IMG/VR virus record: IMGVR_UViG_3300046532_001253
Location: 1 to 61,767 of that record
Reading direction: 5' to 3' (one strand)
Origin: a virus
Length of the DNA: 61,767 bases
In this document: in pieces, positions 1 to 61,767 of the stretch
How the letters are laid out: each line of letters opens with the position of its first letter
Position numbering within the stretch: the stretch's first letter is position 1
Made by a program: the position numbers and the translations under genes
Notes under the pieces: model-generated
Told to the model about the DNA's origin: nothing
The model's input: only the letters and a program-made list of their open reading frames with translations
Database searches by the model: none

Positions 1-1161
1 TGGAGCAAAAGGTCTAAATTTTTGTCTACGTTTAATTTCGTTTACTTGATCTTTTATATTAGTCCCTCGTGGATCTGCTAGTAAACTTCTATTGCCTAGT
101 GCTCTAGGGCCAAACTCTGCACGACCACTAGCAACACCTACAATCTTGTTTTCTAATAGCTCATCAATGATATCATTAACTGGATACTCACCGCTAATAT
201 TGTATCCTAAAAATGGGCCTTGCCAGTTTAACTTTTTACCATATGAAAGTGCCGCGGCACCTAAACTACTACCAGCATCCCCCGGGTTAGGCATAATCCA
301 AATATTATCAAAGCCATCAATTTTACTATTAGCAACACAGTTAAGAGCAACGCCTCCCATTAACACTAGATTTTTACTGTAGAAACTATGCCTTGCTCTA
401 TTACATAAACGAGTTACTAGGTGTTCGGTAATAGCTTGTACACTAGCCGCAATATCAATATCTAATGCACCTACTAGGTAATCTTCATCAATCCCAGCAT
501 GGCAGTTTTGTTTAAAAGTAAATTCTCTTGTATTCTGTATAAAGTCGTTATAAATTCTGTCAAAGTGTTTGTTCTCTCCCCAGGCCGCCATTCCCATAAA
601 GATATATTCTTCATCCATTGGTTTAAGTCCAACGTGTTTAGTCATTGCACTATAAAATAATCCTAAACTATGTGGATACTTCTGTCTCCAGATAAGTTTG
701 TATTGACTTCTGCCATCAAGTAGTGTTATAGCTCGCCAGATACTTGCTGTAGTAAATTCACCAATGGCATCAATAACAACTACGGTTGCTTGATCAAACG
801 GACTAGTTGAAAACCCTGCGGCGGCATGACTTAAATGGTGATCGTATTTTTTAACTGGAATCCTACAAGACAGTGGAATACCTTGTGCTTTTAAAATACT
901 CCAAGCATTTATTTTATTCCATTCAATTTTTTGTCCTGCATATGCTTGTCTAAGTTGTTTTTTAACTGGATTTTCGTAATACGCAACTTCCTTAACTTCA
1001 TCAAAATCAATTTCATGCAGTAACTCACGACATAAATCTTTATCGTTCTTATTTCTACTATAACGTTCACTATGACTAGCAAACTTAATGTTACCAACTT
1101 CGTCAACTAACGTTACCGCCGCATCATGAAATCCTGCACTCACACCTAGAATTGTTTTCAT
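1..1161 (-). CDS. Carbamoyltransferase, NodU/CmcH/TobZ family (C-terminus cut by window edge)
   Basis: The reading frame is open from an ATG at 1161 to the left edge, giving 387 residues of a family that normally has about 550-600. The start follows TAGGACA and sits just after the stop of the 80-aa gene. The N-terminal Kae1-like domain begins GVSAGFHDAAVTLVD and has the metal/nucleotide signature HHLSHAAAGF at about residues 105-115. Further on are VLMGGVALNCVANSKI and NPGDAGSSLGAA, then the junction to the C-terminal domain, FGPRALGNRSLLADPR. Family members make carbamoyl-adenylate from carbamoyl phosphate and ATP and pass the carbamoyl group to a hydroxyl on a sugar, antibiotic or other small molecule. 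The gene closes the visible part of the accessory operon, so its acceptor may be a product of the upstream transferases or radical SAM enzymes. The family is clear; the substrate is inference. Confidence 0.9.
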   Translation of the reverse strand, partial: MKTILGVSAGFHDAAVTLVDEVGNIKFASHSERYSRNKNDKDLCRELLHEIDFDEVKEVAYYENPVKKQLRQAYAGQKIEWNKINAWSILKAQGIPLSCRIPVKKYDHHLSHAAAGFSTSPFDQATVVVIDAIGEFTTASIWRAITLLDGRSQYKLIWRQKYPHSLGLFYSAMTKHVGLKPMDEEYIFMGMAAWGENKHFDRIYNDFIQNTREFTFKQNCHAGIDEDYLVGALDIDIAASVQAITEHLVTRLCNRARHSFYSKNLVLMGGVALNCVANSKIDGFDNIWIMPNPGDAGSSLGAAALSYGKKLNWQGPFLGYNISGEYPVNDIIDELLENKIVGVASGRAEFGPRALGNRSLLADPRGTNIKDQVNEIKRRQKFRPFAP

Positions 1162-1404
1162 TTAGCTTTGTCCTATCCAATTATAAACGCCGGCTAAGGC
1201 CGCAATAAGGTAACATAGTTCCATTAGGCATCTAGGTTTATCTCTATCTAAATAAGCAAAATATGCCCACGCTACACAAGTTACACTACTAAGTGCCCAT
1301 CCTATCCATTGTAGTGCTATTACTCCACTAGCAAGAAAAAACAAACAACTAATAGCTCCAATGAATGCAAGCCATTTAGCGGTTGTTAATGAAATTCGAA
1401 ACAT
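1162..1404 (-). CDS. Small integral membrane protein (about 3 TM)
   Basis: An 80-aa protein made almost entirely of three hydrophobic stretches (roughly residues 9-30, 31-50 and 60-77), separated by a short charged loop DRDKPR. It starts inside the end of the preceding SGNH-like gene (29-nt overlap) and its stop directly abuts the carbamoyltransferase start, so it is translated within the same operon. There is no catalytic motif. The size and spacing recall small three-helix half-transporter folds, but I cannot assign a family. A second small membrane protein of similar design (12347-12637) lies upstream in the same operon, so the two bracket the radical SAM cluster. Confidence 0.65.
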   Translation of the reverse strand: MFRISLTTAKWLAFIGAISCLFFLASGVIALQWIGWALSSVTCVAWAYFAYLDRDKPRCLMELCYLIAALAGVYNWIGQS

Positions 1405-2071
1405 GCTCTTTGATTACCTTTGCTATACGTGTGTGTCCAAATTCCAACGGATGTCCTCTAGGACCTTTAACACAATTTCCTTGCCACTCTAATATACCAT
1501 CTATAGGCCATCCAACGAACCGTTCAATATCAATTGCATTAAACTGATTTTTAAGAAACTCTCTATATTCATTGTAGTAACCTTGCAGGCCAGCAACATT
1601 ATACATAAAGTATTCTTGGTCTCTATTTTTTAAAAAGTCTTGTAGTGCTATTATTTGGTTAAACTGTTTGCGAAATCCCCAAGAGGTTTCATAACTGTAC
1701 TTATAGTACTCTTGAACCCACGCAGGTTCTTTTCTAGGTCGGTTAATTAGTCCAGGTTTATGTATTAAACAAGTAACAGGCTCAGTATGAGGTTTTAAAT
1801 TAGTGGGTACAAAATTAGGATTATTGTGTATTGCCTCAAATCGATTCTCAGCAGGCCACGACACTAATACCAGATCAAATTTCTGTCCGCTAATTAATGT
1901 TTCAATTACTTGCCTAAAGACGTAATCGGAACTTGCTCCCGACATGCCTAGGTTAACTACTTCGTTAAATTGTAAATCATTTTTTAATAAGTAAGGATAC
2001 GCACTAACTTTTCTGTCGTCAAGTTCTTCACCAAAAGTAAAGCTATCGCCAACTGTTAATAACCTACGCAT
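1376..2071 (-). CDS. SGNH/GDSL-hydrolase-like protein
   Basis: A 231-aa protein. The N-terminus reads VGDSFTFGEEL, the GDS(L) block I with the candidate nucleophile Ser9. NLGMSGASSD (about residues 41-50) fits block II with its oxyanion Gly. The block III position reads VSWPAENR instead of the canonical GxND. The C-terminal GHPLEFGHTRIA fits block V with a catalytic His. Such enzymes hydrolyse or transfer acyl esters, for example O-acetyl groups on glycans. The ATG at 2071 overlaps the stop of the 34-aa ORF upstream (TAATG), so translation is probably coupled. It is related in layout to the 290-aa protein at 2159-3031. Fold assignment is fairly safe; activity is uncertain because block III is not canonical. 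Confidence 0.75.
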   Translation of the reverse strand: MRRLLTVGDSFTFGEELDDRKVSAYPYLLKNDLQFNEVVNLGMSGASSDYVFRQVIETLISGQKFDLVLVSWPAENRFEAIHNNPNFVPTNLKPHTEPVTCLIHKPGLINRPRKEPAWVQEYYKYSYETSWGFRKQFNQIIALQDFLKNRDQEYFMYNVAGLQGYYNEYREFLKNQFNAIDIERFVGWPIDGILEWQGNCVKGPRGHPLEFGHTRIAKVIKEHVSNFINNR

Positions 2072-2175
2072 TATTTGTATATAAACGGATCTCGTTTACG
2101 TAACTCTTTTAATTTTTTACGATATGAAATCTCAAGTTTTACTCTATTAATTATATTTTTAACCCATTGAATCAT
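2071..2175 (-). CDS. 34-aa basic small protein
   Basis: A short ORF between the two SGNH-like genes. It begins MIQWVKNIINR and ends KRDPFIYK: an amphipathic N-terminus followed by a strongly basic helix. The ATG at 2175 lies inside the end of the upstream SGNH-like gene, 5 nt after GGAG-type sequence in that gene. The stop TAA shares its last A with the ATG of the next gene. This perfect chaining, with no wasted base on either side, argues it is translated. A tiny protein with this kind of basic, DPFIYK-ending sequence seems familiar to me from cyanophage genomes, but I cannot verify that here. Function unknown; it could be a membrane-proximal or nucleic-acid-binding peptide. Confidence 0.6.
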   Translation of the reverse strand: MIQWVKNIINRVKLEISYRKKLKELRKRDPFIYK

Positions 2176-3031
2176 TGAATTTCTCCTGGAGTAACTCTGC
2201 GGCGGCCGCGTGGGCCTCTTCGAGTGGATGCGTTGTTCCTACTTTATATTTATTTTCTACAGCCCATTGATAAAATCCTCTTGGATTGGATGTCTCGTGT
2301 TCGTTATCTCCCTTAGGGAACCACCACCACGCACCAAAGTCTATACTGTTATATAAACCTAGTATAGTATAATCAATCTTAATGTCGTGTTCACTAATAG
2401 CAGGTTCGTCAAAGCCATCCGGCATGTTGTTTTTTTTGCCATTAGTTCCAGCAGATATTGTCCAATTATCAAGTATACAATTATCTGCTCCTGTAAACAA
2501 GTAAGGAATATTATGTACTTTTAAATAGTTCTGTAACATGACTATTTCTTTGAGTGTATTATACATTTCCCAATATTCATCTATTGCAATATTTTTATAA
2601 AACATTTTTGCAAACTTCTCTACTCCAGTAACTCGGTCTAGTTCCTGTCGTTTAAGATGATATTCAAGAATACTGTCATCCGGATTGTGGAACGAACTTT
2701 GAATATCATCAGTGGTCTGCAGATTCCAGGCACTAAAGTCGCACCAAGGAGTCTTTTTATTCCTTGTATTGTATGCAAATCTAAATTCATAGCGAGACGG
2801 AAAAGTCCATTGCACTAAAACAAACTCCGGTTTAAATTCTTCACAACCAGCGATAGTAGTACGACTTATTGCTGTATTACTAGCACCTGGGTTTGCTATA
2901 CAAATATATTCTTTGCTACTTTTCTTGCTTAACAGAGCAGGATATGTAGTTTGACTATTATGTTTCCCGCCATAAGTATCTTTCAATTCACTACCGTAAA
3001 TGAAACTGCACCCATTTGCAAGAACTGTCAT
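2159..3031 (-). CDS. SGNH-hydrolase-like protein (second copy, larger)
   Basis: Read from the ATG at 3031 this is a 290-aa protein. An in-frame TTG at 3049 would add six residues, but the ATG is preferred because it overlaps the stop of the 30-aa ORF upstream (ATGA). The N-terminus TVLANGCSFIYGSEL parallels the GDSFTFGEEL block of the neighbouring 231-aa protein. NPGASNTAISR is the block II equivalent, VQWTFPSRYEFR the block III equivalent, and HPLEEAHAAAAE near the C-terminus the block V equivalent. The catalytic Ser (in GCS) and His (in HPLEEAH) are therefore retained. Two divergent SGNH-like enzymes in tandem suggest two different acyl or glycan substrates. Confidence 0.65.
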   Translation of the reverse strand: MTVLANGCSFIYGSELKDTYGGKHNSQTTYPALLSKKSSKEYICIANPGASNTAISRTTIAGCEEFKPEFVLVQWTFPSRYEFRFAYNTRNKKTPWCDFSAWNLQTTDDIQSSFHNPDDSILEYHLKRQELDRVTGVEKFAKMFYKNIAIDEYWEMYNTLKEIVMLQNYLKVHNIPYLFTGADNCILDNWTISAGTNGKKNNMPDGFDEPAISEHDIKIDYTILGLYNSIDFGAWWWFPKGDNEHETSNPRGFYQWAVENKYKVGTTHPLEEAHAAAAELLQEKFNDSMG

Positions 3032-3120
3032 GATACCGTGACCATCCAAGGTTCACCAAATACAATAAGGTGAATAGTGTTGACAACTATTGCCCCAACT
3101 AACAATTCCAAATAACCCAT
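3028..3120 (-). CDS. 30-aa single-TM small protein
   Basis: A short ORF with a good ribosome-binding site (AAGGA, 8 nt before the ATG at 3120), placed 4 nt after the stop of the 357-aa gene. Its TGA overlaps the ATG of the SGNH-like gene (ATGA). The sequence is one hydrophobic helix (GYLELLVGAIVVNTIHLIVF) with few charges, as expected for a membrane-anchored micropeptide. The ribosome-binding site plus the start/stop overlap are the case for a real gene; without comparative data the function is unknown. Confidence 0.5.
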   Translation of the reverse strand: MGYLELLVGAIVVNTIHLIVFGEPWMVTVS

Positions 3121-3124
3121 AATA

Positions 3125-4198
3125 TTATTCCTTACTACTGTGATCGTAACCAGCTTTTAATTTATCAATTTGTATTGCATAATAATCCTTATCATACCAA
3201 CAATAATCAAAATTGCATGCGGCTTCTCGTGTTTCAATTCTTATAATGTCTAAATGTTCGCCGATGATCTGCCAAACTGTTTCAGGGTGGTCTGTACCAA
3301 AACTACCTACTAAATCAACTTGTCCTACGGAATGATATCCGTAGTTGTATTGAGGATCAGTATGTTTAAATCCTTGACGTTCTAGCCAAATTGCATATTC
3401 ATCCATACGTTGTTTATGCCACGGGTAATCACCAGTATAGGTAATGTCACGTGACCATTCAATATCAAATTCGCCGCTATAGTATCGCAAGTGTGTAATC
3501 TCTTCGCACATTGCTTCTGTTAAGTCTGGAGCGCCTTCATCGACAAACACTTCGTATAATGTTTTTCCTACTTGAGTCCAGTGTTGGTAGACAGTACCAA
3601 AGGTACGATCATATCTTTCCTTATTGAATTCCCTTTTATGTTCGGTGGGGTATTCAAATCGAGGAGCGTTTAAAAACGTTGTGATCTGAGACGGTCGCAT
3701 CCACTGCGGCGCCTCGATTTGTTTCTTCTGGCTCAGCATTAATGATTCTGCTTCATGACATAAATTGTTTAACTGCCTAATAGCAAATTTAGTTTCGTAA
3801 TTTGCTTTCTTATACCAGTCACTCAATCCCCATGCACTACCTTGTAGTACTTCAAAATGATTATGCAACCTGTTCATAATATCTTGATTTGGGTTCATGC
3901 CATCTCTGAGTGTTTTTGGTGTAAATATTTCTCGTATCGTATACTCCTTATTAAAGAAATTATTAATGGTATCTTTAGCCCATTGTAGTTCTTTACATAT
4001 AAAGTCAATATCTCTAGTAGTGTCTGGAAAACCTAAGAACAAAAAATTCTTTTCTAAGTATGCGTTATTTAAGAGCAAGCCGTTTAACGCACCTAACCAG
4101 CTTTGTCCCATTGTAGTTTTCTCAACATCAATATGAAAGTCAACTGTTTTATTTTTTAAAACTGGATTTCTTAATACTACTTTAACTTCATGTGTCAT
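3125..4198 (-). CDS. Conserved hypothetical protein, 357 aa
   Basis: I do not recognise a catalytic family. The ATG at 4198 overlaps the TGA of the upstream radical SAM gene (ATGA) and follows GGGAG at proper distance, so I prefer it over the upstream TTG at 4213. The protein is soluble and rich in aromatic and charged residues (many Trp, Tyr and His), without signal peptide or membrane segment. A notable part is the block around residues 265-300 with PWHKQRMDEY, YGYHSVGQVDLVGSFG, then an acidic/His stretch GEHLDIIRIETREAACNFDYCWYD. The conserved-looking His, Asp and Cys could bind metal. Its place directly behind the sixth radical SAM gene suggests it acts in the same pathway as accessory protein, substrate carrier or a further enzyme. 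Confidence 0.6.
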   Translation of the reverse strand: MTHEVKVVLRNPVLKNKTVDFHIDVEKTTMGQSWLGALNGLLLNNAYLEKNFLFLGFPDTTRDIDFICKELQWAKDTINNFFNKEYTIREIFTPKTLRDGMNPNQDIMNRLHNHFEVLQGSAWGLSDWYKKANYETKFAIRQLNNLCHEAESLMLSQKKQIEAPQWMRPSQITTFLNAPRFEYPTEHKREFNKERYDRTFGTVYQHWTQVGKTLYEVFVDEGAPDLTEAMCEEITHLRYYSGEFDIEWSRDITYTGDYPWHKQRMDEYAIWLERQGFKHTDPQYNYGYHSVGQVDLVGSFGTDHPETVWQIIGEHLDIIRIETREAACNFDYCWYDKDYYAIQIDKLKAGYDHSSKE

Positions 4199-5493
4199 AT
4201 CTTCTCCCACCAATCTAATACGTCAGGTCGAGTGGATAAGATGTCCTTCATCGTCAGCGACTGAGTTCTAATTTGTTCTAATTTTAAAATACGTTCTTTA
4301 CCTTTACGAAGCCCTGCTTCGTATTGGTCTGGCCATTGCTCAGCGAATGTAGGTCTATCCTTTAACTGTACCAGTACATCATTCATTGCTCCTGTGCTAG
4401 ACTTACTTAATTCGTCTAGCCACGGATGTAATAGTTCACGTGGTAATGCTAAAGGAGATAATATAATGTCAGGACTAAAACTAAAGACTACTTTAGCAAG
4501 TACACCAACACCTAATCTTTCTGCGAGTTCTTGGATCGGTTCGACTTCAAAGAGTCCCGGTAAGGTAAGAGTGAAGTCAATACGAACTTGGCGCGGGTGG
4601 TTGCTGATCTCAATTCCTTTATTGAAGTTTTCAAGCCACTTGTTAAAATCAAGACCTGTTCGAATATACTCTCCAATTCGTCCCGTTCCGTCGATGCTTG
4701 CACATATTTGCCAATCACGTAGCCTAGACAAAATGTCAGTATACAGATTAGTGCCACCATAATCAATGCGACTAAGATTAGTGTTGTATCTTGCGTAAAC
4801 ATTTGGACCATCTCCTAGTTCTATAATGCGTTTCATATACCTCCAATGCTGTTCATACATTAAAGGTTCTCCGCCGACCCAGTACACCTCTTCTACCCGA
4901 TGTTCCTCAACTGCGTCTGAAAATTCTTTTTCAATTTGTGTGGACTGAAAGTCCTCAATTTGTTTTTTAATAGCAGGTTTCATCCAATTGTTCTTTGGAT
5001 CATCCCAGTTAATCATATTATATTTTCTTTGCTCAGCTTCCCAGCTTGATGAAAGCATGTCGCCGCACATACGACATTTAAAGTTGCATAGGTTTGAGAA
5101 TCTGTAATCCCAACTTACAGGTTTTAACGAAGTAGTGCCGTTTGAATCAGTGTTATCCCATATTGACTCATATTTATGACCAAACAATTGATTAAAATAA
5201 CTTCTATATACATCAGTGTTTAATAACTTACTAGTACACACGTCACACTCACTAAGCTCTTCACCTGCCATCATCCGACGTCGAACACTTTTCATATGTT
5301 CGCTATTCCAGTGTTCATCTAATGTTATTGGCGTATATGTTCCTGTGCCAGATTTAGTATCAATATATTGCTCAAAATTTTGTGCAGGCTCACGACTAGC
5401 ACAACACAAACGTCTTTCAGTTTGTGGACTTAAATACGTATGAGTCCACGGTGCCATACACAAATTTTCAGGTTTTTTATCTGGTTTTATCAT
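4195..5493 (-). CDS. Radical SAM protein with N-terminal twitch domain (rSAM 6 of the cluster)
   Basis: A 432-aa protein. The N-terminal auxiliary Fe-S region has Cys12 (LCMAPW), Cys30-Cys31, Cys83 and Cys86. The radical SAM motif CNFKCRMC gives Cys136, Cys140 and Cys143 for the 4Fe-4S cluster that cleaves S-adenosylmethionine. VGGEPL at about 207 is the SAM-amino-binding GGE motif. This order (auxiliary cluster before the TIM barrel) matches the 'twitch domain-containing radical SAM' family, a permutation of ordinary SPASM enzymes. The ATG at 5493 directly follows the stop of the oxygenase-like gene. Related enzymes modify peptides or act on small molecules; the substrate here is unknown. 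It differs from its neighbours in the CDVC pair context and a longer insert between twitch and barrel. Confidence 0.9.
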   Translation of the reverse strand: MIKPDKKPENLCMAPWTHTYLSPQTERRLCCASREPAQNFEQYIDTKSGTGTYTPITLDEHWNSEHMKSVRRRMMAGEELSECDVCTSKLLNTDVYRSYFNQLFGHKYESIWDNTDSNGTTSLKPVSWDYRFSNLCNFKCRMCGDMLSSSWEAEQRKYNMINWDDPKNNWMKPAIKKQIEDFQSTQIEKEFSDAVEEHRVEEVYWVGGEPLMYEQHWRYMKRIIELGDGPNVYARYNTNLSRIDYGGTNLYTDILSRLRDWQICASIDGTGRIGEYIRTGLDFNKWLENFNKGIEISNHPRQVRIDFTLTLPGLFEVEPIQELAERLGVGVLAKVVFSFSPDIILSPLALPRELLHPWLDELSKSSTGAMNDVLVQLKDRPTFAEQWPDQYEAGLRKGKERILKLEQIRTQSLTMKDILSTRPDVLDWWEKI

Positions 5494-5494
5494 A

Positions 5495-6001
5495 TTAAAA
5501 ATTTACATATAAAGATTTTCGAATAACATTGTCGGGAACCTTACCTTTCATGCCGTGTTGTATTGTGTGCGAATTTAATAACATTAGTCCGGTATTTACT
5601 TCATAGTCAACTTCGTACTTGATATCATTTTCGTACCAGTAAGTACCCATTGATTCACTGTTACTTTCTTCTCCTAAGTATAACATAATAATATTACGAA
5701 CACTATCAGGATCATCATGATGCATTGCGTTTTCATACCCAGCATAATCAAACCATATTTCAACAGCTTGCACCTTTTGTTTGTCGATGTCGAGGCTAGA
5801 AAATCTACCTGCTATTTCATTGCGTACAATGTCACGATCAGGCTCTAACCACCACGACTCTCTGTAGCCTCCAAGATGCCATGCTTCAGTAATAGGGTTA
5901 AATTGTGTTGTATGATTAAACAACTTGTTTTTAACACCATTGGGGATATTGTGTTTTAACTTGTATCCGTTTGCGGATATTTGTTGTACTTCACGTATCA
6001 C
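5495..6001 (-). CDS. 2-oxoglutarate/Fe(II)-dependent oxygenase-like protein
   Basis: A 168-aa protein. MHHDDPDS (about residues 93-100) supplies the His-x-Asp pair, HTIQHGMKG (about 145-153) the distal His, and RKSLYVNF at the C-terminus the Arg that binds 2-oxoglutarate. The spacing of about 52 residues between HxD and the distal His is normal for prolyl-hydroxylase-like phage enzymes. It starts with GTG at 6001 inside the end of the preceding radical SAM gene and is followed immediately by the next one, so the oxygenase is sandwiched between two radical SAM genes. It probably hydroxylates the same substrate or an intermediate. T4-like marine phages often carry 2OG oxygenases, but most stand alone. 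Confidence 0.8.
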   Translation of the reverse strand: MIREVQQISANGYKLKHNIPNGVKNKLFNHTTQFNPITEAWHLGGYRESWWLEPDRDIVRNEIAGRFSSLDIDKQKVQAVEIWFDYAGYENAMHHDDPDSVRNIIMLYLGEESNSESMGTYWYENDIKYEVDYEVNTGLMLLNSHTIQHGMKGKVPDNVIRKSLYVNF

Positions 6002-7211
6002 TGTAACCCATTGCCTCTGCTATTTGTGTATGTGTTTCTAAGAAATTTTCCTTACGATATGCGTCGGTCTGTTTCATTAGTCTAACAAATCGACTGCCGT
6101 CACTAGTTGGACCGTTCTTAATAAACTGTATTAAGTTATCAATCTCAATTTTATCACGCGGAATAAATTCATCTTGTGATAATCTATCCAGTACTAATTT
6201 CTTTGCATCCGATGTCATTTCACCAATATTCTGATGTCGTGGATCATGTAACATATTAAAGTGATGATAATCAAAGTCTTGTGTATTCATCCAATCACAT
6301 AAATCCTTTAGGTAATAGACGTTCTGAATATTTACAGTTAAACAAATCTGCAATTTAATATTAGTATTACGGTTACGTAATTCTCTAAAGCGTTTTATGT
6401 TCTCACATACCTGATCCCATTTTGCACCATAACGTTCATATTCAAATCGATTACCAACGTTATCAATACTAAATGCAATCTCCACATACTTAAATTCTTT
6501 CCACAAATGTACAAATTCTTCAGGATACTTTGTGCCATTTGTATTATAATGTATTTCAATGTTCTTTGCAAAACCGCCATCAACGGCTTGTTGTAATAAT
6601 TGAAAATGTTCTTTGATCATAAACGGTTCGCCGCCGGTAAACTCAAAGTACTTAACGTTAGGGAGTAATTCAATCATATTCTCCCAAAATACTTCAGACT
6701 CACGAGGCCATTTACCATCCTTTAACCATTTATAAGCAATATGGTCTTTAGCATCTCTATTCTTATATTTGCGTATATAATCAATTTCTTCTCTGGCCCA
6801 TTTACTGCTAGACCAAGATCCACATATACGACATTTAAGATTACAAATGTTTCCAAGTTTTAAATCAATAAACCAAAGACTGTCAGGGTTAGTATCTGTA
6901 AAATCTAATAAAGGTCGTTCATGTTTAAAACGCACATCAGTGTTCATGCGTTTACTTGTGCGGCCAGCATCTTCTTCATCCCAACAACGACTACATGTTT
7001 TAGGCTTTAAGCCACTCAAAAATTGCTTGCGTAGATCAATCATGTATTCACTTTTATAGCTATCTTCTAATGTATGTTCTTTAAGTGTATACTTTGACCC
7101 GTCGGGTTTTGTAATCTCATCCATTGCTAAACAGCAAGGTCGAGTAGTGCCCATTGGTGTAGTTTCCATACTAACCCAAGGTAACATACAAATTGTGTTA
7201 GGCAGTGACAT
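5991..7211 (-). CDS. Radical SAM protein with N-terminal twitch domain (rSAM 5)
   Basis: A 406-aa protein. Twitch cysteines: Cys8 (ICMLPW), Cys26-Cys27 (RPCCLAM), Cys73 and Cys76 (CSRCW). Radical SAM cysteines: Cys123, Cys127 and Cys130 (CNLKCRIC). GGEPF is at 193-196. The segment EEDAGRTSKRM after the second twitch pair closely parallels EEESGTVSKRQM in the radical SAM protein at 50650-52158, so the two belong to one subfamily although encoded on opposite strands. The start at 7211 follows a strong AGGAG. The C-terminus overlaps the oxygenase-like gene by 11 nt. It is expected to bind one SAM-cleaving and at least one auxiliary cluster; substrate unknown. Confidence 0.92.
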   Translation of the reverse strand: MSLPNTICMLPWVSMETTPMGTTRPCCLAMDEITKPDGSKYTLKEHTLEDSYKSEYMIDLRKQFLSGLKPKTCSRCWDEEDAGRTSKRMNTDVRFKHERPLLDFTDTNPDSLWFIDLKLGNICNLKCRICGSWSSSKWAREEIDYIRKYKNRDAKDHIAYKWLKDGKWPRESEVFWENMIELLPNVKYFEFTGGEPFMIKEHFQLLQQAVDGGFAKNIEIHYNTNGTKYPEEFVHLWKEFKYVEIAFSIDNVGNRFEYERYGAKWDQVCENIKRFRELRNRNTNIKLQICLTVNIQNVYYLKDLCDWMNTQDFDYHHFNMLHDPRHQNIGEMTSDAKKLVLDRLSQDEFIPRDKIEIDNLIQFIKNGPTSDGSRFVRLMKQTDAYRKENFLETHTQIAEAMGYSDT

Positions 7212-8535
7212 TTTTTAACTCCTGGAATTCAGGGAATGTTGCCCAGAAGTCTTCATTACGAATCTCATCTAACTTCGTTACTTCCTCTTTAAACCGCCCC
7301 CAGTTTTGTTTATGATTGTCCTGACTATTCATAAAATTAATAGCACTTTCAAATCCTGTTGTTGCTCTACGTAATTGATCCTGTGGATCTAACCATTCAA
7401 TGTGCTTACGATACGCCGGCTCAATTACATTACGTTTAAACTCTTCTGGGAAGATATCAATACGATACCAGTCTGGACTCTGACAGATGTTTACATTAAA
7501 ATCCTGTGGCTTAATAAACCCTTTATCAACCCAGTCTCTATGGAAGTCTAATACGTGTAGTACATTCTGACTTGTAACTGTAGCACTAACATAAAAATCA
7601 ACATGTGGTACTTCTGCCATCATGCGTACTCTGTTATCTTCAGTTTGTTTCCAATTTGCACCCTTACGTATTAGTTCTGCTTGCGGACCCATACCATCAA
7701 GACTAGCACCTACGTTTACTGTTTCAAACTTGTTCCAATAATCAAATACATGCTTTTTCTTATAACGCATTTCTGAGAAGTTAGTATTGTACACTAAACG
7801 TACATCAGTCTTACCTAAGTCAATTAACCGATCAAGTAAGTAGTAATGCTCTTTCATGATTAGAGGTTCGCCACCAGCAAAGTACACTTGTTCTAAATGC
7901 GGAATATGCTCTTCCATCTGAGCTAACATTCCATCTTCGTCGCCTGTGGTGTACTCTACTCGTGCCATGTCTCTTTTCAACACATCAGGCACCTTTCCGT
8001 ATAGTTTTACGTGGTCGTTGAACCAATTACTGCTAAAAATCGGGCCACAACTACGGCATCTAAAGTTACATAGGTTACTGAAGCGTATATCCCAATATCG
8101 GAGTTTAAACTCAGGATGTTCGCCATCTTCGTGCGTTTGATCTACTTCAGGGATTAAATGCCCGTAGTTACGATTGGCATCATTACGCATTGAAAAGAAG
8201 CCATTTTGCTCTTGCTCGTAGCACTTAGTACATTCTTTACAAGGTTTATCTTCAAGCATATTTTTACGCATAGTTTTATACGCATCCTGATTCCAAACCT
8301 CTGTCATTGTGTTTTTACGAAGATCGCCAATTGGATGCCAGTAGTCGCCTAAACAACACGGATAAACCCTACCATCTGGAAATGCATGCATATGCACCCA
8401 CGGCATCATACAAAAGTTATCTTCTTTGACCAACCTATCATATTGCTGTTTAGTTAATTCTTCTGGTTTAACAAAATGTGGAGTTCTTTCGTTATAGTCA
8501 TATTTTTCATAAAAGTCTTTTTTACTTGAGTCCAT
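7198..8535 (-). CDS. Radical SAM protein with N-terminal twitch domain (rSAM 4)
   Basis: A 445-aa protein with about 35 extra residues before the twitch domain. Twitch cysteines: Cys42 (FCMMPW), Cys60-Cys61 (YPCCLGD), and Cys99, Cys102 and Cys105 (CKECTKC), one Cys more than most siblings. Radical SAM cysteines: Cys156, Cys160 and Cys163 (CNFRCRSC). GGEPL is at about 221. The phrase GDLRKNTMTEVWN between the pairs is the helix linking the auxiliary-cluster ligands, as in SPASM proteins. The ATG at 8535 follows GGAGTGGTATA and overlaps the upstream gene by 14 nt. The extra Cys could allow a fully Cys-ligated auxiliary cluster (inference). Confidence 0.92.
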   Translation of the reverse strand: MDSSKKDFYEKYDYNERTPHFVKPEELTKQQYDRLVKEDNFCMMPWVHMHAFPDGRVYPCCLGDYWHPIGDLRKNTMTEVWNQDAYKTMRKNMLEDKPCKECTKCYEQEQNGFFSMRNDANRNYGHLIPEVDQTHEDGEHPEFKLRYWDIRFSNLCNFRCRSCGPIFSSNWFNDHVKLYGKVPDVLKRDMARVEYTTGDEDGMLAQMEEHIPHLEQVYFAGGEPLIMKEHYYLLDRLIDLGKTDVRLVYNTNFSEMRYKKKHVFDYWNKFETVNVGASLDGMGPQAELIRKGANWKQTEDNRVRMMAEVPHVDFYVSATVTSQNVLHVLDFHRDWVDKGFIKPQDFNVNICQSPDWYRIDIFPEEFKRNVIEPAYRKHIEWLDPQDQLRRATTGFESAINFMNSQDNHKQNWGRFKEEVTKLDEIRNEDFWATFPEFQELKNVTA

Positions 8536-9877
8536 TATACCACTCCGCTAATTGGGGAAATGTAGAAGCAAAATCTTTGTGTCTACGGTTGTCGTATTGT
8601 GCATAAAACTGTTTAAAATCATTATGCAGTTTTGGCATTTCGAATGAATCGCTATGTGGAGTTTTTACAACATCTAAGTAATCTATTAGACGTTGCACAT
8701 GATTACGTTCATGTTCGTGTAGCACTTTGCTATTCTTATGACGTTCAATCCAATCCTGCAATCTATTCTTGTGTTTCGTTCGAATCTCATCGGGCAATAC
8801 TAATGCACTTTGGAAACTTGGAAATCGTAAAATGTTTAATGTAAAATTAGGATAGTCTCTACCGTATTGGTTCTTGTAACCAACCATAAGATCTAGAAAT
8901 TCCGGAAGGCTTTCTAAACACAATGCATTAATAGTACACATGCAATGTAATCCACGTAGCTTACCGCCACGCATCAACAATTCCATATTTGATGTCCACT
9001 GGTTCCAGTCTAATCCGTCACGTATGTATTCTGCATGCGGCTCAAGGCTTTCGTTGCTAGTATACAGGTCTAACTCAACGTGTTCGCTTGCTTCTAATAG
9101 CCGTTCTACTTTATCGTTATCAAATCCTAAATTACTATTAATTGCTAAACGTGTCTTAGACTTTCCTTTGTTTATTTTAAACCAATCTAATAGATCCCAG
9201 GTATGTCCGCTCATTAATGGCTCGCCGCCTGTAATACGTAGCTCTTGAAGTGTTTCGTGTAAGTCACTTTCCCACCATTTAAAAAATGCATCTACGTATG
9301 GATTTGATTCGTTATACTTAAACAAACTGGCTTCTTTATGTTCGTGCGTAAAGTGATTGCGACCGTCGCTAACTAGATCCGTATAAGCACCGTTCTTCTT
9401 AATATCTTTAGCCCATGTTGTTGAAAACGCTGGGTTACAATAACTACATGCAAACTGACAAGTTCTATCAAATGCAATTTCAAGTGTACGCAAATTAACA
9501 TCGGCATCAGGAGGAGTATCGTATGCATTTTGTAATTCTTTATCTGAATAGATAACGCTCTTATAAACTCTATCGCTAATGTTGTCCCTGCCAATGTCTT
9601 CAATCTTCCAGCAATACTCACAGCCCTTAGGTCGTACACCGTCGAGCATATCAGCACGGTCTTGTTTTTTCTGTGAACTATTATGCAATGCTTTAGGATT
9701 AAACTTAACTTCTTCAGCGTCTATTTTATGTGCTGGTGGATGATGACAACTTGTAGTCATCCCCGATCCAAGCCATATAGTAGCATTATACCATTTAGCT
9801 CCACAGAAGCTATCACTTTTAGGATCAAGCACTCTTCTTCTAAACGCCAAATCAGTTTCATTTATTAATTTAGGCAA
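8522..9877 (-). CDS. Radical SAM protein with divergent N-terminal twitch domain (rSAM 3)
   Basis: A 451-aa protein starting with TTG at 9877; the preceding GGAGA at 6 nt supports this rare start. The twitch region is of a distinct type: Cys25 (FCGAKW), Cys44 followed by HHPPAHKIDAEE, then Cys86 and Cys89 (CEYCW). There is no CC doublet; the Cys-His-His-Pro-Pro motif replaces it. Radical SAM cysteines: Cys140, Cys144 and Cys147 (CQFACSYC). GGEPL is at 217-220. The rSAM 1 protein at 10948-12354 shares the same CxHPPxHKIDA and CSYC features, so the two are close paralogs. The His residues could serve as cluster ligands or in substrate binding (inference). Confidence 0.9.
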   Translation of the reverse strand: MPKLINETDLAFRRRVLDPKSDSFCGAKWYNATIWLGSGMTTSCHHPPAHKIDAEEVKFNPKALHNSSQKKQDRADMLDGVRPKGCEYCWKIEDIGRDNISDRVYKSVIYSDKELQNAYDTPPDADVNLRTLEIAFDRTCQFACSYCNPAFSTTWAKDIKKNGAYTDLVSDGRNHFTHEHKEASLFKYNESNPYVDAFFKWWESDLHETLQELRITGGEPLMSGHTWDLLDWFKINKGKSKTRLAINSNLGFDNDKVERLLEASEHVELDLYTSNESLEPHAEYIRDGLDWNQWTSNMELLMRGGKLRGLHCMCTINALCLESLPEFLDLMVGYKNQYGRDYPNFTLNILRFPSFQSALVLPDEIRTKHKNRLQDWIERHKNSKVLHEHERNHVQRLIDYLDVVKTPHSDSFEMPKLHNDFKQFYAQYDNRRHKDFASTFPQLAEWYNGLK

Positions 9878-10961
9878 AGTGTTTCTCCATTTCAGATATA
9901 TAGTTTACTATCTTTGTGCCGCGATGTCTATCTCTAATGGTAATCATATCTAAGAATTCTTTCCAGTTTTCTTCATTAGAGTTATCCAGTGTATTGATAA
10001 TTCCTTCTAAACCATTTTGTGCTTCGTAATCAACAGCACGAAGTCTGTCTTGTGCAAGTTGAGCTAATTCCTTTGGCAAGCACACAGGCGCTAGGTAATG
10101 AGGCTTTGTTAATATATCAAACTGCACAAAAAGCTCTTCCTGTTTAGCCCACTCTAATAATCTATCAATGTATAATACATTTAAATTTTGCACGACTGTG
10201 TTTACAAAAATATTAGCATCAGGTATTTGACGCATCAACTCTATATTCTTAGTTATAATATTCCATTTGCTTGGATATCTTATGTAATGGTTAAGTTCTG
10301 CATATCCGTCAATACTTAAACACATCTTAATATCGTGTGCTGACAATACATCAACCCAACTTTGATCAAATTTAGTTCCGTTAGTTGCAATCATTATTTC
10401 TTTGCGTTGTGTTAATGATGAAAGAATATCACGAACCCAAGGCAACATAAACGGTTCGCCTCCCCTTAGGATAAAGCTATCACTGTGTTCCATTATTTCA
10501 AGTATTTTGTAATTGTCTTTTTCATTCCAATTGTATTTTTTTTGATCCCATACCTTGCCAAACAGTTTGTTTTCTTCAACTAAAAATTGGCTACTAGACT
10601 GCGGGTTACACATCAAGCATTTCAAGTTACATACATTTGATAACTGTATTTCCCAATCTAATGGTTGTTCTGTTTGTTCTGTTATGTCACTCCAACGTTC
10701 ATTGCTGTACTGCCGAAAACTTTTTGATCCTTGTTCTTCTTGTTTATAGCAACGAACACATTCATCACTATGTTCATTGTTCTTGATACGCTTTCTTAGA
10801 TCATTGAGATAATTGCTATTCCACCATTCGTCAACAGAGTGCGTTTTCATATTAAAATCTGTTGTTACAAAACTACGACAACAAGGCATAAAACGTCCTT
10901 GGGTGTCTACCAGACTATGCATAAACGGACGCACACAAAATTTATCGTTATCTTTGAGCAT
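9870..10961 (-). CDS. Radical SAM protein with N-terminal twitch domain (rSAM 2)
   Basis: The shortest of the cluster, 363 aa. Twitch cysteines: Cys9 (FCVRPF), Cys27-Cys28 (MPCCRS), Cys68 and Cys71 (CVRCY). Radical SAM cysteines: Cys111, Cys115 and Cys118 (CNLKCLMC). GGEPF is at 167-170. FCVRPFMHS replaces the usual W of xCxxPW by Phe. It lies between the two paralogous CHHPP/CYHPP-type enzymes (rSAM 1 and rSAM 3) and overlaps both (14 and 8 nt). That interleaving suggests the order 1-2-3 is kept because the products work together. Substrate unknown. Confidence 0.92.
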   Translation of the reverse strand: MLKDNDKFCVRPFMHSLVDTQGRFMPCCRSFVTTDFNMKTHSVDEWWNSNYLNDLRKRIKNNEHSDECVRCYKQEEQGSKSFRQYSNERWSDITEQTEQPLDWEIQLSNVCNLKCLMCNPQSSSQFLVEENKLFGKVWDQKKYNWNEKDNYKILEIMEHSDSFILRGGEPFMLPWVRDILSSLTQRKEIMIATNGTKFDQSWVDVLSAHDIKMCLSIDGYAELNHYIRYPSKWNIITKNIELMRQIPDANIFVNTVVQNLNVLYIDRLLEWAKQEELFVQFDILTKPHYLAPVCLPKELAQLAQDRLRAVDYEAQNGLEGIINTLDNSNEENWKEFLDMITIRDRHRGTKIVNYISEMEKHFA

Positions 10962-12354
10962 AATATCTACCTTGTTTCCAAAACTCTTCCATTTCTGGAA
11001 ATGTCTTTAAGAAATCTGTGCCTCTACGTTTATCATGTTCAGTAAAAAACCTATAAAAGTCTGCTCTATTTTTCTGTAAGTATTCTGGTGATAATTCTGA
11101 TCCTTTACGCATCCAAGTAATATCTCTACGCATGCGTTGTACTTCGTAATCTTTAAATCCATGAAATGGATCATCTTTAGTTTCTAAATTCTGTTCCATC
11201 CAGTCAGCAACATCTGTTAATTTATCAGCATAAGGCCAAGGAAGTATCTGCAAACTCTGCCAGGCAGGTTGTCGTAGTAAAGGAGTATCAAACCATACAC
11301 GTTGATATGTTGTACTAAATGATTTACGTAAATCAAGTATCCATTCTAGTTGCTTCCTAATACCAGATACACTTAAATTATTCATTGTAATAATAAATGT
11401 TAAGCTATTACGTTCCGGAACTTCAGTTAGGTACCTATGAACATTGTTTGCCATGCGAGGCCAACTAAGTCCGTGTCTAATGTATTCAGCATGAGCAGGA
11501 ATGCCGGTATCTAAACTAACATATTGCATAAAATGCTCAATTTGAGACTTGCATAATTTCTTTACGTAACCTATATATTTTTCAAACAGTTTATCTTCTA
11601 CACTAAAGTTACTAGTTACATTTAAGTGTAACTCAGGATTTGGCAATGCTAATACATAATCAAACACACGATAGGTATTATTATCCATTAATGGCTCGCC
11701 TCCGGTCATTCGAAAATGCTTTAGGTGTGGATATAATGAGGGCCACCATTCCCAAAACGCATCTACGTATGGATTTTCTTCTCTGTGCGGAATTGGTCTA
11801 TTACGACCAGTAAAATGCTCAGGTGCATTATGCGGAGTACTAGTAGGATATGCTCCGGCCTTTTTAATCTCTTTCATCCAGGTAGTGCTAAACTGCGGAC
11901 TACAATATGAACAAGCTAAGTTACACGCATTGTTAAAATTAACCTCAACATAACTAGGCTTCCAATCTTCGTCGCCTGAGCTATTCTTAATTGCTTCGTA
12001 ATCACTAGCCGCCCAAGGTTCGCCGCTTCGGTAATGTCTATCACTTAGGTTACCCGAATCTTCGATGTTCCAACAATACTGACATTCTGATGGTCGCTCA
12101 CCTTTGAGCATTATTTTACGTTGCTCTTTTTTATGCTCTGTGTTATGTAATGCATCAGGATTAATCTTTACTGCATCGGCATCAATCTTATGCAATGGAG
12201 GATGGTAACAACTGTTGTTTAGACCAGTAGGCAAATGAAAACTTACTTGTTTCCATTTAGCCAGACACAATCCTTTACCAAGGTTGTCTTTCATAAATTC
12301 TGCACTAGCCATAAACTTACTTTTATTGCCTACGGACTCATCACCTTTATTCAT
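10948..12354 (-). CDS. Radical SAM protein with divergent N-terminal twitch domain (rSAM 1)
   Basis: A 468-aa protein, first radical SAM gene of the operon. Divergent twitch: Cys30 (LCLAKW), Cys49 followed by YHPPLHKIDADAV, then Cys91 and Cys94 (CQYCW). Radical SAM cysteines: Cys144, Cys148 and Cys151 (CNLACSYC). GGEPL is at 218-221. Long runs parallel rSAM 3 at 8522-9877 (HPPxHKIDAxxVKxNPxALHN; STTWxKxIKKxGAY), so one arose by duplication of the other. The ATG at 12354 overlaps the end of the small membrane protein gene. The DUF59 Fe-S assembly gene lies just upstream, which fits the heavy Fe-S demand of the six enzymes that follow. Confidence 0.9.
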   Translation of the reverse strand: MNKGDESVGNKSKFMASAEFMKDNLGKGLCLAKWKQVSFHLPTGLNNSCYHPPLHKIDADAVKINPDALHNTEHKKEQRKIMLKGERPSECQYCWNIEDSGNLSDRHYRSGEPWAASDYEAIKNSSGDEDWKPSYVEVNFNNACNLACSYCSPQFSTTWMKEIKKAGAYPTSTPHNAPEHFTGRNRPIPHREENPYVDAFWEWWPSLYPHLKHFRMTGGEPLMDNNTYRVFDYVLALPNPELHLNVTSNFSVEDKLFEKYIGYVKKLCKSQIEHFMQYVSLDTGIPAHAEYIRHGLSWPRMANNVHRYLTEVPERNSLTFIITMNNLSVSGIRKQLEWILDLRKSFSTTYQRVWFDTPLLRQPAWQSLQILPWPYADKLTDVADWMEQNLETKDDPFHGFKDYEVQRMRRDITWMRKGSELSPEYLQKNRADFYRFFTEHDKRRGTDFLKTFPEMEEFWKQGRYYAQR

Positions 12355-12637
12355 AGTTAATCATTCCAATCGCTACAAGATATCCTAATATATTAACACA
12401 TGCAAAGTAGATTGTCAAGAGAAAAGGCCAAACTAATTGTCTACGTTTATATGCTACAATAGCTAAAACACTACCAATAAAAAACCCAGGATATACTAGT
12501 GTCATATCTGGGTTGTTAGCAGTAACCGCAAGTATTAGACTTGCTCCAACAGTAAATACAAAACTAAGCATCTCATAATAAAATGCTGTTTTATCACTGC
12601 GATAACTATTAATCCAAAATTCTTTTACTTTATTCAT
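12347..12637 (-). CDS. Small integral membrane protein (3 TM)
   Basis: About 96-98 aa. An ATG at 12643 gives MVMNK; the second ATG at 12637 is equally possible and I use it. After an amphipathic head (KEFWINSYRSDKTAFYYEM) come three hydrophobic helices: LSFVFTVGASLILAVTA, LVYPGFFIGSVLAIVAY and FLLTIYFACVNILGYLVAIG. The loop KRRQLVW carries positive charge, predicting which side faces the cytoplasm. No catalytic residue is recognisable. It sits between the DUF59 gene and the first radical SAM gene. Together with the 80-aa membrane protein at the far end of the operon, it hints that the pathway product or substrate is membrane-linked (inference). Confidence 0.65.
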   Translation of the reverse strand: MNKVKEFWINSYRSDKTAFYYEMLSFVFTVGASLILAVTANNPDMTLVYPGFFIGSVLAIVAYKRRQLVWPFLLTIYFACVNILGYLVAIGMINYE

Positions 12638-12936
12638 CACCATCCCATTATCATCTTTGTTTCTTCAGAAACGCTGTCCATAGTAAACGGAGGATCAAAT
12701 GTAGTAACTACTTCTACGTTGAGAACTCCAGGTGCATATCCTGCTTTCTTAATATCGTCTACAATTTGATCCGCAAACGGACAAAATGCACTTGTTAATG
12801 TATGTGTAATTTCTACCCACTGATCTGCTTTATTAATCTTAATATCATATATCAATCCAAGATCGTATATATTAATGCTTATTTCAGGGTCAAAAACTTC
12901 ACGTAAATTTGCTATAATCTGCTCTTTGTCTATCAT
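12637..12936 (-). CDS. DUF59 / SufT-PaaD-MIP18-like Fe-S cluster assembly protein
   Basis: Read from the ATG at 12936, which follows GAAGGATGG, this is 99 aa; an ATG at 12969 would add 11 residues overlapping the upstream gene. The sequence is a compact single DUF59 domain: start IDKEQIIANLREVFDPEIS, then IYDLGLIYDI, the conserved Cys in TSAFCPFADQI, and the C-terminal VTTFDPPFTMDSVSEETKM, a DPPW-like signature of the family. SufT, PaaD and eukaryotic MIP18/CIA2 help insert Fe-S clusters into client enzymes. It lies just upstream of six Fe-S-rich radical SAM genes. The likely role is loading clusters on these phage enzymes, which is inference from context. Confidence 0.88.
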   Translation of the reverse strand: MIDKEQIIANLREVFDPEISINIYDLGLIYDIKINKADQWVEITHTLTSAFCPFADQIVDDIKKAGYAPGVLNVEVVTTFDPPFTMDSVSEETKMIMGW

Positions 12937-12937
12937 A

Positions 12938-13870
12938 CTACCATCCTTCAATTCGACGAATAACGTCAATCTCTTTTGTCATCATATCTAAATTGTTATG
13001 ACCCGTTTCGTAATGATACTTAAAAAATTGGCTTGTTGATGCATCTAATTCAACAATGTTTAATGCTAATCTGTTATTAAGCATTTCAGTTACTTGTTCC
13101 ATACTATTATGTCTACCAACGCTAGTAGTCTCTAAGTATTCAGCATAGACTTCTGCAAGTTTATCAAAATCTTGTACCTGTGTAAAATCCCAGTCTGTTA
13201 ACATTGTTAGATAGGTTCCATATCTAGCACCGTTAATTGCTTCTTCTCCGTGTTCTACATCACGTCCTATAGTTTGCCAAATCTGCAAGTGGTCGAGGTT
13301 ACGTTTCTTAGCATTATCATCGAACTCTTGCAAACTTGGCTTGCGTCCACGATCTAAGCACATTTTAACACCTTCTCGGAACCCTGCCCGCCAGGCATGA
13401 AATGGGCTACCGTTAGGATATGTAGTGCTGTAGCAGTTGTGCATAGGGTAATAAGTTTCCTCGAAACAGAATTCTACGGCTGTTTCGTGACTCCCGTCAC
13501 TTGCTTCGTGGGTACGCATATTGTTAACAAATCCTTTACTCCATACACTCATACCACCATTACCGTACATCAGTCCGTTAATGTGATTACGTGCTTTCCA
13601 TCTGAATGCACAATCGTTATTAGGAGTTTCAATTTGTAAATTAAAAAAGTCTGCATCTGGAATATTGTCGCCGTCGATTAATACAAAAAAATTAGTATCA
13701 CTTGTTTCAGCCGCGGCCTTATGTGCGGCATCACTGCCCTTTATTCCGTCAACACGTTTAGCCCATGGAACAATATTTAGAATCTTAATCCAAAACTCTT
13801 CCTTTTGCGGTTCGTCATAGCTTAGATAGATACAATCTAAATCTGCTATATCAGTTATACTTAAATCCAT
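12938..13870 (-). CDS. Glycosyltransferase-like (GT-A / nucleotide-diphospho-sugar transferase type) protein
   Basis: A 310-aa protein. The core around residues 55-75 reads FFVLIDGDNIPDADFF, a DxD-type motif at the end of a beta strand as in metal-dependent GT-A glycosyltransferases. DCIYLSYDEPQ near the N-terminus and KGSDAAHKAAAET before the DGD look like the nucleotide-binding part. NHINGLMYGNGGMSVWSKGF follows, where an acceptor loop is expected. It overlaps the upstream 97-aa gene by 20 nt and has a GAGAAGG ribosome-binding site. Family placement rests on the DGD region only. It could add a sugar to a phage- or host-made acceptor. Confidence 0.6.
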   Translation of the reverse strand: MDLSITDIADLDCIYLSYDEPQKEEFWIKILNIVPWAKRVDGIKGSDAAHKAAAETSDTNFFVLIDGDNIPDADFFNLQIETPNNDCAFRWKARNHINGLMYGNGGMSVWSKGFVNNMRTHEASDGSHETAVEFCFEETYYPMHNCYSTTYPNGSPFHAWRAGFREGVKMCLDRGRKPSLQEFDDNAKKRNLDHLQIWQTIGRDVEHGEEAINGARYGTYLTMLTDWDFTQVQDFDKLAEVYAEYLETTSVGRHNSMEQVTEMLNNRLALNIVELDASTSQFFKYHYETGHNNLDMMTKEIDVIRRIEGW

Positions 13871-14144
13871 AATATTGACCTTCTCCAGCGTCGGTTAAAA
13901 TTCCTGCATGATTTTTAGCAGACCTATACTTACTAACTTCTTTTTTTTCTAATAGAAATTTATTAGTGTTAGTATCAATGCGAGTTAACTTACCGTCAAT
14001 TACTCGCATACTTGAATAATTTGGTTTGTTATAGAGTGCTTTACTAATCCGAATATACCGACCAGGTAACTCTTCGTTAACTGACATACGTGTGGGTACG
14101 CCTGTTTCATCATAGTATAATCGATATTCAAAGTTGGTTTTCAT
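13851..14144 (-). CDS. Conserved hypothetical protein, 97 aa
   Basis: A small soluble protein of alternating beta-type segments (FEYRLYYDETG, RYIRISKALY, LTRIDTNTNKF), ending GEGQYYGFKYN. No motif is recognised. It overlaps both the preceding and the following transferase-like genes (17 and 20 nt), so it is firmly inside the operon and possibly a partner of those proteins. Confidence 0.6.
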   Translation of the reverse strand: MKTNFEYRLYYDETGVPTRMSVNEELPGRYIRISKALYNKPNYSSMRVIDGKLTRIDTNTNKFLLEKKEVSKYRSAKNHAGILTDAGEGQYYGFKYN

Positions 14145-14970
14145 ATTGATTAATTAAATCCTTTACTATAAAGTTCTTGTCATGATAATGAACTGGATAA
14201 AGTTGCAGTACGTTATTAATACGCATCTCAGCTAAATCATTTTCAACATGTACTGAATCAAATACCTTAACAGTTTCTGCCCATCCTTGAATACCAGGTT
14301 TCATATGTGCAAAACGAAAGAAATCTAAACTAGGAATATAAGGTTCTTGATCAACCATTGTTGATACTATACCATATACAACATCTGTTGTTGGGTGCTC
14401 GTCTCTAACATTAGTTAATCCAAAGTCACGTATACTATCCCAGTTTTTATAAATCTCTTTAGCTAAAGTAAAAAACTCTGAGGCTTCTTTGCTATAACGA
14501 AAATACATCATACCGTTATAAACATCTGGCATGTTATTATAATCAAATAATTTACGATAATTACGGTTAGTACTGTGTCTCTGTTGGTAATCAACTACTC
14601 CATAACTTAATACTACATTCCGCAATCTAAGTGCTTGCCACCAATGAGATATATCTCTAGTAAACAATAAATCAGATTCAAGTTTAATGGTCTCTTTAAA
14701 AGGTGTTAGCCAGAAAATTTGCCACTCGTTGGAGAGTTTCCAATTAGCATCTTTTGCATTATCTTGTTTTAAGGTAATAACGTAGTCGAACGCACGGCGT
14801 TGAGTGTCTGTTATTTGAGACTGTGTAAGCTCATCCACTATTACAGCATATAGGCTGTTAGGTTGTGTTACCTTTATATTTAGCGCCTGAAGGTATGCCA
14901 GCTCTAAATAGTTTACATCATTGGTATTCTGTGCTATTGTAAGGAAACCTTTGTCAGCTTTATGTTGCAT
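14128..14970 (-). CDS. Glycosyltransferase-like protein, 280 aa
   Basis: The N-terminal half has the layout of a sugar-nucleotide transferase: KGFLTIAQNTNDVNYLELAY, then YAVIVDELTQ, and PFKETIKLESDLLFTRDISHWW around residues 91-112, where ESDLLF is the DxD-like strand end. RNVVLSYGVVDYQ and VYNGMMYFRYSKEASEFF follow, typical of acceptor-side elements in GT8/GT-A type proteins. It is similar in layout to the next gene product (14960-15706), so the two are probably distant paralogs. It starts with ATG at 14970 behind AAAGGATAATCA, 11 nt into its neighbour. The assignment is moderate; no donor can be predicted. Confidence 0.6.
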   Translation of the reverse strand: MQHKADKGFLTIAQNTNDVNYLELAYLQALNIKVTQPNSLYAVIVDELTQSQITDTQRRAFDYVITLKQDNAKDANWKLSNEWQIFWLTPFKETIKLESDLLFTRDISHWWQALRLRNVVLSYGVVDYQQRHSTNRNYRKLFDYNNMPDVYNGMMYFRYSKEASEFFTLAKEIYKNWDSIRDFGLTNVRDEHPTTDVVYGIVSTMVDQEPYIPSLDFFRFAHMKPGIQGWAETVKVFDSVHVENDLAEMRINNVLQLYPVHYHDKNFIVKDLINQYENQL

Positions 14971-15706
14971 TGATTATCCTTTCAAACTGCTCAGACTGTA
15001 AATAGAGCTTGTCATGGAAGTGTATAGATGTATATGGTAACACGTATGCTCCATTATCTGTAACTACTTTAATCCAATCATCTATGATAATTTCATTAAC
15101 TTTACCTTGTATTGTTAATAACGGCCACGGAATCTTTGTAGCGTCAGACTCTACATAACCGTTAACCAATCTATCAGCAATAGTAAATGCAACATCATTG
15201 CGAAAGTTTCCCATCTGTATCCGGTAGAGTTCTCTATAGTAAGGATAATTGTCTTGCACCATTTTAGCAAAGGTAAACAAATCTTTTGATTTCTGTGTTT
15301 TATTAAATGCAATTACTGTAGCCCACAACATTGGGCTAATTGCAACTTCTCCTAATGTATCAATAGCATTAGTATTAACATAGACATTAGTTTTCGCTAT
15401 GCTATAATCTGTTACAGTATCTAGTACTTTAAGGAGATTATCATCAAATATTAAATAGTCTCCGTCTAACACTAGTGTTTGGTCATATGGAGATAAGTCG
15501 TATGCCTCACACCTTCCGGCGTTTTGCCATTCAACTACTTTACCGTCAAGATATCGTTTATTATTAGATTTACTACCACTAACTATAGTAGTAGGTAATC
15601 CAAGATATCTTTTAATTAGTTTAGCATTAATATTTGCAATTTTAACATAGTCAATTTCTTTTGTATTAGTTGCAAATATCAATACACCTCTAGACTTTTC
15701 TGACAC
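14960..15706 (-). CDS. Glycosyltransferase-like protein, 248 aa
   Basis: It starts with GTG at 15706 after AGGAACTTAAAA. GVLIFATNTKEIDYVKIAN at the N-terminus and LPTTIVSGSKSNN are followed by YDQTLVLDGDYLIFDDNLL (about residues 73-91), a clear DxD context for metal and sugar-nucleotide binding. ISPMLWATVIAFNKTQKSKDLF corresponds to the strand-loop after the active site. It ends with ITNAT-like overlap into the next transferase gene. Two adjacent proteins of this kind plus the 310-aa protein suggest at least three sugar (or related) transfer steps in the operon. Confidence 0.65.
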   Translation of the reverse strand: MSEKSRGVLIFATNTKEIDYVKIANINAKLIKRYLGLPTTIVSGSKSNNKRYLDGKVVEWQNAGRCEAYDLSPYDQTLVLDGDYLIFDDNLLKVLDTVTDYSIAKTNVYVNTNAIDTLGEVAISPMLWATVIAFNKTQKSKDLFTFAKMVQDNYPYYRELYRIQMGNFRNDVAFTIADRLVNGYVESDATKIPWPLLTIQGKVNEIIIDDWIKVVTDNGAYVLPYTSIHFHDKLYLQSEQFERIINAT

Positions 15707-16013
15707 TTTTAAGTTCCTGATATTGTGTATGCCAAGTATTCATTACCGCTTGGTAACGTTCTTTAGCTAATAATACTAGTTCACTACGTTTAATTGGAAC
15801 AGGATTATTATATGTATCTTCAAGAAACATATCTTCGGTATGCCAGCTTTCTAAAAAAGCAATCAAAGTAGGAGTAACATAAAACAATCCACTATTGTAA
15901 GTTACATGTAACTCAGCCTGGATTGATTCACGTAATGCTTTCTTATTAGTCTGAAACTTGGTAGATGCTTTAACTCTATCAACTAAGTTCTGGTTCACGT
16001 TTTGCTTCAACAT
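15690..16013 (-). CDS. Conserved hypothetical protein, 107 aa
   Basis: A mostly helical, charged protein without cysteine. Recognisable pieces are VTYNSGLFYVTPTLIAFLESW and ELVLLAKERYQAVMNTWHTQYQEL, which look like a small phage-protein fold with a C-terminal helix; no enzymatic motif. The ATG at 16013 lies inside the end of the acyl carrier protein gene (35-nt overlap), and its stop overlaps the next gene start. Coupling to the ACP gene may mean it acts on or with the carrier protein, but this is only context. Confidence 0.6.
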   Translation of the reverse strand: MLKQNVNQNLVDRVKASTKFQTNKKALRESIQAELHVTYNSGLFYVTPTLIAFLESWHTEDMFLEDTYNNPVPIKRSELVLLAKERYQAVMNTWHTQYQELKSVRKV

Positions 16014-16275
16014 TTATTGTTTTCGATTCTATTGCATTATTAATAAATTTAACGGCGTCATCTACGTCATTAAAGGTCGCGGCTTCGTGGTCTTCGATTT
16101 CAATTTCGAATTCTTCTTCAAATGCCATTGCTAATTCAATATTGTCTAGGCTGTCTGCGCCAAGGTCGTCTACGAAACTTGAGTCAGTATCAACAGCCGT
16201 GGGCTCAACACCTAGGTGTACTTCTAAAATATTTTTCACTCGAGTCAGAGTGTCTTGGTAACTCGGTTTGACCAT
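15979..16275 (-). CDS. Acyl carrier protein (phosphopantetheine-binding)
   Basis: A 98-aa protein. DLGADSLDNIELAMAFEEEF (about residues 37-56) is the classic ACP helix II; Ser42 of DSL is the 4'-phosphopantetheine attachment site. FEIEIEDHEAATFNDVDDAV continues as in bacterial ACPs, and the overall acidity is typical. A C-terminal tail of about 18 residues beyond the ACP core (SKTINVEAKREPELS) is unusual. It is the first gene of the accessory operon, 25 nt downstream of the likely transcription start, with ribosome-binding site AGGAG. A carrier protein implies thioester-bound intermediates, which makes the operon look biosynthetic. Host holo-ACP synthase would have to load the cofactor, since none is seen here. 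Confidence 0.93.
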   Translation of the reverse strand: MVKPSYQDTLTRVKNILEVHLGVEPTAVDTDSSFVDDLGADSLDNIELAMAFEEEFEIEIEDHEAATFNDVDDAVKFINNAIESKTINVEAKREPELS

Positions 16276-16306
16276 CTATATCTACTCCTGTATAATGATT
16301 ACTAGT

Positions 16307-16335
16307 AGTATATAACAAAAAACCCACTCTGTCAA
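16307..16335 (-). promoter_or_regulatory. Sigma70-type promoter of the accessory operon
   Basis: On the minus strand TTGACA (16330-16335) is followed by exactly 17 nt and then TATACT (16307-16312). This is a perfect -35 box and a -10 box with one mismatch to TATAAT. The start of transcription would be near 16300, leaving a leader of about 25 nt with AGGAG before the ACP gene. This is unlike the NATAAATA late promoters used by the structural genes, so host RNA polymerase should read the operon, probably early in infection. Confidence 0.8.
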
Positions 16336-16345
16336 GTGGGTTTTT
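16317..16345. terminator. Bidirectional intrinsic terminator overlapping the promoter
   Basis: ACCCACT and AGTGGGT form a 7-bp stem around the 6-nt loop CTGTCA, extended by flanking A5/T5 pairs and ending in a run of six T on the minus strand and five on the plus strand. It lies 33 nt after the end of the last tail-fibre gene (stop at 16378) and so ends the late structural transcript. The -35 box of the next promoter lies in the loop and the edge of the stem. Confidence 0.85.
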
Positions 16346-16377
16346 CATTTATGGTTAAATTTGTTTTAAATTAAGTA

Positions 16378-17301
16378 CTAGCCAGTTGTAACACCGCCCC
16401 ATACGTTTGAAAGGTTACTTGTTGATGGTGGGCGTACTGTTAATGTTGATGTAACTGAAAAGTTAATTGAATCATCAAAGTTATCAGCGGCTGTATCAGT
16501 AAAAGTAAGTACTATAGTAACAATCTGTCCAACATCTCCATTGGATCCTTGTACACCATTAGTCTTAATGAATACTTGAATATCGTTGCTGTTATAATCG
16601 CCAACGCCATTTGCACCGTACACTCTTAGTATAGATGCATTAGAAGTTCCAGCATTCCAGTAACCTAGAGCAGTGTTTGAAGAGTTAACTGTGCCGCCCG
16701 AGCCTGTTCTACTGTTTGTTGCTTGACCAATAATAATACTACCAAGGTTAGCAACTAGTGCAACCCATGCAGTACCTTTAGCGTTACCAGACGTATTTGA
16801 AGCTGAGAGGTTCCAAATTAGTTTTCCGCCTGCGTTAAAGAAGTAACGTGCTTGGTCCGCACTAGCAAATGTTGCTGTACGTGTAATTGATTGTGAACCT
16901 GTATTAATTGCTGTTGCACTACTGCCTGCGGCGGCAACGTCTGATCCGTTTGAAGCAAAGTTTAAACGGTTGTTAAATCCATTAGTAACCGATGTACTTA
17001 AAGTACTTAAGAAAGTAATAGTATTACCAGCACTTGGTTGCGTAAGTCCTGAACCAGATCCTGCTTGATGTGAAAGAATTGAATCAATACGTGCAATTAA
17101 TGTTGCCCACTGTGTTGCTGTTACAGTATCACTACCGCCAGTAACTGTTGACAATGTTGTTGATTGTCCGTATCCTTTATTTCCGCTTCCTACACCCCAG
17201 ACAGTATTAATGTTTGCTGTGTTGTGGCTTACAGCCGCTCCACCTTGTGCAAAAGTATTATAATCGGTTGCTTGGATTAATCCACCTTGGCTATATGTCA
17301 T
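16378..17301 (-). CDS. Virion structural / tail-fibre-associated protein, 307 aa
   Basis: A Ser/Thr/Asn/Gly-rich protein without Cys. The N-terminus MTYSQGGLIQATDYNTF is a recurrent start of phage tail-fibre-type proteins. The middle has many short beta repeats with TAxNTGSQSITRTATF and KLIWNLSASNTSG motifs, and the C-terminus ends STLTVRPPSTSNLSNVWGG. Low complexity and beta-rich makeup fit a surface-exposed adhesin or fibre. It is the last gene of the late tail cluster, ahead of the terminator. AAGGG precedes the ATG. Confidence 0.6.
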   Translation of the reverse strand: MTYSQGGLIQATDYNTFAQGGAAVSHNTANINTVWGVGSGNKGYGQSTTLSTVTGGSDTVTATQWATLIARIDSILSHQAGSGSGLTQPSAGNTITFLSTLSTSVTNGFNNRLNFASNGSDVAAAGSSATAINTGSQSITRTATFASADQARYFFNAGGKLIWNLSASNTSGNAKGTAWVALVANLGSIIIGQATNSRTGSGGTVNSSNTALGYWNAGTSNASILRVYGANGVGDYNSNDIQVFIKTNGVQGSNGDVGQIVTIVLTFTDTAADNFDDSINFSVTSTLTVRPPSTSNLSNVWGGVTTG

Positions 17302-17320
17302 GTTATTTTACCCTTGTTTA

Positions 17321-18865
17321 TTATGAAGTTAGTTTTACAATAGCTTCGACTGAGCCGAGCCCGTCATACCATTTATCTTCTAGCGAACGCCCAATTACGT
17401 TCCAGGGGGTAATTTCATCTTTAGAAGCGGCTCTAGCACGGCCATTACCAGCACTTACCAATCTGTCACCCTTGTTTACTTGTCCAACTACTGTTACTGG
17501 AACTCTTCCACTAACTGCAATAGCTGGATGTGTTTGATCGTCTCCAGCGCCGGCATTCATTAAGTATGCCGCTCTACTACTTACCACGCCAAAGACCTCG
17601 TCGGATAAATCTTCTCCAACTTTGGTAATTTCTTCAACGCCGCCAAGTGCAACCACTGTGCCAGGAGCATATGTTGCATCAGATGCAAAACGCTCCGCCA
17701 AATCCGCGTATTGTGCTTGTGTAGATGTTCCACTAAATGTGGAAGCGTAAATTGTATTAAATTTATGTGTAGCGTTACCTAAGCTAAATGAGTTTCCAGT
17801 TGAAACTCTGATACTTCCAGTAATTTCGTTTGTACCGTCTCTCTTAAGATATGTTGCTAATTGTGTTTGGATGTCGGAAATATCACCACCTGATCCAGCA
17901 ATGGAATCTACTAATGTTGTAATCTCAGCATCTACGTATCCTTTAGTTGCAATACCGTTAGTAGTAGTTGGACTACCTACTACTACTTCTGCTTTTCCTG
18001 TTCCTGTTAATGAAATAATCTTTGTGTTAGTGTTTGCTACCTTAACATAAAAATCCAAAGCATTACCGTTAGTAACACTAGAAACGTTTGAAGCTGATCC
18101 TGTAACTGTTAGTGCAAAGTCGTTACTTGCACCAACTGTTAAACCACTATTGTTTTGAATTGACTGTGCGGCTGTAAACGCAGTAGAACCTGCTAGTGTT
18201 GCATATGCACTTGCCGCTACACCGTTAAGTGAAGTTGCGTTATCAGCATTGCCCCAATATTTAAGTCCCGAAATACTTGTACTTAGATTAAATCCAGGCT
18301 TAATTGAAGTAAAGCCAGGAGCACTAGATGCTGATAACGGAGTAAATTCAGCGTCTCTACTTAAAATACTAGTTAACTGGTTGTTAACAAAGAACTTAAC
18401 AACAACGTGTGTTGCATTGCCTGCGGCATTATCTGCAATAACGTCTGCAATAGCACCTGTTTGTCCTGATGTTGCTGTAAATGCTGGGCCAATTGTTACA
18501 AAGCTAGTTCCGGAGTAAACTTTGAGCTGAGTATTTGTTGTGTCCCACCATAAATCTCCAACAACTGGATCAGCTGGTGCAGAGGAACTACTAATGGAAC
18601 TTGAAATAACTTTCCATGCTGTTCCTGTGAATACTTTAAGCAATTTATTAGCACTATCATACCATAATTGACCAGTAAGTGGATCATCAGGGGCGGCACT
18701 ATTTGAAAAGTTCTCTAGGATTTTAACAAAATTCTGGTTAAGGAACGCACCGTAGCCTGAATAGTTCTTACCGATAAGAACCAGACTAGTGGTTGTCTCG
18801 TCAGTTAGGCCATCTGCTAAGTTTAATAGCGTTGTACCATCCGTTTTTGTAATTGTATATGGCAT
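17321..18865 (-). CDS. Tail fibre protein with conserved C-terminal domain, 514 aa
   Basis: The N-terminal ~90 residues (KTDGTTLLNLADG, LIGKNYSGYGAFLNQNFVKI, LTGQLWYDSANKLLKVF) form an adaptor repeat shared with the 507-aa and 604-aa proteins in this window, with a second LWWDTTNTQLKVYSGT unit. The C-terminal ~140 residues (YADLAERFASDATYAPG, VVALGG, MNAGAGDDQTHPAIAVSGR, GDRLVSAGNGRA) are nearly repeated in the 604-aa protein. That C-terminal module resembles the peptidase-G2-like autoprocessing/chaperone domains of tail fibres (inference). A NATAAATA late motif lies 46-53 nt before the start, and GGAGAACATGTAA leads to the ATG at 18865. Confidence 0.75.
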   Translation of the reverse strand: MPYTITKTDGTTLLNLADGLTDETTTSLVLIGKNYSGYGAFLNQNFVKILENFSNSAAPDDPLTGQLWYDSANKLLKVFTGTAWKVISSSISSSSAPADPVVGDLWWDTTNTQLKVYSGTSFVTIGPAFTATSGQTGAIADVIADNAAGNATHVVVKFFVNNQLTSILSRDAEFTPLSASSAPGFTSIKPGFNLSTSISGLKYWGNADNATSLNGVAASAYATLAGSTAFTAAQSIQNNSGLTVGASNDFALTVTGSASNVSSVTNGNALDFYVKVANTNTKIISLTGTGKAEVVVGSPTTTNGIATKGYVDAEITTLVDSIAGSGGDISDIQTQLATYLKRDGTNEITGSIRVSTGNSFSLGNATHKFNTIYASTFSGTSTQAQYADLAERFASDATYAPGTVVALGGVEEITKVGEDLSDEVFGVVSSRAAYLMNAGAGDDQTHPAIAVSGRVPVTVVGQVNKGDRLVSAGNGRARAASKDEITPWNVIGRSLEDKWYDGLGSVEAIVKLTS

Positions 18866-18910
18866 TTACATGTTCTCCGTGCAAGTATGTATATTTACTT
18901 TATATGTTTT

Positions 18911-18918
18911 TATTTATC
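18911..18918 (-). promoter_or_regulatory. T4-type late promoter motif GATAAATA
   Basis: GATAAATA on the minus strand in the intergenic stretch, about 46 nt upstream of the 514-aa tail fibre gene. The phage encodes the gp55 late sigma factor, whose T4 relative recognises TATAAATA at -10. Confidence 0.6.
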
Positions 18919-18934
18919 CAGTTTCCACTAATGC

Positions 18935-20458
18935 TTATGCATCAAGTACAAACCAGAAGTCGCCGTCGTCTCCGTCGCTCGATTGCGGCGTTGCTCCCGA
19001 CACTGTTTTCTTTGACGAACCCCATTTATCATCAAGTACCAACGCTTGTGTCACAAATTCTGTTGTAGCAATCTGTGATGTTGATGCCAATGCAGGTGCT
19101 GTTGGTGCTTTAGGTGAACCCAGGAGCTCAGGATTTATAAGTGGTGCTTTAGGATTAATATCGGCTGTTAGTTCTTGTTTAAGTTCGAAATCTCGTTGTG
19201 TTGCCCATTGTTGTAGTTCTGCAATAATTTGTGCTTTAATTAAGTTAACAAATGAAGTTGTTGCTAATTTTCCATCATTACTATCAATATTTGGAGTCTC
19301 AGCTGTTGGAGTTCCAATGAACTGAGGTGCATTAATACTTGCTTTTGTTTCTAAACTAGTATTAATTGTTCGTATATCTGCTCCGTGTCCAGCTACTGTA
19401 GTTTCAGCAGTTATCAACCGAGTATTAATTGCATTAATTGTGTTAGTTAATTCAGTTTTAGTAGTACTAATTGCAGAGGTATATTCCGATGTAATTGTAT
19501 TACGGACATCAGTAACATACCCTCTGTGAGCAATTCCTTGCTCCGTTGATGGTTGTGTGCTTGTAAAACTTGGACCAACTTGAGTTTCGCCAGTGTCACC
19601 ATTAATTGTTAATGCTCTAGTTGGTGTACCGTTATAGTTAATAAAGAACTCAACGTCTTTATTTTGCTGTTTATTTTCTATTCTAATTACTTTAGTGTCG
19701 GCATTAGTACTAATTGTTCCATTAACTACGTTACTAGCTGATATACTAGTAATTCCATTAATTGTTACGTTAGCATTAATAATGCTGTCTTGATTCTTTC
19801 TAACATAATTAGTAGCTAATTGTCCGCCTAATGATTTTGAATCTGTACTTATACCATGAAAGTTAAAGTTAGGTGTTGCTGAATTAATATTAATACCATT
19901 CTTAATAGTATTAAATCCAGCCAGAGCTGGTGATGGTGTAAATTCGCCGTCTTGACTAATAATAGCTGAAGTGGTTCCACCTGTTGCTATTTTTAAAACA
20001 ACGTGTGGAATAGTATTATTATCGGTTACAATAAAAGGAATAACACCAGACTCGCCCCAATTCTTTTCAAAGTCCGGGCCAATAACTTTCCATCCAGTTC
20101 CGGAATACATCTTTAATTGGTCTGTACCAATATCCCACCAAAGATCACCAACTGCTGGAGTTAATGGTGCTTCTAACTGGATACTTTCAGACGCAAGAGG
20201 CTTCCAGCCGTCAGTAGTACCTTTATATAGATAGAGTATTTTGTGAGCTGTATTATACCAGCATTGCCCAACAACAGGGCCTACTGGTTGACCATCCGAA
20301 GCAAAGTTTTCAGCTAATCGAATTGTGTTTTCATTAAGGACCTTACCGTATCCAGCAAAGTTTCTGCCTGCAAGGATAACTGGTGCATCATTAGCATTTG
20401 TGGTTGTGCCATCTGCTAATGATGTAAATAAATCTCCGTTGCTTTTGTAAATATCCAT
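18935..20458 (-). CDS. Tail fibre / structural protein, 507 aa
   Basis: Starts with the same adaptor as its neighbours (IYKSNGDLFTSLADGTTT, LAGRNFAGYGKVLNENTIRL, VVGQCWYNTAHKILYLY, VGDLWWDIGTDQLKMYSG). Residues about 290-400 are coiled-coil-like (TEQGIAHRGYVTD, TITSEYTSAISTTKTELTNTINAINTR written in heptads). The C-terminal part repeats LINPELLGSPKAPTAP-type units (INAPQFIGTPTAETP, PLINPELLGSPKAPTAPA), a motif found in many fibre proteins. It ends in an acidic DGDDGDFWFVLDA. It lacks the C-terminal module of the 514- and 604-aa paralogs. The start at 20458 has a weak ribosome-binding site (GAG) and a CATAAATA late motif 24 nt upstream. Confidence 0.7.
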   Translation of the reverse strand: MDIYKSNGDLFTSLADGTTTNANDAPVILAGRNFAGYGKVLNENTIRLAENFASDGQPVGPVVGQCWYNTAHKILYLYKGTTDGWKPLASESIQLEAPLTPAVGDLWWDIGTDQLKMYSGTGWKVIGPDFEKNWGESGVIPFIVTDNNTIPHVVLKIATGGTTSAIISQDGEFTPSPALAGFNTIKNGININSATPNFNFHGISTDSKSLGGQLATNYVRKNQDSIINANVTINGITSISASNVVNGTISTNADTKVIRIENKQQNKDVEFFINYNGTPTRALTINGDTGETQVGPSFTSTQPSTEQGIAHRGYVTDVRNTITSEYTSAISTTKTELTNTINAINTRLITAETTVAGHGADIRTINTSLETKASINAPQFIGTPTAETPNIDSNDGKLATTSFVNLIKAQIIAELQQWATQRDFELKQELTADINPKAPLINPELLGSPKAPTAPALASTSQIATTEFVTQALVLDDKWGSSKKTVSGATPQSSDGDDGDFWFVLDA

Positions 20459-20481
20459 CTCTGCTCACTCTTTGTTAGTAG

Positions 20482-20489
20482 TATTTATG
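20482..20489 (-). promoter_or_regulatory. T4-type late promoter motif CATAAATA
   Basis: CATAAATAC on the minus strand, overlapping the stop of the 61-aa gene and 24 nt before the 507-aa tail fibre start. The position is ideal for a gp55-dependent start. Confidence 0.65.
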
Positions 20490-20670
20490 TTATCTTATGA
20501 GACTGTGCTTGTGCAAGTCTAGGCATGCCTTCAAATAATTCAGGACCAAGAATTTTAATTAATGTAGTTGCATGTTCTTCACGTACTGCTTCTCTAATAT
20601 GTTCTTTTTCTGCGTCTGTTAGTGCATCATATCTATTTTTAACAGCTATTTTATATTCATCGAATGTCAT
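20485..20670 (-). CDS. Small hypothetical protein, 61 aa
   Basis: Read from the ATG at 20670, which follows AGGAG at 8 nt; an ATG at 20697 would lack that site. It is a charged helical protein (TFDEYKIAVKNRYDALTDAEKEHIREAVREE) ending in GPELFEGMPRLAQAQSHKIT. It overlaps the end of the glycine-rich adhesin gene by 14 nt. Function unknown; the position suggests an assembly or chaperone role for the fibre. Confidence 0.6.
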   Translation of the reverse strand: MTFDEYKIAVKNRYDALTDAEKEHIREAVREEHATTLIKILGPELFEGMPRLAQAQSHKIT

Positions 20671-22297
20671 CAATTGATCTCCTATGTGATTGTACATTGT
20701 AATTGGTTAAACTAAAAATTGAAATAAACCTTGCAATCCCAAGCACTGCTAATAAAATAATTAAATGCTTTTTCTCAACTTTTCTATTGTTGTTTGCTAG
20801 ATGTCTACAGATAGGTTTACCAATTAACATTAATAACTTGCCAACATAACTTCCTTTGTCTACATAACCCATTTGATATGCCATTTCTGTAGTCCAAGGA
20901 ATAGCAATAGGAAGAGTCCAGTTTAATGCCCATTGCTTAGTTTTTTTAATTCTTGTTTTATCGTCTTTAATCCAAGGCATAATATTAGAATCATCTCTAT
21001 TCTCTAACCATCCAACAACATGCTCAGCCCATTTTAAATAACCTTTATAAACAGCAGGGTCATGCGTTTTCATAGATTCACCAAATTTTTGATCTGCTTG
21101 GTATATATGGTGCGGCAGGTAACCAAGTTTATGCAAGGCAGTACAAATAATACTGTCGCCTCCGCCTCCGCCGTCGCCTCCGCCAAAATCCGTATCGTAC
21201 CACGAATCATGATTGTCATGGCTGGGATAATTACGGACCGGTGGAGGTGGTGGTGGAGGTGGCTCAGTATATTGATTAGTTCTGGAGTCTCTACTAAACA
21301 AACCCATTTCTGGAGTTGTATCCATAACCCATTGATCTACTCTGTTTACAATTTTCCATTGTCCGGTGAAGTTATTAACTTCTGCAGTTTCATCTTTAAC
21401 ATACGCTGAGCGTATTTCTTTCCAAACTCCACCAATTTTTTGATATGCTGTGGCAATTTCTACCCACTCGTTTGCTTCTTTAACGTAGCCAATACCCCCA
21501 CTAATAAATTCAATTTCAGCATAACCATTACCTCCTGGTTCACCATTGGAGAGGCCTCCCATTCCGTACTTAAATGTCCCATCGTCAAATCTATATGGTG
21601 TTCGGCCTACCGGAGCTTGAAAAGCAGAAGGTCCTGTGCTACTCAAAGTAGCGCCGCCACTTTGGCCGCCGCCTCCGCCACGTGTTCCATCTGGACCATT
21701 AGCTCCCCCAGTGCCTGCATTAGGGCCACCGCCGCCACCACCGCCACCAGCTCCATTTCCGATCATTTCGTTGCCTGGACCGCCTTGGCCGTGTTGATAA
21801 TTTCCTAGCTGAGATAAACCGTGTCCTCCAGGATGAACACTACTTGCTCCTCCGCCACCACCGCCGCCTCCGGCCGCGGCAATCATGTTTAATCCAGCAC
21901 CAACGCCGCCCTTTTGCAGAAAACTTGCTCCTCCGCCGCCGCCTCCTGCGCCGTACGTAGATGATGTATTTTTATGCCCGGGCCATCCGCCCCAGCCGCC
22001 GCTTGATTTGTATTGAGTTCCTGAGGTCTCATATAACGATCTGCCTCCAGAGGATATTCCAGATTGTCCACCACCCTCACCTACAGTAATGAATATTGGT
22101 TGTTCGTATTCTAAGCCTATAAAATCAGTCCTAATGTAATAGCTACCGCTACCAGATCCACCAGTCTGACCACTAGTATTATAACCTGCTTGTCCGCCGC
22201 CGCCCCACATGCGTACTCTTCCGTAGGATTCTACACCGTCGGGTACCGAAATTCTATATACACCAGGGCTTGCAAAAGTAATTTTTCTAATAGTCAA
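20657..22297 (-). CDS. Glycine-rich tail adhesin-like protein, 546 aa
   Basis: Starts with TTG at 22297 after AAAGGGA. Residues about 1-30 form a beta hairpin region (ITFASPGVYRISVPDGV). Residues about 32-265 are extremely Gly-rich with runs such as GGGGGGASS and GGGGGGGPNAG, reminiscent of the gp38-like/glycine-rich adhesin tips of T4-like phages, where polyglycine helices form the receptor-binding head. A proline run (EPPPPPPPPV) follows at about residue 340, then GGGDGGGGGD. The C-terminal ~170 residues contain an unrelated helical segment with a hydrophobic stretch near the end (LIILLAVLGIARFISIFSL). Receptor binding is the probable role. Confidence 0.7.
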   Translation of the reverse strand: MTIRKITFASPGVYRISVPDGVESYGRVRMWGGGGQAGYNTSGQTGGSGSGSYYIRTDFIGLEYEQPIFITVGEGGGQSGISSGGRSLYETSGTQYKSSGGWGGWPGHKNTSSTYGAGGGGGGASFLQKGGVGAGLNMIAAAGGGGGGGGASSVHPGGHGLSQLGNYQHGQGGPGNEMIGNGAGGGGGGGGPNAGTGGANGPDGTRGGGGGQSGGATLSSTGPSAFQAPVGRTPYRFDDGTFKYGMGGLSNGEPGGNGYAEIEFISGGIGYVKEANEWVEIATAYQKIGGVWKEIRSAYVKDETAEVNNFTGQWKIVNRVDQWVMDTTPEMGLFSRDSRTNQYTEPPPPPPPPVRNYPSHDNHDSWYDTDFGGGDGGGGGDSIICTALHKLGYLPHHIYQADQKFGESMKTHDPAVYKGYLKWAEHVVGWLENRDDSNIMPWIKDDKTRIKKTKQWALNWTLPIAIPWTTEMAYQMGYVDKGSYVGKLLMLIGKPICRHLANNNRKVEKKHLIILLAVLGIARFISIFSLTNYNVQSHRRSIDDIR

Positions 22298-22311
22298 TTT
22301 AATTTGTCCCT

Positions 22312-24126
22312 TTACGAATTCAGTCTGACGATAGCTTCAACCATTCCTAAACCGTCCGATGTCTTGTCTTCTAAACTACGTCCGATTACATTTAAGTTTG
22401 TAATCTCAGACCTCGTAGCGCCTTTTGCTATTCCGCTACCAGCACTAACTAAACGTTGTCCTTTTTTAATTTTTCCTACTACTTTAACTGGAACTCTTCC
22501 ACTAATAGCAACAGCAGGGTGAGTTATATCCGTTCCTGCTCCGGCATTCATTAAGTGAGCTGGGCGTGTACTAATTACACCAAACACTTCTTCACTTCCT
22601 TCTTCAACACTAGCAGTAATTTCTGCTACTCCACCTAATGCAACAACTGTTCCAGGACCATATACTTGATCGGCATGAAAGCGTTCTGCAACGTCAGCGT
22701 ATTGTGCTGAAGTACTAGTTCCGTTAAATGTGGTTGCATATACATTAGCAAATGTATTAGCAGAAGAACCTATATTTAGTACTCCGGTGTTAGTTGGTAT
22801 TATGTTGCCTGACAATGCAGTAGTTCCAGCTAATGGAATTGCATCTGCTGGTTTACCCGACAAATCCCCATATGCACCTGACGTAGCTACTGTAGATAAA
22901 GCTGGTTTATTAACAAGATCAGTGTAGTCTCCTGTTGTCGCTACACTAGCAAAACTTGGTTTACTTGTAATGTCAGCCCATGCATTTGATCCTGCTGGGC
23001 CAGCAACTCCTTGTACGCCCTGTGGACCATCTGGTCCTTCTGGTCCAGTTAATCCTTGTGGTCCAGTTGGTCCTTGTATTCCTGTATTACCAATTGGGCC
23101 TTGCACTCCTTGTGGACCTTGTGGTCCTGTATTACCAATTGTTCCTTGCACTCCTTGAGAACCCTGTGGGCCAGTTGGTCCTTGTGGACCTTGTGGTCCT
23201 GTATTACCAGTTGTACCCTGTGGGCCAGTTGGTCCTGTATTACCAATTACACCTTGTGGTCCTTGGATGTTACCAACGTTCTCCCATACACTACCGTTCC
23301 ATACATACAAAGTACCGCTAATTAAATAACCATCGCCTAGTGAACCACTTGCTGGCAAAGCGGCTTCATTTGCTACACTACCAAGAATTGTAATACTTGT
23401 TCCGTTTGATCCTGCGGCTCCAGTGTCTCCTTGCGGGCCTGTTGCTCCTTGCGGGCCAGTGTCTCCTGTTACTCCTTGAATTCCTCGTAGTCCTTGAACA
23501 CCAATCGCTCCTGCTGGGCCAGCGACACCTTGTGGTCCGCGTTCGCCAGTTGCTCCTTGCACTCCTGCTGGGCCAGTTGGTCCTTGTACTTCTCCAACAT
23601 TAGTCCAACGCTCTGAATCCCAAATATGTAAATTGCCGTCTACTAAGTAAGCATCCCCTGATGTTTGACCAGTAGTTGGCAGTCCAGCTATAGTTGCTTT
23701 GGTACCCGTAATATATACACTTGCAAGTCTTGACAGATCGGTTGGTCCAATTAATGTGAAACTTGTGCCGTTCCACATGTAAAACTCGTTCTCATCAGTA
23801 TTGAACCATTGATCACCAATATTGGTGTTTAGCGGTTTGCCAGATGCACCAGCTACTGTTAAATTACTAATTGGTTTAAACACACTACCGTTATAATACT
23901 TTAACGATCCAACTGAAGTATCAAACCACAGTTGTCCTGTTAATGCTGAACTAGGTCTTGTTGTGTTTGCAAAGTTTTCTAATAGTTTAATAAAGTTTTC
24001 TTGTTGGAGTTCGCCAAATCCGATATAATTACGACCAACCAACGATAGCCCGGTACTAGTATCTAGTGATCCATCGGGCAGGTTAACTAATATATCACCA
24101 TTGGTTCTGTTTATAACGTATGACAT
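22312..24126 (-). CDS. Tail fibre with collagen-like repeats, 604 aa
   Basis: The N-terminal adaptor ([52 protein letters not shown]) matches the 514- and 507-aa proteins. Two collagen-like Gly-X-Y blocks at about residues 180-245 and 290-385 (repeats such as [17 protein letters not shown]) should form a triple-helical shaft. They are separated by a short module that begins [17 protein letters not shown]. The C-terminal ~140 residues ([49 protein letters not shown]) are the same module as in the 514-aa protein. AAGGAATATAGA precedes the ATG at 24126. Confidence 0.8.
22975..23265 (-). repeat. Collagen-like Gly-X-Y repeat block (second of two)
   Basis: About 97 codons of GPTGPQG/GPQGVQG-type triplets in the 604-aa tail fibre. 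At DNA level the plus strand shows recurring CCTTGTGGTCCT/TGTATTACCAAT units, giving open shadow frames on other strands that are not genes. Repeat number is likely variable between relatives through slippage. Confidence 0.85.
23395..23590 (-). repeat. Collagen-like Gly-X-Y repeat block (first of two)
   Basis: About 65 codons of Gly-X-Y with units such as [16 protein letters not shown] in the 604-aa tail fibre, separated from the other block by a roughly 40-residue non-collagen module ([19 protein letters not shown] onward). Confidence 0.8.
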
Positions 24127-24136
24127 TCTATATTCC

Positions 24137-24835
24137 TTAGCTAATACTACTTAGATTTGTTAACGTTTGAATTCTCACAGTGTAATCGATTTGTATAAGT
24201 CTATTCAATGACTTTTGTACTGGGTGAAACACCACATGCGTTAGTAGTTTGCCTGTTGTTGTTAGGCCGCTCGTGCCGTCTGTACTTTTTGCTCGTAACC
24301 CCAATTCGTCAAACACGTAATCGCCGTTTAAGTCTTGTACATTATCAAATGCCGACTGATCACTTGGCTCACCATAATCAAGTAAGCATGTTACTAAAAT
24401 ATCAGTATATGGTTGACCTGGTGTGTGTCTAATTTCCATTTTGTTTCGTGTTGCATCAAGGTTATTACTGTCTGTATCATCAACAATCTTAGTGTAAGTT
24501 GGATTGTACAAACTACTATTCTGTGCATTGGTGTTTGCAGGATTGTATGTAATAACACCAGTTGCATTAACAGTAGTACCGCCGTTTCCAAAATGCATTT
24601 CGTAGACGTAATTAGTTCCTTTGTTTGCTAAGTTGTATGCTAATGCTTCACTAATATTTTCGTAGTGAATAGCATTTCGTTTATTAACAAACACTTCACC
24701 AGATTCTGGGTCGTGAATTTTAATATGCCCTTGTAGGTGTATTCCGCCTACCTCGTCGGGCTTTTTGTTTTTGTCTGTATTGTTTTCCATATTTTCAGTA
24801 TCCTGCTGACGTGTTGTACTATCATTATTTATCAT
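24137..24835 (-). CDS. Structural protein, 232 aa (or shorter from an internal start)
   Basis: The ATG at 24835 overlaps the stop of the giant gene (ATGA). A later ATG (Met16, before ENNTDKNKK) follows AGGAT at about 10 nt and would also suit, because the late motif GATAAATA spans the first codons. The conserved body begins [40 protein letters not shown], then [12 protein letters not shown] and [15 protein letters not shown]. These are beta-rich motifs of phage virion proteins. The protein is soluble with no enzymatic motif. It probably joins tail fibres to the baseplate by its position between the giant protein and the fibres. Confidence 0.65.
24826..24833 (-). promoter_or_regulatory. T4-type late promoter motif GATAAATA
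   Basis: GATAAATA on the minus strand directly at the start of the 232-aa gene. If used, translation would begin at the internal Met16. It also encodes codons of the M-I-N-N start, so it may be coincidence. Confidence 0.35.
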
Positions 24836-27800
24836 GGGTTATACGCCGATGCTTTTGATAAGAAAGTGGCTTGCTCTGTAGCCGCGCCGCCCGAAGAAAT
24901 ACTAATATTATAATCAAACGGTGCATCACCAGCGTCACTGTCTGCATCATTTGGACTATCCGGGTAGGCTACGTTATATGCGTAACCAAATCCAGCGCCT
25001 TGATAATCATAATCACCTACTTCAACGAAGCCAAACTCACCTAAACTGTTCATCCAGTCTGTGTAGTCTGAATTTTCTGATAATTCTTGTAGTTTCCCGA
25101 GGTCGTCAGCTCTAGTACCAACTGGGATTGTAGTTGACATTCCTGTCCCAAGCACACCTCTGCGTATTCTTCCAAGTGTGTTGTTTGTTTGGTCTTTTTC
25201 GTAATAGTATATAATTTCACCTTGCACGTAAATAACTCCTGGAATTCCGCTACCGGCGTCAGGATCTGGTACTTTCCCAACATCCTCTAAGTGCATTACA
25301 GTATCTGTGCTTGCAAATGCTTGCGTTAATAGAGTTGATCTTGATGCTGAAATCCTGTAATACTTGCGTGAATCATTTGGGCTGAACTTTACAGGACAAT
25401 CCAATGTTGCATCATACGTACTAGCATTAACTTTTTGCCAAATAATTGGCATACTCAACGGAGTACTGCCTAATGTTTCTGTAATATCTGTTCTTGGTAA
25501 CCAAAACGCACCTTGTGCATTTGGTGTAGGTCCTGCGGCAATCCACGAATTGCCATTCCAGTAGTAATAAGAAGCTTCGTTTGTAACATAATGCACGTCA
25601 CTTACAAGTTGTCCCATTGCTGGCAAATTAGCAATCAATGCTACTTCAGTTTTATAATTAAACCCTCGTTTTGCATTATATAACACTCCGCTATATAGTA
25701 CCCAGTCACCTCTACTATAAGATATCTTGCCAGTCCATGTACCAGCAGTTGCATGTTGCCAGCTGTTATCAGTTTCATTCCAATAGTAATACGAAGATTC
25801 GCTTGTAACATAATATAGATCAAAGTTAATATTGCTAGCCGATACTACTAAGTCTGCTGTGGTTGCTACTGTTCCTTTGTAATCTATTTTGTGATTACTT
25901 GCATAAGTTAGACCTGCATGAGTTACATATGCTGACTTATCATAATCTAACGCTCCGTCCCATGCTGTTGGTGTTTTCCATACAAATCTCCAACGTGTTG
26001 CACTACTGTCCGGCGTAGTTGATAGTTCAAGGTTAACGTTCTCTAATGCTACATAGTAACTTCCGCTGTGTAGTACGTAATCACCTTTGTTGTAAGTAGT
26101 AGCACTCCAAGTAGTTGGGCATCGTTCTTGACTTTGAGTTAAATCTTGTATAATTCTAAATCCTAACGGAGGCCCGCTAACAATTTCGCCGTTGTTATCT
26201 GTGATTCGGGTAAACACACTTAGTACAAGAGTATCAAAGTTAATTCCTGGAACTAATTCCTCAGGAGCATGTGAGCTATACTTGTCAACAAACGCACCGC
26301 CGTCAACTGTAATATCCTCTGCACGAGTTCCTAATGTTGTGTCTAAGTACGTACTTTGCATGTAAGTATCAATATAAGAAGTTGCACTTGCATCATCTTC
26401 AAAAGTTAAACCTGTGACACGAACACCTGGGTAGTTAATACCACTAATTAAATTAGTAAGTAAATCTGCACCGGCTACGCCATCTGCGTTAACATAATAT
26501 GCAACGATTCTATCTAGTGCATTTCCATAATCATGACTTAATTGAGTAAAGTATCTAAAGTCAAAGATACTAGAAGCTGATAGGTCTTGTGTTGCTTGGT
26601 ATATTTCATTTTGATAATACACATAATCGTTCTCTTTTACAACCATCATAGCAGTCCATTTAACAAGGTTACTACGATATGTATTTCTATCAAACTTAAT
26701 TGTAGTACGAATTCCTCTAATCTTATCGTTAACCATAACTGGGTATGCTTTAGCTCCTGTGCCGTTACCATTAATTACAATAGTTGGAGTTGAGTTAAAT
26801 GTGTATGATCCAGAGAAAGTAATACTTGTAACTTTTCCTGTAGATGGATTAATTTTAGCAATTGGTTTAATTAATGAAAGTGCTCCAGTGACACCATCTT
26901 TAACAGTAACAACAGGAGGTAGTGTATATCCAGTACCACCCTGAGCAACTTGAATACTTTCAAGTGTTAATGCTTTATTTTTTACCCAGTCTTGATATTG
27001 ACGTTGCTCGAGCAATGTATCATCATTAATACCTTCGCCGGTTGGACTACGGAATGAGTTAATTGTATCTTCGTAGTACGCTGGTAGATCAAAGTCTGAA
27101 ACATTACCTTGGTAGGTATCGTTACCAGCGTAACTAATTAAGTACTCTCGTATCTTACTTCTATAAGGTTTAACTTCATTGATGTAATCAATATAGTAAT
27201 CCTGGTTATCTTTAACATAACTTGGATACTGTGTTAATTCACGTAACTGATGCAATACTGTAATGAAACTAGTCTTAAAGATCCAATCTGCATTTCTTTC
27301 AGACTGTAGTATATAATAAACTAATGTAAAGAATAGTTTATTAAATTCGTTACGTAATGTTCCAGTATATACATCATGTTGCAATGCGTTAAAGATATTA
27401 CGTATCTCTACACTTGGGTTAATATCAAATCTCTGACTATCAAAGTTTTCAGTAGCAAAACCTAGTGTATACTTGCCGCTATCATATAAACGATCACTTA
27501 GTTTAACTGTTCCGTTTCCTAATCCAATTAATGTTAAGTTGTCAATATCGTTATAGTTCTGAGTTTTATAAAGTGTAAATGTTCCAATATTATTATAACG
27601 AACTCTAATAATACTTCCTGCTGGAAGCAACGATAATGACTTAACATCTTTTTCATAATCAACTGTGTAATCTTCTTTTGTTGTTGAGTTGTAACCAGTA
27701 GCATACCAATCGGTGTAATCCCAATAAAATTCAGTATTAAATGCTTGCACTCTAGTAAGTATAAATTTGTTACTAGCGTTTAGTGTATAAATTGACCAGC

Positions 27801-30800
27801 GATTCTCAATGGTACTATCTACACTAACAAATACTTTATATCCTGTTGCCAATGATGCAACATCAAGGTATGCCAATTCGTCATACAGGTCAACTGCAAA
27901 ATCATATTCCGTTGTTGCTGGTATTTTTTCATGACTTAAAAACTTAGTTAAAATCTTTTGTTGTCTAATAGGATGCTGAATTAGTACATCATTAACTGTA
28001 CCTACAAAGTTTTTAAGGGCCTGCTGTCTATCTCTAATCATAGTCTGTCGAGGTCTTACACTAATACCATATTTGTCTTGAGTTAACAATGATGGGTCAG
28101 GAACAACAAATCCAGAACTATCTTCGCCGGCTAAACTATCAATTAGCTTGTTAATAATACTTGTAGGAATATTACTGTCTGGATTTCCTTCTTGTATAAG
28201 TTCATACTCAGTGTGAACACTATTGTTATTACGTATTAAATCATATCTAATTTGTAAGACAACATCAGTTCCATTTAAGTAATCATTTACATTATATAAA
28301 CTTACAGCATTCTCGGCTACTAGAGCCGCATACGGAATACCTTGAAGTTCAGGATTTTCAATCATCTCAGTGATACTAACAATACTGCGAGTTTTATTAA
28401 TAGCACTATTTTTCTTAGTAACCCAATAATAGTATTTCTCTTTTACAATCCCTGTGCTTTCGTCAACTACTGTAGTTTGGACATAAGTTCCGTCGGCAGT
28501 GTATTTTGGCACACCGTCTGCATCTAATGTTAACGTGTAACCACTCGGAGGAACAGTACTTTCAATCCATTCACTAACAGATACAGAACTACCCGGGAAC
28601 ATCTTCCCCCAATTTTTAATTCTATATGTAAGTGAGTCTTGTTCATAATCAATATAACGAACTAAACTTAAATCCCACCATGTCATACCAACTTGATCTG
28701 CTCCCCAATGCAAGTTAGCATCAACTTGAATTTCAACATTGGATGCTGGATTATTTGTATAAAATGCTGGATCGGTTGCTGTTTTAAAATCTAAGTTAAT
28801 TTCAGCTTGTCCTAGTATCTTTCCTTTAGCAGGATCAATATAGTCAAAGTTTGATAGAATATTATTAGACTTCTTGCTATAAATTAACATACGACTTAGT
28901 GTGTCAATATCAACTTCAGTTCCTTGTTCTCTGGTCCTTGACCAAATACGCTTGCCGCCTGTCTTATAAAGCCATGCAGTACCACCATTGGGTGCAATCT
29001 GATCGTCTCCAGGATCGCCAACAATAATATATTCTTTCTTTAAATCAAGTGCTAAACCAAAGAAGTCAAATCTACGATTAGCTATTAAATCAAATTTTTG
29101 TGCAAATATGTGCTGTCCGGTGTTAGTTAAATTAGTTTGATCATTTTCAAATAATTCGTAAATGTAAGCATTGCTTCCAAATACTTTATCAATGAATAAT
29201 GTACTGCTACCATCAAATGTAGTAGTTGAAGTTGAAGCTGTTGCTAATTTGTCAATTAATAATGCTTGAATTGTTAACGCATTTCCGCTACCAATTAGTA
29301 GCGTTTCATCATTGTCGCCTACGCTAACACTTAATCCAAATGTTTCAGATACTCCGCCACCTGGAGCTTCAATAGTTTGTGAGTACTCAAAATCTCCTAT
29401 ACCTAAATCAGCACATAAAGTTGAGTTGTTTGCACAAGCAAGGAATAACTTATTTCTAGTAAGTTTACTACTACTAGTAATTGTTAGTTTACCAGCAACA
29501 ACTGAACTCGTTATACCTGGTATATTACTTCCATTAATCTTTGTACTCAGTGATTCAACAGTAGTACTGTCAAGTGCAACTATAAAGCCATTAATATATA
29601 AGTTGTCACCTACGGTTAGCACTGGATCAGCTACTGTTCCAGTAACTTTTCCTAAGTGCCTACTAGGTTTAATATAACGATAAACTTTACCACTATCATA
29701 CGTATTTGTTTTGTACCCAGGTGCTGTAATATATATACTAGCACTACTAAAGTCAACCGCTATTTGTGATCCAAACAATGTATTAGCAATAACTTCGTCA
29801 CTAGGTGCAAGTATTTCTTGCATACTGTGCCAAATGTTTGATGCAATTTTAATCTTCTGTCCAGCGTCAATTGCTGTAGTTAGAATAACTTCGTTTGTTC
29901 CACCAACATTATAAGTATAATCAACTCCGACAATTAATTCGGTATCTCCAACAAACACATCAACAACAGAATCTGCAACGCTTGTAATATCCGAAGATGG
30001 ACGGTATGCAGTTGTCTGCGGATTACTCTTTTGGAATTCAGTATGTCTAATGTAATGATAAACTTTACCAACATTTGTTAAACTATTAACTGTTTCACTT
30101 GGAGCTCCAACAAATAACTCTGTTCCGTCATTATCGCAATATAAGAATCTACCAAATTCTGCATCACTATTAACACTACCTGGTGGTGTTAGTACATTTT
30201 CATATTTCCAATGTCTGGCTTGAGTAATAGTTAATGCTGTAACTAATGATGTTAAGTCCGGAATAACAGTAAGTGTTGTTCCTGAAATAGTATAATCAAG
30301 ACCTTCTGTAAGTATATCGTTGTCATTAATTTTAACAACCACCGAACTACTATCAGTTACTGTCCATCCAAGTTCGTAGTTACGATTTACACCTGTAGCA
30401 ACACTTAAAAAGTGATTGTCGTTATTGCCTAAAGCAGTTGTAATTGCATCTACGTGTGTTTGTAACAGAGTAAGTGTTGTTCCTGAAATAGTATAATCAA
30501 CATTGTATGTAAGTAATGTTTCTGATGGGTTGTTTAAATAAACAACCAATGCACTAGGAGCAACTGGTGTAAATCCAAGGTTGTACTCAGCGAGCGTACT
30601 ACCATCAGTATTACTTCTAATTGGAGTTGTTGTTAGCGTTATTGATTTACTTTGATTAATTACACTATTATCTCTATGATATACATAAACCTTGTTTGCA
30701 TCAGGAGCACCAACAAATAACCATTTGTTATTATCACTAATACGAACACTCTTTCCAAAGCCCTCACTGGTTGTTGGAGCTTGAATAATCTGAGTGGCAT

Positions 30801-33800
30801 GATCCGTTGCACTAATTCTAAAGTTATGAACAAATACTGTACCTGGGTTAGTACGTGGTGCGCCAACTACTGTAATATAATCGCTTACATCAATTGCATC
30901 ACCATAGCCTGTAACTGTACCACTATGCTGTGTAGGTATAAATTTACCAGTCTGTGCAAACGTGCCTTCGGGTAATAACGAATGCACTGCAATACGTCCG
31001 GCTCCACTGTCGCCAGCACCAACAACAATTAAGTCACCATTACTATTAATTTTAACATTTGATCCATATCCATCAGCACCAATGTATTCACTACTTTGAC
31101 TACCTATTTCTTGTGAATTGGTCCATGTATTTTCTTTCTGATAAACTCCCCATCTGTTGGTTAAGTCAAAACTCTCAACCCAAACATTATCGCCGTTTTT
31201 CCAACCACGCTTAGGAGCAATAGAATTAAGTAACATTGGATCTGCAATACGCATACTATCCATTTCAAATAGCATTCCGGTATCATTGGTAATTGACCGT
31301 GCTTCTTTAAGGAATTGTTCGCCTTGGTACATGTCTACTAATATAGTTTGTAAGTCTTCTGTAGTTTTTACTTTATAAAACCCATCATATGCAGGATCAA
31401 ATCCTTTGATACAAAATACATCATTAATTTTAAGGTTATGAGGAGCATTAAATTGAATACTCATAATTCCATCAGTTTCAAACGTTAAACTAACTGGTCC
31501 AGCATCACTTACTGTTAATCTATAAACATTCCAATTTAACGAAAAGTCTTTAGCAACCCAAATCTTAAAGCCGTCACCTAACTCTTTAAGGTACGTATTA
31601 AGTGCATTGAAGTTTGTAATATCGTATAGTGTAGCATCAACATCTGCACTATTAACAAAACCTGCTTTACTAATATCATTTGAGTAATTGCTATCGTCAC
31701 TTCTTGCATGGAAGATATTCTTATTGAACGTTGCCGCTGTTGTTTTATATAATTTGTTTGATTGAATTCCAATTACACCTGGTGTATTAGCATCCGTTTT
31801 GTTTAATAATTGTAATGAACTTGGATTATCAGTTAGTTTACTATCATCAAGTTCAATCTCAAGTTGAGCATCACTTTCTAGTGATCCGTATTCGCCAACT
31901 CGCACTGCCCATTCTTCATAAGTTTTAATCTTACTAGAGATGTTATTAAAGGTAGCACTAGTTAATGCAGTAACACTATTTGCAGTACCTTTTTCTTTAA
32001 TAAATCCTTGATAGAATTTAGTTTGACTTTGAAAATCTAAGTTTAGGTCTGACAGGTATTTTCTATTACGTAACCCAATTAAGCCTGAACTAAACTCCTG
32101 TAGAGTTTCGTCAATTGGCATATTCTCAATATCGTATAAGTTAACAAACTTCTGTGCGTTAAATGCAAAGTTTGGAAGAAGTCCAGTTTTGATTGCAAAT
32201 CTATCAATCTGACTCCACTTACTTAAATCAAACGCCGCTGTACCAATAGCATTAGTTAATGCTACATAATAATTTCCTTTAGATGTAACCAATGATCCTT
32301 TTTTGTAATCAGTATTGGATACCCATGCATCAATTTTAGGATCATTATAAACAAATCCTGCTGGAGATAGTTCACCGTTCCAATCTGCTGTTTTATTTCC
32401 AATTACCTTCAGACGGAACTGTCTATTACCTAATGCTGGCAAGTAAATGATATCATTGAATACTGTAGTATTATCAAATACTAATACATGTTCCCATTGT
32501 ACTACTCTGCCCTCAAACAAACAAATAGTGTTATTGTTTAGTGTTTCTAAACTAAACTCATTTGGTTGTCTACTAACTGTAAATTCTGTATTCTTAATAA
32601 CACCATAGTTCTGATTTAATACTTTGTTACCGTTTGTCTCATTTGACACATAATCAACTGTTCCGCCTGCAACGTTAAGATCAATACGATCGTATGTTGG
32701 ACTTAACACAACTAAGCTACCGTCATCCCATTCTTGTTGTTCCCAAGCCAAGAATTCTTTACAACTTAATTCCCAGTTACGCTGTTCGCCTAAGGCCGCA
32801 TCATAATGATTAAAAGTAAAACCTTGTCCAACTAAGTAACGTCCGTAACTGATTAAGAAATCACAAATTTGTTGTACATTTGAAAACTCATGTCCGTATG
32901 GAATTAGTATCTTCTTACGTTGGTAATTGTGATAAATTACTGCTCGACGATCTAGTACTGAAAGAGTATGATTTTCATTATCTGCAACACTTGGAATAAT
33001 TGAAAAATACGGGTTACTTAAATCATAACCAGTAATAGTAAATCCATTGCCACTACGCTCAACAATAACTCCACTATATACTAACTTCCTAATAGGAGTA
33101 CTTTTGTTTAAGATAATCTTATAGTTCTCATCCGGAACCATAATACTTTCATTCTTACTAGTTGGGCTTGACTGTTCAGCTAAAACATTAATATAGTTTT
33201 TGCCTGTGTAGCCTGCTGATTTGTATGCTAGTTGTACTTCAATATTTTTAAAGTAACCAGCAAGTGTTGTTTGAGGATCAATTCCTCTGTACGTCATGTA
33301 GTCAACAACCCAGTTTAGATAACCAGCAACAAAGTTTCTTGTAGATGGAGTTGATGCAGTTGCAGTTGTCATGCTGTCTGGAATTACTACAGTATTAGGA
33401 CTAATACGTTTTAGACTTTGCATGTTTACTAGTTGTTTTAGTTTTGTATCTCTGTAATATCGTTTAATGTTTAACAAACTACCAAAGTAGAATGCTGGTT
33501 TAATTAATGCAAGGCCACGCTGTACTGCAAATGGATAATCACTTGACTTAATCCATGAATACTCTGCAGGACTAACTGCTCCAACCGAAAAACTCTGATT
33601 CACTTTAGTTGGGTCTAATGCTCTAACTATAAACTGGTCCGGGCTTTTTAAAACACCATACTCATCAACCGGAATCATACTTGTTAATCCAGTTCGTTTA
33701 AAGTTGTCGTTATAACCTTGTCTTGTTCCACTGTGAATGTAACCTAATTCTAGATCTTCCCACAGAAGTGTGTTTCCGCCAGTGTATGGTGCTGTTCCGT

Positions 33801-36800
33801 ATCTTGCTTCCCACCACAGTGGCTTAATAGCAAAGCCTAACATCTCCCAAGGGTGTGTATGTGGTCTCGTTGTGTCAAACATACTTAGATAAATTGCACG
33901 TGAACTACCAGTTAATACTTTACTGTCTAGGTTGCTTATTTGTCCACTAAAGTTCCATGTCCATGGATCTGACGATTTAAACGTTTTGTTAGTTGAGTAA
34001 TCAACTTGGTTAGCGCCAGCCCATTTTAAGAAGCTACGACTAACAATTCTTTTCCATTCAATTTCAGTGTAATCGCTGTCTCTAAAATAACCTGGAATAT
34101 ATTCATGAATATCAAAAATATTTTCATCATAGTTAATTTTAATGTTATTGTATATTCTTCTTTCAAATTCTAATAACAAGTCATCTCTAAAATCGTTAAA
34201 CGCTGGAATAACACTGCCATCGTGTCCTTGTATAACGTTAATAGGAGTTCTAAACGTTTCATCAAAATACTTTTCAGGCTGATACTTTGGATACAATCCT
34301 AATTTACTTGGAGTAGCAGGCAAATAACTACCGTCGGTGTTATTGTATACAACAACTCTAATTTTATCATCAACTGTAAGTGTATATGTGGAGTTAACAA
34401 TAATTGCTGACCGGTCCTGCGGGAAATAATAATCCTTGCCTTTAGTTAGCTGTACATCATTAACGTACACTAATGTTGCAGTATTACCAAGAATATTATC
34501 ATTAAACACTGCTGGTAAATCAAACTGTTTAAGATTTGGATTAATAACAGTATCGTTGTATACTGTTCTATTATTACCAAACGGCAACATATCACTATTG
34601 TAAAACGGAAAAGTACTGTCTTTAGTTAAATTAATTGCTTCAATAATCGTATCAACATGTTGCTCAGTTGTTTTACTATCAACAGTTGATATTTGGCCAC
34701 CAAGCTCTAAAAACTTATTCTTAAACTTTGTGTATTCTCTACTAGCAAGTTCAATACTTTCAACAAAATTTGTGTTGTCGTTTGTTAAAAATAAGTTGCT
34801 ATACAGCAATGGAAAACCATGCTGTAGAATAGTACCTGAACTATTTTTATAATAAAGATCTCGTTGGCTGGTAAATGTACCGCTTGCTTCATATATAACG
34901 TTTGTGTTTTCTTCAAGTTTAGCAATATGGTCTTTAAGCTGACCAAGTGTTAAACTTGTAAAATCAACGTTTTCAGCATTAAAATCTAAGTTACTCGGAA
35001 CTTCATAATAACCTTTTTCGCTAATACCTTTTCTACTATATAGCAAAATGTCAACTTTGTCAAATTCATTTATTAGATACTGCGGATCAATAACAACACA
35101 TAGTTTTGTTCCAATTAATTCTAAAGTAAAACTACCTCTTTTTAATAGTTTATTCTTAACCCAAACTTTAAGGTTTGGAGTTGTTTTAACTTCATCGCTT
35201 AGTAAATCAATTTCAAAATAGTTAGTAGCACCATCAAACTCAAATGTTAGGATTTGATATTGTTTACTTAATTCTGTATTCTTAACCCATGTGTTGCGAT
35301 ATTCTTTTAGTGTCTTAGTATAATTCTTAACCAAGAAACCTGTGTTAATATTACGCACTACTGTATCTAACAATACAGTGCTAGACAACGTATCACTATT
35401 GAACGTAGTTTCAAATTCTAAATCACTAATACTGTTAAAGTTTCTATAGCTGACAGGAAAGCCTAATACTTCGTCGTTTGCTGTCCCGGTACTTTTTTTG
35501 TATTGAAAAATTGTTGTGCCAGTAAAGGTACTGTTTGGATATGTAGTTGCATCACCAAAACTAATGTCGTTTCCGTCAAACACATCAAACATTGGACTTT
35601 CGTTAATTTTAGATTTTAATTGTCCTGCAAACCATAGACTGCCATCAAACCAATAGTTCTTTTTAGCATTCTTGCCCGCCAACACAACAACAACATCACC
35701 GTTCTCTAATGGAGTTTTTGTCTTTTGCGTTAGGTGGATTGTTGGAGTCCCAGCAATTGTTACAAGACTAATTGTGTAAACTTGTTTTCTAACCTCAGGA
35801 TCTAATTCGTTAGCAAAAATAATAGTTTTGTTATTGCTCAATGAGAATAATAATTCCCAGCTTGTTGAATTTGTAGCAGTTGGGGATTGTGCAATATCTT
35901 CATTTGCTTCGTATGCAATGCTATTATAATTAACAACACCACCTTTAACAATGGTGTTTGCAGTAGCACTATTATACACTGTGAATGGAAATAACTGAAA
36001 CCAAGTTATATCTTTATTATCATCTGTTGGTATATCGTTAATAGCAACATTCTTTAATGCTTCGTATGCAAATCCGCCGGATGATATACGTTCGCCTTTT
36101 GTGTAAGTTCTTGATGCATCAAACGGTACTAGCGGAAAGCGTTCTTTCCACACAACAGAATCTGTTGGAAGTGTTTGTGTATTCTTTATTGCACCGTATA
36201 CATTAGTTCCGTTAATAACAACAGAATTTTTAACGTAATTCTTTATATCAGAGTATATACTGCCTGAGCGTTCAATATCAGAAAAAGCATCTGTTACTGT
36301 AAAGTCTAAATAATCAACTGGTTCAATAGCATCAATACCAAAGTTGTAGAGTTTAAGCGAATGCTCAAATTCAACGATCGGACGTTTGGCTCTAAATTCT
36401 TGGTCTGGCAGACTAGTATTCTTAGCTCTATAATTATTAACATCTGTTAATGTTATTAAATCAGCACCAAGTTGATAAAAGTTATCTTCGCCGTATGCAT
36501 AAAAGATTTGACCATTAGTATATTCATATGCTAGATTTTGAATAGCAACTTTACTACGTATTGTAGTAACAATATTTACATTGTCAGGAATAGCAATAAA
36601 TTCGTTATTGAAGTTTGGATCATATGTAAATGTATAAATTAATACTTCTTTATTTAGGTTTGCTGTTTGTGTAAGCACATCAATATGAAACCAGCGATTA
36701 CTTCGTGACCAGCCATTTAAATCAATACTACCTCTATTAATACTAATATAGTCTGGCGTTGTTAATCCATTTTCAGCATATGCTTCAGTGGTAACTAAAT

Positions 36801-38277
36801 CTGTTACAGCTACCAACCTAATACCAGTACCAACGCCTTCAACATAGTATTCACTATTTGCGTAATCAACAGGTGAAACAGTAGAATTAAATGAGATCTT
36901 TAATCCATTAGTAAAGTCAACTCCATTTGGACTTGCATAACTTATTTGTCCAATAATATCTTTATCAACGTCGATTGTGAAGTTTTCAGCATCAACAATA
37001 CGAATCTCACCAAAGAATGTACTGCTCGTTGAGTCTTGATAATATAGCCTATCAAGTATACTTGTAATAACCGGGACCTGATGATATGTATGATCAAAGT
37101 CTAAGTGATATTCTTTGGTACCACTAACAATACCATTCTTAATATATACTTTTTGGTCAAACGTTACTACAGTAGATGGTACTAAATTAATAATATAATC
37201 GTCTGCAACCCCAGTGGTTTGATCAATTTCACCAATGGGTAAAATATTGATTCTCCAAACATTACGTCTATCAGTGTTTGGGACAACTTGAACAGTTGGA
37301 ACAATGCCAAAGTTTAGCATGTCAAAGAATTCGTTATTAGTCCACGGTAGGTCTGTTACTACATCATCATTGGTAATAAAAACTAAACTTTTATTTTGTA
37401 GATCTGCGTAGGTAGTTTGTCCGTCAATCCCAGTTGGGTTAGTAGCTAGGAACGTGCTTAACAAATTTCCTTGGATCTTGCTGTAGTGTAAACTACTGGC
37501 CATGTCCACTGTTTCAATAGTAGGCATAAGAGTAAATCTATTTTGTGCATCAGCAAGAGGAACTTTAAAGGTAAGTGTTCCATCGTCAGTGCCGTTGTTA
37601 GTTACACCAAATATTTCTCGTGTACTAATATTAGTTTGATTTAACCGTCTTCCAGTTACACCTGGTTCAGTTTGAATCCAAAACTTGTGCCCGACGTCGT
37701 CAACTTTAAATGTATATGTACCACCACGTGCTAATACTAGCACTGGATTACTTTCAATACCTCTTTCGCTAAAGTTAAAGCCTGCAACACTAAGGTTACG
37801 TGTTACATCATAATCTTCTTCTGTTTCAACGTTACCAGCAAATACGTCTACACTTGCTGGTCCATTTGGTACCCAGTAGTAGTTCTTAAAGTTTGTAAAT
37901 TTGTCATAATCAAACATACCATCATAACTATAACTCTCATTTGAGAATAGTCTATTATGGTTATCAATTATACCACCATTATACTGTATTTGTTGTAATA
38001 AGTCAAGATAAGAACTGAAAAAATCAACAGTATCAGTCTGTTTATCTGTAATAACTACTGCTGGTTCTAACTGATAATTCTGCCTACTCGTACTTGGTTC
38101 AACAATATAATTGTCATTAGTATTATGAGTTGGACTAAACTTGCGACCAATGTATCCGTTAACTTTAGTAAAGTTTGGTTCAGTTACTAATTGATCCAAT
38201 GTAGCATTCAGAAACTTCTTATTAGTTTCTGTTCTAAAGATCTCAGGAAGAAAATTAACTGTTTTAACTATTGCCAT
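24832..38277 (-). CDS. Giant virion structural protein in the gp7 position, 4481 aa
   Basis: It follows gp6 directly, where T4 has gp7 (baseplate wedge, 1032 aa), and is more than four times that size. The N-terminus (VKTVNFLPEIFRTETNKKF, FKNYYWVPNGPASVDVF) looks like a cyanophage-type structural protein. Residues about 2370-3090 hold several FG-GAP/beta-propeller-like units (YGSNVKINSNGDLIVVGAG, VVGAPRTNPGTVFVHNF, LFVGAPDANKVYVYH, IIVGDPGDDQIAPNGG). In the same stretch are DYTISGTTLT repeats. The C-terminal part has repeated WNGNSW/YYWNETDNSW-type modules and ends [10 protein letters not shown]. No signal peptide or transmembrane helix. It probably forms an extended baseplate-wedge or peripheral spike. 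Function by position and fold features is inference. Confidence 0.75.
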   Translation of the reverse strand: MAIVKTVNFLPEIFRTETNKKFLNATLDQLVTEPNFTKVNGYIGRKFSPTHNTNDNYIVEPSTSRQNYQLEPAVVITDKQTDTVDFFSSYLDLLQQIQYNGGIIDNHNRLFSNESYSYDGMFDYDKFTNFKNYYWVPNGPASVDVFAGNVETEEDYDVTRNLSVAGFNFSERGIESNPVLVLARGGTYTFKVDDVGHKFWIQTEPGVTGRRLNQTNISTREIFGVTNNGTDDGTLTFKVPLADAQNRFTLMPTIETVDMASSLHYSKIQGNLLSTFLATNPTGIDGQTTYADLQNKSLVFITNDDVVTDLPWTNNEFFDMLNFGIVPTVQVVPNTDRRNVWRINILPIGEIDQTTGVADDYIINLVPSTVVTFDQKVYIKNGIVSGTKEYHLDFDHTYHQVPVITSILDRLYYQDSTSSTFFGEIRIVDAENFTIDVDKDIIGQISYASPNGVDFTNGLKISFNSTVSPVDYANSEYYVEGVGTGIRLVAVTDLVTTEAYAENGLTTPDYISINRGSIDLNGWSRSNRWFHIDVLTQTANLNKEVLIYTFTYDPNFNNEFIAIPDNVNIVTTIRSKVAIQNLAYEYTNGQIFYAYGEDNFYQLGADLITLTDVNNYRAKNTSLPDQEFRAKRPIVEFEHSLKLYNFGIDAIEPVDYLDFTVTDAFSDIERSGSIYSDIKNYVKNSVVINGTNVYGAIKNTQTLPTDSVVWKERFPLVPFDASRTYTKGERISSGGFAYEALKNVAINDIPTDDNKDITWFQLFPFTVYNSATANTIVKGGVVNYNSIAYEANEDIAQSPTATNSTSWELLFSLSNNKTIIFANELDPEVRKQVYTISLVTIAGTPTIHLTQKTKTPLENGDVVVVLAGKNAKKNYWFDGSLWFAGQLKSKINESPMFDVFDGNDISFGDATTYPNSTFTGTTIFQYKKSTGTANDEVLGFPVSYRNFNSISDLEFETTFNSDTLSSTVLLDTVVRNINTGFLVKNYTKTLKEYRNTWVKNTELSKQYQILTFEFDGATNYFEIDLLSDEVKTTPNLKVWVKNKLLKRGSFTLELIGTKLCVVIDPQYLINEFDKVDILLYSRKGISEKGYYEVPSNLDFNAENVDFTSLTLGQLKDHIAKLEENTNVIYEASGTFTSQRDLYYKNSSGTILQHGFPLLYSNLFLTNDNTNFVESIELASREYTKFKNKFLELGGQISTVDSKTTEQHVDTIIEAINLTKDSTFPFYNSDMLPFGNNRTVYNDTVINPNLKQFDLPAVFNDNILGNTATLVYVNDVQLTKGKDYYFPQDRSAIIVNSTYTLTVDDKIRVVVYNNTDGSYLPATPSKLGLYPKYQPEKYFDETFRTPINVIQGHDGSVIPAFNDFRDDLLLEFERRIYNNIKINYDENIFDIHEYIPGYFRDSDYTEIEWKRIVSRSFLKWAGANQVDYSTNKTFKSSDPWTWNFSGQISNLDSKVLTGSSRAIYLSMFDTTRPHTHPWEMLGFAIKPLWWEARYGTAPYTGGNTLLWEDLELGYIHSGTRQGYNDNFKRTGLTSMIPVDEYGVLKSPDQFIVRALDPTKVNQSFSVGAVSPAEYSWIKSSDYPFAVQRGLALIKPAFYFGSLLNIKRYYRDTKLKQLVNMQSLKRISPNTVVIPDSMTTATASTPSTRNFVAGYLNWVVDYMTYRGIDPQTTLAGYFKNIEVQLAYKSAGYTGKNYINVLAEQSSPTSKNESIMVPDENYKIILNKSTPIRKLVYSGVIVERSGNGFTITGYDLSNPYFSIIPSVADNENHTLSVLDRRAVIYHNYQRKKILIPYGHEFSNVQQICDFLISYGRYLVGQGFTFNHYDAALGEQRNWELSCKEFLAWEQQEWDDGSLVVLSPTYDRIDLNVAGGTVDYVSNETNGNKVLNQNYGVIKNTEFTVSRQPNEFSLETLNNNTICLFEGRVVQWEHVLVFDNTTVFNDIIYLPALGNRQFRLKVIGNKTADWNGELSPAGFVYNDPKIDAWVSNTDYKKGSLVTSKGNYYVALTNAIGTAAFDLSKWSQIDRFAIKTGLLPNFAFNAQKFVNLYDIENMPIDETLQEFSSGLIGLRNRKYLSDLNLDFQSQTKFYQGFIKEKGTANSVTALTSATFNNISSKIKTYEEWAVRVGEYGSLESDAQLEIELDDSKLTDNPSSLQLLNKTDANTPGVIGIQSNKLYKTTAATFNKNIFHARSDDSNYSNDISKAGFVNSADVDATLYDITNFNALNTYLKELGDGFKIWVAKDFSLNWNVYRLTVSDAGPVSLTFETDGIMSIQFNAPHNLKINDVFCIKGFDPAYDGFYKVKTTEDLQTILVDMYQGEQFLKEARSITNDTGMLFEMDSMRIADPMLLNSIAPKRGWKNGDNVWVESFDLTNRWGVYQKENTWTNSQEIGSQSSEYIGADGYGSNVKINSNGDLIVVGAGDSGAGRIAVHSLLPEGTFAQTGKFIPTQHSGTVTGYGDAIDVSDYITVVGAPRTNPGTVFVHNFRISATDHATQIIQAPTTSEGFGKSVRISDNNKWLFVGAPDANKVYVYHRDNSVINQSKSITLTTTPIRSNTDGSTLAEYNLGFTPVAPSALVVYLNNPSETLLTYNVDYTISGTTLTLLQTHVDAITTALGNNDNHFLSVATGVNRNYELGWTVTDSSSVVVKINDNDILTEGLDYTISGTTLTVIPDLTSLVTALTITQARHWKYENVLTPPGSVNSDAEFGRFLYCDNDGTELFVGAPSETVNSLTNVGKVYHYIRHTEFQKSNPQTTAYRPSSDITSVADSVVDVFVGDTELIVGVDYTYNVGGTNEVILTTAIDAGQKIKIASNIWHSMQEILAPSDEVIANTLFGSQIAVDFSSASIYITAPGYKTNTYDSGKVYRYIKPSRHLGKVTGTVADPVLTVGDNLYINGFIVALDSTTVESLSTKINGSNIPGITSSVVAGKLTITSSSKLTRNKLFLACANNSTLCADLGIGDFEYSQTIEAPGGGVSETFGLSVSVGDNDETLLIGSGNALTIQALLIDKLATASTSTTTFDGSSTLFIDKVFGSNAYIYELFENDQTNLTNTGQHIFAQKFDLIANRRFDFFGLALDLKKEYIIVGDPGDDQIAPNGGTAWLYKTGGKRIWSRTREQGTEVDIDTLSRMLIYSKKSNNILSNFDYIDPAKGKILGQAEINLDFKTATDPAFYTNNPASNVEIQVDANLHWGADQVGMTWWDLSLVRYIDYEQDSLTYRIKNWGKMFPGSSVSVSEWIESTVPPSGYTLTLDADGVPKYTADGTYVQTTVVDESTGIVKEKYYYWVTKKNSAINKTRSIVSITEMIENPELQGIPYAALVAENAVSLYNVNDYLNGTDVVLQIRYDLIRNNNSVHTEYELIQEGNPDSNIPTSIINKLIDSLAGEDSSGFVVPDPSLLTQDKYGISVRPRQTMIRDRQQALKNFVGTVNDVLIQHPIRQQKILTKFLSHEKIPATTEYDFAVDLYDELAYLDVASLATGYKVFVSVDSTIENRWSIYTLNASNKFILTRVQAFNTEFYWDYTDWYATGYNSTTKEDYTVDYEKDVKSLSLLPAGSIIRVRYNNIGTFTLYKTQNYNDIDNLTLIGLGNGTVKLSDRLYDSGKYTLGFATENFDSQRFDINPSVEIRNIFNALQHDVYTGTLRNEFNKLFFTLVYYILQSERNADWIFKTSFITVLHQLRELTQYPSYVKDNQDYYIDYINEVKPYRSKIREYLISYAGNDTYQGNVSDFDLPAYYEDTINSFRSPTGEGINDDTLLEQRQYQDWVKNKALTLESIQVAQGGTGYTLPPVVTVKDGVTGALSLIKPIAKINPSTGKVTSITFSGSYTFNSTPTIVINGNGTGAKAYPVMVNDKIRGIRTTIKFDRNTYRSNLVKWTAMMVVKENDYVYYQNEIYQATQDLSASSIFDFRYFTQLSHDYGNALDRIVAYYVNADGVAGADLLTNLISGINYPGVRVTGLTFEDDASATSYIDTYMQSTYLDTTLGTRAEDITVDGGAFVDKYSSHAPEELVPGINFDTLVLSVFTRITDNNGEIVSGPPLGFRIIQDLTQSQERCPTTWSATTYNKGDYVLHSGSYYVALENVNLELSTTPDSSATRWRFVWKTPTAWDGALDYDKSAYVTHAGLTYASNHKIDYKGTVATTADLVVSASNINFDLYYVTSESSYYYWNETDNSWQHATAGTWTGKISYSRGDWVLYSGVLYNAKRGFNYKTEVALIANLPAMGQLVSDVHYVTNEASYYYWNGNSWIAAGPTPNAQGAFWLPRTDITETLGSTPLSMPIIWQKVNASTYDATLDCPVKFSPNDSRKYYRISASRSTLLTQAFASTDTVMHLEDVGKVPDPDAGSGIPGVIYVQGEIIYYYEKDQTNNTLGRIRRGVLGTGMSTTIPVGTRADDLGKLQELSENSDYTDWMNSLGEFGFVEVGDYDYQGAGFGYAYNVAYPDSPNDADSDAGDAPFDYNISISSGGAATEQATFLSKASAYNP
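30268..30299 (-). repeat. 32-bp exact direct repeat, copy 1
   Basis: Identical to 30469-30500, 201 bp apart (67 codons, in frame). Both copies encode the DYTISGTTLT motif of the giant structural protein. Exact identity at third positions points to recent duplication or gene conversion. Confidence 0.85.
30469..30500 (-). repeat. 32-bp exact direct repeat, copy 2
   Basis: Second copy of the 32-bp repeat at 30268-30299 inside the giant structural gene, in the same frame and orientation. The surrounding codons have diverged. Confidence 0.85.
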
Positions 38278-38293
38278 GTTATATACTTCTGCC

Positions 38294-41200
38294 TTATACT
38301 GTTATCACTGTTGCTTGGTTCAGTTGACTTGCTGTAATTGAAGTAATTACATCAACGTCATCAACTGTTGCACAACTAATTAGAATCTCGTCTGGTTCTG
38401 CATTAATTTGATATAAATTACCAAATTGTGCTGAACTGTTATTAGGAACAATAATAATACTTGCTAACTCTGGAGTTAGTTGAGAGTGTAAGAAAGCACT
38501 CAATTCACTAAAGTAAAATGTTTCACCAAAGTCCCAGTTGTTAATATCAAAGTAAGCATTAATTGCATTAATAACTCTGGTCTTAACATCACTATCTGAA
38601 ATAATCATATTAGGATTCTTAACTACTTTAAATTTTGCCTTTAATGCTACGTCAGACAGTGAACCAAATACTGGTTTAAACTTAGCACTATTATAAATTA
38701 TTGTGTCGCTCATTGCTTTGAAGTTTTCAAGAGTTGCAAACTCAGATTTTAGTTCTTCTTGCGTTGGCGCCAATGGTAATGTTAACACGTTAGTAGTGTC
38801 GGTAATAAATGCAGTATAATCTGTTGCATATTGTTTTGTTAATACAAATATATCCATTAAGTTGTTTGGACTTGGATCTATACGTCTGTTGTTTGGACTA
38901 GTATGTTTATACTGGAAGTTTAATGTGTCTCTTCCTACATATGCTTTATAATTAGCTGTAACATCTGTTACAGAACGTATATTAGCACTATTAATCGATA
39001 GTTCATAAAAACTCTTATTAGTATATGCATAGAAGATTTGTCCAGTTAAGTAACTGTCAAGACTTAATTTAATACTTTCTAAATTAGAATCAATAACAAT
39101 ATCGCTATATGTAACTGGCGAGAATTGATCAAAACTTGTAGTTGATTGTGTCTTCTTTAAAAACACATACTTCTCTGTTGAGTTAACTGCACTAGCAACA
39201 ATTAGATTAAATAGGTCAGGATTGTCAGGAACACCGTCGTTATCAAAATCTGGAAATGTAACTAATACTTTACTGTTATCTCTGTAGCCATCGCTTGCAA
39301 TGATACTCTTATAAACATTCCAAGTTAAGTTTTGTGCTAACGGATATGCACTATCAGCTTGACTATTAAACTTTAGTACAGTAATTTCATCGTTTTGAGT
39401 CTTACCAGACTTACTATCAAACACCTTTGCGTTTTCATCAAAGTAGAATTTAGTTTCTGCTTTACTCTCAAAGTAATAGTCTAATCCACGGTAGCTAATA
39501 ACATATTCAGTTCCAGTGTAAATTAATTTAACTATCCAACTTGCATCTTTGCCTAAGCCATCTGTATTGCCAGCGTTTGTATTATCGTATATGTTGCTAC
39601 CTATGTCGGAACTATCAATTAATGCCCAACCATTAATAGTCGTATCATAACGTAGAGCAAAGTTCTTATAAATCTTAACAAGTGTTACCATTTGATTAAT
39701 AAGACTGTCACTTAGTACACTCTTAAACACTGGAATAATTTCTAACGGAATAGCTTTAGTTGGAACAGTTTCGCTAATAGTAATTGCATTTGTTGTTTGA
39801 TTAACTCCAGTAACACTAGCATAGATAAACGTACGATCTTTATCCTTACTAACAACGCCAGCCTTAATCTTATTACGTGCATCAAAATAGTTGCCCGTTC
39901 CGGCACCAAATTTAATAATAGCACCTGGCAATATATTCTTTAGGATGCCAGATATACCTGTACCAATTGGCATAGTAACAAAAGGCAATCCGTCAGTGTC
40001 TGAGCTGTCAGGGCCTGTAATATATCCAATGCTCTTATTAGTACTTGCTGAGGAGAACGACCAGGTTAAATCAGTAACCGATGTTCCGCCACTAATGGGC
40101 CAACTTAATTGTGAAAGATTAAATCTGTCACTCTTATCGTAATGTAAATGTTGTACTGGCTTGTCTTTAAGTATTGGACTAATAGTATTGTAGATAACGT
40201 TAAAAATTTCGTTAACTGTCTGATATGTAAAGTTTGTAGTTTTAATATACTCGTCTCTATACAATAGACCATCTGCACTAAAAATATTAGTACTTGAATA
40301 CTTGCCTGTAACGTCAACAACGTCAAGGAAACGACTTACTCCAGAACTACTACGGTTAGTAGCTTTTACTTTTTGAATATTACTAAATGCAGTGTAAGGG
40401 AAAATGTTGTAGTCTTCCCCTGTGATCATTCTATTTTGTGTATAATATTGTTGTGGTGCTTTTTGTCTAATTTCACTAAGTGTTTCACGTGGACTAGAGT
40501 TAGCTACAGTGTATTGTAAACTTACCTTAACAGTTAATGTTGCAGTTCTACCATTGCGATCAATATAAGAAATAGGAATATTGACATTTTGAATTTCGTC
40601 AGGTGTAATCTTATAGCTTGCACCAACACTTTGTCGGTAAAATAATCTAAAGCCACCCTGGGGAATATTTGCAAAAGATCCGTCACCAAAGCTCAATGTT
40701 ATTTGATCATCGTTGCGTGTAACAACTTGATATAAGTTACGTTCTACTTCGTTATTGTATGCAATGTTAATTCCGTTAATTGCAGGAACTTGAGTCCACC
40801 TATTTCCAATTGAGCCATCGGAGTTTAGTTTGTATAACCAAACATCCTGATTGTTAATATCATTAAAATCAATATTAACACCTCTATTAGGTAGTGCATC
40901 ATTTATGTTAAAGTCAACACTATTAAGTGTACCTTGTTTAAAGTACACAAAGAATCCAGTATTGTTTGAACTGTTGCCAAGATTATCAGTACGATATAAA
41001 ATATTAAATAAACCGGTCGGCGCAGGTTCTTTTTCGTAAAGGTATGTTTGATCTACACTGGTTGGTGTTATTGCTTCAAAGTCTAGTTGACTGCCTTCTA
41101 CTTCTGTTGAGAAACGGAACACAGGCATAATATTTTCTAGAATTCTTAGTGTGTACTCTTGAGTTCTAATTCCATTAATAACTTGAGTGTTGCCGCTTTT

Positions 41201-41713
41201 ACCTACAGTTTGTGAATCAACTAACGCACCATTTAAAATAGTATTAAACTGTTCTTGCCAGTTATCGTTGCTTGGATCATCCCAACTAATAATTAAATTA
41301 GATAAGTCTGTGCCGTTACTATCATATACTTGTTCGGTTGTTGTAAGACTTTCAATCTTTAATAAGCCGTTACTAGTAATGTTACGTTTAGGGTTGTAAT
41401 TAATTAAACGTGCAAGTTTAAGTACGCTGTCACGTCGTTCGGCTGTATCAATGAAATTTTCACGTGCATTTAAGTCAGTACGGAAAGCAAGAGTTTGGCC
41501 TAGGAATGCAATTAAGTCAATTAAGGCAATGTATTCACTTGATTCAGTGAAATCGTTAAAATCTTCAGGATAGTATGTACGCAAGTAATCAATCATAGTC
41601 TTGCGTAGAGTTTCAAAATCGTAACTTTGGAAGTCCGCTTCTTTGAAAGTCTCGTAGACTTTGGTCCAGTCTTGCTGTACTAATAAACTGGTTTGTCTGT
41701 CGTTCAGCGCCAT
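38294..41713 (-). CDS. 6: Baseplate wedge protein gp6 (T4-like)
   Basis: An 1139-aa protein, longer than T4 gp6 (660 aa). The N-terminus (QQDWTKVYETFKEADFQSYDF, IDYLRTYYPEDFNDF, EYIALIDLIAFLGQTLAFR, ENFIDTAERRDSVLKLARL) is diagnostic of gp6/J-type baseplate wedge proteins that form the inner ring around the hub. The C-terminal end (NAYFDINNWDFGETFYFSEL, FGNLYQINAEPDEIL) also fits. The gene lies between gp25 and the giant gene, the same order as in other T4-like phages. A CATAAATA late motif sits 38-45 nt upstream. A ribosome-binding site (TAGGG) precedes the ATG. Confidence 0.93.
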   Translation of the reverse strand: MALNDRQTSLLVQQDWTKVYETFKEADFQSYDFETLRKTMIDYLRTYYPEDFNDFTESSEYIALIDLIAFLGQTLAFRTDLNARENFIDTAERRDSVLKLARLINYNPKRNITSNGLLKIESLTTTEQVYDSNGTDLSNLIISWDDPSNDNWQEQFNTILNGALVDSQTVGKSGNTQVINGIRTQEYTLRILENIMPVFRFSTEVEGSQLDFEAITPTSVDQTYLYEKEPAPTGLFNILYRTDNLGNSSNNTGFFVYFKQGTLNSVDFNINDALPNRGVNIDFNDINNQDVWLYKLNSDGSIGNRWTQVPAINGINIAYNNEVERNLYQVVTRNDDQITLSFGDGSFANIPQGGFRLFYRQSVGASYKITPDEIQNVNIPISYIDRNGRTATLTVKVSLQYTVANSSPRETLSEIRQKAPQQYYTQNRMITGEDYNIFPYTAFSNIQKVKATNRSSSGVSRFLDVVDVTGKYSSTNIFSADGLLYRDEYIKTTNFTYQTVNEIFNVIYNTISPILKDKPVQHLHYDKSDRFNLSQLSWPISGGTSVTDLTWSFSSASTNKSIGYITGPDSSDTDGLPFVTMPIGTGISGILKNILPGAIIKFGAGTGNYFDARNKIKAGVVSKDKDRTFIYASVTGVNQTTNAITISETVPTKAIPLEIIPVFKSVLSDSLINQMVTLVKIYKNFALRYDTTINGWALIDSSDIGSNIYDNTNAGNTDGLGKDASWIVKLIYTGTEYVISYRGLDYYFESKAETKFYFDENAKVFDSKSGKTQNDEITVLKFNSQADSAYPLAQNLTWNVYKSIIASDGYRDNSKVLVTFPDFDNDGVPDNPDLFNLIVASAVNSTEKYVFLKKTQSTTSFDQFSPVTYSDIVIDSNLESIKLSLDSYLTGQIFYAYTNKSFYELSINSANIRSVTDVTANYKAYVGRDTLNFQYKHTSPNNRRIDPSPNNLMDIFVLTKQYATDYTAFITDTTNVLTLPLAPTQEELKSEFATLENFKAMSDTIIYNSAKFKPVFGSLSDVALKAKFKVVKNPNMIISDSDVKTRVINAINAYFDINNWDFGETFYFSELSAFLHSQLTPELASIIIVPNNSSAQFGNLYQINAEPDEILISCATVDDVDVITSITASQLNQATVITV

Positions 41714-41750
41714 ATTAAGTTACACCCTAAATAATACATTGTTATTCTAT

Positions 41751-41758
41751 TATTTATG
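41751..41758 (-). promoter_or_regulatory. T4-type late promoter motif CATAAATA
   Basis: CATAAATAATAG on the minus strand in the gp25-gp6 gap, about 38 nt upstream of the gp6 start at 41713. Confidence 0.65.
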
Positions 41759-41778
41759 TGTTTTAAAAACGGCGTAGA

Positions 41779-42153
41779 TTAAGATTGGGCGGAGAGGCCA
41801 GAGTCTCTGTCAAAGCTAAGAACTAACCGCTCTTGCTGACTAGTTGTGACATATTCTATGTCAATTTCAAGTTGGAGGCCAGTATCGTACTGGTCAATAG
41901 TAATGTCTACTACTTGTGTTCTTGGATCGTAGTTAACAATTTTAGTTACATCGTCAATGATAATACCTCGAATCTCATCTGTAATTGGTTCATATAAGCA
42001 ATTCCAAATAATTGATCCAAATTCTGGGTTCATTAGCTTTTCACCACGGCGGATAGCAAAGTGATTAAGTAGGTCTTGCTTAACAAGTGCTACATCTGTC
42101 ACTCTGAACTTTTTATAACGCCCAACGGTACTAAAACCTTTATATCTTGCCAT
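41779..42153 (-). CDS. 25: Baseplate wedge protein gp25 (lysozyme-like fold)
   Basis: A 124-aa protein, close to T4 gp25 (132 aa). The signature includes QDLLNHFAIRRGEKLMNPEFGSIIW with the EFGS motif, then LYEPITDEIRGIIIDDV and DPRTQVVDITI. gp25 has a lysozyme-like fold without activity and binds gp6, sealing the wedge to the hub. The start at 42153 follows AGGAAAAACA. Just upstream a near-late motif (GTAAATA, 42177-42183) might serve as promoter. Confidence 0.93.
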   Translation of the reverse strand: MARYKGFSTVGRYKKFRVTDVALVKQDLLNHFAIRRGEKLMNPEFGSIIWNCLYEPITDEIRGIIIDDVTKIVNYDPRTQVVDITIDQYDTGLQLEIDIEYVTTSQQERLVLSFDRDSGLSAQS

Positions 42154-42189
42154 TGTTTTTCCTATTAACTATATAGTATTTACCTAAAA

Positions 42190-44469
42190 TTATGCTGAGG
42201 CTTGGTTAACTGCATGCTGACCTCTATTGAAATACGCAATGCCAGTAGTTCCGTTTGCATCTTGTCCGCCGCCTCCGTTGCGCCAGGACTTTGCTCCACC
42301 TGCACCTAATAAATGAGCAGTTTGTAACATGCCGCCAACGGTGCCAGCATCGTCCCCAGTTCGTAATCCCCCAATACGCTTTAATGTTTTGGAATTTGAA
42401 ACTAGTAAGTTATCCATAACCTGTTCTTGTACTGCACTATTAGCTAAGAAATCTCCTTGATTTGTAATACCTAACTTATGTGCTTTAGAAGTCCAAGCCG
42501 CAGGATGCAATGCGGCTTTGTTACCATATTTTTTAACAAACTCAGGGCGTAGTAATCCTTGGTCTTGTAACACTGCTCCACCAACTTGGTATCGACCTAA
42601 ATAATTAAATTGATTAACAGCACCATAATCTCCCCTTGATTCATTGTGAGAAATTTGAGCTTTAAGTGCTTGTGTTTGCTCAGGAGATAATCCGCCAACT
42701 CCAATTGTAACTGGAGGTGCATCTTTACTACTCAAATCGCTAGGAACAATGCCATCTGTACGGGCAACACCTGCAGAACTAGTAGTAGCATCGTTACTAG
42801 AAGTAGTTTGAACTGGTGATTTAGCCGACGGCTTACCAGTTGCATCTGCTCTTGCAATAGGAGTTTTGCTTCCACTTGCCGCTGAACTAGCTGTATTTGT
42901 AGGTTTATTGTTAGTAGCAGATCCAAATCCACCAGCTATAGTACCTTTTGTTTCAGCAAAACCAACTACGTCTTTTCTTGCTAACGAAGCGGCTTCTAAT
43001 ACTTGTCCTACTACAAAGCCAGTATCTGTAACAGCTTGCCCTGTTTGTCTAATCCACGGCTCATGTGCTGGAACAACACTATTAATACTAATATTTGAAT
43101 TTGTTTTAGTTGTCCAAATTGACTTCTCATCAATTCGAGTTACATCATCGTGGTAGAATTTTTTAAGGTTGCCTGGATCAGGAACTGTTGGCCCTTTGGC
43201 AGTATTTAGATCTATTGTTGAACCCCATAAGTTCATTGGGCCGCCTGCTGTAGTATCAATTTTTGCTCCAGCACTAGTTACAATGTTTCCTGAAGCACCA
43301 ATGGATATTTGTCCGCTGTACTGTGTCAATGCTACATTTGATTTAAGTGTTAGATTTGCTTGGCTATCTAATGCAATATTGCCATCAGCGTGAACGTTAA
43401 AGTTCTTCTTAGTGTGCATATTAATGTTTCCATCGGCATGGAAATTCATTTCTTTTTCTGTACGTACATGAATTCCACCATATGCATAAATCATCAATTG
43501 ACCGTCGCCGGCTAATTCCATCCATACACTACCATTGCCATTAATAATATTAATTAACTTATTGTCATCGCTCATTAAGATCTGATGACCTGCACTTGAC
43601 CGTAATCTTAATACTTGGTTTTCAGCATTATTATCCCCGTCGTCCATAATAAAACTATGTCCGCCTCGGCGTTGTCTTATAGCATAATCTTCTTCTGACA
43701 ACTTGCCTTCATTTAATTTTGTTATGTAATCAGGAGCAAGTGTTGGATCTTGAGTAGGTCTACCTGGGGTGCTAATACCAAACACATTACTTGGTGTTTC
43801 TCTTTGGCTACTTGATGTTATAGGACCTCTAACAATATCTCCGTCGAGTCCTTGATTAATTAAAATATCGGCTTGATATTCATGCACTGAACGTTTATTT
43901 TGTAAGTACGTATCACTAATGTTTTCTTTAATATTTTGGTTAAACTCGCCAGCTGGTTGTGTTCTGCCTGCCGCTATACTTGCGGTCACCGCACTAAAGT
44001 CGGGGGAAGAAGGTACTGTGGATGTGTCTAAAGTACCTTCGTCAAACGAAGCATTAACACCTGGTAAACCATTATGAGACAAATGCTTGTCTATGCAAGC
44101 AAACCAATAACCACGCCCTGGATCACCCGCAACAAACGTACATAGTACTTCGTTGCCAATGTCAGGCGGCACCATCCACATACCATAAGTATGATGTACT
44201 TTATCATGAGCAGTTATTTCTGAAGATTCTGGCTGGAACGTACTACCAAAGAACGGACTTGCATAAACTAGTGTACGCCAGTTCTGGACTTCATCTTCTG
44301 CGCCTCCTAGGTCGGGAATATATACTTGGAGACGTCCACTTCGTGTAGGATCTAGGTTATTTTTAATAACACCAACAAACGGTCCTGGATCAGTAATTTG
44401 GCCTCCAGATTTTGTTTTATCTGCCCAATCTGCAACTCTATTACCGCCGCCTCTTCTTCCCACTGACAT
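42190..44469 (-). CDS. 5: Baseplate central spike / tail lysozyme gp5 (C-terminal murein-hydrolase domain)
   Basis: A 759-aa protein. An N-terminal OB-fold (PGPFVGVIKNNLDPTRSGRLQVYIPDLGG, written in two parts) is the gp5/VgrG head. Residues about 330-440 form the triple-stranded beta-helix spike with repeats like NFHADGNINMHTKKNFNVHADGN and SIGASGNIVTSAG. The C-terminal ~150 residues have a lytic-transglycosylase-like domain (NESRGDYGAVNQFNYLGRYQ with candidate catalytic Glu, then KYGNKAALHPAAW). In T4 the lysozyme domain lies between OB-fold and helix; here it follows the helix after a low-complexity Ser/Thr/Ala linker. It punctures and digests the envelope on tail contraction. TAGGAT precedes the ATG. 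Confidence 0.85.
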   Translation of the reverse strand: MSVGRRGGGNRVADWADKTKSGGQITDPGPFVGVIKNNLDPTRSGRLQVYIPDLGGAEDEVQNWRTLVYASPFFGSTFQPESSEITAHDKVHHTYGMWMVPPDIGNEVLCTFVAGDPGRGYWFACIDKHLSHNGLPGVNASFDEGTLDTSTVPSSPDFSAVTASIAAGRTQPAGEFNQNIKENISDTYLQNKRSVHEYQADILINQGLDGDIVRGPITSSSQRETPSNVFGISTPGRPTQDPTLAPDYITKLNEGKLSEEDYAIRQRRGGHSFIMDDGDNNAENQVLRLRSSAGHQILMSDDNKLINIINGNGSVWMELAGDGQLMIYAYGGIHVRTEKEMNFHADGNINMHTKKNFNVHADGNIALDSQANLTLKSNVALTQYSGQISIGASGNIVTSAGAKIDTTAGGPMNLWGSTIDLNTAKGPTVPDPGNLKKFYHDDVTRIDEKSIWTTKTNSNISINSVVPAHEPWIRQTGQAVTDTGFVVGQVLEAASLARKDVVGFAETKGTIAGGFGSATNNKPTNTASSAASGSKTPIARADATGKPSAKSPVQTTSSNDATTSSAGVARTDGIVPSDLSSKDAPPVTIGVGGLSPEQTQALKAQISHNESRGDYGAVNQFNYLGRYQVGGAVLQDQGLLRPEFVKKYGNKAALHPAAWTSKAHKLGITNQGDFLANSAVQEQVMDNLLVSNSKTLKRIGGLRTGDDAGTVGGMLQTAHLLGAGGAKSWRNGGGGQDANGTTGIAYFNRGQHAVNQASA

Positions 44470-44484
44470 ATTAAGTATCCTAAC

Positions 44485-47166
44485 TTATGTTATTATATTT
44501 TTTGCTGTGCCGGTAATAATTGGAGCATTATCTGTTTCCGGACTTCCGGCGTTGCTTGAAATAACACCGTCAATGTCAACTCCATCAACAAAACTTGCTA
44601 ACTGCATTAAATCTGATTTTGCACCTGCTACACCAACACCTTCGTTAAATTTGTTTACTAAATTCAATCCTGATTGCACTACGCCAGACCCTACTCCAGC
44701 AAACTGCTGGATATCTGCCAGTCTAGTTCCTGTGCCTATTGCTCCGGTTAATTCATCAATTGATCCAGGTAGTACATTACTAATTCCAGGAATACCAAGG
44801 TTGGATGTAAAAGATGTTGACAAGTCTGCTACTTTATCAGACAATGCTCCTAATCCTCCGCCAAGGTCAGAAACTAATCCACCTTGAACTTTAGATTTAA
44901 TAGCATCAAGACTCGATGGTTCAGGTAGTCCTGGTGTTTTCCCAAGGCTATCTTTAATACTGCTAGTGTTCGCTCCACCTATTTCAATTGGTTTTTTAAC
45001 AGTTAGAGGTGCAATTGGTTTAACTCGTGTACTTACCTTTCTGCCTTTCAGGAAGGACTGGTCTCGTTCTGGGTTTTTAGTATCAGCGGATTCTAATTTA
45101 TATGATCTAATTAGATCAACACTTTGTTTAAATTGTCCTTGTCTAAACGTACTTGTAACTCCAAGTATTCTGTACATACCACTAAAGGCACTTTCTTTAT
45201 ATTTGCCATCATTGCGTATTAAACCTGTTTCGGGTTCAATGTCGGTTGGCGTTCGCCATCGAACTAATGCATACAATTCACCTTTGTCCATTGCTAAACT
45301 ACCGGTATTACCAACGTATGATCCAGCGGTGTCATCGTTGTAACTACTTTGAGAAGGATTAACAAACACGTCATCTTGTTTAATAAAGTCAGGATCGCCA
45401 ATAATGTCTACTTGAACATTAAGCATGTCTGCTTTAGAGTTTTGATAAAGATTTTTTTGAATGTCATTTATCGTAATTGATCGTGTGTCGGATTCTGTAT
45501 CGGCACCACTGGCGTTCACGTCGCCAGCAATGGGCTCAACCCGCGTCGGAAAGACCTTGTTCGCTCCACCGTCAGGATTTTTTACCTCAGTTGTGTTAGC
45601 TTCTTTACCACCAGGTGTTATAGTACTTGTTTGGGCAGAACTTCTATTAATAGTAACAACATTATAATAAAGAGCATTGAATTGAATCTTAAAATCAATT
45701 ACATCTCTATTCCTGCCGCTATACAAATAATCATATGTTTTATGATAGTACGTTGGTGTTGTTTTAGGTCCGTGTGGATGTTTAGTATCAGTAACAATAT
45801 ATTGTATAACATTATACTGAATAATTTTAGAAAATCTATTAGCCTTTTCGTCAAACTCTCCAAGTTTTATAGAAGGAATAACCTTATACCATTTAAAGGG
45901 TTTATTAAGTGCTTTGGCAACTTCCTCTGGAGTCATCTTTTTTACGTTAATACTTTTGTCATCAAGTAACTGTCCGGTAACATAGTCACTGTTACGCATA
46001 ACCATATCAATTGTTTTTTCAATGGTAGTTCCTGCATTAATACTAAACTCTTTAGAATTAAAATCGGGTCCGGCGCCGCCGGTCCTCTGGGTGGCGCTGG
46101 CTTGTGAAGTTCCCACCCGGGCCAGTTTGGTTTTAGATGCGTCTGTTTTTTCAGGTCTAACAATTTTTGAGTTTGCTATTTCAGTATCAAAGTTAAATAT
46201 AACTTGGTCAGGATGTTCTCTTGCTTTTTCAAGAACTTGATATTTGAACCATTGGTTAATCCCGTTAGCATATGTGTCAACGCTAATTGTTAAGTCTTTA
46301 AGAGATACTTTTGGAGCTGGCTTCATGCTAAGACCACCATTTCCGCCATCGGGTCCGGATACGGCAGCGGCACGAGAATTTTCAGCTCGAGTAGTTGCCT
46401 CGGCTATTTTGTTACCATGGGGATTACCTAATCCTTGTGTTTCTTTAGAAGCAAAAAATTCTGCAACTGTACTTGCGGTTACTTGTAAGTTAACTGGAGT
46501 TGTTGCTATATTAACATCAAATGCTCCGTGGCTATATGGACTTGCTTTAATTTTATATACAGAACCTTTAGTACTTACATCAATTTCCATCGCTAATATG
46601 CGTATTGGGAATCGTTTTGTTGATCCTGGTATAGGTTTAAAGTCAGTTACACCGTCATCGGTGTGACCAAAGAACTCAATTTGTAATAGGTACGGCATAT
46701 CTAAATAGTTCTTAGATCCTACACTAGCACTTCCTTGTACTAACCTGTCAAGAAATGTTAAGCCATACGGCTCAATTAATGTAAAATCAAGATCTAGTAC
46801 ATTACTTGCTTTAGATCTAGCGTTTAGACCAACCATTGTTAATATTTTTAATTCGTCAAAATAGAAATCATCTTTAAACTCTGGATGCCTTCGATCCATA
46901 ACAGGATCATGTTTACCTGCACCTGCAACTATGCAGTTTTTAGGTCTCCAAGCAAACGGCGTTTCACTTAACGTAGTATAATCTTCTTTTGATAACATAT
47001 ACAACGAAAGCCTATATGTATAACTAGCGTAGTTGTGTAATATATTTTCTCTGCCAACTAGGTTAGCTTTGGTTATTGGCGGCTTGGCCTGGGTTTTGTC
47101 TTGGGTTGACGCTTGGGGCGATTGTGCTACCGGGTTTCCTTTTTCGTCTGTAACTTTGAGGCCCAT
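44485..47166 (-). CDS. Large baseplate hub-type structural protein, 893 aa
   Basis: A structural protein with N-terminal motif NYASYTYRLSLYMLSKEDY, then DLDFTLIEPYGLTFLDRL, MPYLLQIEFFGHTDDG and RFPIRILAMEIDVSTKGSVYKI, followed by VSTKG/STVAEFFASKE. These recur in cyanophage virion proteins. The middle contains TKHPHGPKTTPTYYHKTYDY and the C-terminal 150 residues are Gly/Ser/Leu-rich (SSLDAIKSKVQGGLVSDLGG and similar), likely amphipathic and surface-exposed. It lies next to gp5, which suggests a hub role like T4 gp27, though it is over twice that length; identity with gp27 is inference. AGTAGGAATAAACTA leads to ATG at 47166, overlapping the preceding stop (TAATG). Confidence 0.6.
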   Translation of the reverse strand: MGLKVTDEKGNPVAQSPQASTQDKTQAKPPITKANLVGRENILHNYASYTYRLSLYMLSKEDYTTLSETPFAWRPKNCIVAGAGKHDPVMDRRHPEFKDDFYFDELKILTMVGLNARSKASNVLDLDFTLIEPYGLTFLDRLVQGSASVGSKNYLDMPYLLQIEFFGHTDDGVTDFKPIPGSTKRFPIRILAMEIDVSTKGSVYKIKASPYSHGAFDVNIATTPVNLQVTASTVAEFFASKETQGLGNPHGNKIAEATTRAENSRAAAVSGPDGGNGGLSMKPAPKVSLKDLTISVDTYANGINQWFKYQVLEKAREHPDQVIFNFDTEIANSKIVRPEKTDASKTKLARVGTSQASATQRTGGAGPDFNSKEFSINAGTTIEKTIDMVMRNSDYVTGQLLDDKSINVKKMTPEEVAKALNKPFKWYKVIPSIKLGEFDEKANRFSKIIQYNVIQYIVTDTKHPHGPKTTPTYYHKTYDYLYSGRNRDVIDFKIQFNALYYNVVTINRSSAQTSTITPGGKEANTTEVKNPDGGANKVFPTRVEPIAGDVNASGADTESDTRSITINDIQKNLYQNSKADMLNVQVDIIGDPDFIKQDDVFVNPSQSSYNDDTAGSYVGNTGSLAMDKGELYALVRWRTPTDIEPETGLIRNDGKYKESAFSGMYRILGVTSTFRQGQFKQSVDLIRSYKLESADTKNPERDQSFLKGRKVSTRVKPIAPLTVKKPIEIGGANTSSIKDSLGKTPGLPEPSSLDAIKSKVQGGLVSDLGGGLGALSDKVADLSTSFTSNLGIPGISNVLPGSIDELTGAIGTGTRLADIQQFAGVGSGVVQSGLNLVNKFNEGVGVAGAKSDLMQLASFVDGVDIDGVISSNAGSPETDNAPIITGTAKNIIT

Positions 47167-47387
47167 TAGTTTATTCCTACTAATTTAATATTAGTTGTCT
47201 CGCCATCTGGTCCTGCATTATTAAGATAACTTATTTCTTCAGCGGTTAACCATGCAGTGTCACCTTTAGATAAATCAACAGGTGTTGATACTCCGGCGTG
47301 TATTGAATTACTTCTTACTTGGTCAGCCGCAATATCTCTAGATGCCTGTTCATTATTAACTCGTTTTTCAGCAAACGTATTAGACAT
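47166..47387 (-). CDS. Small hypothetical baseplate-region protein, 73 aa
   Basis: A charged, disordered-looking protein (NTFAEKRVNNEQASRDIAAD, GDTAWLTAEEISYLNNAGP) between gp53 and the hub gene. Its TAA shares a base with the hub-gene ATG. The ribosome-binding site TTAGGAATATAGT is good. It could be a small hub chaperone or internal component; no family recognised. Confidence 0.6.
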   Translation of the reverse strand: MSNTFAEKRVNNEQASRDIAADQVRSNSIHAGVSTPVDLSKGDTAWLTAEEISYLNNAGPDGETTNIKLVGIN

Positions 47388-47388
47388 A

Positions 47389-47700
47389 CTATATTCCTAA
47401 GTCATCAACAAGTGTAGTTTTATACGGAACTTTAATCCAAGTGCCCGGAACAAAGTCTAATAGAGGGTTAACTAGTGTGTCGGGATTTCGTTGTGCAAAA
47501 ACCCACCAAAGTCTAGTGTCGCCGTACAAGTCGTAAGCTAACTTCTGTGGTCGATACGCATACCCAGCTTCGATTTGGTAATCCACATCGTCGGCTCGAT
47601 ACGTAAATGGTCTATATTCCAATGTATCTAAATAAGGTCCATACAACTTTGTAGTATAATATGGACTTGTTGGATCATATTCGTGTTTTTTAGTAGCCAT
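47389..47700 (-). CDS. 53: Baseplate wedge protein gp53-like
   Basis: A 103-aa protein (T4 gp53 is 196 aa). The core DDVDYQIEAGYAYRPQKLAYDLYGDTRLWWVFAQRNPD (split here for length: LAYDLYGDTRLWWVF, NPDTLVNPLLDFVPG, TWIKVP) is the LysM-like gp53 motif, with a Trp-Trp pair and the final strand that meets gp25/gp6. It is compact and lacks the T4 N-terminal extension. The ATG overlaps the stop of the 296-aa tube-junction gene. Confidence 0.8.
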   Translation of the reverse strand: MATKKHEYDPTSPYYTTKLYGPYLDTLEYRPFTYRADDVDYQIEAGYAYRPQKLAYDLYGDTRLWWVFAQRNPDTLVNPLLDFVPGTWIKVPYKTTLVDDLGI

Positions 47701-48590
47701 TAAATAAATCCACCTTTAACTAACCTGCCAGCGGCAAAGTCATCTAAGTTAAAATCTTCATGCAATGTACGTCTTGAGTAAATTGGTTGTAATGAAATTT
47801 GAATATTGCTGTTAGTAGGCATTCTTGTATTTCCTGGGCCGTTTGTTGTACCAATATAGTCAACATCATTTGGCATAACATGTGTAAAGTTTGTTACCAC
47901 ACATGGTACATTTGGAAAGTAATGTTGTCCAAATCCATTTAGAAACACCATTGGTGGTGGAGTTCCTGCTCTTTGACTTTTACCAAACCACATCTTAGTA
48001 CATCCACGTAAAAAATATACTACTGCGAGTAAATACTGAGCTTCTGTTTGGGTTTGGCAACTAAATTCACCATCTACTTGGATCGAAGACACTTCTGACC
48101 CCTCGTAGAAGAAAGCGTCATAATTACTATGTGTAAGTTTTTGATTACCGTACCGTGCGGTATGACTTAATGATATAGTTGGGTTGTAAGGAAAAATAAC
48201 ACCTTTGAACCCTTCTGGATTTTTATATAAAGGAGACATAACACCAGCGTTTGCAGGGTCATTATAAAAATATCCTGCTTTTGATGATAATGCAATTTTA
48301 ACTCGCCAGTCAGACCCAGTGGTACCTCCACCTTTGTTACCACCTAATGTTTGATTTGCAGGAGCAAGTGCATTTTTTCCACCGCTGGCACCAAGTAGAC
48401 CTGACATCTTTGCAAGAACTGATTTTACCCCTGGTGGAATCGGCGCATTAATAGCATCCATAGCCGCACCTAGATCGGGCGGTGTTTGTTCACTTATGTT
48501 TGTACCTACATCAGACGAACCAGTAATTACTGTTTTGCCCATGTTAACACCATTTGATGAAATGATGCCATTTTTAAAAACTGTTGCCAT
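47700..48590 (-). CDS. Baseplate-tail tube junction structural protein (gp48/gp54 position), 296 aa
   Basis: Read from the ATG at 48590, which follows GGAGATTTAACCATA; an upstream ATG at 48644 would place the start beyond the late promoter and is unlikely. N-terminus ATVFKNGIISSNGVNMG, then DWRVKIALSSKAGYFY, GVIFPYNPTISLSHTARYG, and SIQVDGEFSCQTQTEAQYLLAVVYFLRGCTKMWFG (written in pieces). These motifs recur in tailed-phage proteins that connect baseplate and tail tube. Which of gp48 or gp54 it replaces cannot be decided here. It is the first gene of the late minus-strand transcript. Confidence 0.6.
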   Translation of the reverse strand: MATVFKNGIISSNGVNMGKTVITGSSDVGTNISEQTPPDLGAAMDAINAPIPPGVKSVLAKMSGLLGASGGKNALAPANQTLGGNKGGGTTGSDWRVKIALSSKAGYFYNDPANAGVMSPLYKNPEGFKGVIFPYNPTISLSHTARYGNQKLTHSNYDAFFYEGSEVSSIQVDGEFSCQTQTEAQYLLAVVYFLRGCTKMWFGKSQRAGTPPPMVFLNGFGQHYFPNVPCVVTNFTHVMPNDVDYIGTTNGPGNTRMPTNSNIQISLQPIYSRRTLHEDFNLDDFAAGRLVKGGFI

Positions 48591-48607
48591 TATGGTTAAA
48601 TCTCCTC

Positions 48608-48636
48608 TTGCATTAGTTGTATTTATCGTGTACAAT
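48608..48636 (+). promoter_or_regulatory. Possible sigma70 promoter for gp55
   Basis: TTGCAT (48608-48613), 17 nt, TACAAT (48631-48636) on the plus strand, about 30 nt before the gp55 start. The -10 fits well, the -35 only three of six. It overlaps the divergent late promoter and the 48629-48643 palindrome. Confidence 0.45.
48619..48627 (-). promoter_or_regulatory. T4-type late promoter motif GATAAATAC
   Basis: GATAAATAC on the minus strand, 29 nt before the preferred start of the tube-junction gene. It should be active when gp55 is present, and gp55 is encoded divergently only tens of bases away. Confidence 0.7.
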
Positions 48637-48643
48637 ATGTACA
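48629..48643. promoter_or_regulatory. Palindromic site TGTACA-ATA-TGTACA
   Basis: A 15-bp site with the self-complementary hexamer TGTACA twice, three bases apart, located between the divergent gp55 and late genes and overlapping the possible gp55 -10 box. It could be an operator for a dimeric regulator; it could also be chance in AT-rich DNA. Confidence 0.35.
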
Positions 48644-48665
48644 TATATTATCATAGGGAATGAAT

Positions 48666-49619
48666 ATGAGACACAATTATTTAAACAACAAAGATATACT
48701 CAAAGAGATTGCTAAAAGTAAGAATACTTACTGTAGCTACCTTAATCCTGAGGATTCAGCATACGATATGATCTTACCAGAGCTAAAAAAGATTAATAAA
48801 ACTAATATCTTAGCCGCTCGCAAAGCACGTTGTGAACGACTTGCTAAACTAGCACACGAAGTTGAGGTTAAAAAAGGAATCAAAGTCAAACTTGCTGAAT
48901 TTGCAATTCCTCTTAAAGATGTAGCATCAACTGATGTTGTATTTCGTGTTACTTGCTGGGAACACGTTCCGCAAGAAGTAATTAAACGTAAACCTAAGAA
49001 TAATAAAGAAGTTGGGCTAAAACTCGAAGATAATCAAGACGGTGAAGTAACACTATCGCATGACGAAGCAAATTTGCCAACTAAATTTGTACGTTGTAAG
49101 TTTCCTCCGTTCTACCATTACAAGGTAGACGAAAACAATGTTCCTTATATTGTAGGTAAAAGTCACTGGGAAGGCGGACTTGACAATGGTTGGTTTAGTC
49201 AACAGCACGGCCAGATGACAAATACTTTAGCTAGAATGTTTATGAAACTAGTAGAGCGATATGCTACTCGTAGCAACTGGCGTGGATATACATACAACGA
49301 TGAGATGCGTAGCACGGCTTTATTGCAACTATCGCAAATTGGATTGCAGTTTGATGAATCAAAATCTGCTAACCCGTTTGCTTATTATACAGCCGCAGTT
49401 ACTAATTCGTTTACTCGTGTACTACTTAACGAGAAAAAAGGACAAAATCTTAGAGATGACATTCTAGAAGCAAATGGACTTAATCCAAGTTATACTAGAC
49501 AAGCGGCAAACGAATGGGGCAGTTCTACAAGTAAAGAGCAAAGAGGCGACGAATCAAACCTAGTACCGTTGTCTAAAATGAAACGTCACCCTCAAAAACC
49601 AATCAAGGTTGTTGAATAA
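48666..49619 (+). CDS. 55: Late transcription sigma factor gp55 (T4-like)
   Basis: ATG at 48666 follows AGGGA at 6 nt; an ATG at 48660 abuts the ribosome-binding site, so the later start (317 aa) is preferred. The C-terminal half is gp55: KLVERYATRSNWRGYTYNDEM, LLQLSQIGLQFDESKSANPF, YYTAAVTNSFTRVLLNEKKG, resembling sigma region 2. It directs host RNA polymerase to NATAAATA late promoters. It is much longer than T4 gp55 (185 aa), with a ~160-residue N-terminal region (RKARCERLAKLAHEVEVK, KFPPFYHYKVDENNVP) of unknown use. It leads an operon into gp47/gp46 and three radical SAM genes. Confidence 0.9.
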   Translation: MRHNYLNNKDILKEIAKSKNTYCSYLNPEDSAYDMILPELKKINKTNILAARKARCERLAKLAHEVEVKKGIKVKLAEFAIPLKDVASTDVVFRVTCWEHVPQEVIKRKPKNNKEVGLKLEDNQDGEVTLSHDEANLPTKFVRCKFPPFYHYKVDENNVPYIVGKSHWEGGLDNGWFSQQHGQMTNTLARMFMKLVERYATRSNWRGYTYNDEMRSTALLQLSQIGLQFDESKSANPFAYYTAAVTNSFTRVLLNEKKGQNLRDDILEANGLNPSYTRQAANEWGSSTSKEQRGDESNLVPLSKMKRHPQKPIKVVE

Positions 49620-49636
49620 GCCCGAGGTAACAGGTA

Positions 49637-50653
49637 ATGAACTTATTTAAGAAGGCGGCTGTATTCACCGACATCCATTTTGGACTTAAGAGTAACAGTA
49701 TAGCTCACAACGAAGACTGTCTTAACTTTGTTAAGTGGGCTGTTGCTAAAGCTAAAGAAGAAGGTTGCGAAACATGTATTATGATGGGAGACTGGCATAA
49801 TAACCGAGCAAGTATTAGTTTAATTACATTAAATTATAGCATAAGAGCACTTGAGGAGATGAGTGCTGGGTTTGACCGTGTAATAGTTATCCCAGGTAAT
49901 CATGATTTGTACTATCGAGATAAGCGTGATGTTCAAGGAATTGAATGGGCAAAGCATTTACCTAATGTTGAGCTGATTAACGACTTCCATACAGAAGGTG
50001 ATGTATTAATTGCACCGTGGCTAGTTGGCGATGAACATAAGCGTTTGCCAAAGTTTGGAGCAAAATATTGTTTTGGACACTTTGAACTTCCTGGGTACTT
50101 TATGAATGCAATGGTACAGATGCCTGATTTGGGAGAAATTAATCCTGACCGAGACCTAATGGGATTTGAAGAAGTATTCACTGGACACTTTCATAAGCGT
50201 CAAAGCAAAGGAAATGTAAATTACATTGGTAATGCGTTTCCACACAACTATGCTGATGCTAGTGATGATGCTCGTGGCATGATGATACTAGAATGGGGTA
50301 AACCTTCTGTGTATTATACTTGGGAAGATCAACCAACCTATCGTGTGTATCAACTTGGTGATGTACTTAAGAACCCAGATTCACTTCTGCGGGCCGGCAT
50401 GCATTGTAGAATTACTTTAGATATTGATATCAGTTACGAAGAAGCAACTTTTATCAAAGAAGAGTTTATACCAAAGTATAACCTACGTGAACTTACATTG
50501 ATTCCAAATAAAGACGTTGACCTAAATACTCATGCATTCCAAGGTCAGGTTAAATTCGAAAGTGTTGATCAAATTGTAACACAACAACTTGAAGCAATAT
50601 CAAGTGAACAATACAATCGAAACTTGCTTATGGACATATATAGAAATCTATGA
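49637..50653 (+). CDS. 47: Recombination exonuclease subunit gp47 (Mre11-like)
   Basis: A 338-aa protein, near T4 gp47 (339 aa). Metallophosphoesterase motifs: FTDIHFG (residues 10-16), MMGDWHNNR, VIPGNHDLYYRDKRD and VFTGHFHKRQ. These supply the two Mn ions of the SbcD/Mre11 nuclease site. With gp46 it resects DNA ends for recombination-dependent replication and host DNA breakdown. The start follows GAGGTAACAGGT. Its TGA overlaps the ATG of an inserted radical SAM gene (ATGA) instead of gp46. Confidence 0.95.
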   Translation: MNLFKKAAVFTDIHFGLKSNSIAHNEDCLNFVKWAVAKAKEEGCETCIMMGDWHNNRASISLITLNYSIRALEEMSAGFDRVIVIPGNHDLYYRDKRDVQGIEWAKHLPNVELINDFHTEGDVLIAPWLVGDEHKRLPKFGAKYCFGHFELPGYFMNAMVQMPDLGEINPDRDLMGFEEVFTGHFHKRQSKGNVNYIGNAFPHNYADASDDARGMMILEWGKPSVYYTWEDQPTYRVYQLGDVLKNPDSLLRAGMHCRITLDIDISYEEATFIKEEFIPKYNLRELTLIPNKDVDLNTHAFQGQVKFESVDQIVTQQLEAISSEQYNRNLLMDIYRNL

Positions 50654-52158
50654 AATATAATGTTGAAGATATGCTTGATATGCCGTGGGGTGAGTTTTTT
50701 ACCACTTTGGCTGGTATGGCTAAAGAAGTATACGAACCCAACGAAAAGCTAGTGTTTGAACTAAGCAGTGATGTTAATTATAGTTTACTAACGAAATTTT
50801 TCAAAGATTTTTATAAAAATATTCGTACACTAGATATTCCAAATTTTTTTATACACATTTATGTACCAAATGAAGAAACAAAAAACGCTATTTTAGAAGC
50901 ATATAACATTGTTGGAGCAGATTCTGAACCTAACATACACGTTAATACTCTATTAAGTAACGGACTAAAAATAGAAAATAGCAATACAACATTTGACTTA
51001 CCAGAAACGGTATGCCCAATGCCATGGAACTCCTTAGACGTTGATCCATTGGGCACTATTAGTCCGTGCTGTTTTTACCAAGGACATATAGTAGATGAAA
51101 CCGGTAAAGCGTACCACCCAAATACATCAACACTCAAAGAAGTATATGATAGCAAACATATGAAAACACTTCGGAGCCAGTTTAGAAGAGGTGTTAAACC
51201 TACAGGATGTTTTCGCTGTTGGAAAGAAGAAGAAAGTGGTACTGTTAGCAAACGTCAAATGTATGCTGGCCGATTTGGCAACGACAGTAAAGCAATTAAC
51301 TGGGACGAAGACAATATACGCAACTTAAAAATGTTATCTGTTTCGTTTGGTAATGTATGTAACTTTAAGTGTCGTATTTGCTCAAGCAAAAGTTCATCAA
51401 AAATTGCAGTAGAAACACAAGATAACATTGCGTTAGAAAAAGGTAAATGGATTCGCAGTTCTAAGCATCTTTGGGATCAAGTCATTGCTAATCCTCAGTT
51501 GCGTTACTTTGACTTTGCAGGCGGTGAACCGTTGCTTGATAAGGATCACTTAAAAGCATTACGTTATATGATGGATGCCAATATTGCACACACCATTACA
51601 CTACATTATAATACAAACGGTAGTATTATTACAGACGAATTACTTGAAATTTGGACTCACTTTAAAACTGTAGACTTAGCTGTTTCAATTGACGACCTTG
51701 GCGAACGTTTTAACTATCAACGTCCAGGTCTAGGACAAAAATGGAACTGGGACTTAGTTGAGCAAAATGTAAAATACATTAAACAAAACAAAAGTTCAAA
51801 TGTACAACTTAGTTTGCATGGTGCAGTTAGTATATTAAACGTTTACTACTTGCCGGAACTATTTGAATGGATAGATTCAATTGGGTTTGATGATGTGCAT
51901 TTTTCTATTGTATATAACCCAAAGCATTTAAGTTTAACAAATATACCTAAAAATGTTGCCAAGATAGTGTTAAAGAAATTAACTACGTCTAGTTTTAATA
52001 CAAAATATCAACGTTATATAGAACCTGTTATACAAGAATTAAACAATGCAAAACTTGTAACTAACCAACCATTTATTAACTATATTAAAAATTTAGATAA
52101 GATTCGCAATGAATCGTTTGAGCAAGTACTACCCGAAATATCGGTTGCTTTTTACTAA
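50650..52158 (+). CDS. Radical SAM protein with N-terminal twitch domain, inserted between gp47 and gp46
   Basis: A 502-aa protein. The first ~115 residues form an extra region (EDMLDMPWGEFF, DVNYSLLTKFFKDFYKN) not found in the other eight radical SAM proteins. The twitch region has Cys122 (VCPMPW), Cys140-Cys141 (SPCCFY), Cys187 and Cys190 (CFRCW). Radical SAM cysteines: Cys237, Cys241 and Cys244 (CNFKCRIC). GGEPL is at 291-294. It resembles rSAM 5 (5991-7211) most. It starts on the gp47 stop (ATGA), so it is translated coupled to a replication/recombination gene. gp46 follows after 21 nt. That makes early, co-expressed production likely. Confidence 0.92.
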   Translation: MKYNVEDMLDMPWGEFFTTLAGMAKEVYEPNEKLVFELSSDVNYSLLTKFFKDFYKNIRTLDIPNFFIHIYVPNEETKNAILEAYNIVGADSEPNIHVNTLLSNGLKIENSNTTFDLPETVCPMPWNSLDVDPLGTISPCCFYQGHIVDETGKAYHPNTSTLKEVYDSKHMKTLRSQFRRGVKPTGCFRCWKEEESGTVSKRQMYAGRFGNDSKAINWDEDNIRNLKMLSVSFGNVCNFKCRICSSKSSSKIAVETQDNIALEKGKWIRSSKHLWDQVIANPQLRYFDFAGGEPLLDKDHLKALRYMMDANIAHTITLHYNTNGSIITDELLEIWTHFKTVDLAVSIDDLGERFNYQRPGLGQKWNWDLVEQNVKYIKQNKSSNVQLSLHGAVSILNVYYLPELFEWIDSIGFDDVHFSIVYNPKHLSLTNIPKNVAKIVLKKLTTSSFNTKYQRYIEPVIQELNNAKLVTNQPFINYIKNLDKIRNESFEQVLPEISVAFY

Positions 52159-52179
52159 GAAGGATGCTATAATTATACA

Positions 52180-53949
52180 ATGTTTAAAATAAAAGACTTG
52201 ACAGTTAAGAACTTTATGAGTGTGGGTAATGCTACCCAAGCGGTAAACTTTAATCGCCAAGATCTCACGTTGGTATTAGGTGAAAACTTAGACTTAGGTG
52301 GTGACGATAGCGGAGCAAGGAACGGTACAGGCAAGACAACTATTCTTAATGCACTAAGTTATGCATTATACGGCGAAGCGTTAACTAAGATTCGAAAAGA
52401 TAATCTAATTAATAAAACCAACAGCAAAGGTATGATGGTTACCCTTGACTTTGCCATTGGTGGTAATGATTATCGAGTTGAACGTGGTCGTAAGCCAAAC
52501 ACATTTAAGTTCTATGTAAATGCACAAGAACAAGAAATGACCGACGAGAGTCAAGGCGACAGCCGAGAAACCCAAGCCGAAGTTGAACGTTTGTTGCGTA
52601 TGAGTCACGAGATGTTTAAGCATGTTGTAGCACTAAACACGTACACGGAACCTTTTTTAAGTTTACGAGCTAACGATCAACGAGCACTAATTGAGCAGTT
52701 GCTAGGTATTACTATACTAAGTGATAAAGCTGAAAAACTTAAAGATCTGCAACGGGCCACTAAAGAAGCAATCACCGAAGAAGAATATCGTATTAAAGCA
52801 GTTACTGACGCAAATGTTAGAATTGAACAACAAATTGACAGTTTGCGTAAACGTCAACGACTTTGGTATGCACAACACGACGAAACAGTAACAAAACTAA
52901 CTACAGGAATAGCAGATCTATCTAAAATTGACATTGATAACGAACTAGTAATGCATAACGAGTTAGACAAATGGAATGAAAAAGAAAAAACATATAACGA
53001 AGCTGAACGTTGGTTAGCAAGTGCATGGAATGATACGCAAAAACAACAAAACTTAATAGATAGAATTGATAAAGAAATTGCATTACTTGAAGAACATAAA
53101 TGTCACTCCTGCGGGCAAGACATTCATGATGAAAAGCAAGACGCACTTTTAAAAAGCAAAGAAAAAAGTAAGAAAACAGCAAACGATGCGGTTATTGCTA
53201 ACAGTCGAACAGAAGAAGAACATGCTGAAGTAATGTCTAAACATAAAAATGTAGGAGACAAACCAAGTACATTCTACCCTGCTCGCGACGGTGCAATTGA
53301 ACACAAGAACAATTTAGCAAATTTAGAAACACAACTAGAAAACAAAGCAAAAGAGCAAGATCCATACGGCGAACAAGTTGATGAAATGGAAACTGCTGGT
53401 ATTGAACAAATTAGTTACGATACACTCAATGAACTAGTGAATATTAAAGAACACCAAGAGTTCTTAATGAAATTGCTAACAAACAAAGACAGTTTTATTA
53501 GAAAACGAATTATTGATCAGAATTTAAGTTTCTTAAATGCCAGACTGCATGTGTACTTAGACAAAATTGGACTTCCGCATCAAGTAAAATTCTTAAATGA
53601 CTTAAATGTAGAGATTACTGAATTAGGTCGTGATCTAGATTTTGATAACCTAAGTCGTGGTGAACGCAATCGTTTAATTTTAAGTTTAAGTTGGGCATTC
53701 AGAGACGTATGGGAAAGTTTATATCATCCAATTAACTTATTGTTCATTGACGAACTTGTTGATAGCGGCATGGATAGCTCGGGTGTTGAAAACGCACTTA
53801 GTATACTTAAAAAAATGAGTCGTGAAAGTAACAGAAGTGTGTGGTTAGTATCACATAAAGATGAACTAGCTGGTCGTGTTAATAATACACTGCATGTTGT
53901 AAAAGAAAACGGATTCACTAGTTATAACACGGACGTTGATATTGTTTAG
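52180..53949 (+). CDS. 46: Recombination exonuclease subunit gp46 (Rad50/SbcC-like ATPase)
   Basis: A 589-aa protein, near T4 gp46 (560 aa). Walker A GARNGTGKTT is at about residues 45-54. A Q-loop region (HVVALNTYTEPF) follows, then coiled coils of ~250 residues around a zinc hook CHSC (Cys308, Cys311). The ABC signature is LSRGERNRLILSL at about 493 and Walker B LLFIDELVDSG at about 521. The H-loop His lies in VSHKDEL. Partner of gp47. AAGGA lies about 12-15 nt before the ATG. The end overlaps the next radical SAM gene by 14 nt. Confidence 0.95.
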   Translation: MFKIKDLTVKNFMSVGNATQAVNFNRQDLTLVLGENLDLGGDDSGARNGTGKTTILNALSYALYGEALTKIRKDNLINKTNSKGMMVTLDFAIGGNDYRVERGRKPNTFKFYVNAQEQEMTDESQGDSRETQAEVERLLRMSHEMFKHVVALNTYTEPFLSLRANDQRALIEQLLGITILSDKAEKLKDLQRATKEAITEEEYRIKAVTDANVRIEQQIDSLRKRQRLWYAQHDETVTKLTTGIADLSKIDIDNELVMHNELDKWNEKEKTYNEAERWLASAWNDTQKQQNLIDRIDKEIALLEEHKCHSCGQDIHDEKQDALLKSKEKSKKTANDAVIANSRTEEEHAEVMSKHKNVGDKPSTFYPARDGAIEHKNNLANLETQLENKAKEQDPYGEQVDEMETAGIEQISYDTLNELVNIKEHQEFLMKLLTNKDSFIRKRIIDQNLSFLNARLHVYLDKIGLPHQVKFLNDLNVEITELGRDLDFDNLSRGERNRLILSLSWAFRDVWESLYHPINLLFIDELVDSGMDSSGVENALSILKKMSRESNRSVWLVSHKDELAGRVNNTLHVVKENGFTSYNTDVDIV

Positions 53950-54952
53950 TTATTCTGAATTGCATATTGAGATCAGTAGTAGATGTGTACTTAAATGTCC
54001 TCGGTGTCCTCGAACTGAACTTTCTGAAAAATTACGAGACGTATTAAACACTGACTACAGTCTTAGCGAGTTTAGTGCTATCTTTACTCCTGAGATCCTA
54101 ATAGACGTCAAACGTATACTATTTTGCGGGGATAAAGGGGATCCTATATACACTCGTGAATTTTTAGAAATAATAAAATACATTAAGCAAACTAAGCAGT
54201 CCATCCGCATTAGTATTACTACTAACGGAAGCTATAAATCAGAAGTTTGGTGGACTGAGCTTGGCGAGTTACTAGAACCACATGATACCATTACGTTTAG
54301 CGTTGATGGGTGGGATCAGAAAAGCAACAACCTATATCGTATCAATAATAATTTTGAAAGTATTCTTCTTGGCATAGCTACACTAAGCAAACTGCCGGAC
54401 ACCCAAAGACCATTTATTAAATGGAGTACAGTATCGTTTAGGTTTAATCAAAACAACGAACAACGTATTTTAGATTTAATTAAGGTCCAAGGTTTAAAGG
54501 TTGATATATTCCAATTAGTAAAAAGTACTAAGATTGGAAGCATTGATCAAAACTATCTGGACAAAAATGGTATGGACGAACTAGAGCCTATAAGTATTAA
54601 TAACGCACAACCATTAAAAGTATACGATAAAAGTGAGAGTACTCGGCTCTCAAAGAGGCGCGAAGACATTCCGTGGGAACGAGTTATTCCAGTTGGAAAC
54701 CCATGGCAGGGTTGCTTACGTGGAGAACAGATACCTTTTATTGATGTTGACGGGAAATTTTATCCGTGTGCTTGGTTTAATAGTGGTTACATGCCAAATG
54801 ATTTTGTAGAAAAGTATGCAGACGAAATTAATATTCGAAAGAACGGACTACTTGCAGTGATTAACCACCCGTGTTGGGGAGAACTTGAATCTCGTTGGTT
54901 ACTAGCGCCGTTAGAAATATGTAAATTAAAGTGTTATAAACATGCCCAATAA
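53936..54952 (+). CDS. Radical SAM/SPASM-type protein (C-terminal auxiliary cluster)
   Basis: A 338-aa protein of a different architecture from the others. The radical SAM motif stands at the very N-terminus: Cys17, Cys21 and Cys24 (CVLKCPRC), with FCGDKGDP replacing the GGE motif. The auxiliary region is C-terminal, as in ordinary SPASM enzymes: GCLRGEQ, FYPCAWF, HPCWGE, and EICKLKCYKHAQ with Cys329 and Cys333. The frame begins at TTG 53936 with weak ribosome-binding support (a second TTG lies 6 nt further), overlapping gp46 by 14 nt. SPASM enzymes often crosslink or oxidise peptides or alcohols. FSVDGWDQ near the middle fits the barrel beta strand that contacts substrate. Confidence 0.88.
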   Translation: MILFSYSELHIEISSRCVLKCPRCPRTELSEKLRDVLNTDYSLSEFSAIFTPEILIDVKRILFCGDKGDPIYTREFLEIIKYIKQTKQSIRISITTNGSYKSEVWWTELGELLEPHDTITFSVDGWDQKSNNLYRINNNFESILLGIATLSKLPDTQRPFIKWSTVSFRFNQNNEQRILDLIKVQGLKVDIFQLVKSTKIGSIDQNYLDKNGMDELEPISINNAQPLKVYDKSESTRLSKRREDIPWERVIPVGNPWQGCLRGEQIPFIDVDGKFYPCAWFNSGYMPNDFVEKYADEINIRKNGLLAVINHPCWGELESRWLLAPLEICKLKCYKHAQ

Positions 54953-56237
54953 AGATATATTTTGTAATATTCCATGGTTCGAATTGAACATTAATAATGA
55001 TGGCAGTTTTGATCTATGCGGGTGTCAGAATGATAAAATCATTAACACCGAGCTTGGTGAAGAATGGAATATTAAGAAAATGACCATCGACGAGTATTGG
55101 AATAGCTCACGCATGCAAGAGAAACGTGCTATTAAGTTAGGCGATACAGTTGACCCAATGTGTAAAATGTGTCAAATGAAAGATGCGGCTGGGTATACTA
55201 GTGCTAGACAAAAAGAAAATTTAAAAAGTGTTATCTTTCAAGATGCATTTGATCGTAGCTTCAAACAAAGCCCACATTTAGCTCAGTTTACAGAAGTAAC
55301 ACAAACTAAAATACACAGTTTGCATTTAAATATTGGTAATACGTGCAACTTAGCTTGTAAATTCTGTGCTCCTGAATCTAGCTCACGTATTGCTAGTTTT
55401 CAGAAGAGTGTTAATTGGATTCCGCAGACATGGAAAATGCAATCGTGGCTTAAAGACCCAATTGCATATCAAAATTTCCGTGATTGGTTTGACGAAAATT
55501 ACAAACATATTCATGTAATACACTTAATTGGCGGAGAGCCAGCGTTAATTGACGAGTTTGCAGATCTAATTGATTTGTTCACAGAGCATAAAATGTCATG
55601 GCTTAACCTAAGTTTTACTACTAACGCAACATACCCATACACTGAGTATGCTAAACAATTTAAGAAGTTTAAACGTGTAGAGATAGGTATTTCAATTGAA
55701 ACAGCCGACGAAAGTAATAATTATATTCGCTCAGGCAGTGTAATTGGAGAGATTTTATCTAATGTAGATACTATGCAAAAGAAAATGCCTTTTGTTGATT
55801 TTGCATTCAGAACAGTACCAAACTTGCTTAGTGTTGGGCGTTACGACACCCTATTAAAAGAAGGGTTAAAACGACGTATTCCAATTGATGCAAGTTACCC
55901 ACACAGACCGAGTTGGATGCTCTCAGAACTATTACCCGACGGACATAAAGGTCTTGCTATTAAAAAGTTACAAACATTTGCTGACAGCATCAACTTAACT
56001 GATAAGAAATTTAATAACACTAAGAACGCAAACAACGTTGAATTGTCACTCAAACGGGAAGCAGAAGCGTTAATACGACACCTGCAGAAGCCAGTATTAG
56101 ACGAAGACGAAGCATTTAGGGGCCGTGCAGAAGCCGCTAGTCGTATTGCTACACAAGATAGATATCATGGTATTAGTATTTTTGATGCTATTCCAGAGTA
56201 CAACGGATGGTTAAAAGAGCATGGATACAGTAATTAA
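54942..56237 (+). CDS. Radical SAM protein with N-terminal twitch domain (third on plus strand)
   Basis: A 431-aa protein. Twitch region: Cys8 (FCNIPW), Cys26 and Cys28 (LCGCQN) instead of a CC doublet, Cys74 and Cys77 (CKMCQ). Radical SAM cysteines: Cys135, Cys139 and Cys142 (CNLACKFC). GGEPA is at 197-200. FTTNATYPYTEYAKQFKKF and RVEIGISIETADESNNYIRSG are the central barrel parts. The ATG overlaps the end of the SPASM gene (11 nt), and its own end overlaps the next gene by 17 nt. The CxC spacing makes the auxiliary-cluster geometry slightly different. Confidence 0.92.
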   Translation: MPNKDIFCNIPWFELNINNDGSFDLCGCQNDKIINTELGEEWNIKKMTIDEYWNSSRMQEKRAIKLGDTVDPMCKMCQMKDAAGYTSARQKENLKSVIFQDAFDRSFKQSPHLAQFTEVTQTKIHSLHLNIGNTCNLACKFCAPESSSRIASFQKSVNWIPQTWKMQSWLKDPIAYQNFRDWFDENYKHIHVIHLIGGEPALIDEFADLIDLFTEHKMSWLNLSFTTNATYPYTEYAKQFKKFKRVEIGISIETADESNNYIRSGSVIGEILSNVDTMQKKMPFVDFAFRTVPNLLSVGRYDTLLKEGLKRRIPIDASYPHRPSWMLSELLPDGHKGLAIKKLQTFADSINLTDKKFNNTKNANNVELSLKREAEALIRHLQKPVLDEDEAFRGRAEAASRIATQDRYHGISIFDAIPEYNGWLKEHGYSN

Positions 56238-56661
56238 ATTTACCCTTAATCCAGTATGGCATAACGATCCTCCGGAGTTTCGTGTTGACTGGAATGACGA
56301 TTGGTTATTCAATGGGGTGTTAAAAGAAAAACAAGAGTTTACATATCGTGTCGAAGGAAACGCCGGCAAACACGAATTAGGATTTAGTCTGCTTAATAAA
56401 ACAGACGAAGATACTGTTATGGAAGGCAAAGAAATTGTTAAGGATAAAGCAGTAAAGATTGAAAATATAACCATTGAAGGTTTTGAATTTGATAGCTTTA
56501 TGCATATTATTCAATATCAAGACCGTTACAAGCGAAAAAAGAAAAATTACGGTAACTACGTATGTTGGAATCAACGTTGGGTTTTACCAATGGAGTTTCC
56601 AGTGTTTACCTGGGTTCATAAATTAGAAAATTTAGGTTGGATCTACGGAGACACTATATAA
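56221..56661 (+). CDS. Conserved phage protein with CBM-like beta-sandwich appearance, 146 aa
   Basis: The start ATG lies inside the end of the radical SAM gene. The sequence (VIKFTLNPVWHNDPPEFRVDW, HELGFSLLNKTDEDTVM, IVKDKAVKIENITIEGFEF) alternates beta strands, with a NKTDEDTV motif that recalls calcium-dependent carbohydrate-binding modules. KRKKKNYGNYVCWNQRWV and WVHKLENLGWIYGDT follow. No catalytic motif. Proteins of this kind occur singly in marine T4-like phages; a sugar-binding job is inference. Confidence 0.55.
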   Translation: MDTVIKFTLNPVWHNDPPEFRVDWNDDWLFNGVLKEKQEFTYRVEGNAGKHELGFSLLNKTDEDTVMEGKEIVKDKAVKIENITIEGFEFDSFMHIIQYQDRYKRKKKNYGNYVCWNQRWVLPMEFPVFTWVHKLENLGWIYGDTI

Positions 56662-56665
56662 TAGT

Positions 56666-57106
56666 ATGTCGTGGACCTACAAAGATCAACTAGTAACAGA
56701 TTTACCAGAAGATTGCGTAGGTTTTGTTTACTTAATTACTAATACCAACAGCGACCGCAAATACATTGGTAAAAAACTAGCTAAGTTTGCTAGGACAAGG
56801 TATCGGGTAGTAAAACTAAAAAACGGTACTAAGAAGCGTAAGAAGATAAAAGACAAAGTGGACAGCGACTGGCAAGAATATTATGGCTCATCAAACGAAT
56901 TAAACAAAGACATCGAAGCACTCGGCAAAGACTGCTTCACACGTGAAATACTTTACTATTGTTACAGCAAGGCAGAGTGTAGTTACGTTGAAGCAAGAGA
57001 ACAATTTAGGCACAAAGTATTAGAATCTGATAACTGGTATAACGGACTTATCCGTGTAAGAGTTAACAGAAGCCAATACATTTTAAACGAAAACAATCAA
57101 GATTAA
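56666..57106 (+). CDS. GIY-YIG nuclease-like protein, 146 aa
   Basis: GFVYLITNTNSDRKYIGKKLAKF (residues about 13-36, given in two overlapping parts: GFVYLITNTNS, KYIGKKLAKF) follows the GIY-YIG pattern with Arg/Lys after it. DWQEYYGSSNELNKDIEAL supplies the usual downstream helix, and KAECSYVEAREQFRHKV the Glu that may bind metal. This is a form common in cyanophages, sometimes described as Seg-like. It could be a homing or DNA-processing nuclease, or a packaging accessory protein. It ends the plus-strand operon, just before the structured non-coding stretch. Confidence 0.65.
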   Translation: MSWTYKDQLVTDLPEDCVGFVYLITNTNSDRKYIGKKLAKFARTRYRVVKLKNGTKKRKKIKDKVDSDWQEYYGSSNELNKDIEALGKDCFTREILYYCYSKAECSYVEAREQFRHKVLESDNWYNGLIRVRVNRSQYILNENNQD

Positions 57107-57505
57107 GAGCTCTGTTTGGTCGAGGTAGCTCGACCCGTCAAGATACTGCAAGCGAAGGTTTGCCGTTGGGTGTGATGTGCTCAAGGAAAATGCTAACTTA
57201 AGGCTCAAATGGTCGTGGCTCTGTGAAAAAGATACAACCACAATTGAATACATGCTGATTGGATGTGTGTAGGAGATTCCGTTGACACGTGAATGCTATA
57301 GTAAGGGGTACAGATCAACCGCCTCTGCTGTACTATATACAATACATTAACGCATTTAATGTACTGTATAAAGTACAAATCTATTCAAACCAATTGGCTG
57401 ATGATACTCGGATGATGCTATCTCAGACACTGTTCACCCGGCAACGGGTGAATTGTGGCTAATTCATCTGGATGATACTAGAGTATATTAATATATACTA
57501 TATTC
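57107..57505 (+). ncRNA. Candidate structured non-coding RNA (~400 nt)
   Basis: No protein frame covers this stretch between convergent genes; the DNA is less AT-rich than ordinary gaps. On the plus strand it has: a 7-bp hairpin 57118-57135 (loop GTAG); a 6-bp hairpin 57148-57163 with a G.U pair, which would be an A-C mismatch on the minus strand; a possible pseudoknot GTTGA (57281) with TCAAC (57315) interleaved with GTACAG (57308) and CTGTAC (57328); a long hairpin 57330-57376 (19 pairs, internal mismatches only); an 8-bp hairpin with GCAA tetraloop (57433-57452); and a 7-bp hairpin 57482-57499. GGATGATRCTA occurs twice and a related CTGATGATACTC once. It matches no tRNA, tmRNA or intron core I could recognise. 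Confidence 0.55.
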
Positions 57506-57582
57506 ATATTAGAAGTAAAAATTAAAGAAGTAAAAAAAATATTTACGAACGACAGTGAAGTAAATAGATCACGTAAGTGATC
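57506..57582. other. AT-rich gap with short hairpin before gp26-51 end
   Basis: A tract of A-rich, repeat-like sequence followed by AGATCAC-GTAA-GTGATCT (57566-57583 region), a 7-bp palindromic hairpin just downstream of the frameshift-product stop. It may terminate the minus transcript, though no T run follows on either strand. Confidence 0.35.
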
Positions 57583-58706
57583 TTAAAAGAATGGCATCTT
57601 AGTAGTTTTAGTTGTTTCTAAATTACCATCTATGATTTTACCAATTAGTTTACGTTCTGATTGATCAAGATTAAATGCTTCGATGTAGGAAAGACCTCCA
57701 CGCATATACCAACACATTCGTAACAGTTCTTCTTTTATTGCCTCCACCTCTCTATCAAACTTCTTTAAGAAGTCAATGATATCCTGTTCTGAGCTTAACT
57801 GGAGGAGGCTTCTGCGAAAAAACTTGTATAATCAAACTCTAATGGAGTTTCCCATGCATGTTCGCAACTGTTACATTTAAGTTTTAAATCTGTAGGAGAT
57901 GCTTCTTTTGCTATTGCAACGATCTTATCTTGTACTGAACGTAATGCACCTGCGTCTGCTTGCTGGTAGAAATCTCTAATATGCGTTTTCTCATTGACTA
58001 GTGTGCCGTCTGGCATTTCAATATGTGAAGTGCTTTCAGTTACGTTGTCAAACCCAAGGTTCATAATACGAGTAAAACTTTCATTTACTTGTTTTAATTT
58101 GTCTTCTTCAGGCATTGTTAAATCAGCAACAACAGAACTAATACGCTCTTCTTGGAATCTTAGTTGATTAAGCCTTGAGATAGCATCATAATACTGAGGC
58201 TGGATATATATTTTTAATCCTAGGACTTCAACCGGTGAGGCATAATCAGGTAAACGTAGCAATCCAAGTTTTTCTGGTAACGGTACAGCATACGTATTTT
58301 CTTCATTGCATTCCGGACAATCAACTTTGACATCCATGCCTTCGCCAAAACTTGCAATACGAATTGCAATTAATAACGCATCTGTGTCAATACTTGGCAT
58401 TCCCCACGCATCTCGTACTGCTGGACAGCAACTTTCAATTACAGAAACTACTGATTGTCCGTTCATTAATCCGTCTGGTGTGCGTAGTGCAATTTCATCT
58501 TTAGCTGTCATTGCATAAACTGGAACTTCTCCAGTGGCTGGGAGTTCTAGTGCGCCTTGTTTCCAGTATTTGCCTCCGCTTGGCAAAGATAAATGAATCT
58601 TTGGTTGCCTAAAGTGGGCAGTTAGCGGATTAAATGCTGGCTCAGGCCCAGGATTTGCTTGTGTAACGCCTGGCATAGGAACACTCTGCATATTTTGATT
58701 TTCCAT
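57583..58706 (-). CDS. gp26-gp51-like fusion made by probable -1 frameshift, 374 aa
   Basis: Past the slippery T TTT TTC in the gp26-like gene, the -1 frame stays open for 77 codons to 57583. The extension reads RRSLLQLSSEQDIIDFLKKF, then EVEAIKEELLRMCWYMRGG, and ends TTKTTKMPFF. This is a typical small phage tail-chaperone protein (the MCWYMRGG...MPFF family that follows gp26 in T4-like phages). No ATG exists in its frame before MCW, and the -1 frame is closed by TGA just 12 nt upstream of the slip site. So translation as an independent gene is hard to explain, and fusion by frameshift is the best reading. A GTG at REVEAIK would be the only alternative start. Confidence 0.65.
57795..58706 (-). 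CDS. 26: Baseplate hub / tail assembly protein gp26-like
   Basis: A 303-aa protein with the T4_baseplate-family pattern: HLSLPSGGKYWKQGALELP, VYAMTAKDEIALRTPDGLMNG, SVVSVIESCCPAVRDAW, DTDALLIAIRIASFGEGM. Two Cys pairs (CPEC at about 146-149 and CNSC near the C-terminus) may bind zinc. T4 gp26 is 208 aa. T4 gp26 and gp51 are hub assembly factors, not permanent virion parts. It lies next to a tape-measure-like gene on the other strand, which fits a tail chaperone. AGGATCTAAAAACT precedes the ATG. The last codons contain the slippery heptamer. Confidence 0.75.
   Translation of the reverse strand: MENQNMQSVPMPGVTQANPGPEPAFNPLTAHFRQPKIHLSLPSGGKYWKQGALELPATGEVPVYAMTAKDEIALRTPDGLMNGQSVVSVIESCCPAVRDAWGMPSIDTDALLIAIRIASFGEGMDVKVDCPECNEENTYAVPLPEKLGLLRLPDYASPVEVLGLKIYIQPQYYDAISRLNQLRFQEERISSVVADLTMPEEDKLKQVNESFTRIMNLGFDNVTESTSHIEMPDGTLVNEKTHIRDFYQQADAGALRSVQDKIVAIAKEASPTDLKLKCNSCEHAWETPLEFDYTSFFAEASSS
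57816..57822 (-). other. Slippery heptamer T TTT TTC for -1 frameshift
   Basis: In the frame of gp26 the codons read AGT TTT TTC, i.e. X XXY YYZ with X=Y=T, six codons before the last sense codon. Both tRNAs can re-pair after slipping by one base. I see no strong stem-loop immediately downstream; only weak pairings are present. Confidence 0.65.
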
Positions 58707-58719
58707 AGTTTTTAGATCC

Positions 58720-58727
58720 TATAAATA
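58720..58727 (+). promoter_or_regulatory. T4-type late promoter TATAAATA (tape-measure gene)
   Basis: Exact TATAAATA followed by C on the plus strand, 77 nt before the tape-measure-like start; the leader would be about 66 nt. Confidence 0.7.
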
Positions 58728-58761
58728 CATTATATAAATGTGATGATTAGTTAACTTACTG

Positions 58762-58769
58762 TATTTATG
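58762..58769 (-). promoter_or_regulatory. T4-type late promoter motif CATAAATA (gp26)
   Basis: CATAAATAC on the minus strand, 56 nt before the gp26-like start. The transcription starts of this and the plus-strand motif at 58720 would overlap by roughly 10-15 nt at their 5' ends. Confidence 0.65.
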
Positions 58770-58803
58770 GTAAAAAACACCCACATTAAGGAAAAAGTAT
58801 TTT

Positions 58804-61500
58804 ATGGCTGACGGACTAACACCAGAACAAATATCAAGAGCGTTTCTTGATGCAATGCGTGAATATAATTCCGGTGGAAACCTACCCGGTGCAGGTGGTG
58901 CTGGTGGTGGTAGATCGACTGGACCAAATGTGGGCCCACCTGCCGCTGATATGTCTGGGTTAATCAAGCAAGTAAAAGAATATACTGACAAAGTTAAAAA
59001 AGGCAACGGAGCATTAGACAGTTATACACGTATGATGCAACTTGCGGGTGGCAACTACGTTGATGTTAGTCAACAGCTTGGCCAAATGGATTCTGCTATT
59101 AAAAAAGCTAAGGATTCAGAAGATCTTAATACTCAAGCTAAATTAGAAAATACAAAAGCCGCATTAGTAAACGCGGCTGAGATTAAAAATGTTAATGCGG
59201 CTTTAAAAACTGTTGCGGCAACCACATTAAAATCTATAATTGCCGCGGCACCAGCTCTTGGAAACTTTGTTAAAGGGTTACAATCAGGTACTGATTCAAA
59301 TGCATTAGCTACTGGAATAATGGGCGCCGGTATTGATATGGCGGCTGGTGCAATAGGTGGGGCCGCCGCGGCGGCATCTGGTGCAGGTTCTGCAATGGCA
59401 GGTCTTCCTGGTCCGGCTGGCAAAGTTGGTAAAGCCTTATCGGTTCTTGGACCACTAGTAGGTATGGCCGGTAATGCAATGTCGGCAATGGCTAAAACCG
59501 GTCTGTCTGTTATGGCAAAAGAAGTTGCACGTACTACTGACACATTTCTAACAGCATCTAGGTCAGGGGCAATTTTTGCTGATGGCATGACTGGTATGAA
59601 AAATGCCGCATTAGGCGCTGGCCTTACAACCGAACAATACAGTAAAGTTCTACAACAAAATAGTTCAACATTAGCGGCCGCCGGTGTTGGTGTAGCAGAA
59701 GGTACACTATTACTTGGTGCTACAATGAAAAAAGGCGGCGACAGCATGCGCCGCGAGATGTTAAATTTAGGATATAGTTACGAAGAGCAAGGCGGATTAG
59801 TTGCTGAAGTTATGGCAAACATGCGTCAAAGTGGTAAAGCACTAACACAAGGCGACACAGCCGCTATTGCAGACCAAACTAGAAAATATGCAGAAAACTT
59901 AAGAATTGTTTCATCTATAACAGGTGAAGATGCTAAAAAGAAAATGGATCAGGTTAAAGCTGAAGCTCAGCAGTTAGCCATGCAACAAAAACTTGCTGAA
60001 ATGGATGCTACCCAGCGTGATAATGTCATTAATGCAATGGCAAATATGAGCGATCAACAGCGTAAAAACTTCCAAGAAACTTTAATCTTTGGTCAAGTTA
60101 TTAATAAAGAAGGCGCCGCGTTAGAAGCAACAAGTTCGGCATACGCCGCTAGTACAACTGCAATGGTTGCCGCCGCTAATAAAGGCACCTTAGACGCTGA
60201 ATCCGCAAGAAAAATTATTGCGGCCTCAAGCGAACAAATTAAGAAAGACTTATTATCACAAAAAGAAATTGGCATGGCTGGCATGGCTGGAGTGGGTGGG
60301 CTATCTCAATCACTGTCAGATGCAATGGGCAAAGAATTATTATATAGAAATAAATTTAACACCGATGCTATTGCGGCGGCGACTAAAGCCACTAAAGACG
60401 CTAAAGTAACAGAAGATAAGCTAACAACTACAGTAACTGATAATATGACGATTGCTCAAGATTTAGCTCTTAAGATGCAATCAGCACTAGAATCGTTATT
60501 ACCTCACTTTACAACATATCAAAACAAAACACTATCAGCAGTTCAAGATATTGTTAATGCAGTATCGAAGTTTACAAAGTCAGAAGAAGGTCAAAACGAG
60601 GACGGCAGTGACAAAGACTGGGTTGAAAAGCAAATGAATAAAGTTGGCCTTTCAAAACAAACAGAAGAAAATGCTGGTGTTGGTGGAGCTCTTAAAGGTG
60701 CCGCAAGTGGAGCAATGACTGGTGCGATGATAGGATCACTTGTTCCTGTTGTTGGTACTGCAATTGGTGCCGCAGTTGGTGGCATCATTGGCGGAGCATT
60801 AGGTTGGTTTAGTAAAGGTAGCTCCGACGGAGGTATTGTTACAGGGGCCGACGAAGGATTCTTACATAAGTTACACGGAACAGAGTTAATTGTCCCGCTT
60901 GACAGTGGCGTACCAAGAGAAGGGTCAAAAGGTTACGAACATGCAATGAAACTATTTAATAACGGCAAAGAAGAAGCAGGTGGTGCCGGTAAAGTAGTTG
61001 AGAGTGCGTGGGGATGGGCTAAATCCGCATTAGGATTTGGTGGCGATAAAAAGAATAAACCCGGAGAAGTTAAAGAATCAAGTGGCGTAACCGAAGCATT
61101 AGCACTAGCGGCAAATGCAATCCCAGTTGTTGGTGCAATCACATCAGGCATAAAAGCAATTAGTAGTTGGTTTGGCGGTGGAGATGACAAAGAAACTGTA
61201 TCTGCTAAGTCTGTTACAGGCACCGATGAAGAGCCCGCAGGAGGATTACTGTCTGGATTAATATCTAAAGTAACAGCTATAGCTGACCAAGCACAAATTA
61301 AATTAGGGTTAAAAGAAGACGATACTGCTGACACCGCAGTTGATGGTGAAGTACAAATACTTGCAAACGATAATTTAAAAACTCTACTAGAAGAACAATT
61401 AATGGTATTGCACCAACTAAATGAACACTTAATGATTATGTCTAACACTACAGTAGATGGTGTTGGTTATCAAAAGCAATTAGTTGAGAACAGTTGGTAA
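58804..61500 (+). CDS. Tail tape-measure-like protein, 898 aa
   Basis: Ala/Gly-rich long protein. Residues about 130-250 are hydrophobic and small-residue-rich (AAGAIGGAAAAASGAGSAMAG, KALSVLGPLVGMAGNAMSAM), followed by long helical parts with coiled-coil character (KKKMDQVKAEAQQLAMQQKL, IKKDLLSQKEIG). Residues about 625-670 again are a Gly/Ala membrane-like block (GAMIGSLVPVVGTAIGAAVGG). The block SSDGGIVTGADEGFLHKLHGTELIVPLD is the C-terminal tape-measure signature. It is longer than T4 gp29 (590 aa). It lies next to the gp26-gp51 chaperone, the usual pairing of tape measure and frameshifted chaperone in long-tailed phages. AAGGA lies ~11 nt before the ATG. Confidence 0.7.
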   Translation: MADGLTPEQISRAFLDAMREYNSGGNLPGAGGAGGGRSTGPNVGPPAADMSGLIKQVKEYTDKVKKGNGALDSYTRMMQLAGGNYVDVSQQLGQMDSAIKKAKDSEDLNTQAKLENTKAALVNAAEIKNVNAALKTVAATTLKSIIAAAPALGNFVKGLQSGTDSNALATGIMGAGIDMAAGAIGGAAAAASGAGSAMAGLPGPAGKVGKALSVLGPLVGMAGNAMSAMAKTGLSVMAKEVARTTDTFLTASRSGAIFADGMTGMKNAALGAGLTTEQYSKVLQQNSSTLAAAGVGVAEGTLLLGATMKKGGDSMRREMLNLGYSYEEQGGLVAEVMANMRQSGKALTQGDTAAIADQTRKYAENLRIVSSITGEDAKKKMDQVKAEAQQLAMQQKLAEMDATQRDNVINAMANMSDQQRKNFQETLIFGQVINKEGAALEATSSAYAASTTAMVAAANKGTLDAESARKIIAASSEQIKKDLLSQKEIGMAGMAGVGGLSQSLSDAMGKELLYRNKFNTDAIAAATKATKDAKVTEDKLTTTVTDNMTIAQDLALKMQSALESLLPHFTTYQNKTLSAVQDIVNAVSKFTKSEEGQNEDGSDKDWVEKQMNKVGLSKQTEENAGVGGALKGAASGAMTGAMIGSLVPVVGTAIGAAVGGIIGGALGWFSKGSSDGGIVTGADEGFLHKLHGTELIVPLDSGVPREGSKGYEHAMKLFNNGKEEAGGAGKVVESAWGWAKSALGFGGDKKNKPGEVKESSGVTEALALAANAIPVVGAITSGIKAISSWFGGGDDKETVSAKSVTGTDEEPAGGLLSGLISKVTAIADQAQIKLGLKEDDTADTAVDGEVQILANDNLKTLLEEQLMVLHQLNEHLMIMSNTTVDGVGYQKQLVENSW

Positions 61501-61506
61501 AAAATA

Positions 61507-61513
61507 ATAAATA
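61507..61513 (+). promoter_or_regulatory. Late promoter motif ATAAATA (gp20)
   Basis: AATAAATAC on the plus strand, 29 nt before the portal gene start and directly after the tape-measure stop. Confidence 0.65.
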
Positions 61514-61541
61514 CATACATAATGATACGGATGAATAACAC

Positions 61542-61767
61542 ATGAGTTGGAAAAAATATTTTAAATCTTCTAGTATGCCAGGTAATATGTCTGGTGCTAT
61601 GAGTCCTATCAGTGGTGGAGAACAAGCACCACAAGATCCCGGGTATGCAAATTACCAAAGTAGACTTCCTGAAGTATATGTTGGACACCCTAATCGTGTT
61701 GAGCGTTATAATCAATATGAACAAATGGATCTTGACAGCGAAGTTAATGCCGCTTTAGATATTATTT
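61542..61767 (+). CDS. 20: Portal vertex protein gp20 (T4-like), N-terminal part only
   Basis: ATG at 61542; the window ends after 75 codons. The sequence (YANYQSRLPEVYVGHPNR, VERYNQYEQMDLDSEVNAAL) is the diagnostic N-terminal region of gp20 of T4-like phages, which forms the 12-fold portal at the head vertex. The long Ser/Gly/Met-rich leader (SSSMPGNMSGAMSPISGGEQ) precedes it. The full protein would be about 550 aa. Confidence 0.92.
   Translation, partial: MSWKKYFKSSSMPGNMSGAMSPISGGEQAPQDPGYANYQSRLPEVYVGHPNRVERYNQYEQMDLDSEVNAALDII

Follow-up and report, generated by a model that had tools for sequence, protein, structure and literature searches.

A stretch of viral DNA (IMG/VR record IMGVR_UViG_3300046532_001253; 61,767 nucleotides, hereafter the window) carries six tandem radical SAM genes in an operon that recurs, collinear and under strong purifying selection, behind the tail-fibre genes of large (jumbo) T4-like uncultured aquatic phages. 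We propose, with a probability of about 0.4, that this is a glycan-tailoring operon, most likely acting on the host surface glycan that the tail fibre reads.

The radical SAM array

The six ORFs lie on the minus strand at 4195-12354; in each, N-terminal cysteines precede the CxxxCxxC core and a GGE motif is present, as a preliminary description had stated. All six proteins score about 277-400 bits against the NF033640 (N_Twi_rSAM) profile, above its curated cut-off of 170 bits: r1 (4195-5493; 299 bits), r2 (5991-7211; 345 bits), r3 (7198-8535; 400 bits), r4 (8522-9877; 306 bits), r5 (9870-10961; 278 bits), and r6 (10948-12354; 320 bits). All but r5, which fills an optional slot, belong to the operon core. 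That description took all six ORFs to overlap; direct overlap is confined to r2 through r6, and a 168-amino-acid ORF (5495-6001, minus strand) stands between r1 and r2. Its count of nine twitch-type proteins, three of them on the plus strand, was one too many: p2 (50650-52158; 324 bits), located between SbcD-like and SbcC-like genes, and p5 (54942-56237; 227 bits) are family members, but p4 (53936-54952), with only 31 bits to NF033640, no GGE, and a PF04055 score (28.1 bits) just under cut-off, is not. Thus, the window encodes eight N-twitch proteins (227-400 bits) and one plain radical SAM protein. Against the viperin-like model NF038283 (cut-off, 180 bits), scores reach at most 45.5 bits.

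Each array enzyme is predicted from its motifs to bind two Fe-S clusters, the one that cleaves SAM and a single auxiliary cluster near the N terminus. The N-terminal Cys pattern is kept in 717 of 732 distinct core orthologues, and the Fe-S ligands of the core paralogues are practically invariant (r1, 45/45; r2, 60/60; r3, 88/88; r4, 70/70; r6, 88/88); r5 retains its ligands in 7/7. Extra cysteines are invariant in r1 (Cys264) and r2 (Cys290), and r4 has an extra conserved one (Cys320). The r1-r6 paralogues are under strong purifying selection (dN/dS, 0.035-0.10). They form old, distinct groups: r1 and r4 are single clades in the paralogue tree and the remaining departures involve long branches, which led us to reject recent tandem duplication as the origin of the array. 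r5 was exchanged recently: its dS is 0.29 versus 1.0-2.1 for the other five genes. Since no protein of 14 control genomes exceeded the NF033640 cut-off, and since the array recurs in 104 other loci at these low dN/dS values, it is more than a product of chance.

A conserved operon in jumbo phages

Those 104 loci, all from uncultured phages and falling into 84 clusters at 95% identity, share the order tail fibre / GT - GT - g12938 - r6 - (r5) - r4 - r3 - r2 - (x) - r1 - g4, where parentheses mark optional genes. The five core enzymes keep identical order in 104/104 loci holding all five, and only 12 of 1407 neighbouring gene pairs are out of order, in a sample that leans to close relatives, each scan covering the 80 best of more than 540. 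Scanning from r1, we found r3, r4, and r6 in 62/62 loci with 9 kb upstream, and g4 in 71/71 loci; scanning from v16378, the virion-type gene that always stands just upstream of the operon (16378-17301, minus strand), we found both glycosyltransferase (GT) genes and g12938 in 61/61 loci with 8 kb downstream. The operon always adjoins the tail-fibre end. Relatives thus show neither the scattering nor the degeneration of these genes that the preliminary description had named as a refuting outcome, and this co-occurrence, together with the ligand conservation, lends good support to the shared multistep pathway that it put forward.

Large contigs of these phages (190-357 kb) encode 7-21 N-twitch proteins apiece, and the N-twitch family, which has no assigned reaction, is represented in this one operon by at least five stable orthologous groups. 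In a search of 50,697 phage records for cultured relatives, none matched g12938, GT14128, v16378, g15690, or g4; for r3, r2, and r6, Vibrio phages K566/K567 and a small number of other phages gave only distant matches. We rejected a cellular home for the operon: marine MAG contigs with the operon mostly carry tail genes too and resemble binned phage contigs. We saw one lone chromosomal-looking N-twitch gene (L303). For two MAG seeds, we also sampled genomes of the class to which each belongs, and the family exceeded cut-off in 1/273 and 0/288 of them, counts that leave out the two seed bins themselves (where checked, their copies lie on phage contigs).

The window, a genome fragment, also has the conserved gene order that characterizes the Arenbergviridae: as in Wroclawvirus (Pseudomonas phages PA5oct and Ettore), the series starts with the giant virion gene and takes in SbcC-like and baseplate genes. 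Its SbcC-like protein is 51.7% identical to the Wroclawvirus counterpart. In Ettore, however, no such operon follows the tail genes, and SbcC lacks radical SAM neighbours.

Transcription and partner genes

Upstream of the tail-fibre gene v17321 (17321-18865, minus strand; PHROG tail fibre) lies ATAAATA, the core of a T4-type late promoter, which 108 of 116 relatives (93%) have as well; the late motif is absent inside the operon. An intrinsic terminator with an 11-pair stem and T run (16318-16345, minus strand) closes the tail-fibre transcript; of 148 distinct relatives, 72 have a terminator at the same junction, versus 0.3% of mononucleotide shuffles. The operon has a putative σ70-type promoter, TTGACA-17-TATACT (16307-16335, minus strand; 11/12 consensus), a consensus match that is nevertheless conserved: sites of ≥10/12 are found at the junction in 81/148 relatives versus 2.5% of shuffles. 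Because it lies behind a terminator and a σ70-type promoter, the operon appears to be regulated separately. Terminator, promoter, and lack of an internal late motif led us to reject late coexpression with the tail genes; cotranscription with them is unlikely. An exact search for TATAAATA gave fewer matches than chance; it is ATAAATA, where it stands ahead of late genes, that proved informative.

Three glycosyltransferase-like proteins accompany the array, all encoded on the minus strand. GT14128 (14128-14970) is GT8-like by its profile match to glycogenin structures (E, 1e-5); GT14960 (14960-15706), which has a DxD motif, aligns with it (hhalign, 99.1%; E, 6e-19) and is GT8-like as well. The core protein g12938 (12938-13870; AF2 pLDDT, 78) had no match in a profile search against the PDB, and Foldseek matched its predicted structure mostly to GT-A enzymes, at E values from 1.7e-3 and low TM-scores; its actinobacterial relatives adjoin GT4- and GT2-type genes. 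It is likely a GT-A-like glycosyltransferase, as judged from the model. The minus-strand genes g13851 (13851-14144; weakly conserved) and g15690 (15690-16013; full-length conservation, and present in 60/61 eligible v16378-anchored loci) encode small proteins; g4 (3125-4213, minus strand; AF2 pLDDT, 80) is a conserved gene that adjoins r1. Profile and fold searches of the PDB did not yield a recognizable enzyme for g4, whose only relatives in BFVD are uncharacterized phage proteins, one of them from Agrobacterium phage Atu_ph07.

The remaining minus-strand genes are more varied. A NodU/TobZ-type carbamoyltransferase (1-1161), anticipated by the preliminary description, is an open ORF cut by the contig end; a complete relative at the same place in another locus has both Pfam domains (PF02543 and PF16861). 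Two genes encode candidate SGNH-type hydrolases or acyltransferases: 1376-2071 (Lipase_GDSL_2, 1e-4, below cut-off) and 2159-3049 (N-terminal motif without a Pfam match; collinear in relatives). The oxygenase of that description, the optional slot gene at 5495-6001, is 2OG-oxygenase-like by its HxD...H motif; sequence searches of Pfam, NCBIfam, and the PDB gave no match. The acyl carrier protein (ACP; 15979-16275; PF00550 and NCBIfam ACP) is real, though rare among relatives: the first 33 loci yielded 5 ORFs, counting near-identical copies. Like the SufT/PaaD-like Fe-S assembly protein (12637-12969; PF01883, 7e-13; TIGR02945, 92 bits against a cut-off of 143), it is optional, so both carry little information on the core. 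In relatives, the slots hold accessory genes for an NAD-dependent sugar epimerase, aminotransferases (DegT and class-III), and a cytidylyltransferase, along with APS-kinase-like, sulfotransferase-like, SGNH, and hexapeptide transferase genes, the sulfotransferase and SGNH assignments being below Pfam cut-offs. Six loci have a PNP/MTA-nucleosidase-type gene in their r2|r1 slot; it and the SufT-like gene are probably support genes for radical SAM chemistry. The most frequent slot protein (136 members; about 345 amino acids) has no Pfam family and no convincing PDB relative.

Taken with the carbamoyltransferase and with accessory genes of sugar-nucleotide, sulfo, and acyl type, the two GT8-like enzymes and the GT-A-like enzyme suggest glycan tailoring as the putative function. 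Against it, we saw neither a flippase nor a polymerase such as belong to classical surface-glycan pathways. Nor did we find the GtrA-type flippase beside a GT that marks the phage gtr serotype-conversion module; the sole small membrane protein, TM98 (12347-12643), is optional, lacks a Pfam match, and is rare, occurring in one relative only.

Proposed function and relation to known arrays

The operon probably acts during infection to remodel a sugar coat. Host RNA polymerase would transcribe it before the late tail genes; sugar units would be added by the GT8-like pair and g12938; and the radical SAM enzymes would take one step each, abstracting H atoms from separate sites on the sugar or on its carrier, possibly for epimerization, dehydrogenation, or similar reactions. 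Optional genes could then put on carbamoyl, acyl, or sulfo groups. The weakest step of this proposal is the target, most likely the host surface glycan recognized by the adjacent tail fibre, whose alteration would stop the infected cell or its debris from binding phage. A fuller version, in which radical SAM enzymes that radiated largely in viruses build, one step per enzyme and early in infection, a sugar structure unknown in cells and so alter the receptor glycan of the adjacent tail fibre, we regard as doubtful. Among the substrates listed in the preliminary description, a surface glycan appears best supported, and peptides and nucleobases less so.

The sugar might instead be destined for the virion: the GT and radical SAM enzymes could build a modified glycan and attach it to the tail fibre or v16378, which would adjust host recognition or protect the particle. 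The invariable proximity of the operon to v17321 and v16378 fits this possibility, as does the richness of v16378 in Ser, Thr, Asn, and Gly; virion glycosylation is known in other phages (as cited in PMC12619734). Distances among v16378 proteins also correlate with those among GT14960 proteins (rho = 0.61), a correlation confounded by shared descent and neighbourhood. However, tail fibre and operon are probably not expressed from one promoter, because the former has a late-type core and the latter a σ70-type site behind a terminator, and we consider virion decoration unlikely.

SPASM/twitch radical SAM enzymes of known function act mostly on peptides, as peptide maturases, which counts against a glycan substrate and suggests that the array could modify a peptide or protein (RiPP-like or from the host) that the GTs then glycosylate. 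The array proteins do show weak profile likeness to PapB, DynA, and others, and the S-glycosyltransferase SunS is among the Foldseek matches of g12938. Overlapping genes close the operon, however, leaving no precursor-like small ORF within it, and its two small conserved genes are unlike precursors; we find this explanation rather improbable. Still less probable, and disfavoured here, is a hypervariable island in which unrelated metabolic genes gathered near tail fibres without a shared pathway. Host-recognition clusters of phages are known to be variable (PMC7029224), many different genes occupy the optional slots, and r5 was exchanged recently, but the near-constant gene order described above, albeit in a sample biased to close relatives, argues otherwise. 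Modification of nucleobases in phage DNA or tRNA, finally, is very improbable: phage glycosyltransferases can hypermodify DNA (again as cited in PMC12619734), but neither the operon nor its slots hold a DNA- or tRNA-modification marker. Radical SAM enzymes do work in 7-deazaguanine and tRNA pathways; for the array proteins, though, NF033640 outscores every QueE and MoaA model by a wide margin.

We return to glycan tailoring as the preferred reading. The preliminary description did not know the system as one described in phages; that nothing of the sort is described there is not supported. Arrays were noted in Campylobacter phages CP220/CPt10 in 2010 (with an amidinotransferase; PMC2853527), in the T4-like marine virus TARA_ERS488813_N000010 in 2017 (12 radical SAM genes, ATC, and paaD; PMC5332604), in pelagimyophages in 2020 (cassettes in the host-recognition cluster, with glycosyltransferases; PMC7029224), and in Aeromonas phage 332-Vera in 2025 (eight genes in a structural cluster; PMC12390700), so the operon joins a known, unexplained kind. 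CP220 resembles it in being T4-like, in grouping five radical SAM genes (six here) with two nucleotide-diphospho-sugar transferase-type genes in a single module, and in having a tail-fibre gene about 10 kb off. The CP220 module also contains the amidinotransferase, which is absent from the window; the g12938|r6 slot of relatives holds one that is 25% identical to it. However, the CP220 radical SAM proteins have the core domain only (no N-twitch; 17-31 bits against the cut-off of 170) and include no r1-r6 orthologues, and the CP220 sugar-transferase genes have no detectable relation to GT14960 or GT14128. By description, TARA_ERS488813_N000010 is alike in its many radical SAM genes and PaaD/SufT-type Fe-S assembly gene, but PMC5332604 merely counts the former, without operon, orthology, or pathway. 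Pelagimyophages and 332-Vera, likened by description as well, have radical SAM genes beside tail fibres, as here, and the former also GTs, but they belong to other phage lineages (332-Vera is phiKZ-like). New here is a distinct variant with a defined, conserved operon.

For 15 years, phage radical SAM arrays have been called highly unusual and left without explanation. This array is now a defined genetic unit of widespread, uncultured jumbo phages, with five conserved enzymes, three glycosyltransferase-like partners, a putative private promoter, and a fixed place behind tail-fibre genes. If its product is a modified surface glycan, the unit would connect host recognition and superinfection with an unusual radical chemistry of sugars and would provide a set of uncharacterized radical enzymes with a testable common pathway.

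Gene content and conservation of the radical SAM operon

Six tandem radical SAM genes occupy the minus strand, from r1 (4195-5493) through r6 (10948-12354), with a small ORF (5495-6001) between r1 and r2. Each translation carries CxxxCxxC and GGE motifs and N-terminal cysteines, and all six proteins are members of the NCBIfam family NF033640 (N_Twi_rSAM), scoring 277 to 400 bits against a cutoff of 170. The preliminary description counted nine twitch-type genes in this linear IMG/VR record of 61,767 bases: that holds for the tandem six and for plus-strand p2 (50650-52158) and p5 (54942-56237), further NF033640 members, but the p4 product (53936-54952), though also a radical SAM protein, belongs to a different type.

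A scan with r3 yielded 32 loci, about two thirds of which share an identical gene order. Independent scans with r1, g12938 (a GT-A-like gene, 12938-13870), and v16378 (a virion-type gene just upstream of the operon, 16378-17301) each found >540 related stretches; only the best 80 per scan entered the locus set, which biases it toward close relatives. Among the r1-anchored loci in these best 80, 78 of 79 include r2, all 62 with at least 9 kb upstream include r3, r4, and r6, and g4 (a conserved gene, 3125-4213) follows r1 in all 71 with room for it. Likewise, the best 80 v16378-anchored loci include 61 with at least 8 kb downstream; all have g12938 and the glycosyltransferase genes GT14960 (14960-15706) and GT14128 (14128-14970), and 60 have r6. 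The five core enzymes (r1, r2, r3, r4, and r6) occur together in 104 loci of this biased set and are collinear in every one; clustering these loci by r4 identity gives 84 groups at 95% and 56 at 80%. Only 12 of 1,407 neighboring gene pairs depart from the common order. Where operon genes adjoin directly, the stop codon of one mostly overlaps the start codon of the next, resembling an arrangement for translational coupling. Large relatives encode 7 to 21 N-twitch proteins per record.

The r1-r6 paralogs are old and under selection. A tree made by a quick method and containing long branches resolves r1 and r4 as one clade each and comes close to doing so for r2, r3, and r6. For r1-r6, comparison of the window with its nearest relative gives dN/dS values of 0.035 to 0.09. 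The three core and four N-terminal cysteines are invariant in each alignment (r1, 45/45; r2, 60/60; r3, 88/88; r4, 70/70; r6, 88/88), and of 732 distinct proteins in a wider set, 717 retain the N-terminal pattern. Outside both ligand sets, r1 C264 and r2 C290 likewise never vary, and r4 C320 is found in 68 of 70 proteins. Some radical SAM epimerases use a cysteine of this kind as hydrogen donor, a role that offers a lead for these three residues. For the optional r5 (9870-10961), dS to its nearest relatives (L010 and L014) is only ∼0.3, versus 1.0 to 2.1 for the other five, which suggests recent exchange.

Phage lineage and known radical SAM arrays

The gene order of 24832-58706 matches that of Pseudomonas phage Ettore, a Wroclawvirus of the Arenbergviridae: both have a giant virion gene followed by baseplate genes, a late sigma factor gene, the SbcD- and SbcC-like genes, and a baseplate hub gene, and the SbcC-like proteins are 51.7% identical. 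Ettore, however, lacks both the radical SAM genes at the SbcD/SbcC place and the operon behind the tail genes. Since 20 of 24 large relatives carrying operon genes have the SbcC-like gene (54 to 68% identity in the best stretch), the carriers mostly belong to one phage lineage. In the records of four loci (L086, L112, L216, and L217), the SbcC-like protein is ∼110 amino acids longer and its middle part is altered. A gene for a 4,481-amino-acid virion protein (24832-38277) occupies the place of Ettore's 11.6-kb virion structural gene, and 22312-24126 encodes a collagen-like tail fiber with a Peptidase_G2-like C-terminal region. p2, p4, and p5 (within 49637-56237) look like insertions: Ettore has its SbcD- and SbcC-like genes side by side, whereas in the window these three lie between and behind them. 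Contigs of this phage type in marine MAGs (L044-L050), labeled Rhodobacteraceae, Rickettsiales, Neomarinimicrobiota, Neisseriaceae, and Gammaproteobacteria, are most likely binning errors.

The NF033640 family as such is already known, as are radical SAM arrays in phages: CP220/CPt10 has 11 to 12 radical SAM genes with an exchangeable five-gene module and an amidinotransferase (PMC2853527), a TARA virus has 12 with paaD (PMC5332604), pelagimyophages have cassettes within host-recognition clusters (PMC7029224), and 332-Vera has eight (PMC12390700). The CP220 proteins, unlike r1-r6, are not N-twitch; relatives of the CP220 amidinotransferase nevertheless sit in slots (optional gene places) of the r1-r6 operon, tying the two array types together. 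Across 50,697 phage records, the operon's radical SAM proteins have only distant relatives, and g12938, GT14128, v16378, g4, and the small conserved protein g15690 (15690-16013) have zero matches. Among genomes sampled from the classes of two MAG seeds, 2 of 274 and 1 of 289 exceed the NF033640 cutoff, seed bins included; within that sample the family is therefore largely viral.

Regulation of the operon

A terminator separates v16378 from the operon and is overlapped by TTGACA-17-TATACT. At this junction, 72 of 148 distinct relatives have a terminator and 81 a promoter (at least 10 of 12 matches), versus 0.3% and 2.5%, respectively, in mononucleotide shuffles. ATAAATA, the core of T4-type late promoters, precedes the tail-fiber gene v17321 (17321-18865) in 108 of 116 loci (7.6% in shuffles) but operon genes in only 0 to 4%. 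This arrangement suggests that the operon would be transcribed earlier than the tail-fiber gene, by host polymerase. The six-gene array is real and larger than the preliminary description had it: an operon that is conserved and under its own regulation in a widespread lineage of uncultured phages.

Partner genes and putative substrate

A profile match (E = 1e-5) links GT14128 to glycogenin, and GT14960 is related to GT14128. The most conserved partner is g12938; its AlphaFold2 model, moderately confident, matches mostly GT-A folds (E from 1.7e-3; TM-scores, 0.23 to 0.37). Its actinobacterial relatives adjoin one GT4-type and one GT2-type gene; these distant relatives (L051-L059) have adjacent glycosyltransferase genes wherever surroundings were read. 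The g4 model is fairly confident, and comparison with the PDB found no relative. A NodU/TobZ-type carbamoyltransferase gene lies at the end of the window, which itself also has a SufT-like Fe-S gene.

Located between core genes, the slots contain sugar epimerase, aminotransferase, cytidylyltransferase, APS-kinase-like, sulfotransferase-like, SGNH, and hexapeptide-transferase genes and additional radical SAM genes, some B12-binding; those in divergent arrays encode proteins of ∼710 to 720 amino acids (L036, 11194-13368; L041, 11247-13376). Six loci have a PNP/MTA-nucleosidase-type gene in the slot between r2 and r1 (L027, 12480-13043; L204, 9432-9998; and four more). Radical SAM enzymes release 5'-deoxyadenosine, which this product could remove. 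The commonest accessory protein (136 ORFs; ∼345 amino acids; represented by L060, 12302-13339) matches no known family.

The proposal that the operon genes form a shared pathway is very probably right. As for its substrate, peptide or nucleobase modification fits the set of partner and slot genes less well than glycan tailoring does; a putative glycan is our best reading, with a probability of roughly 0.5. That the tailored glycan would be the host receptor is a guess, doubtful as yet, to which gene position lends some support.
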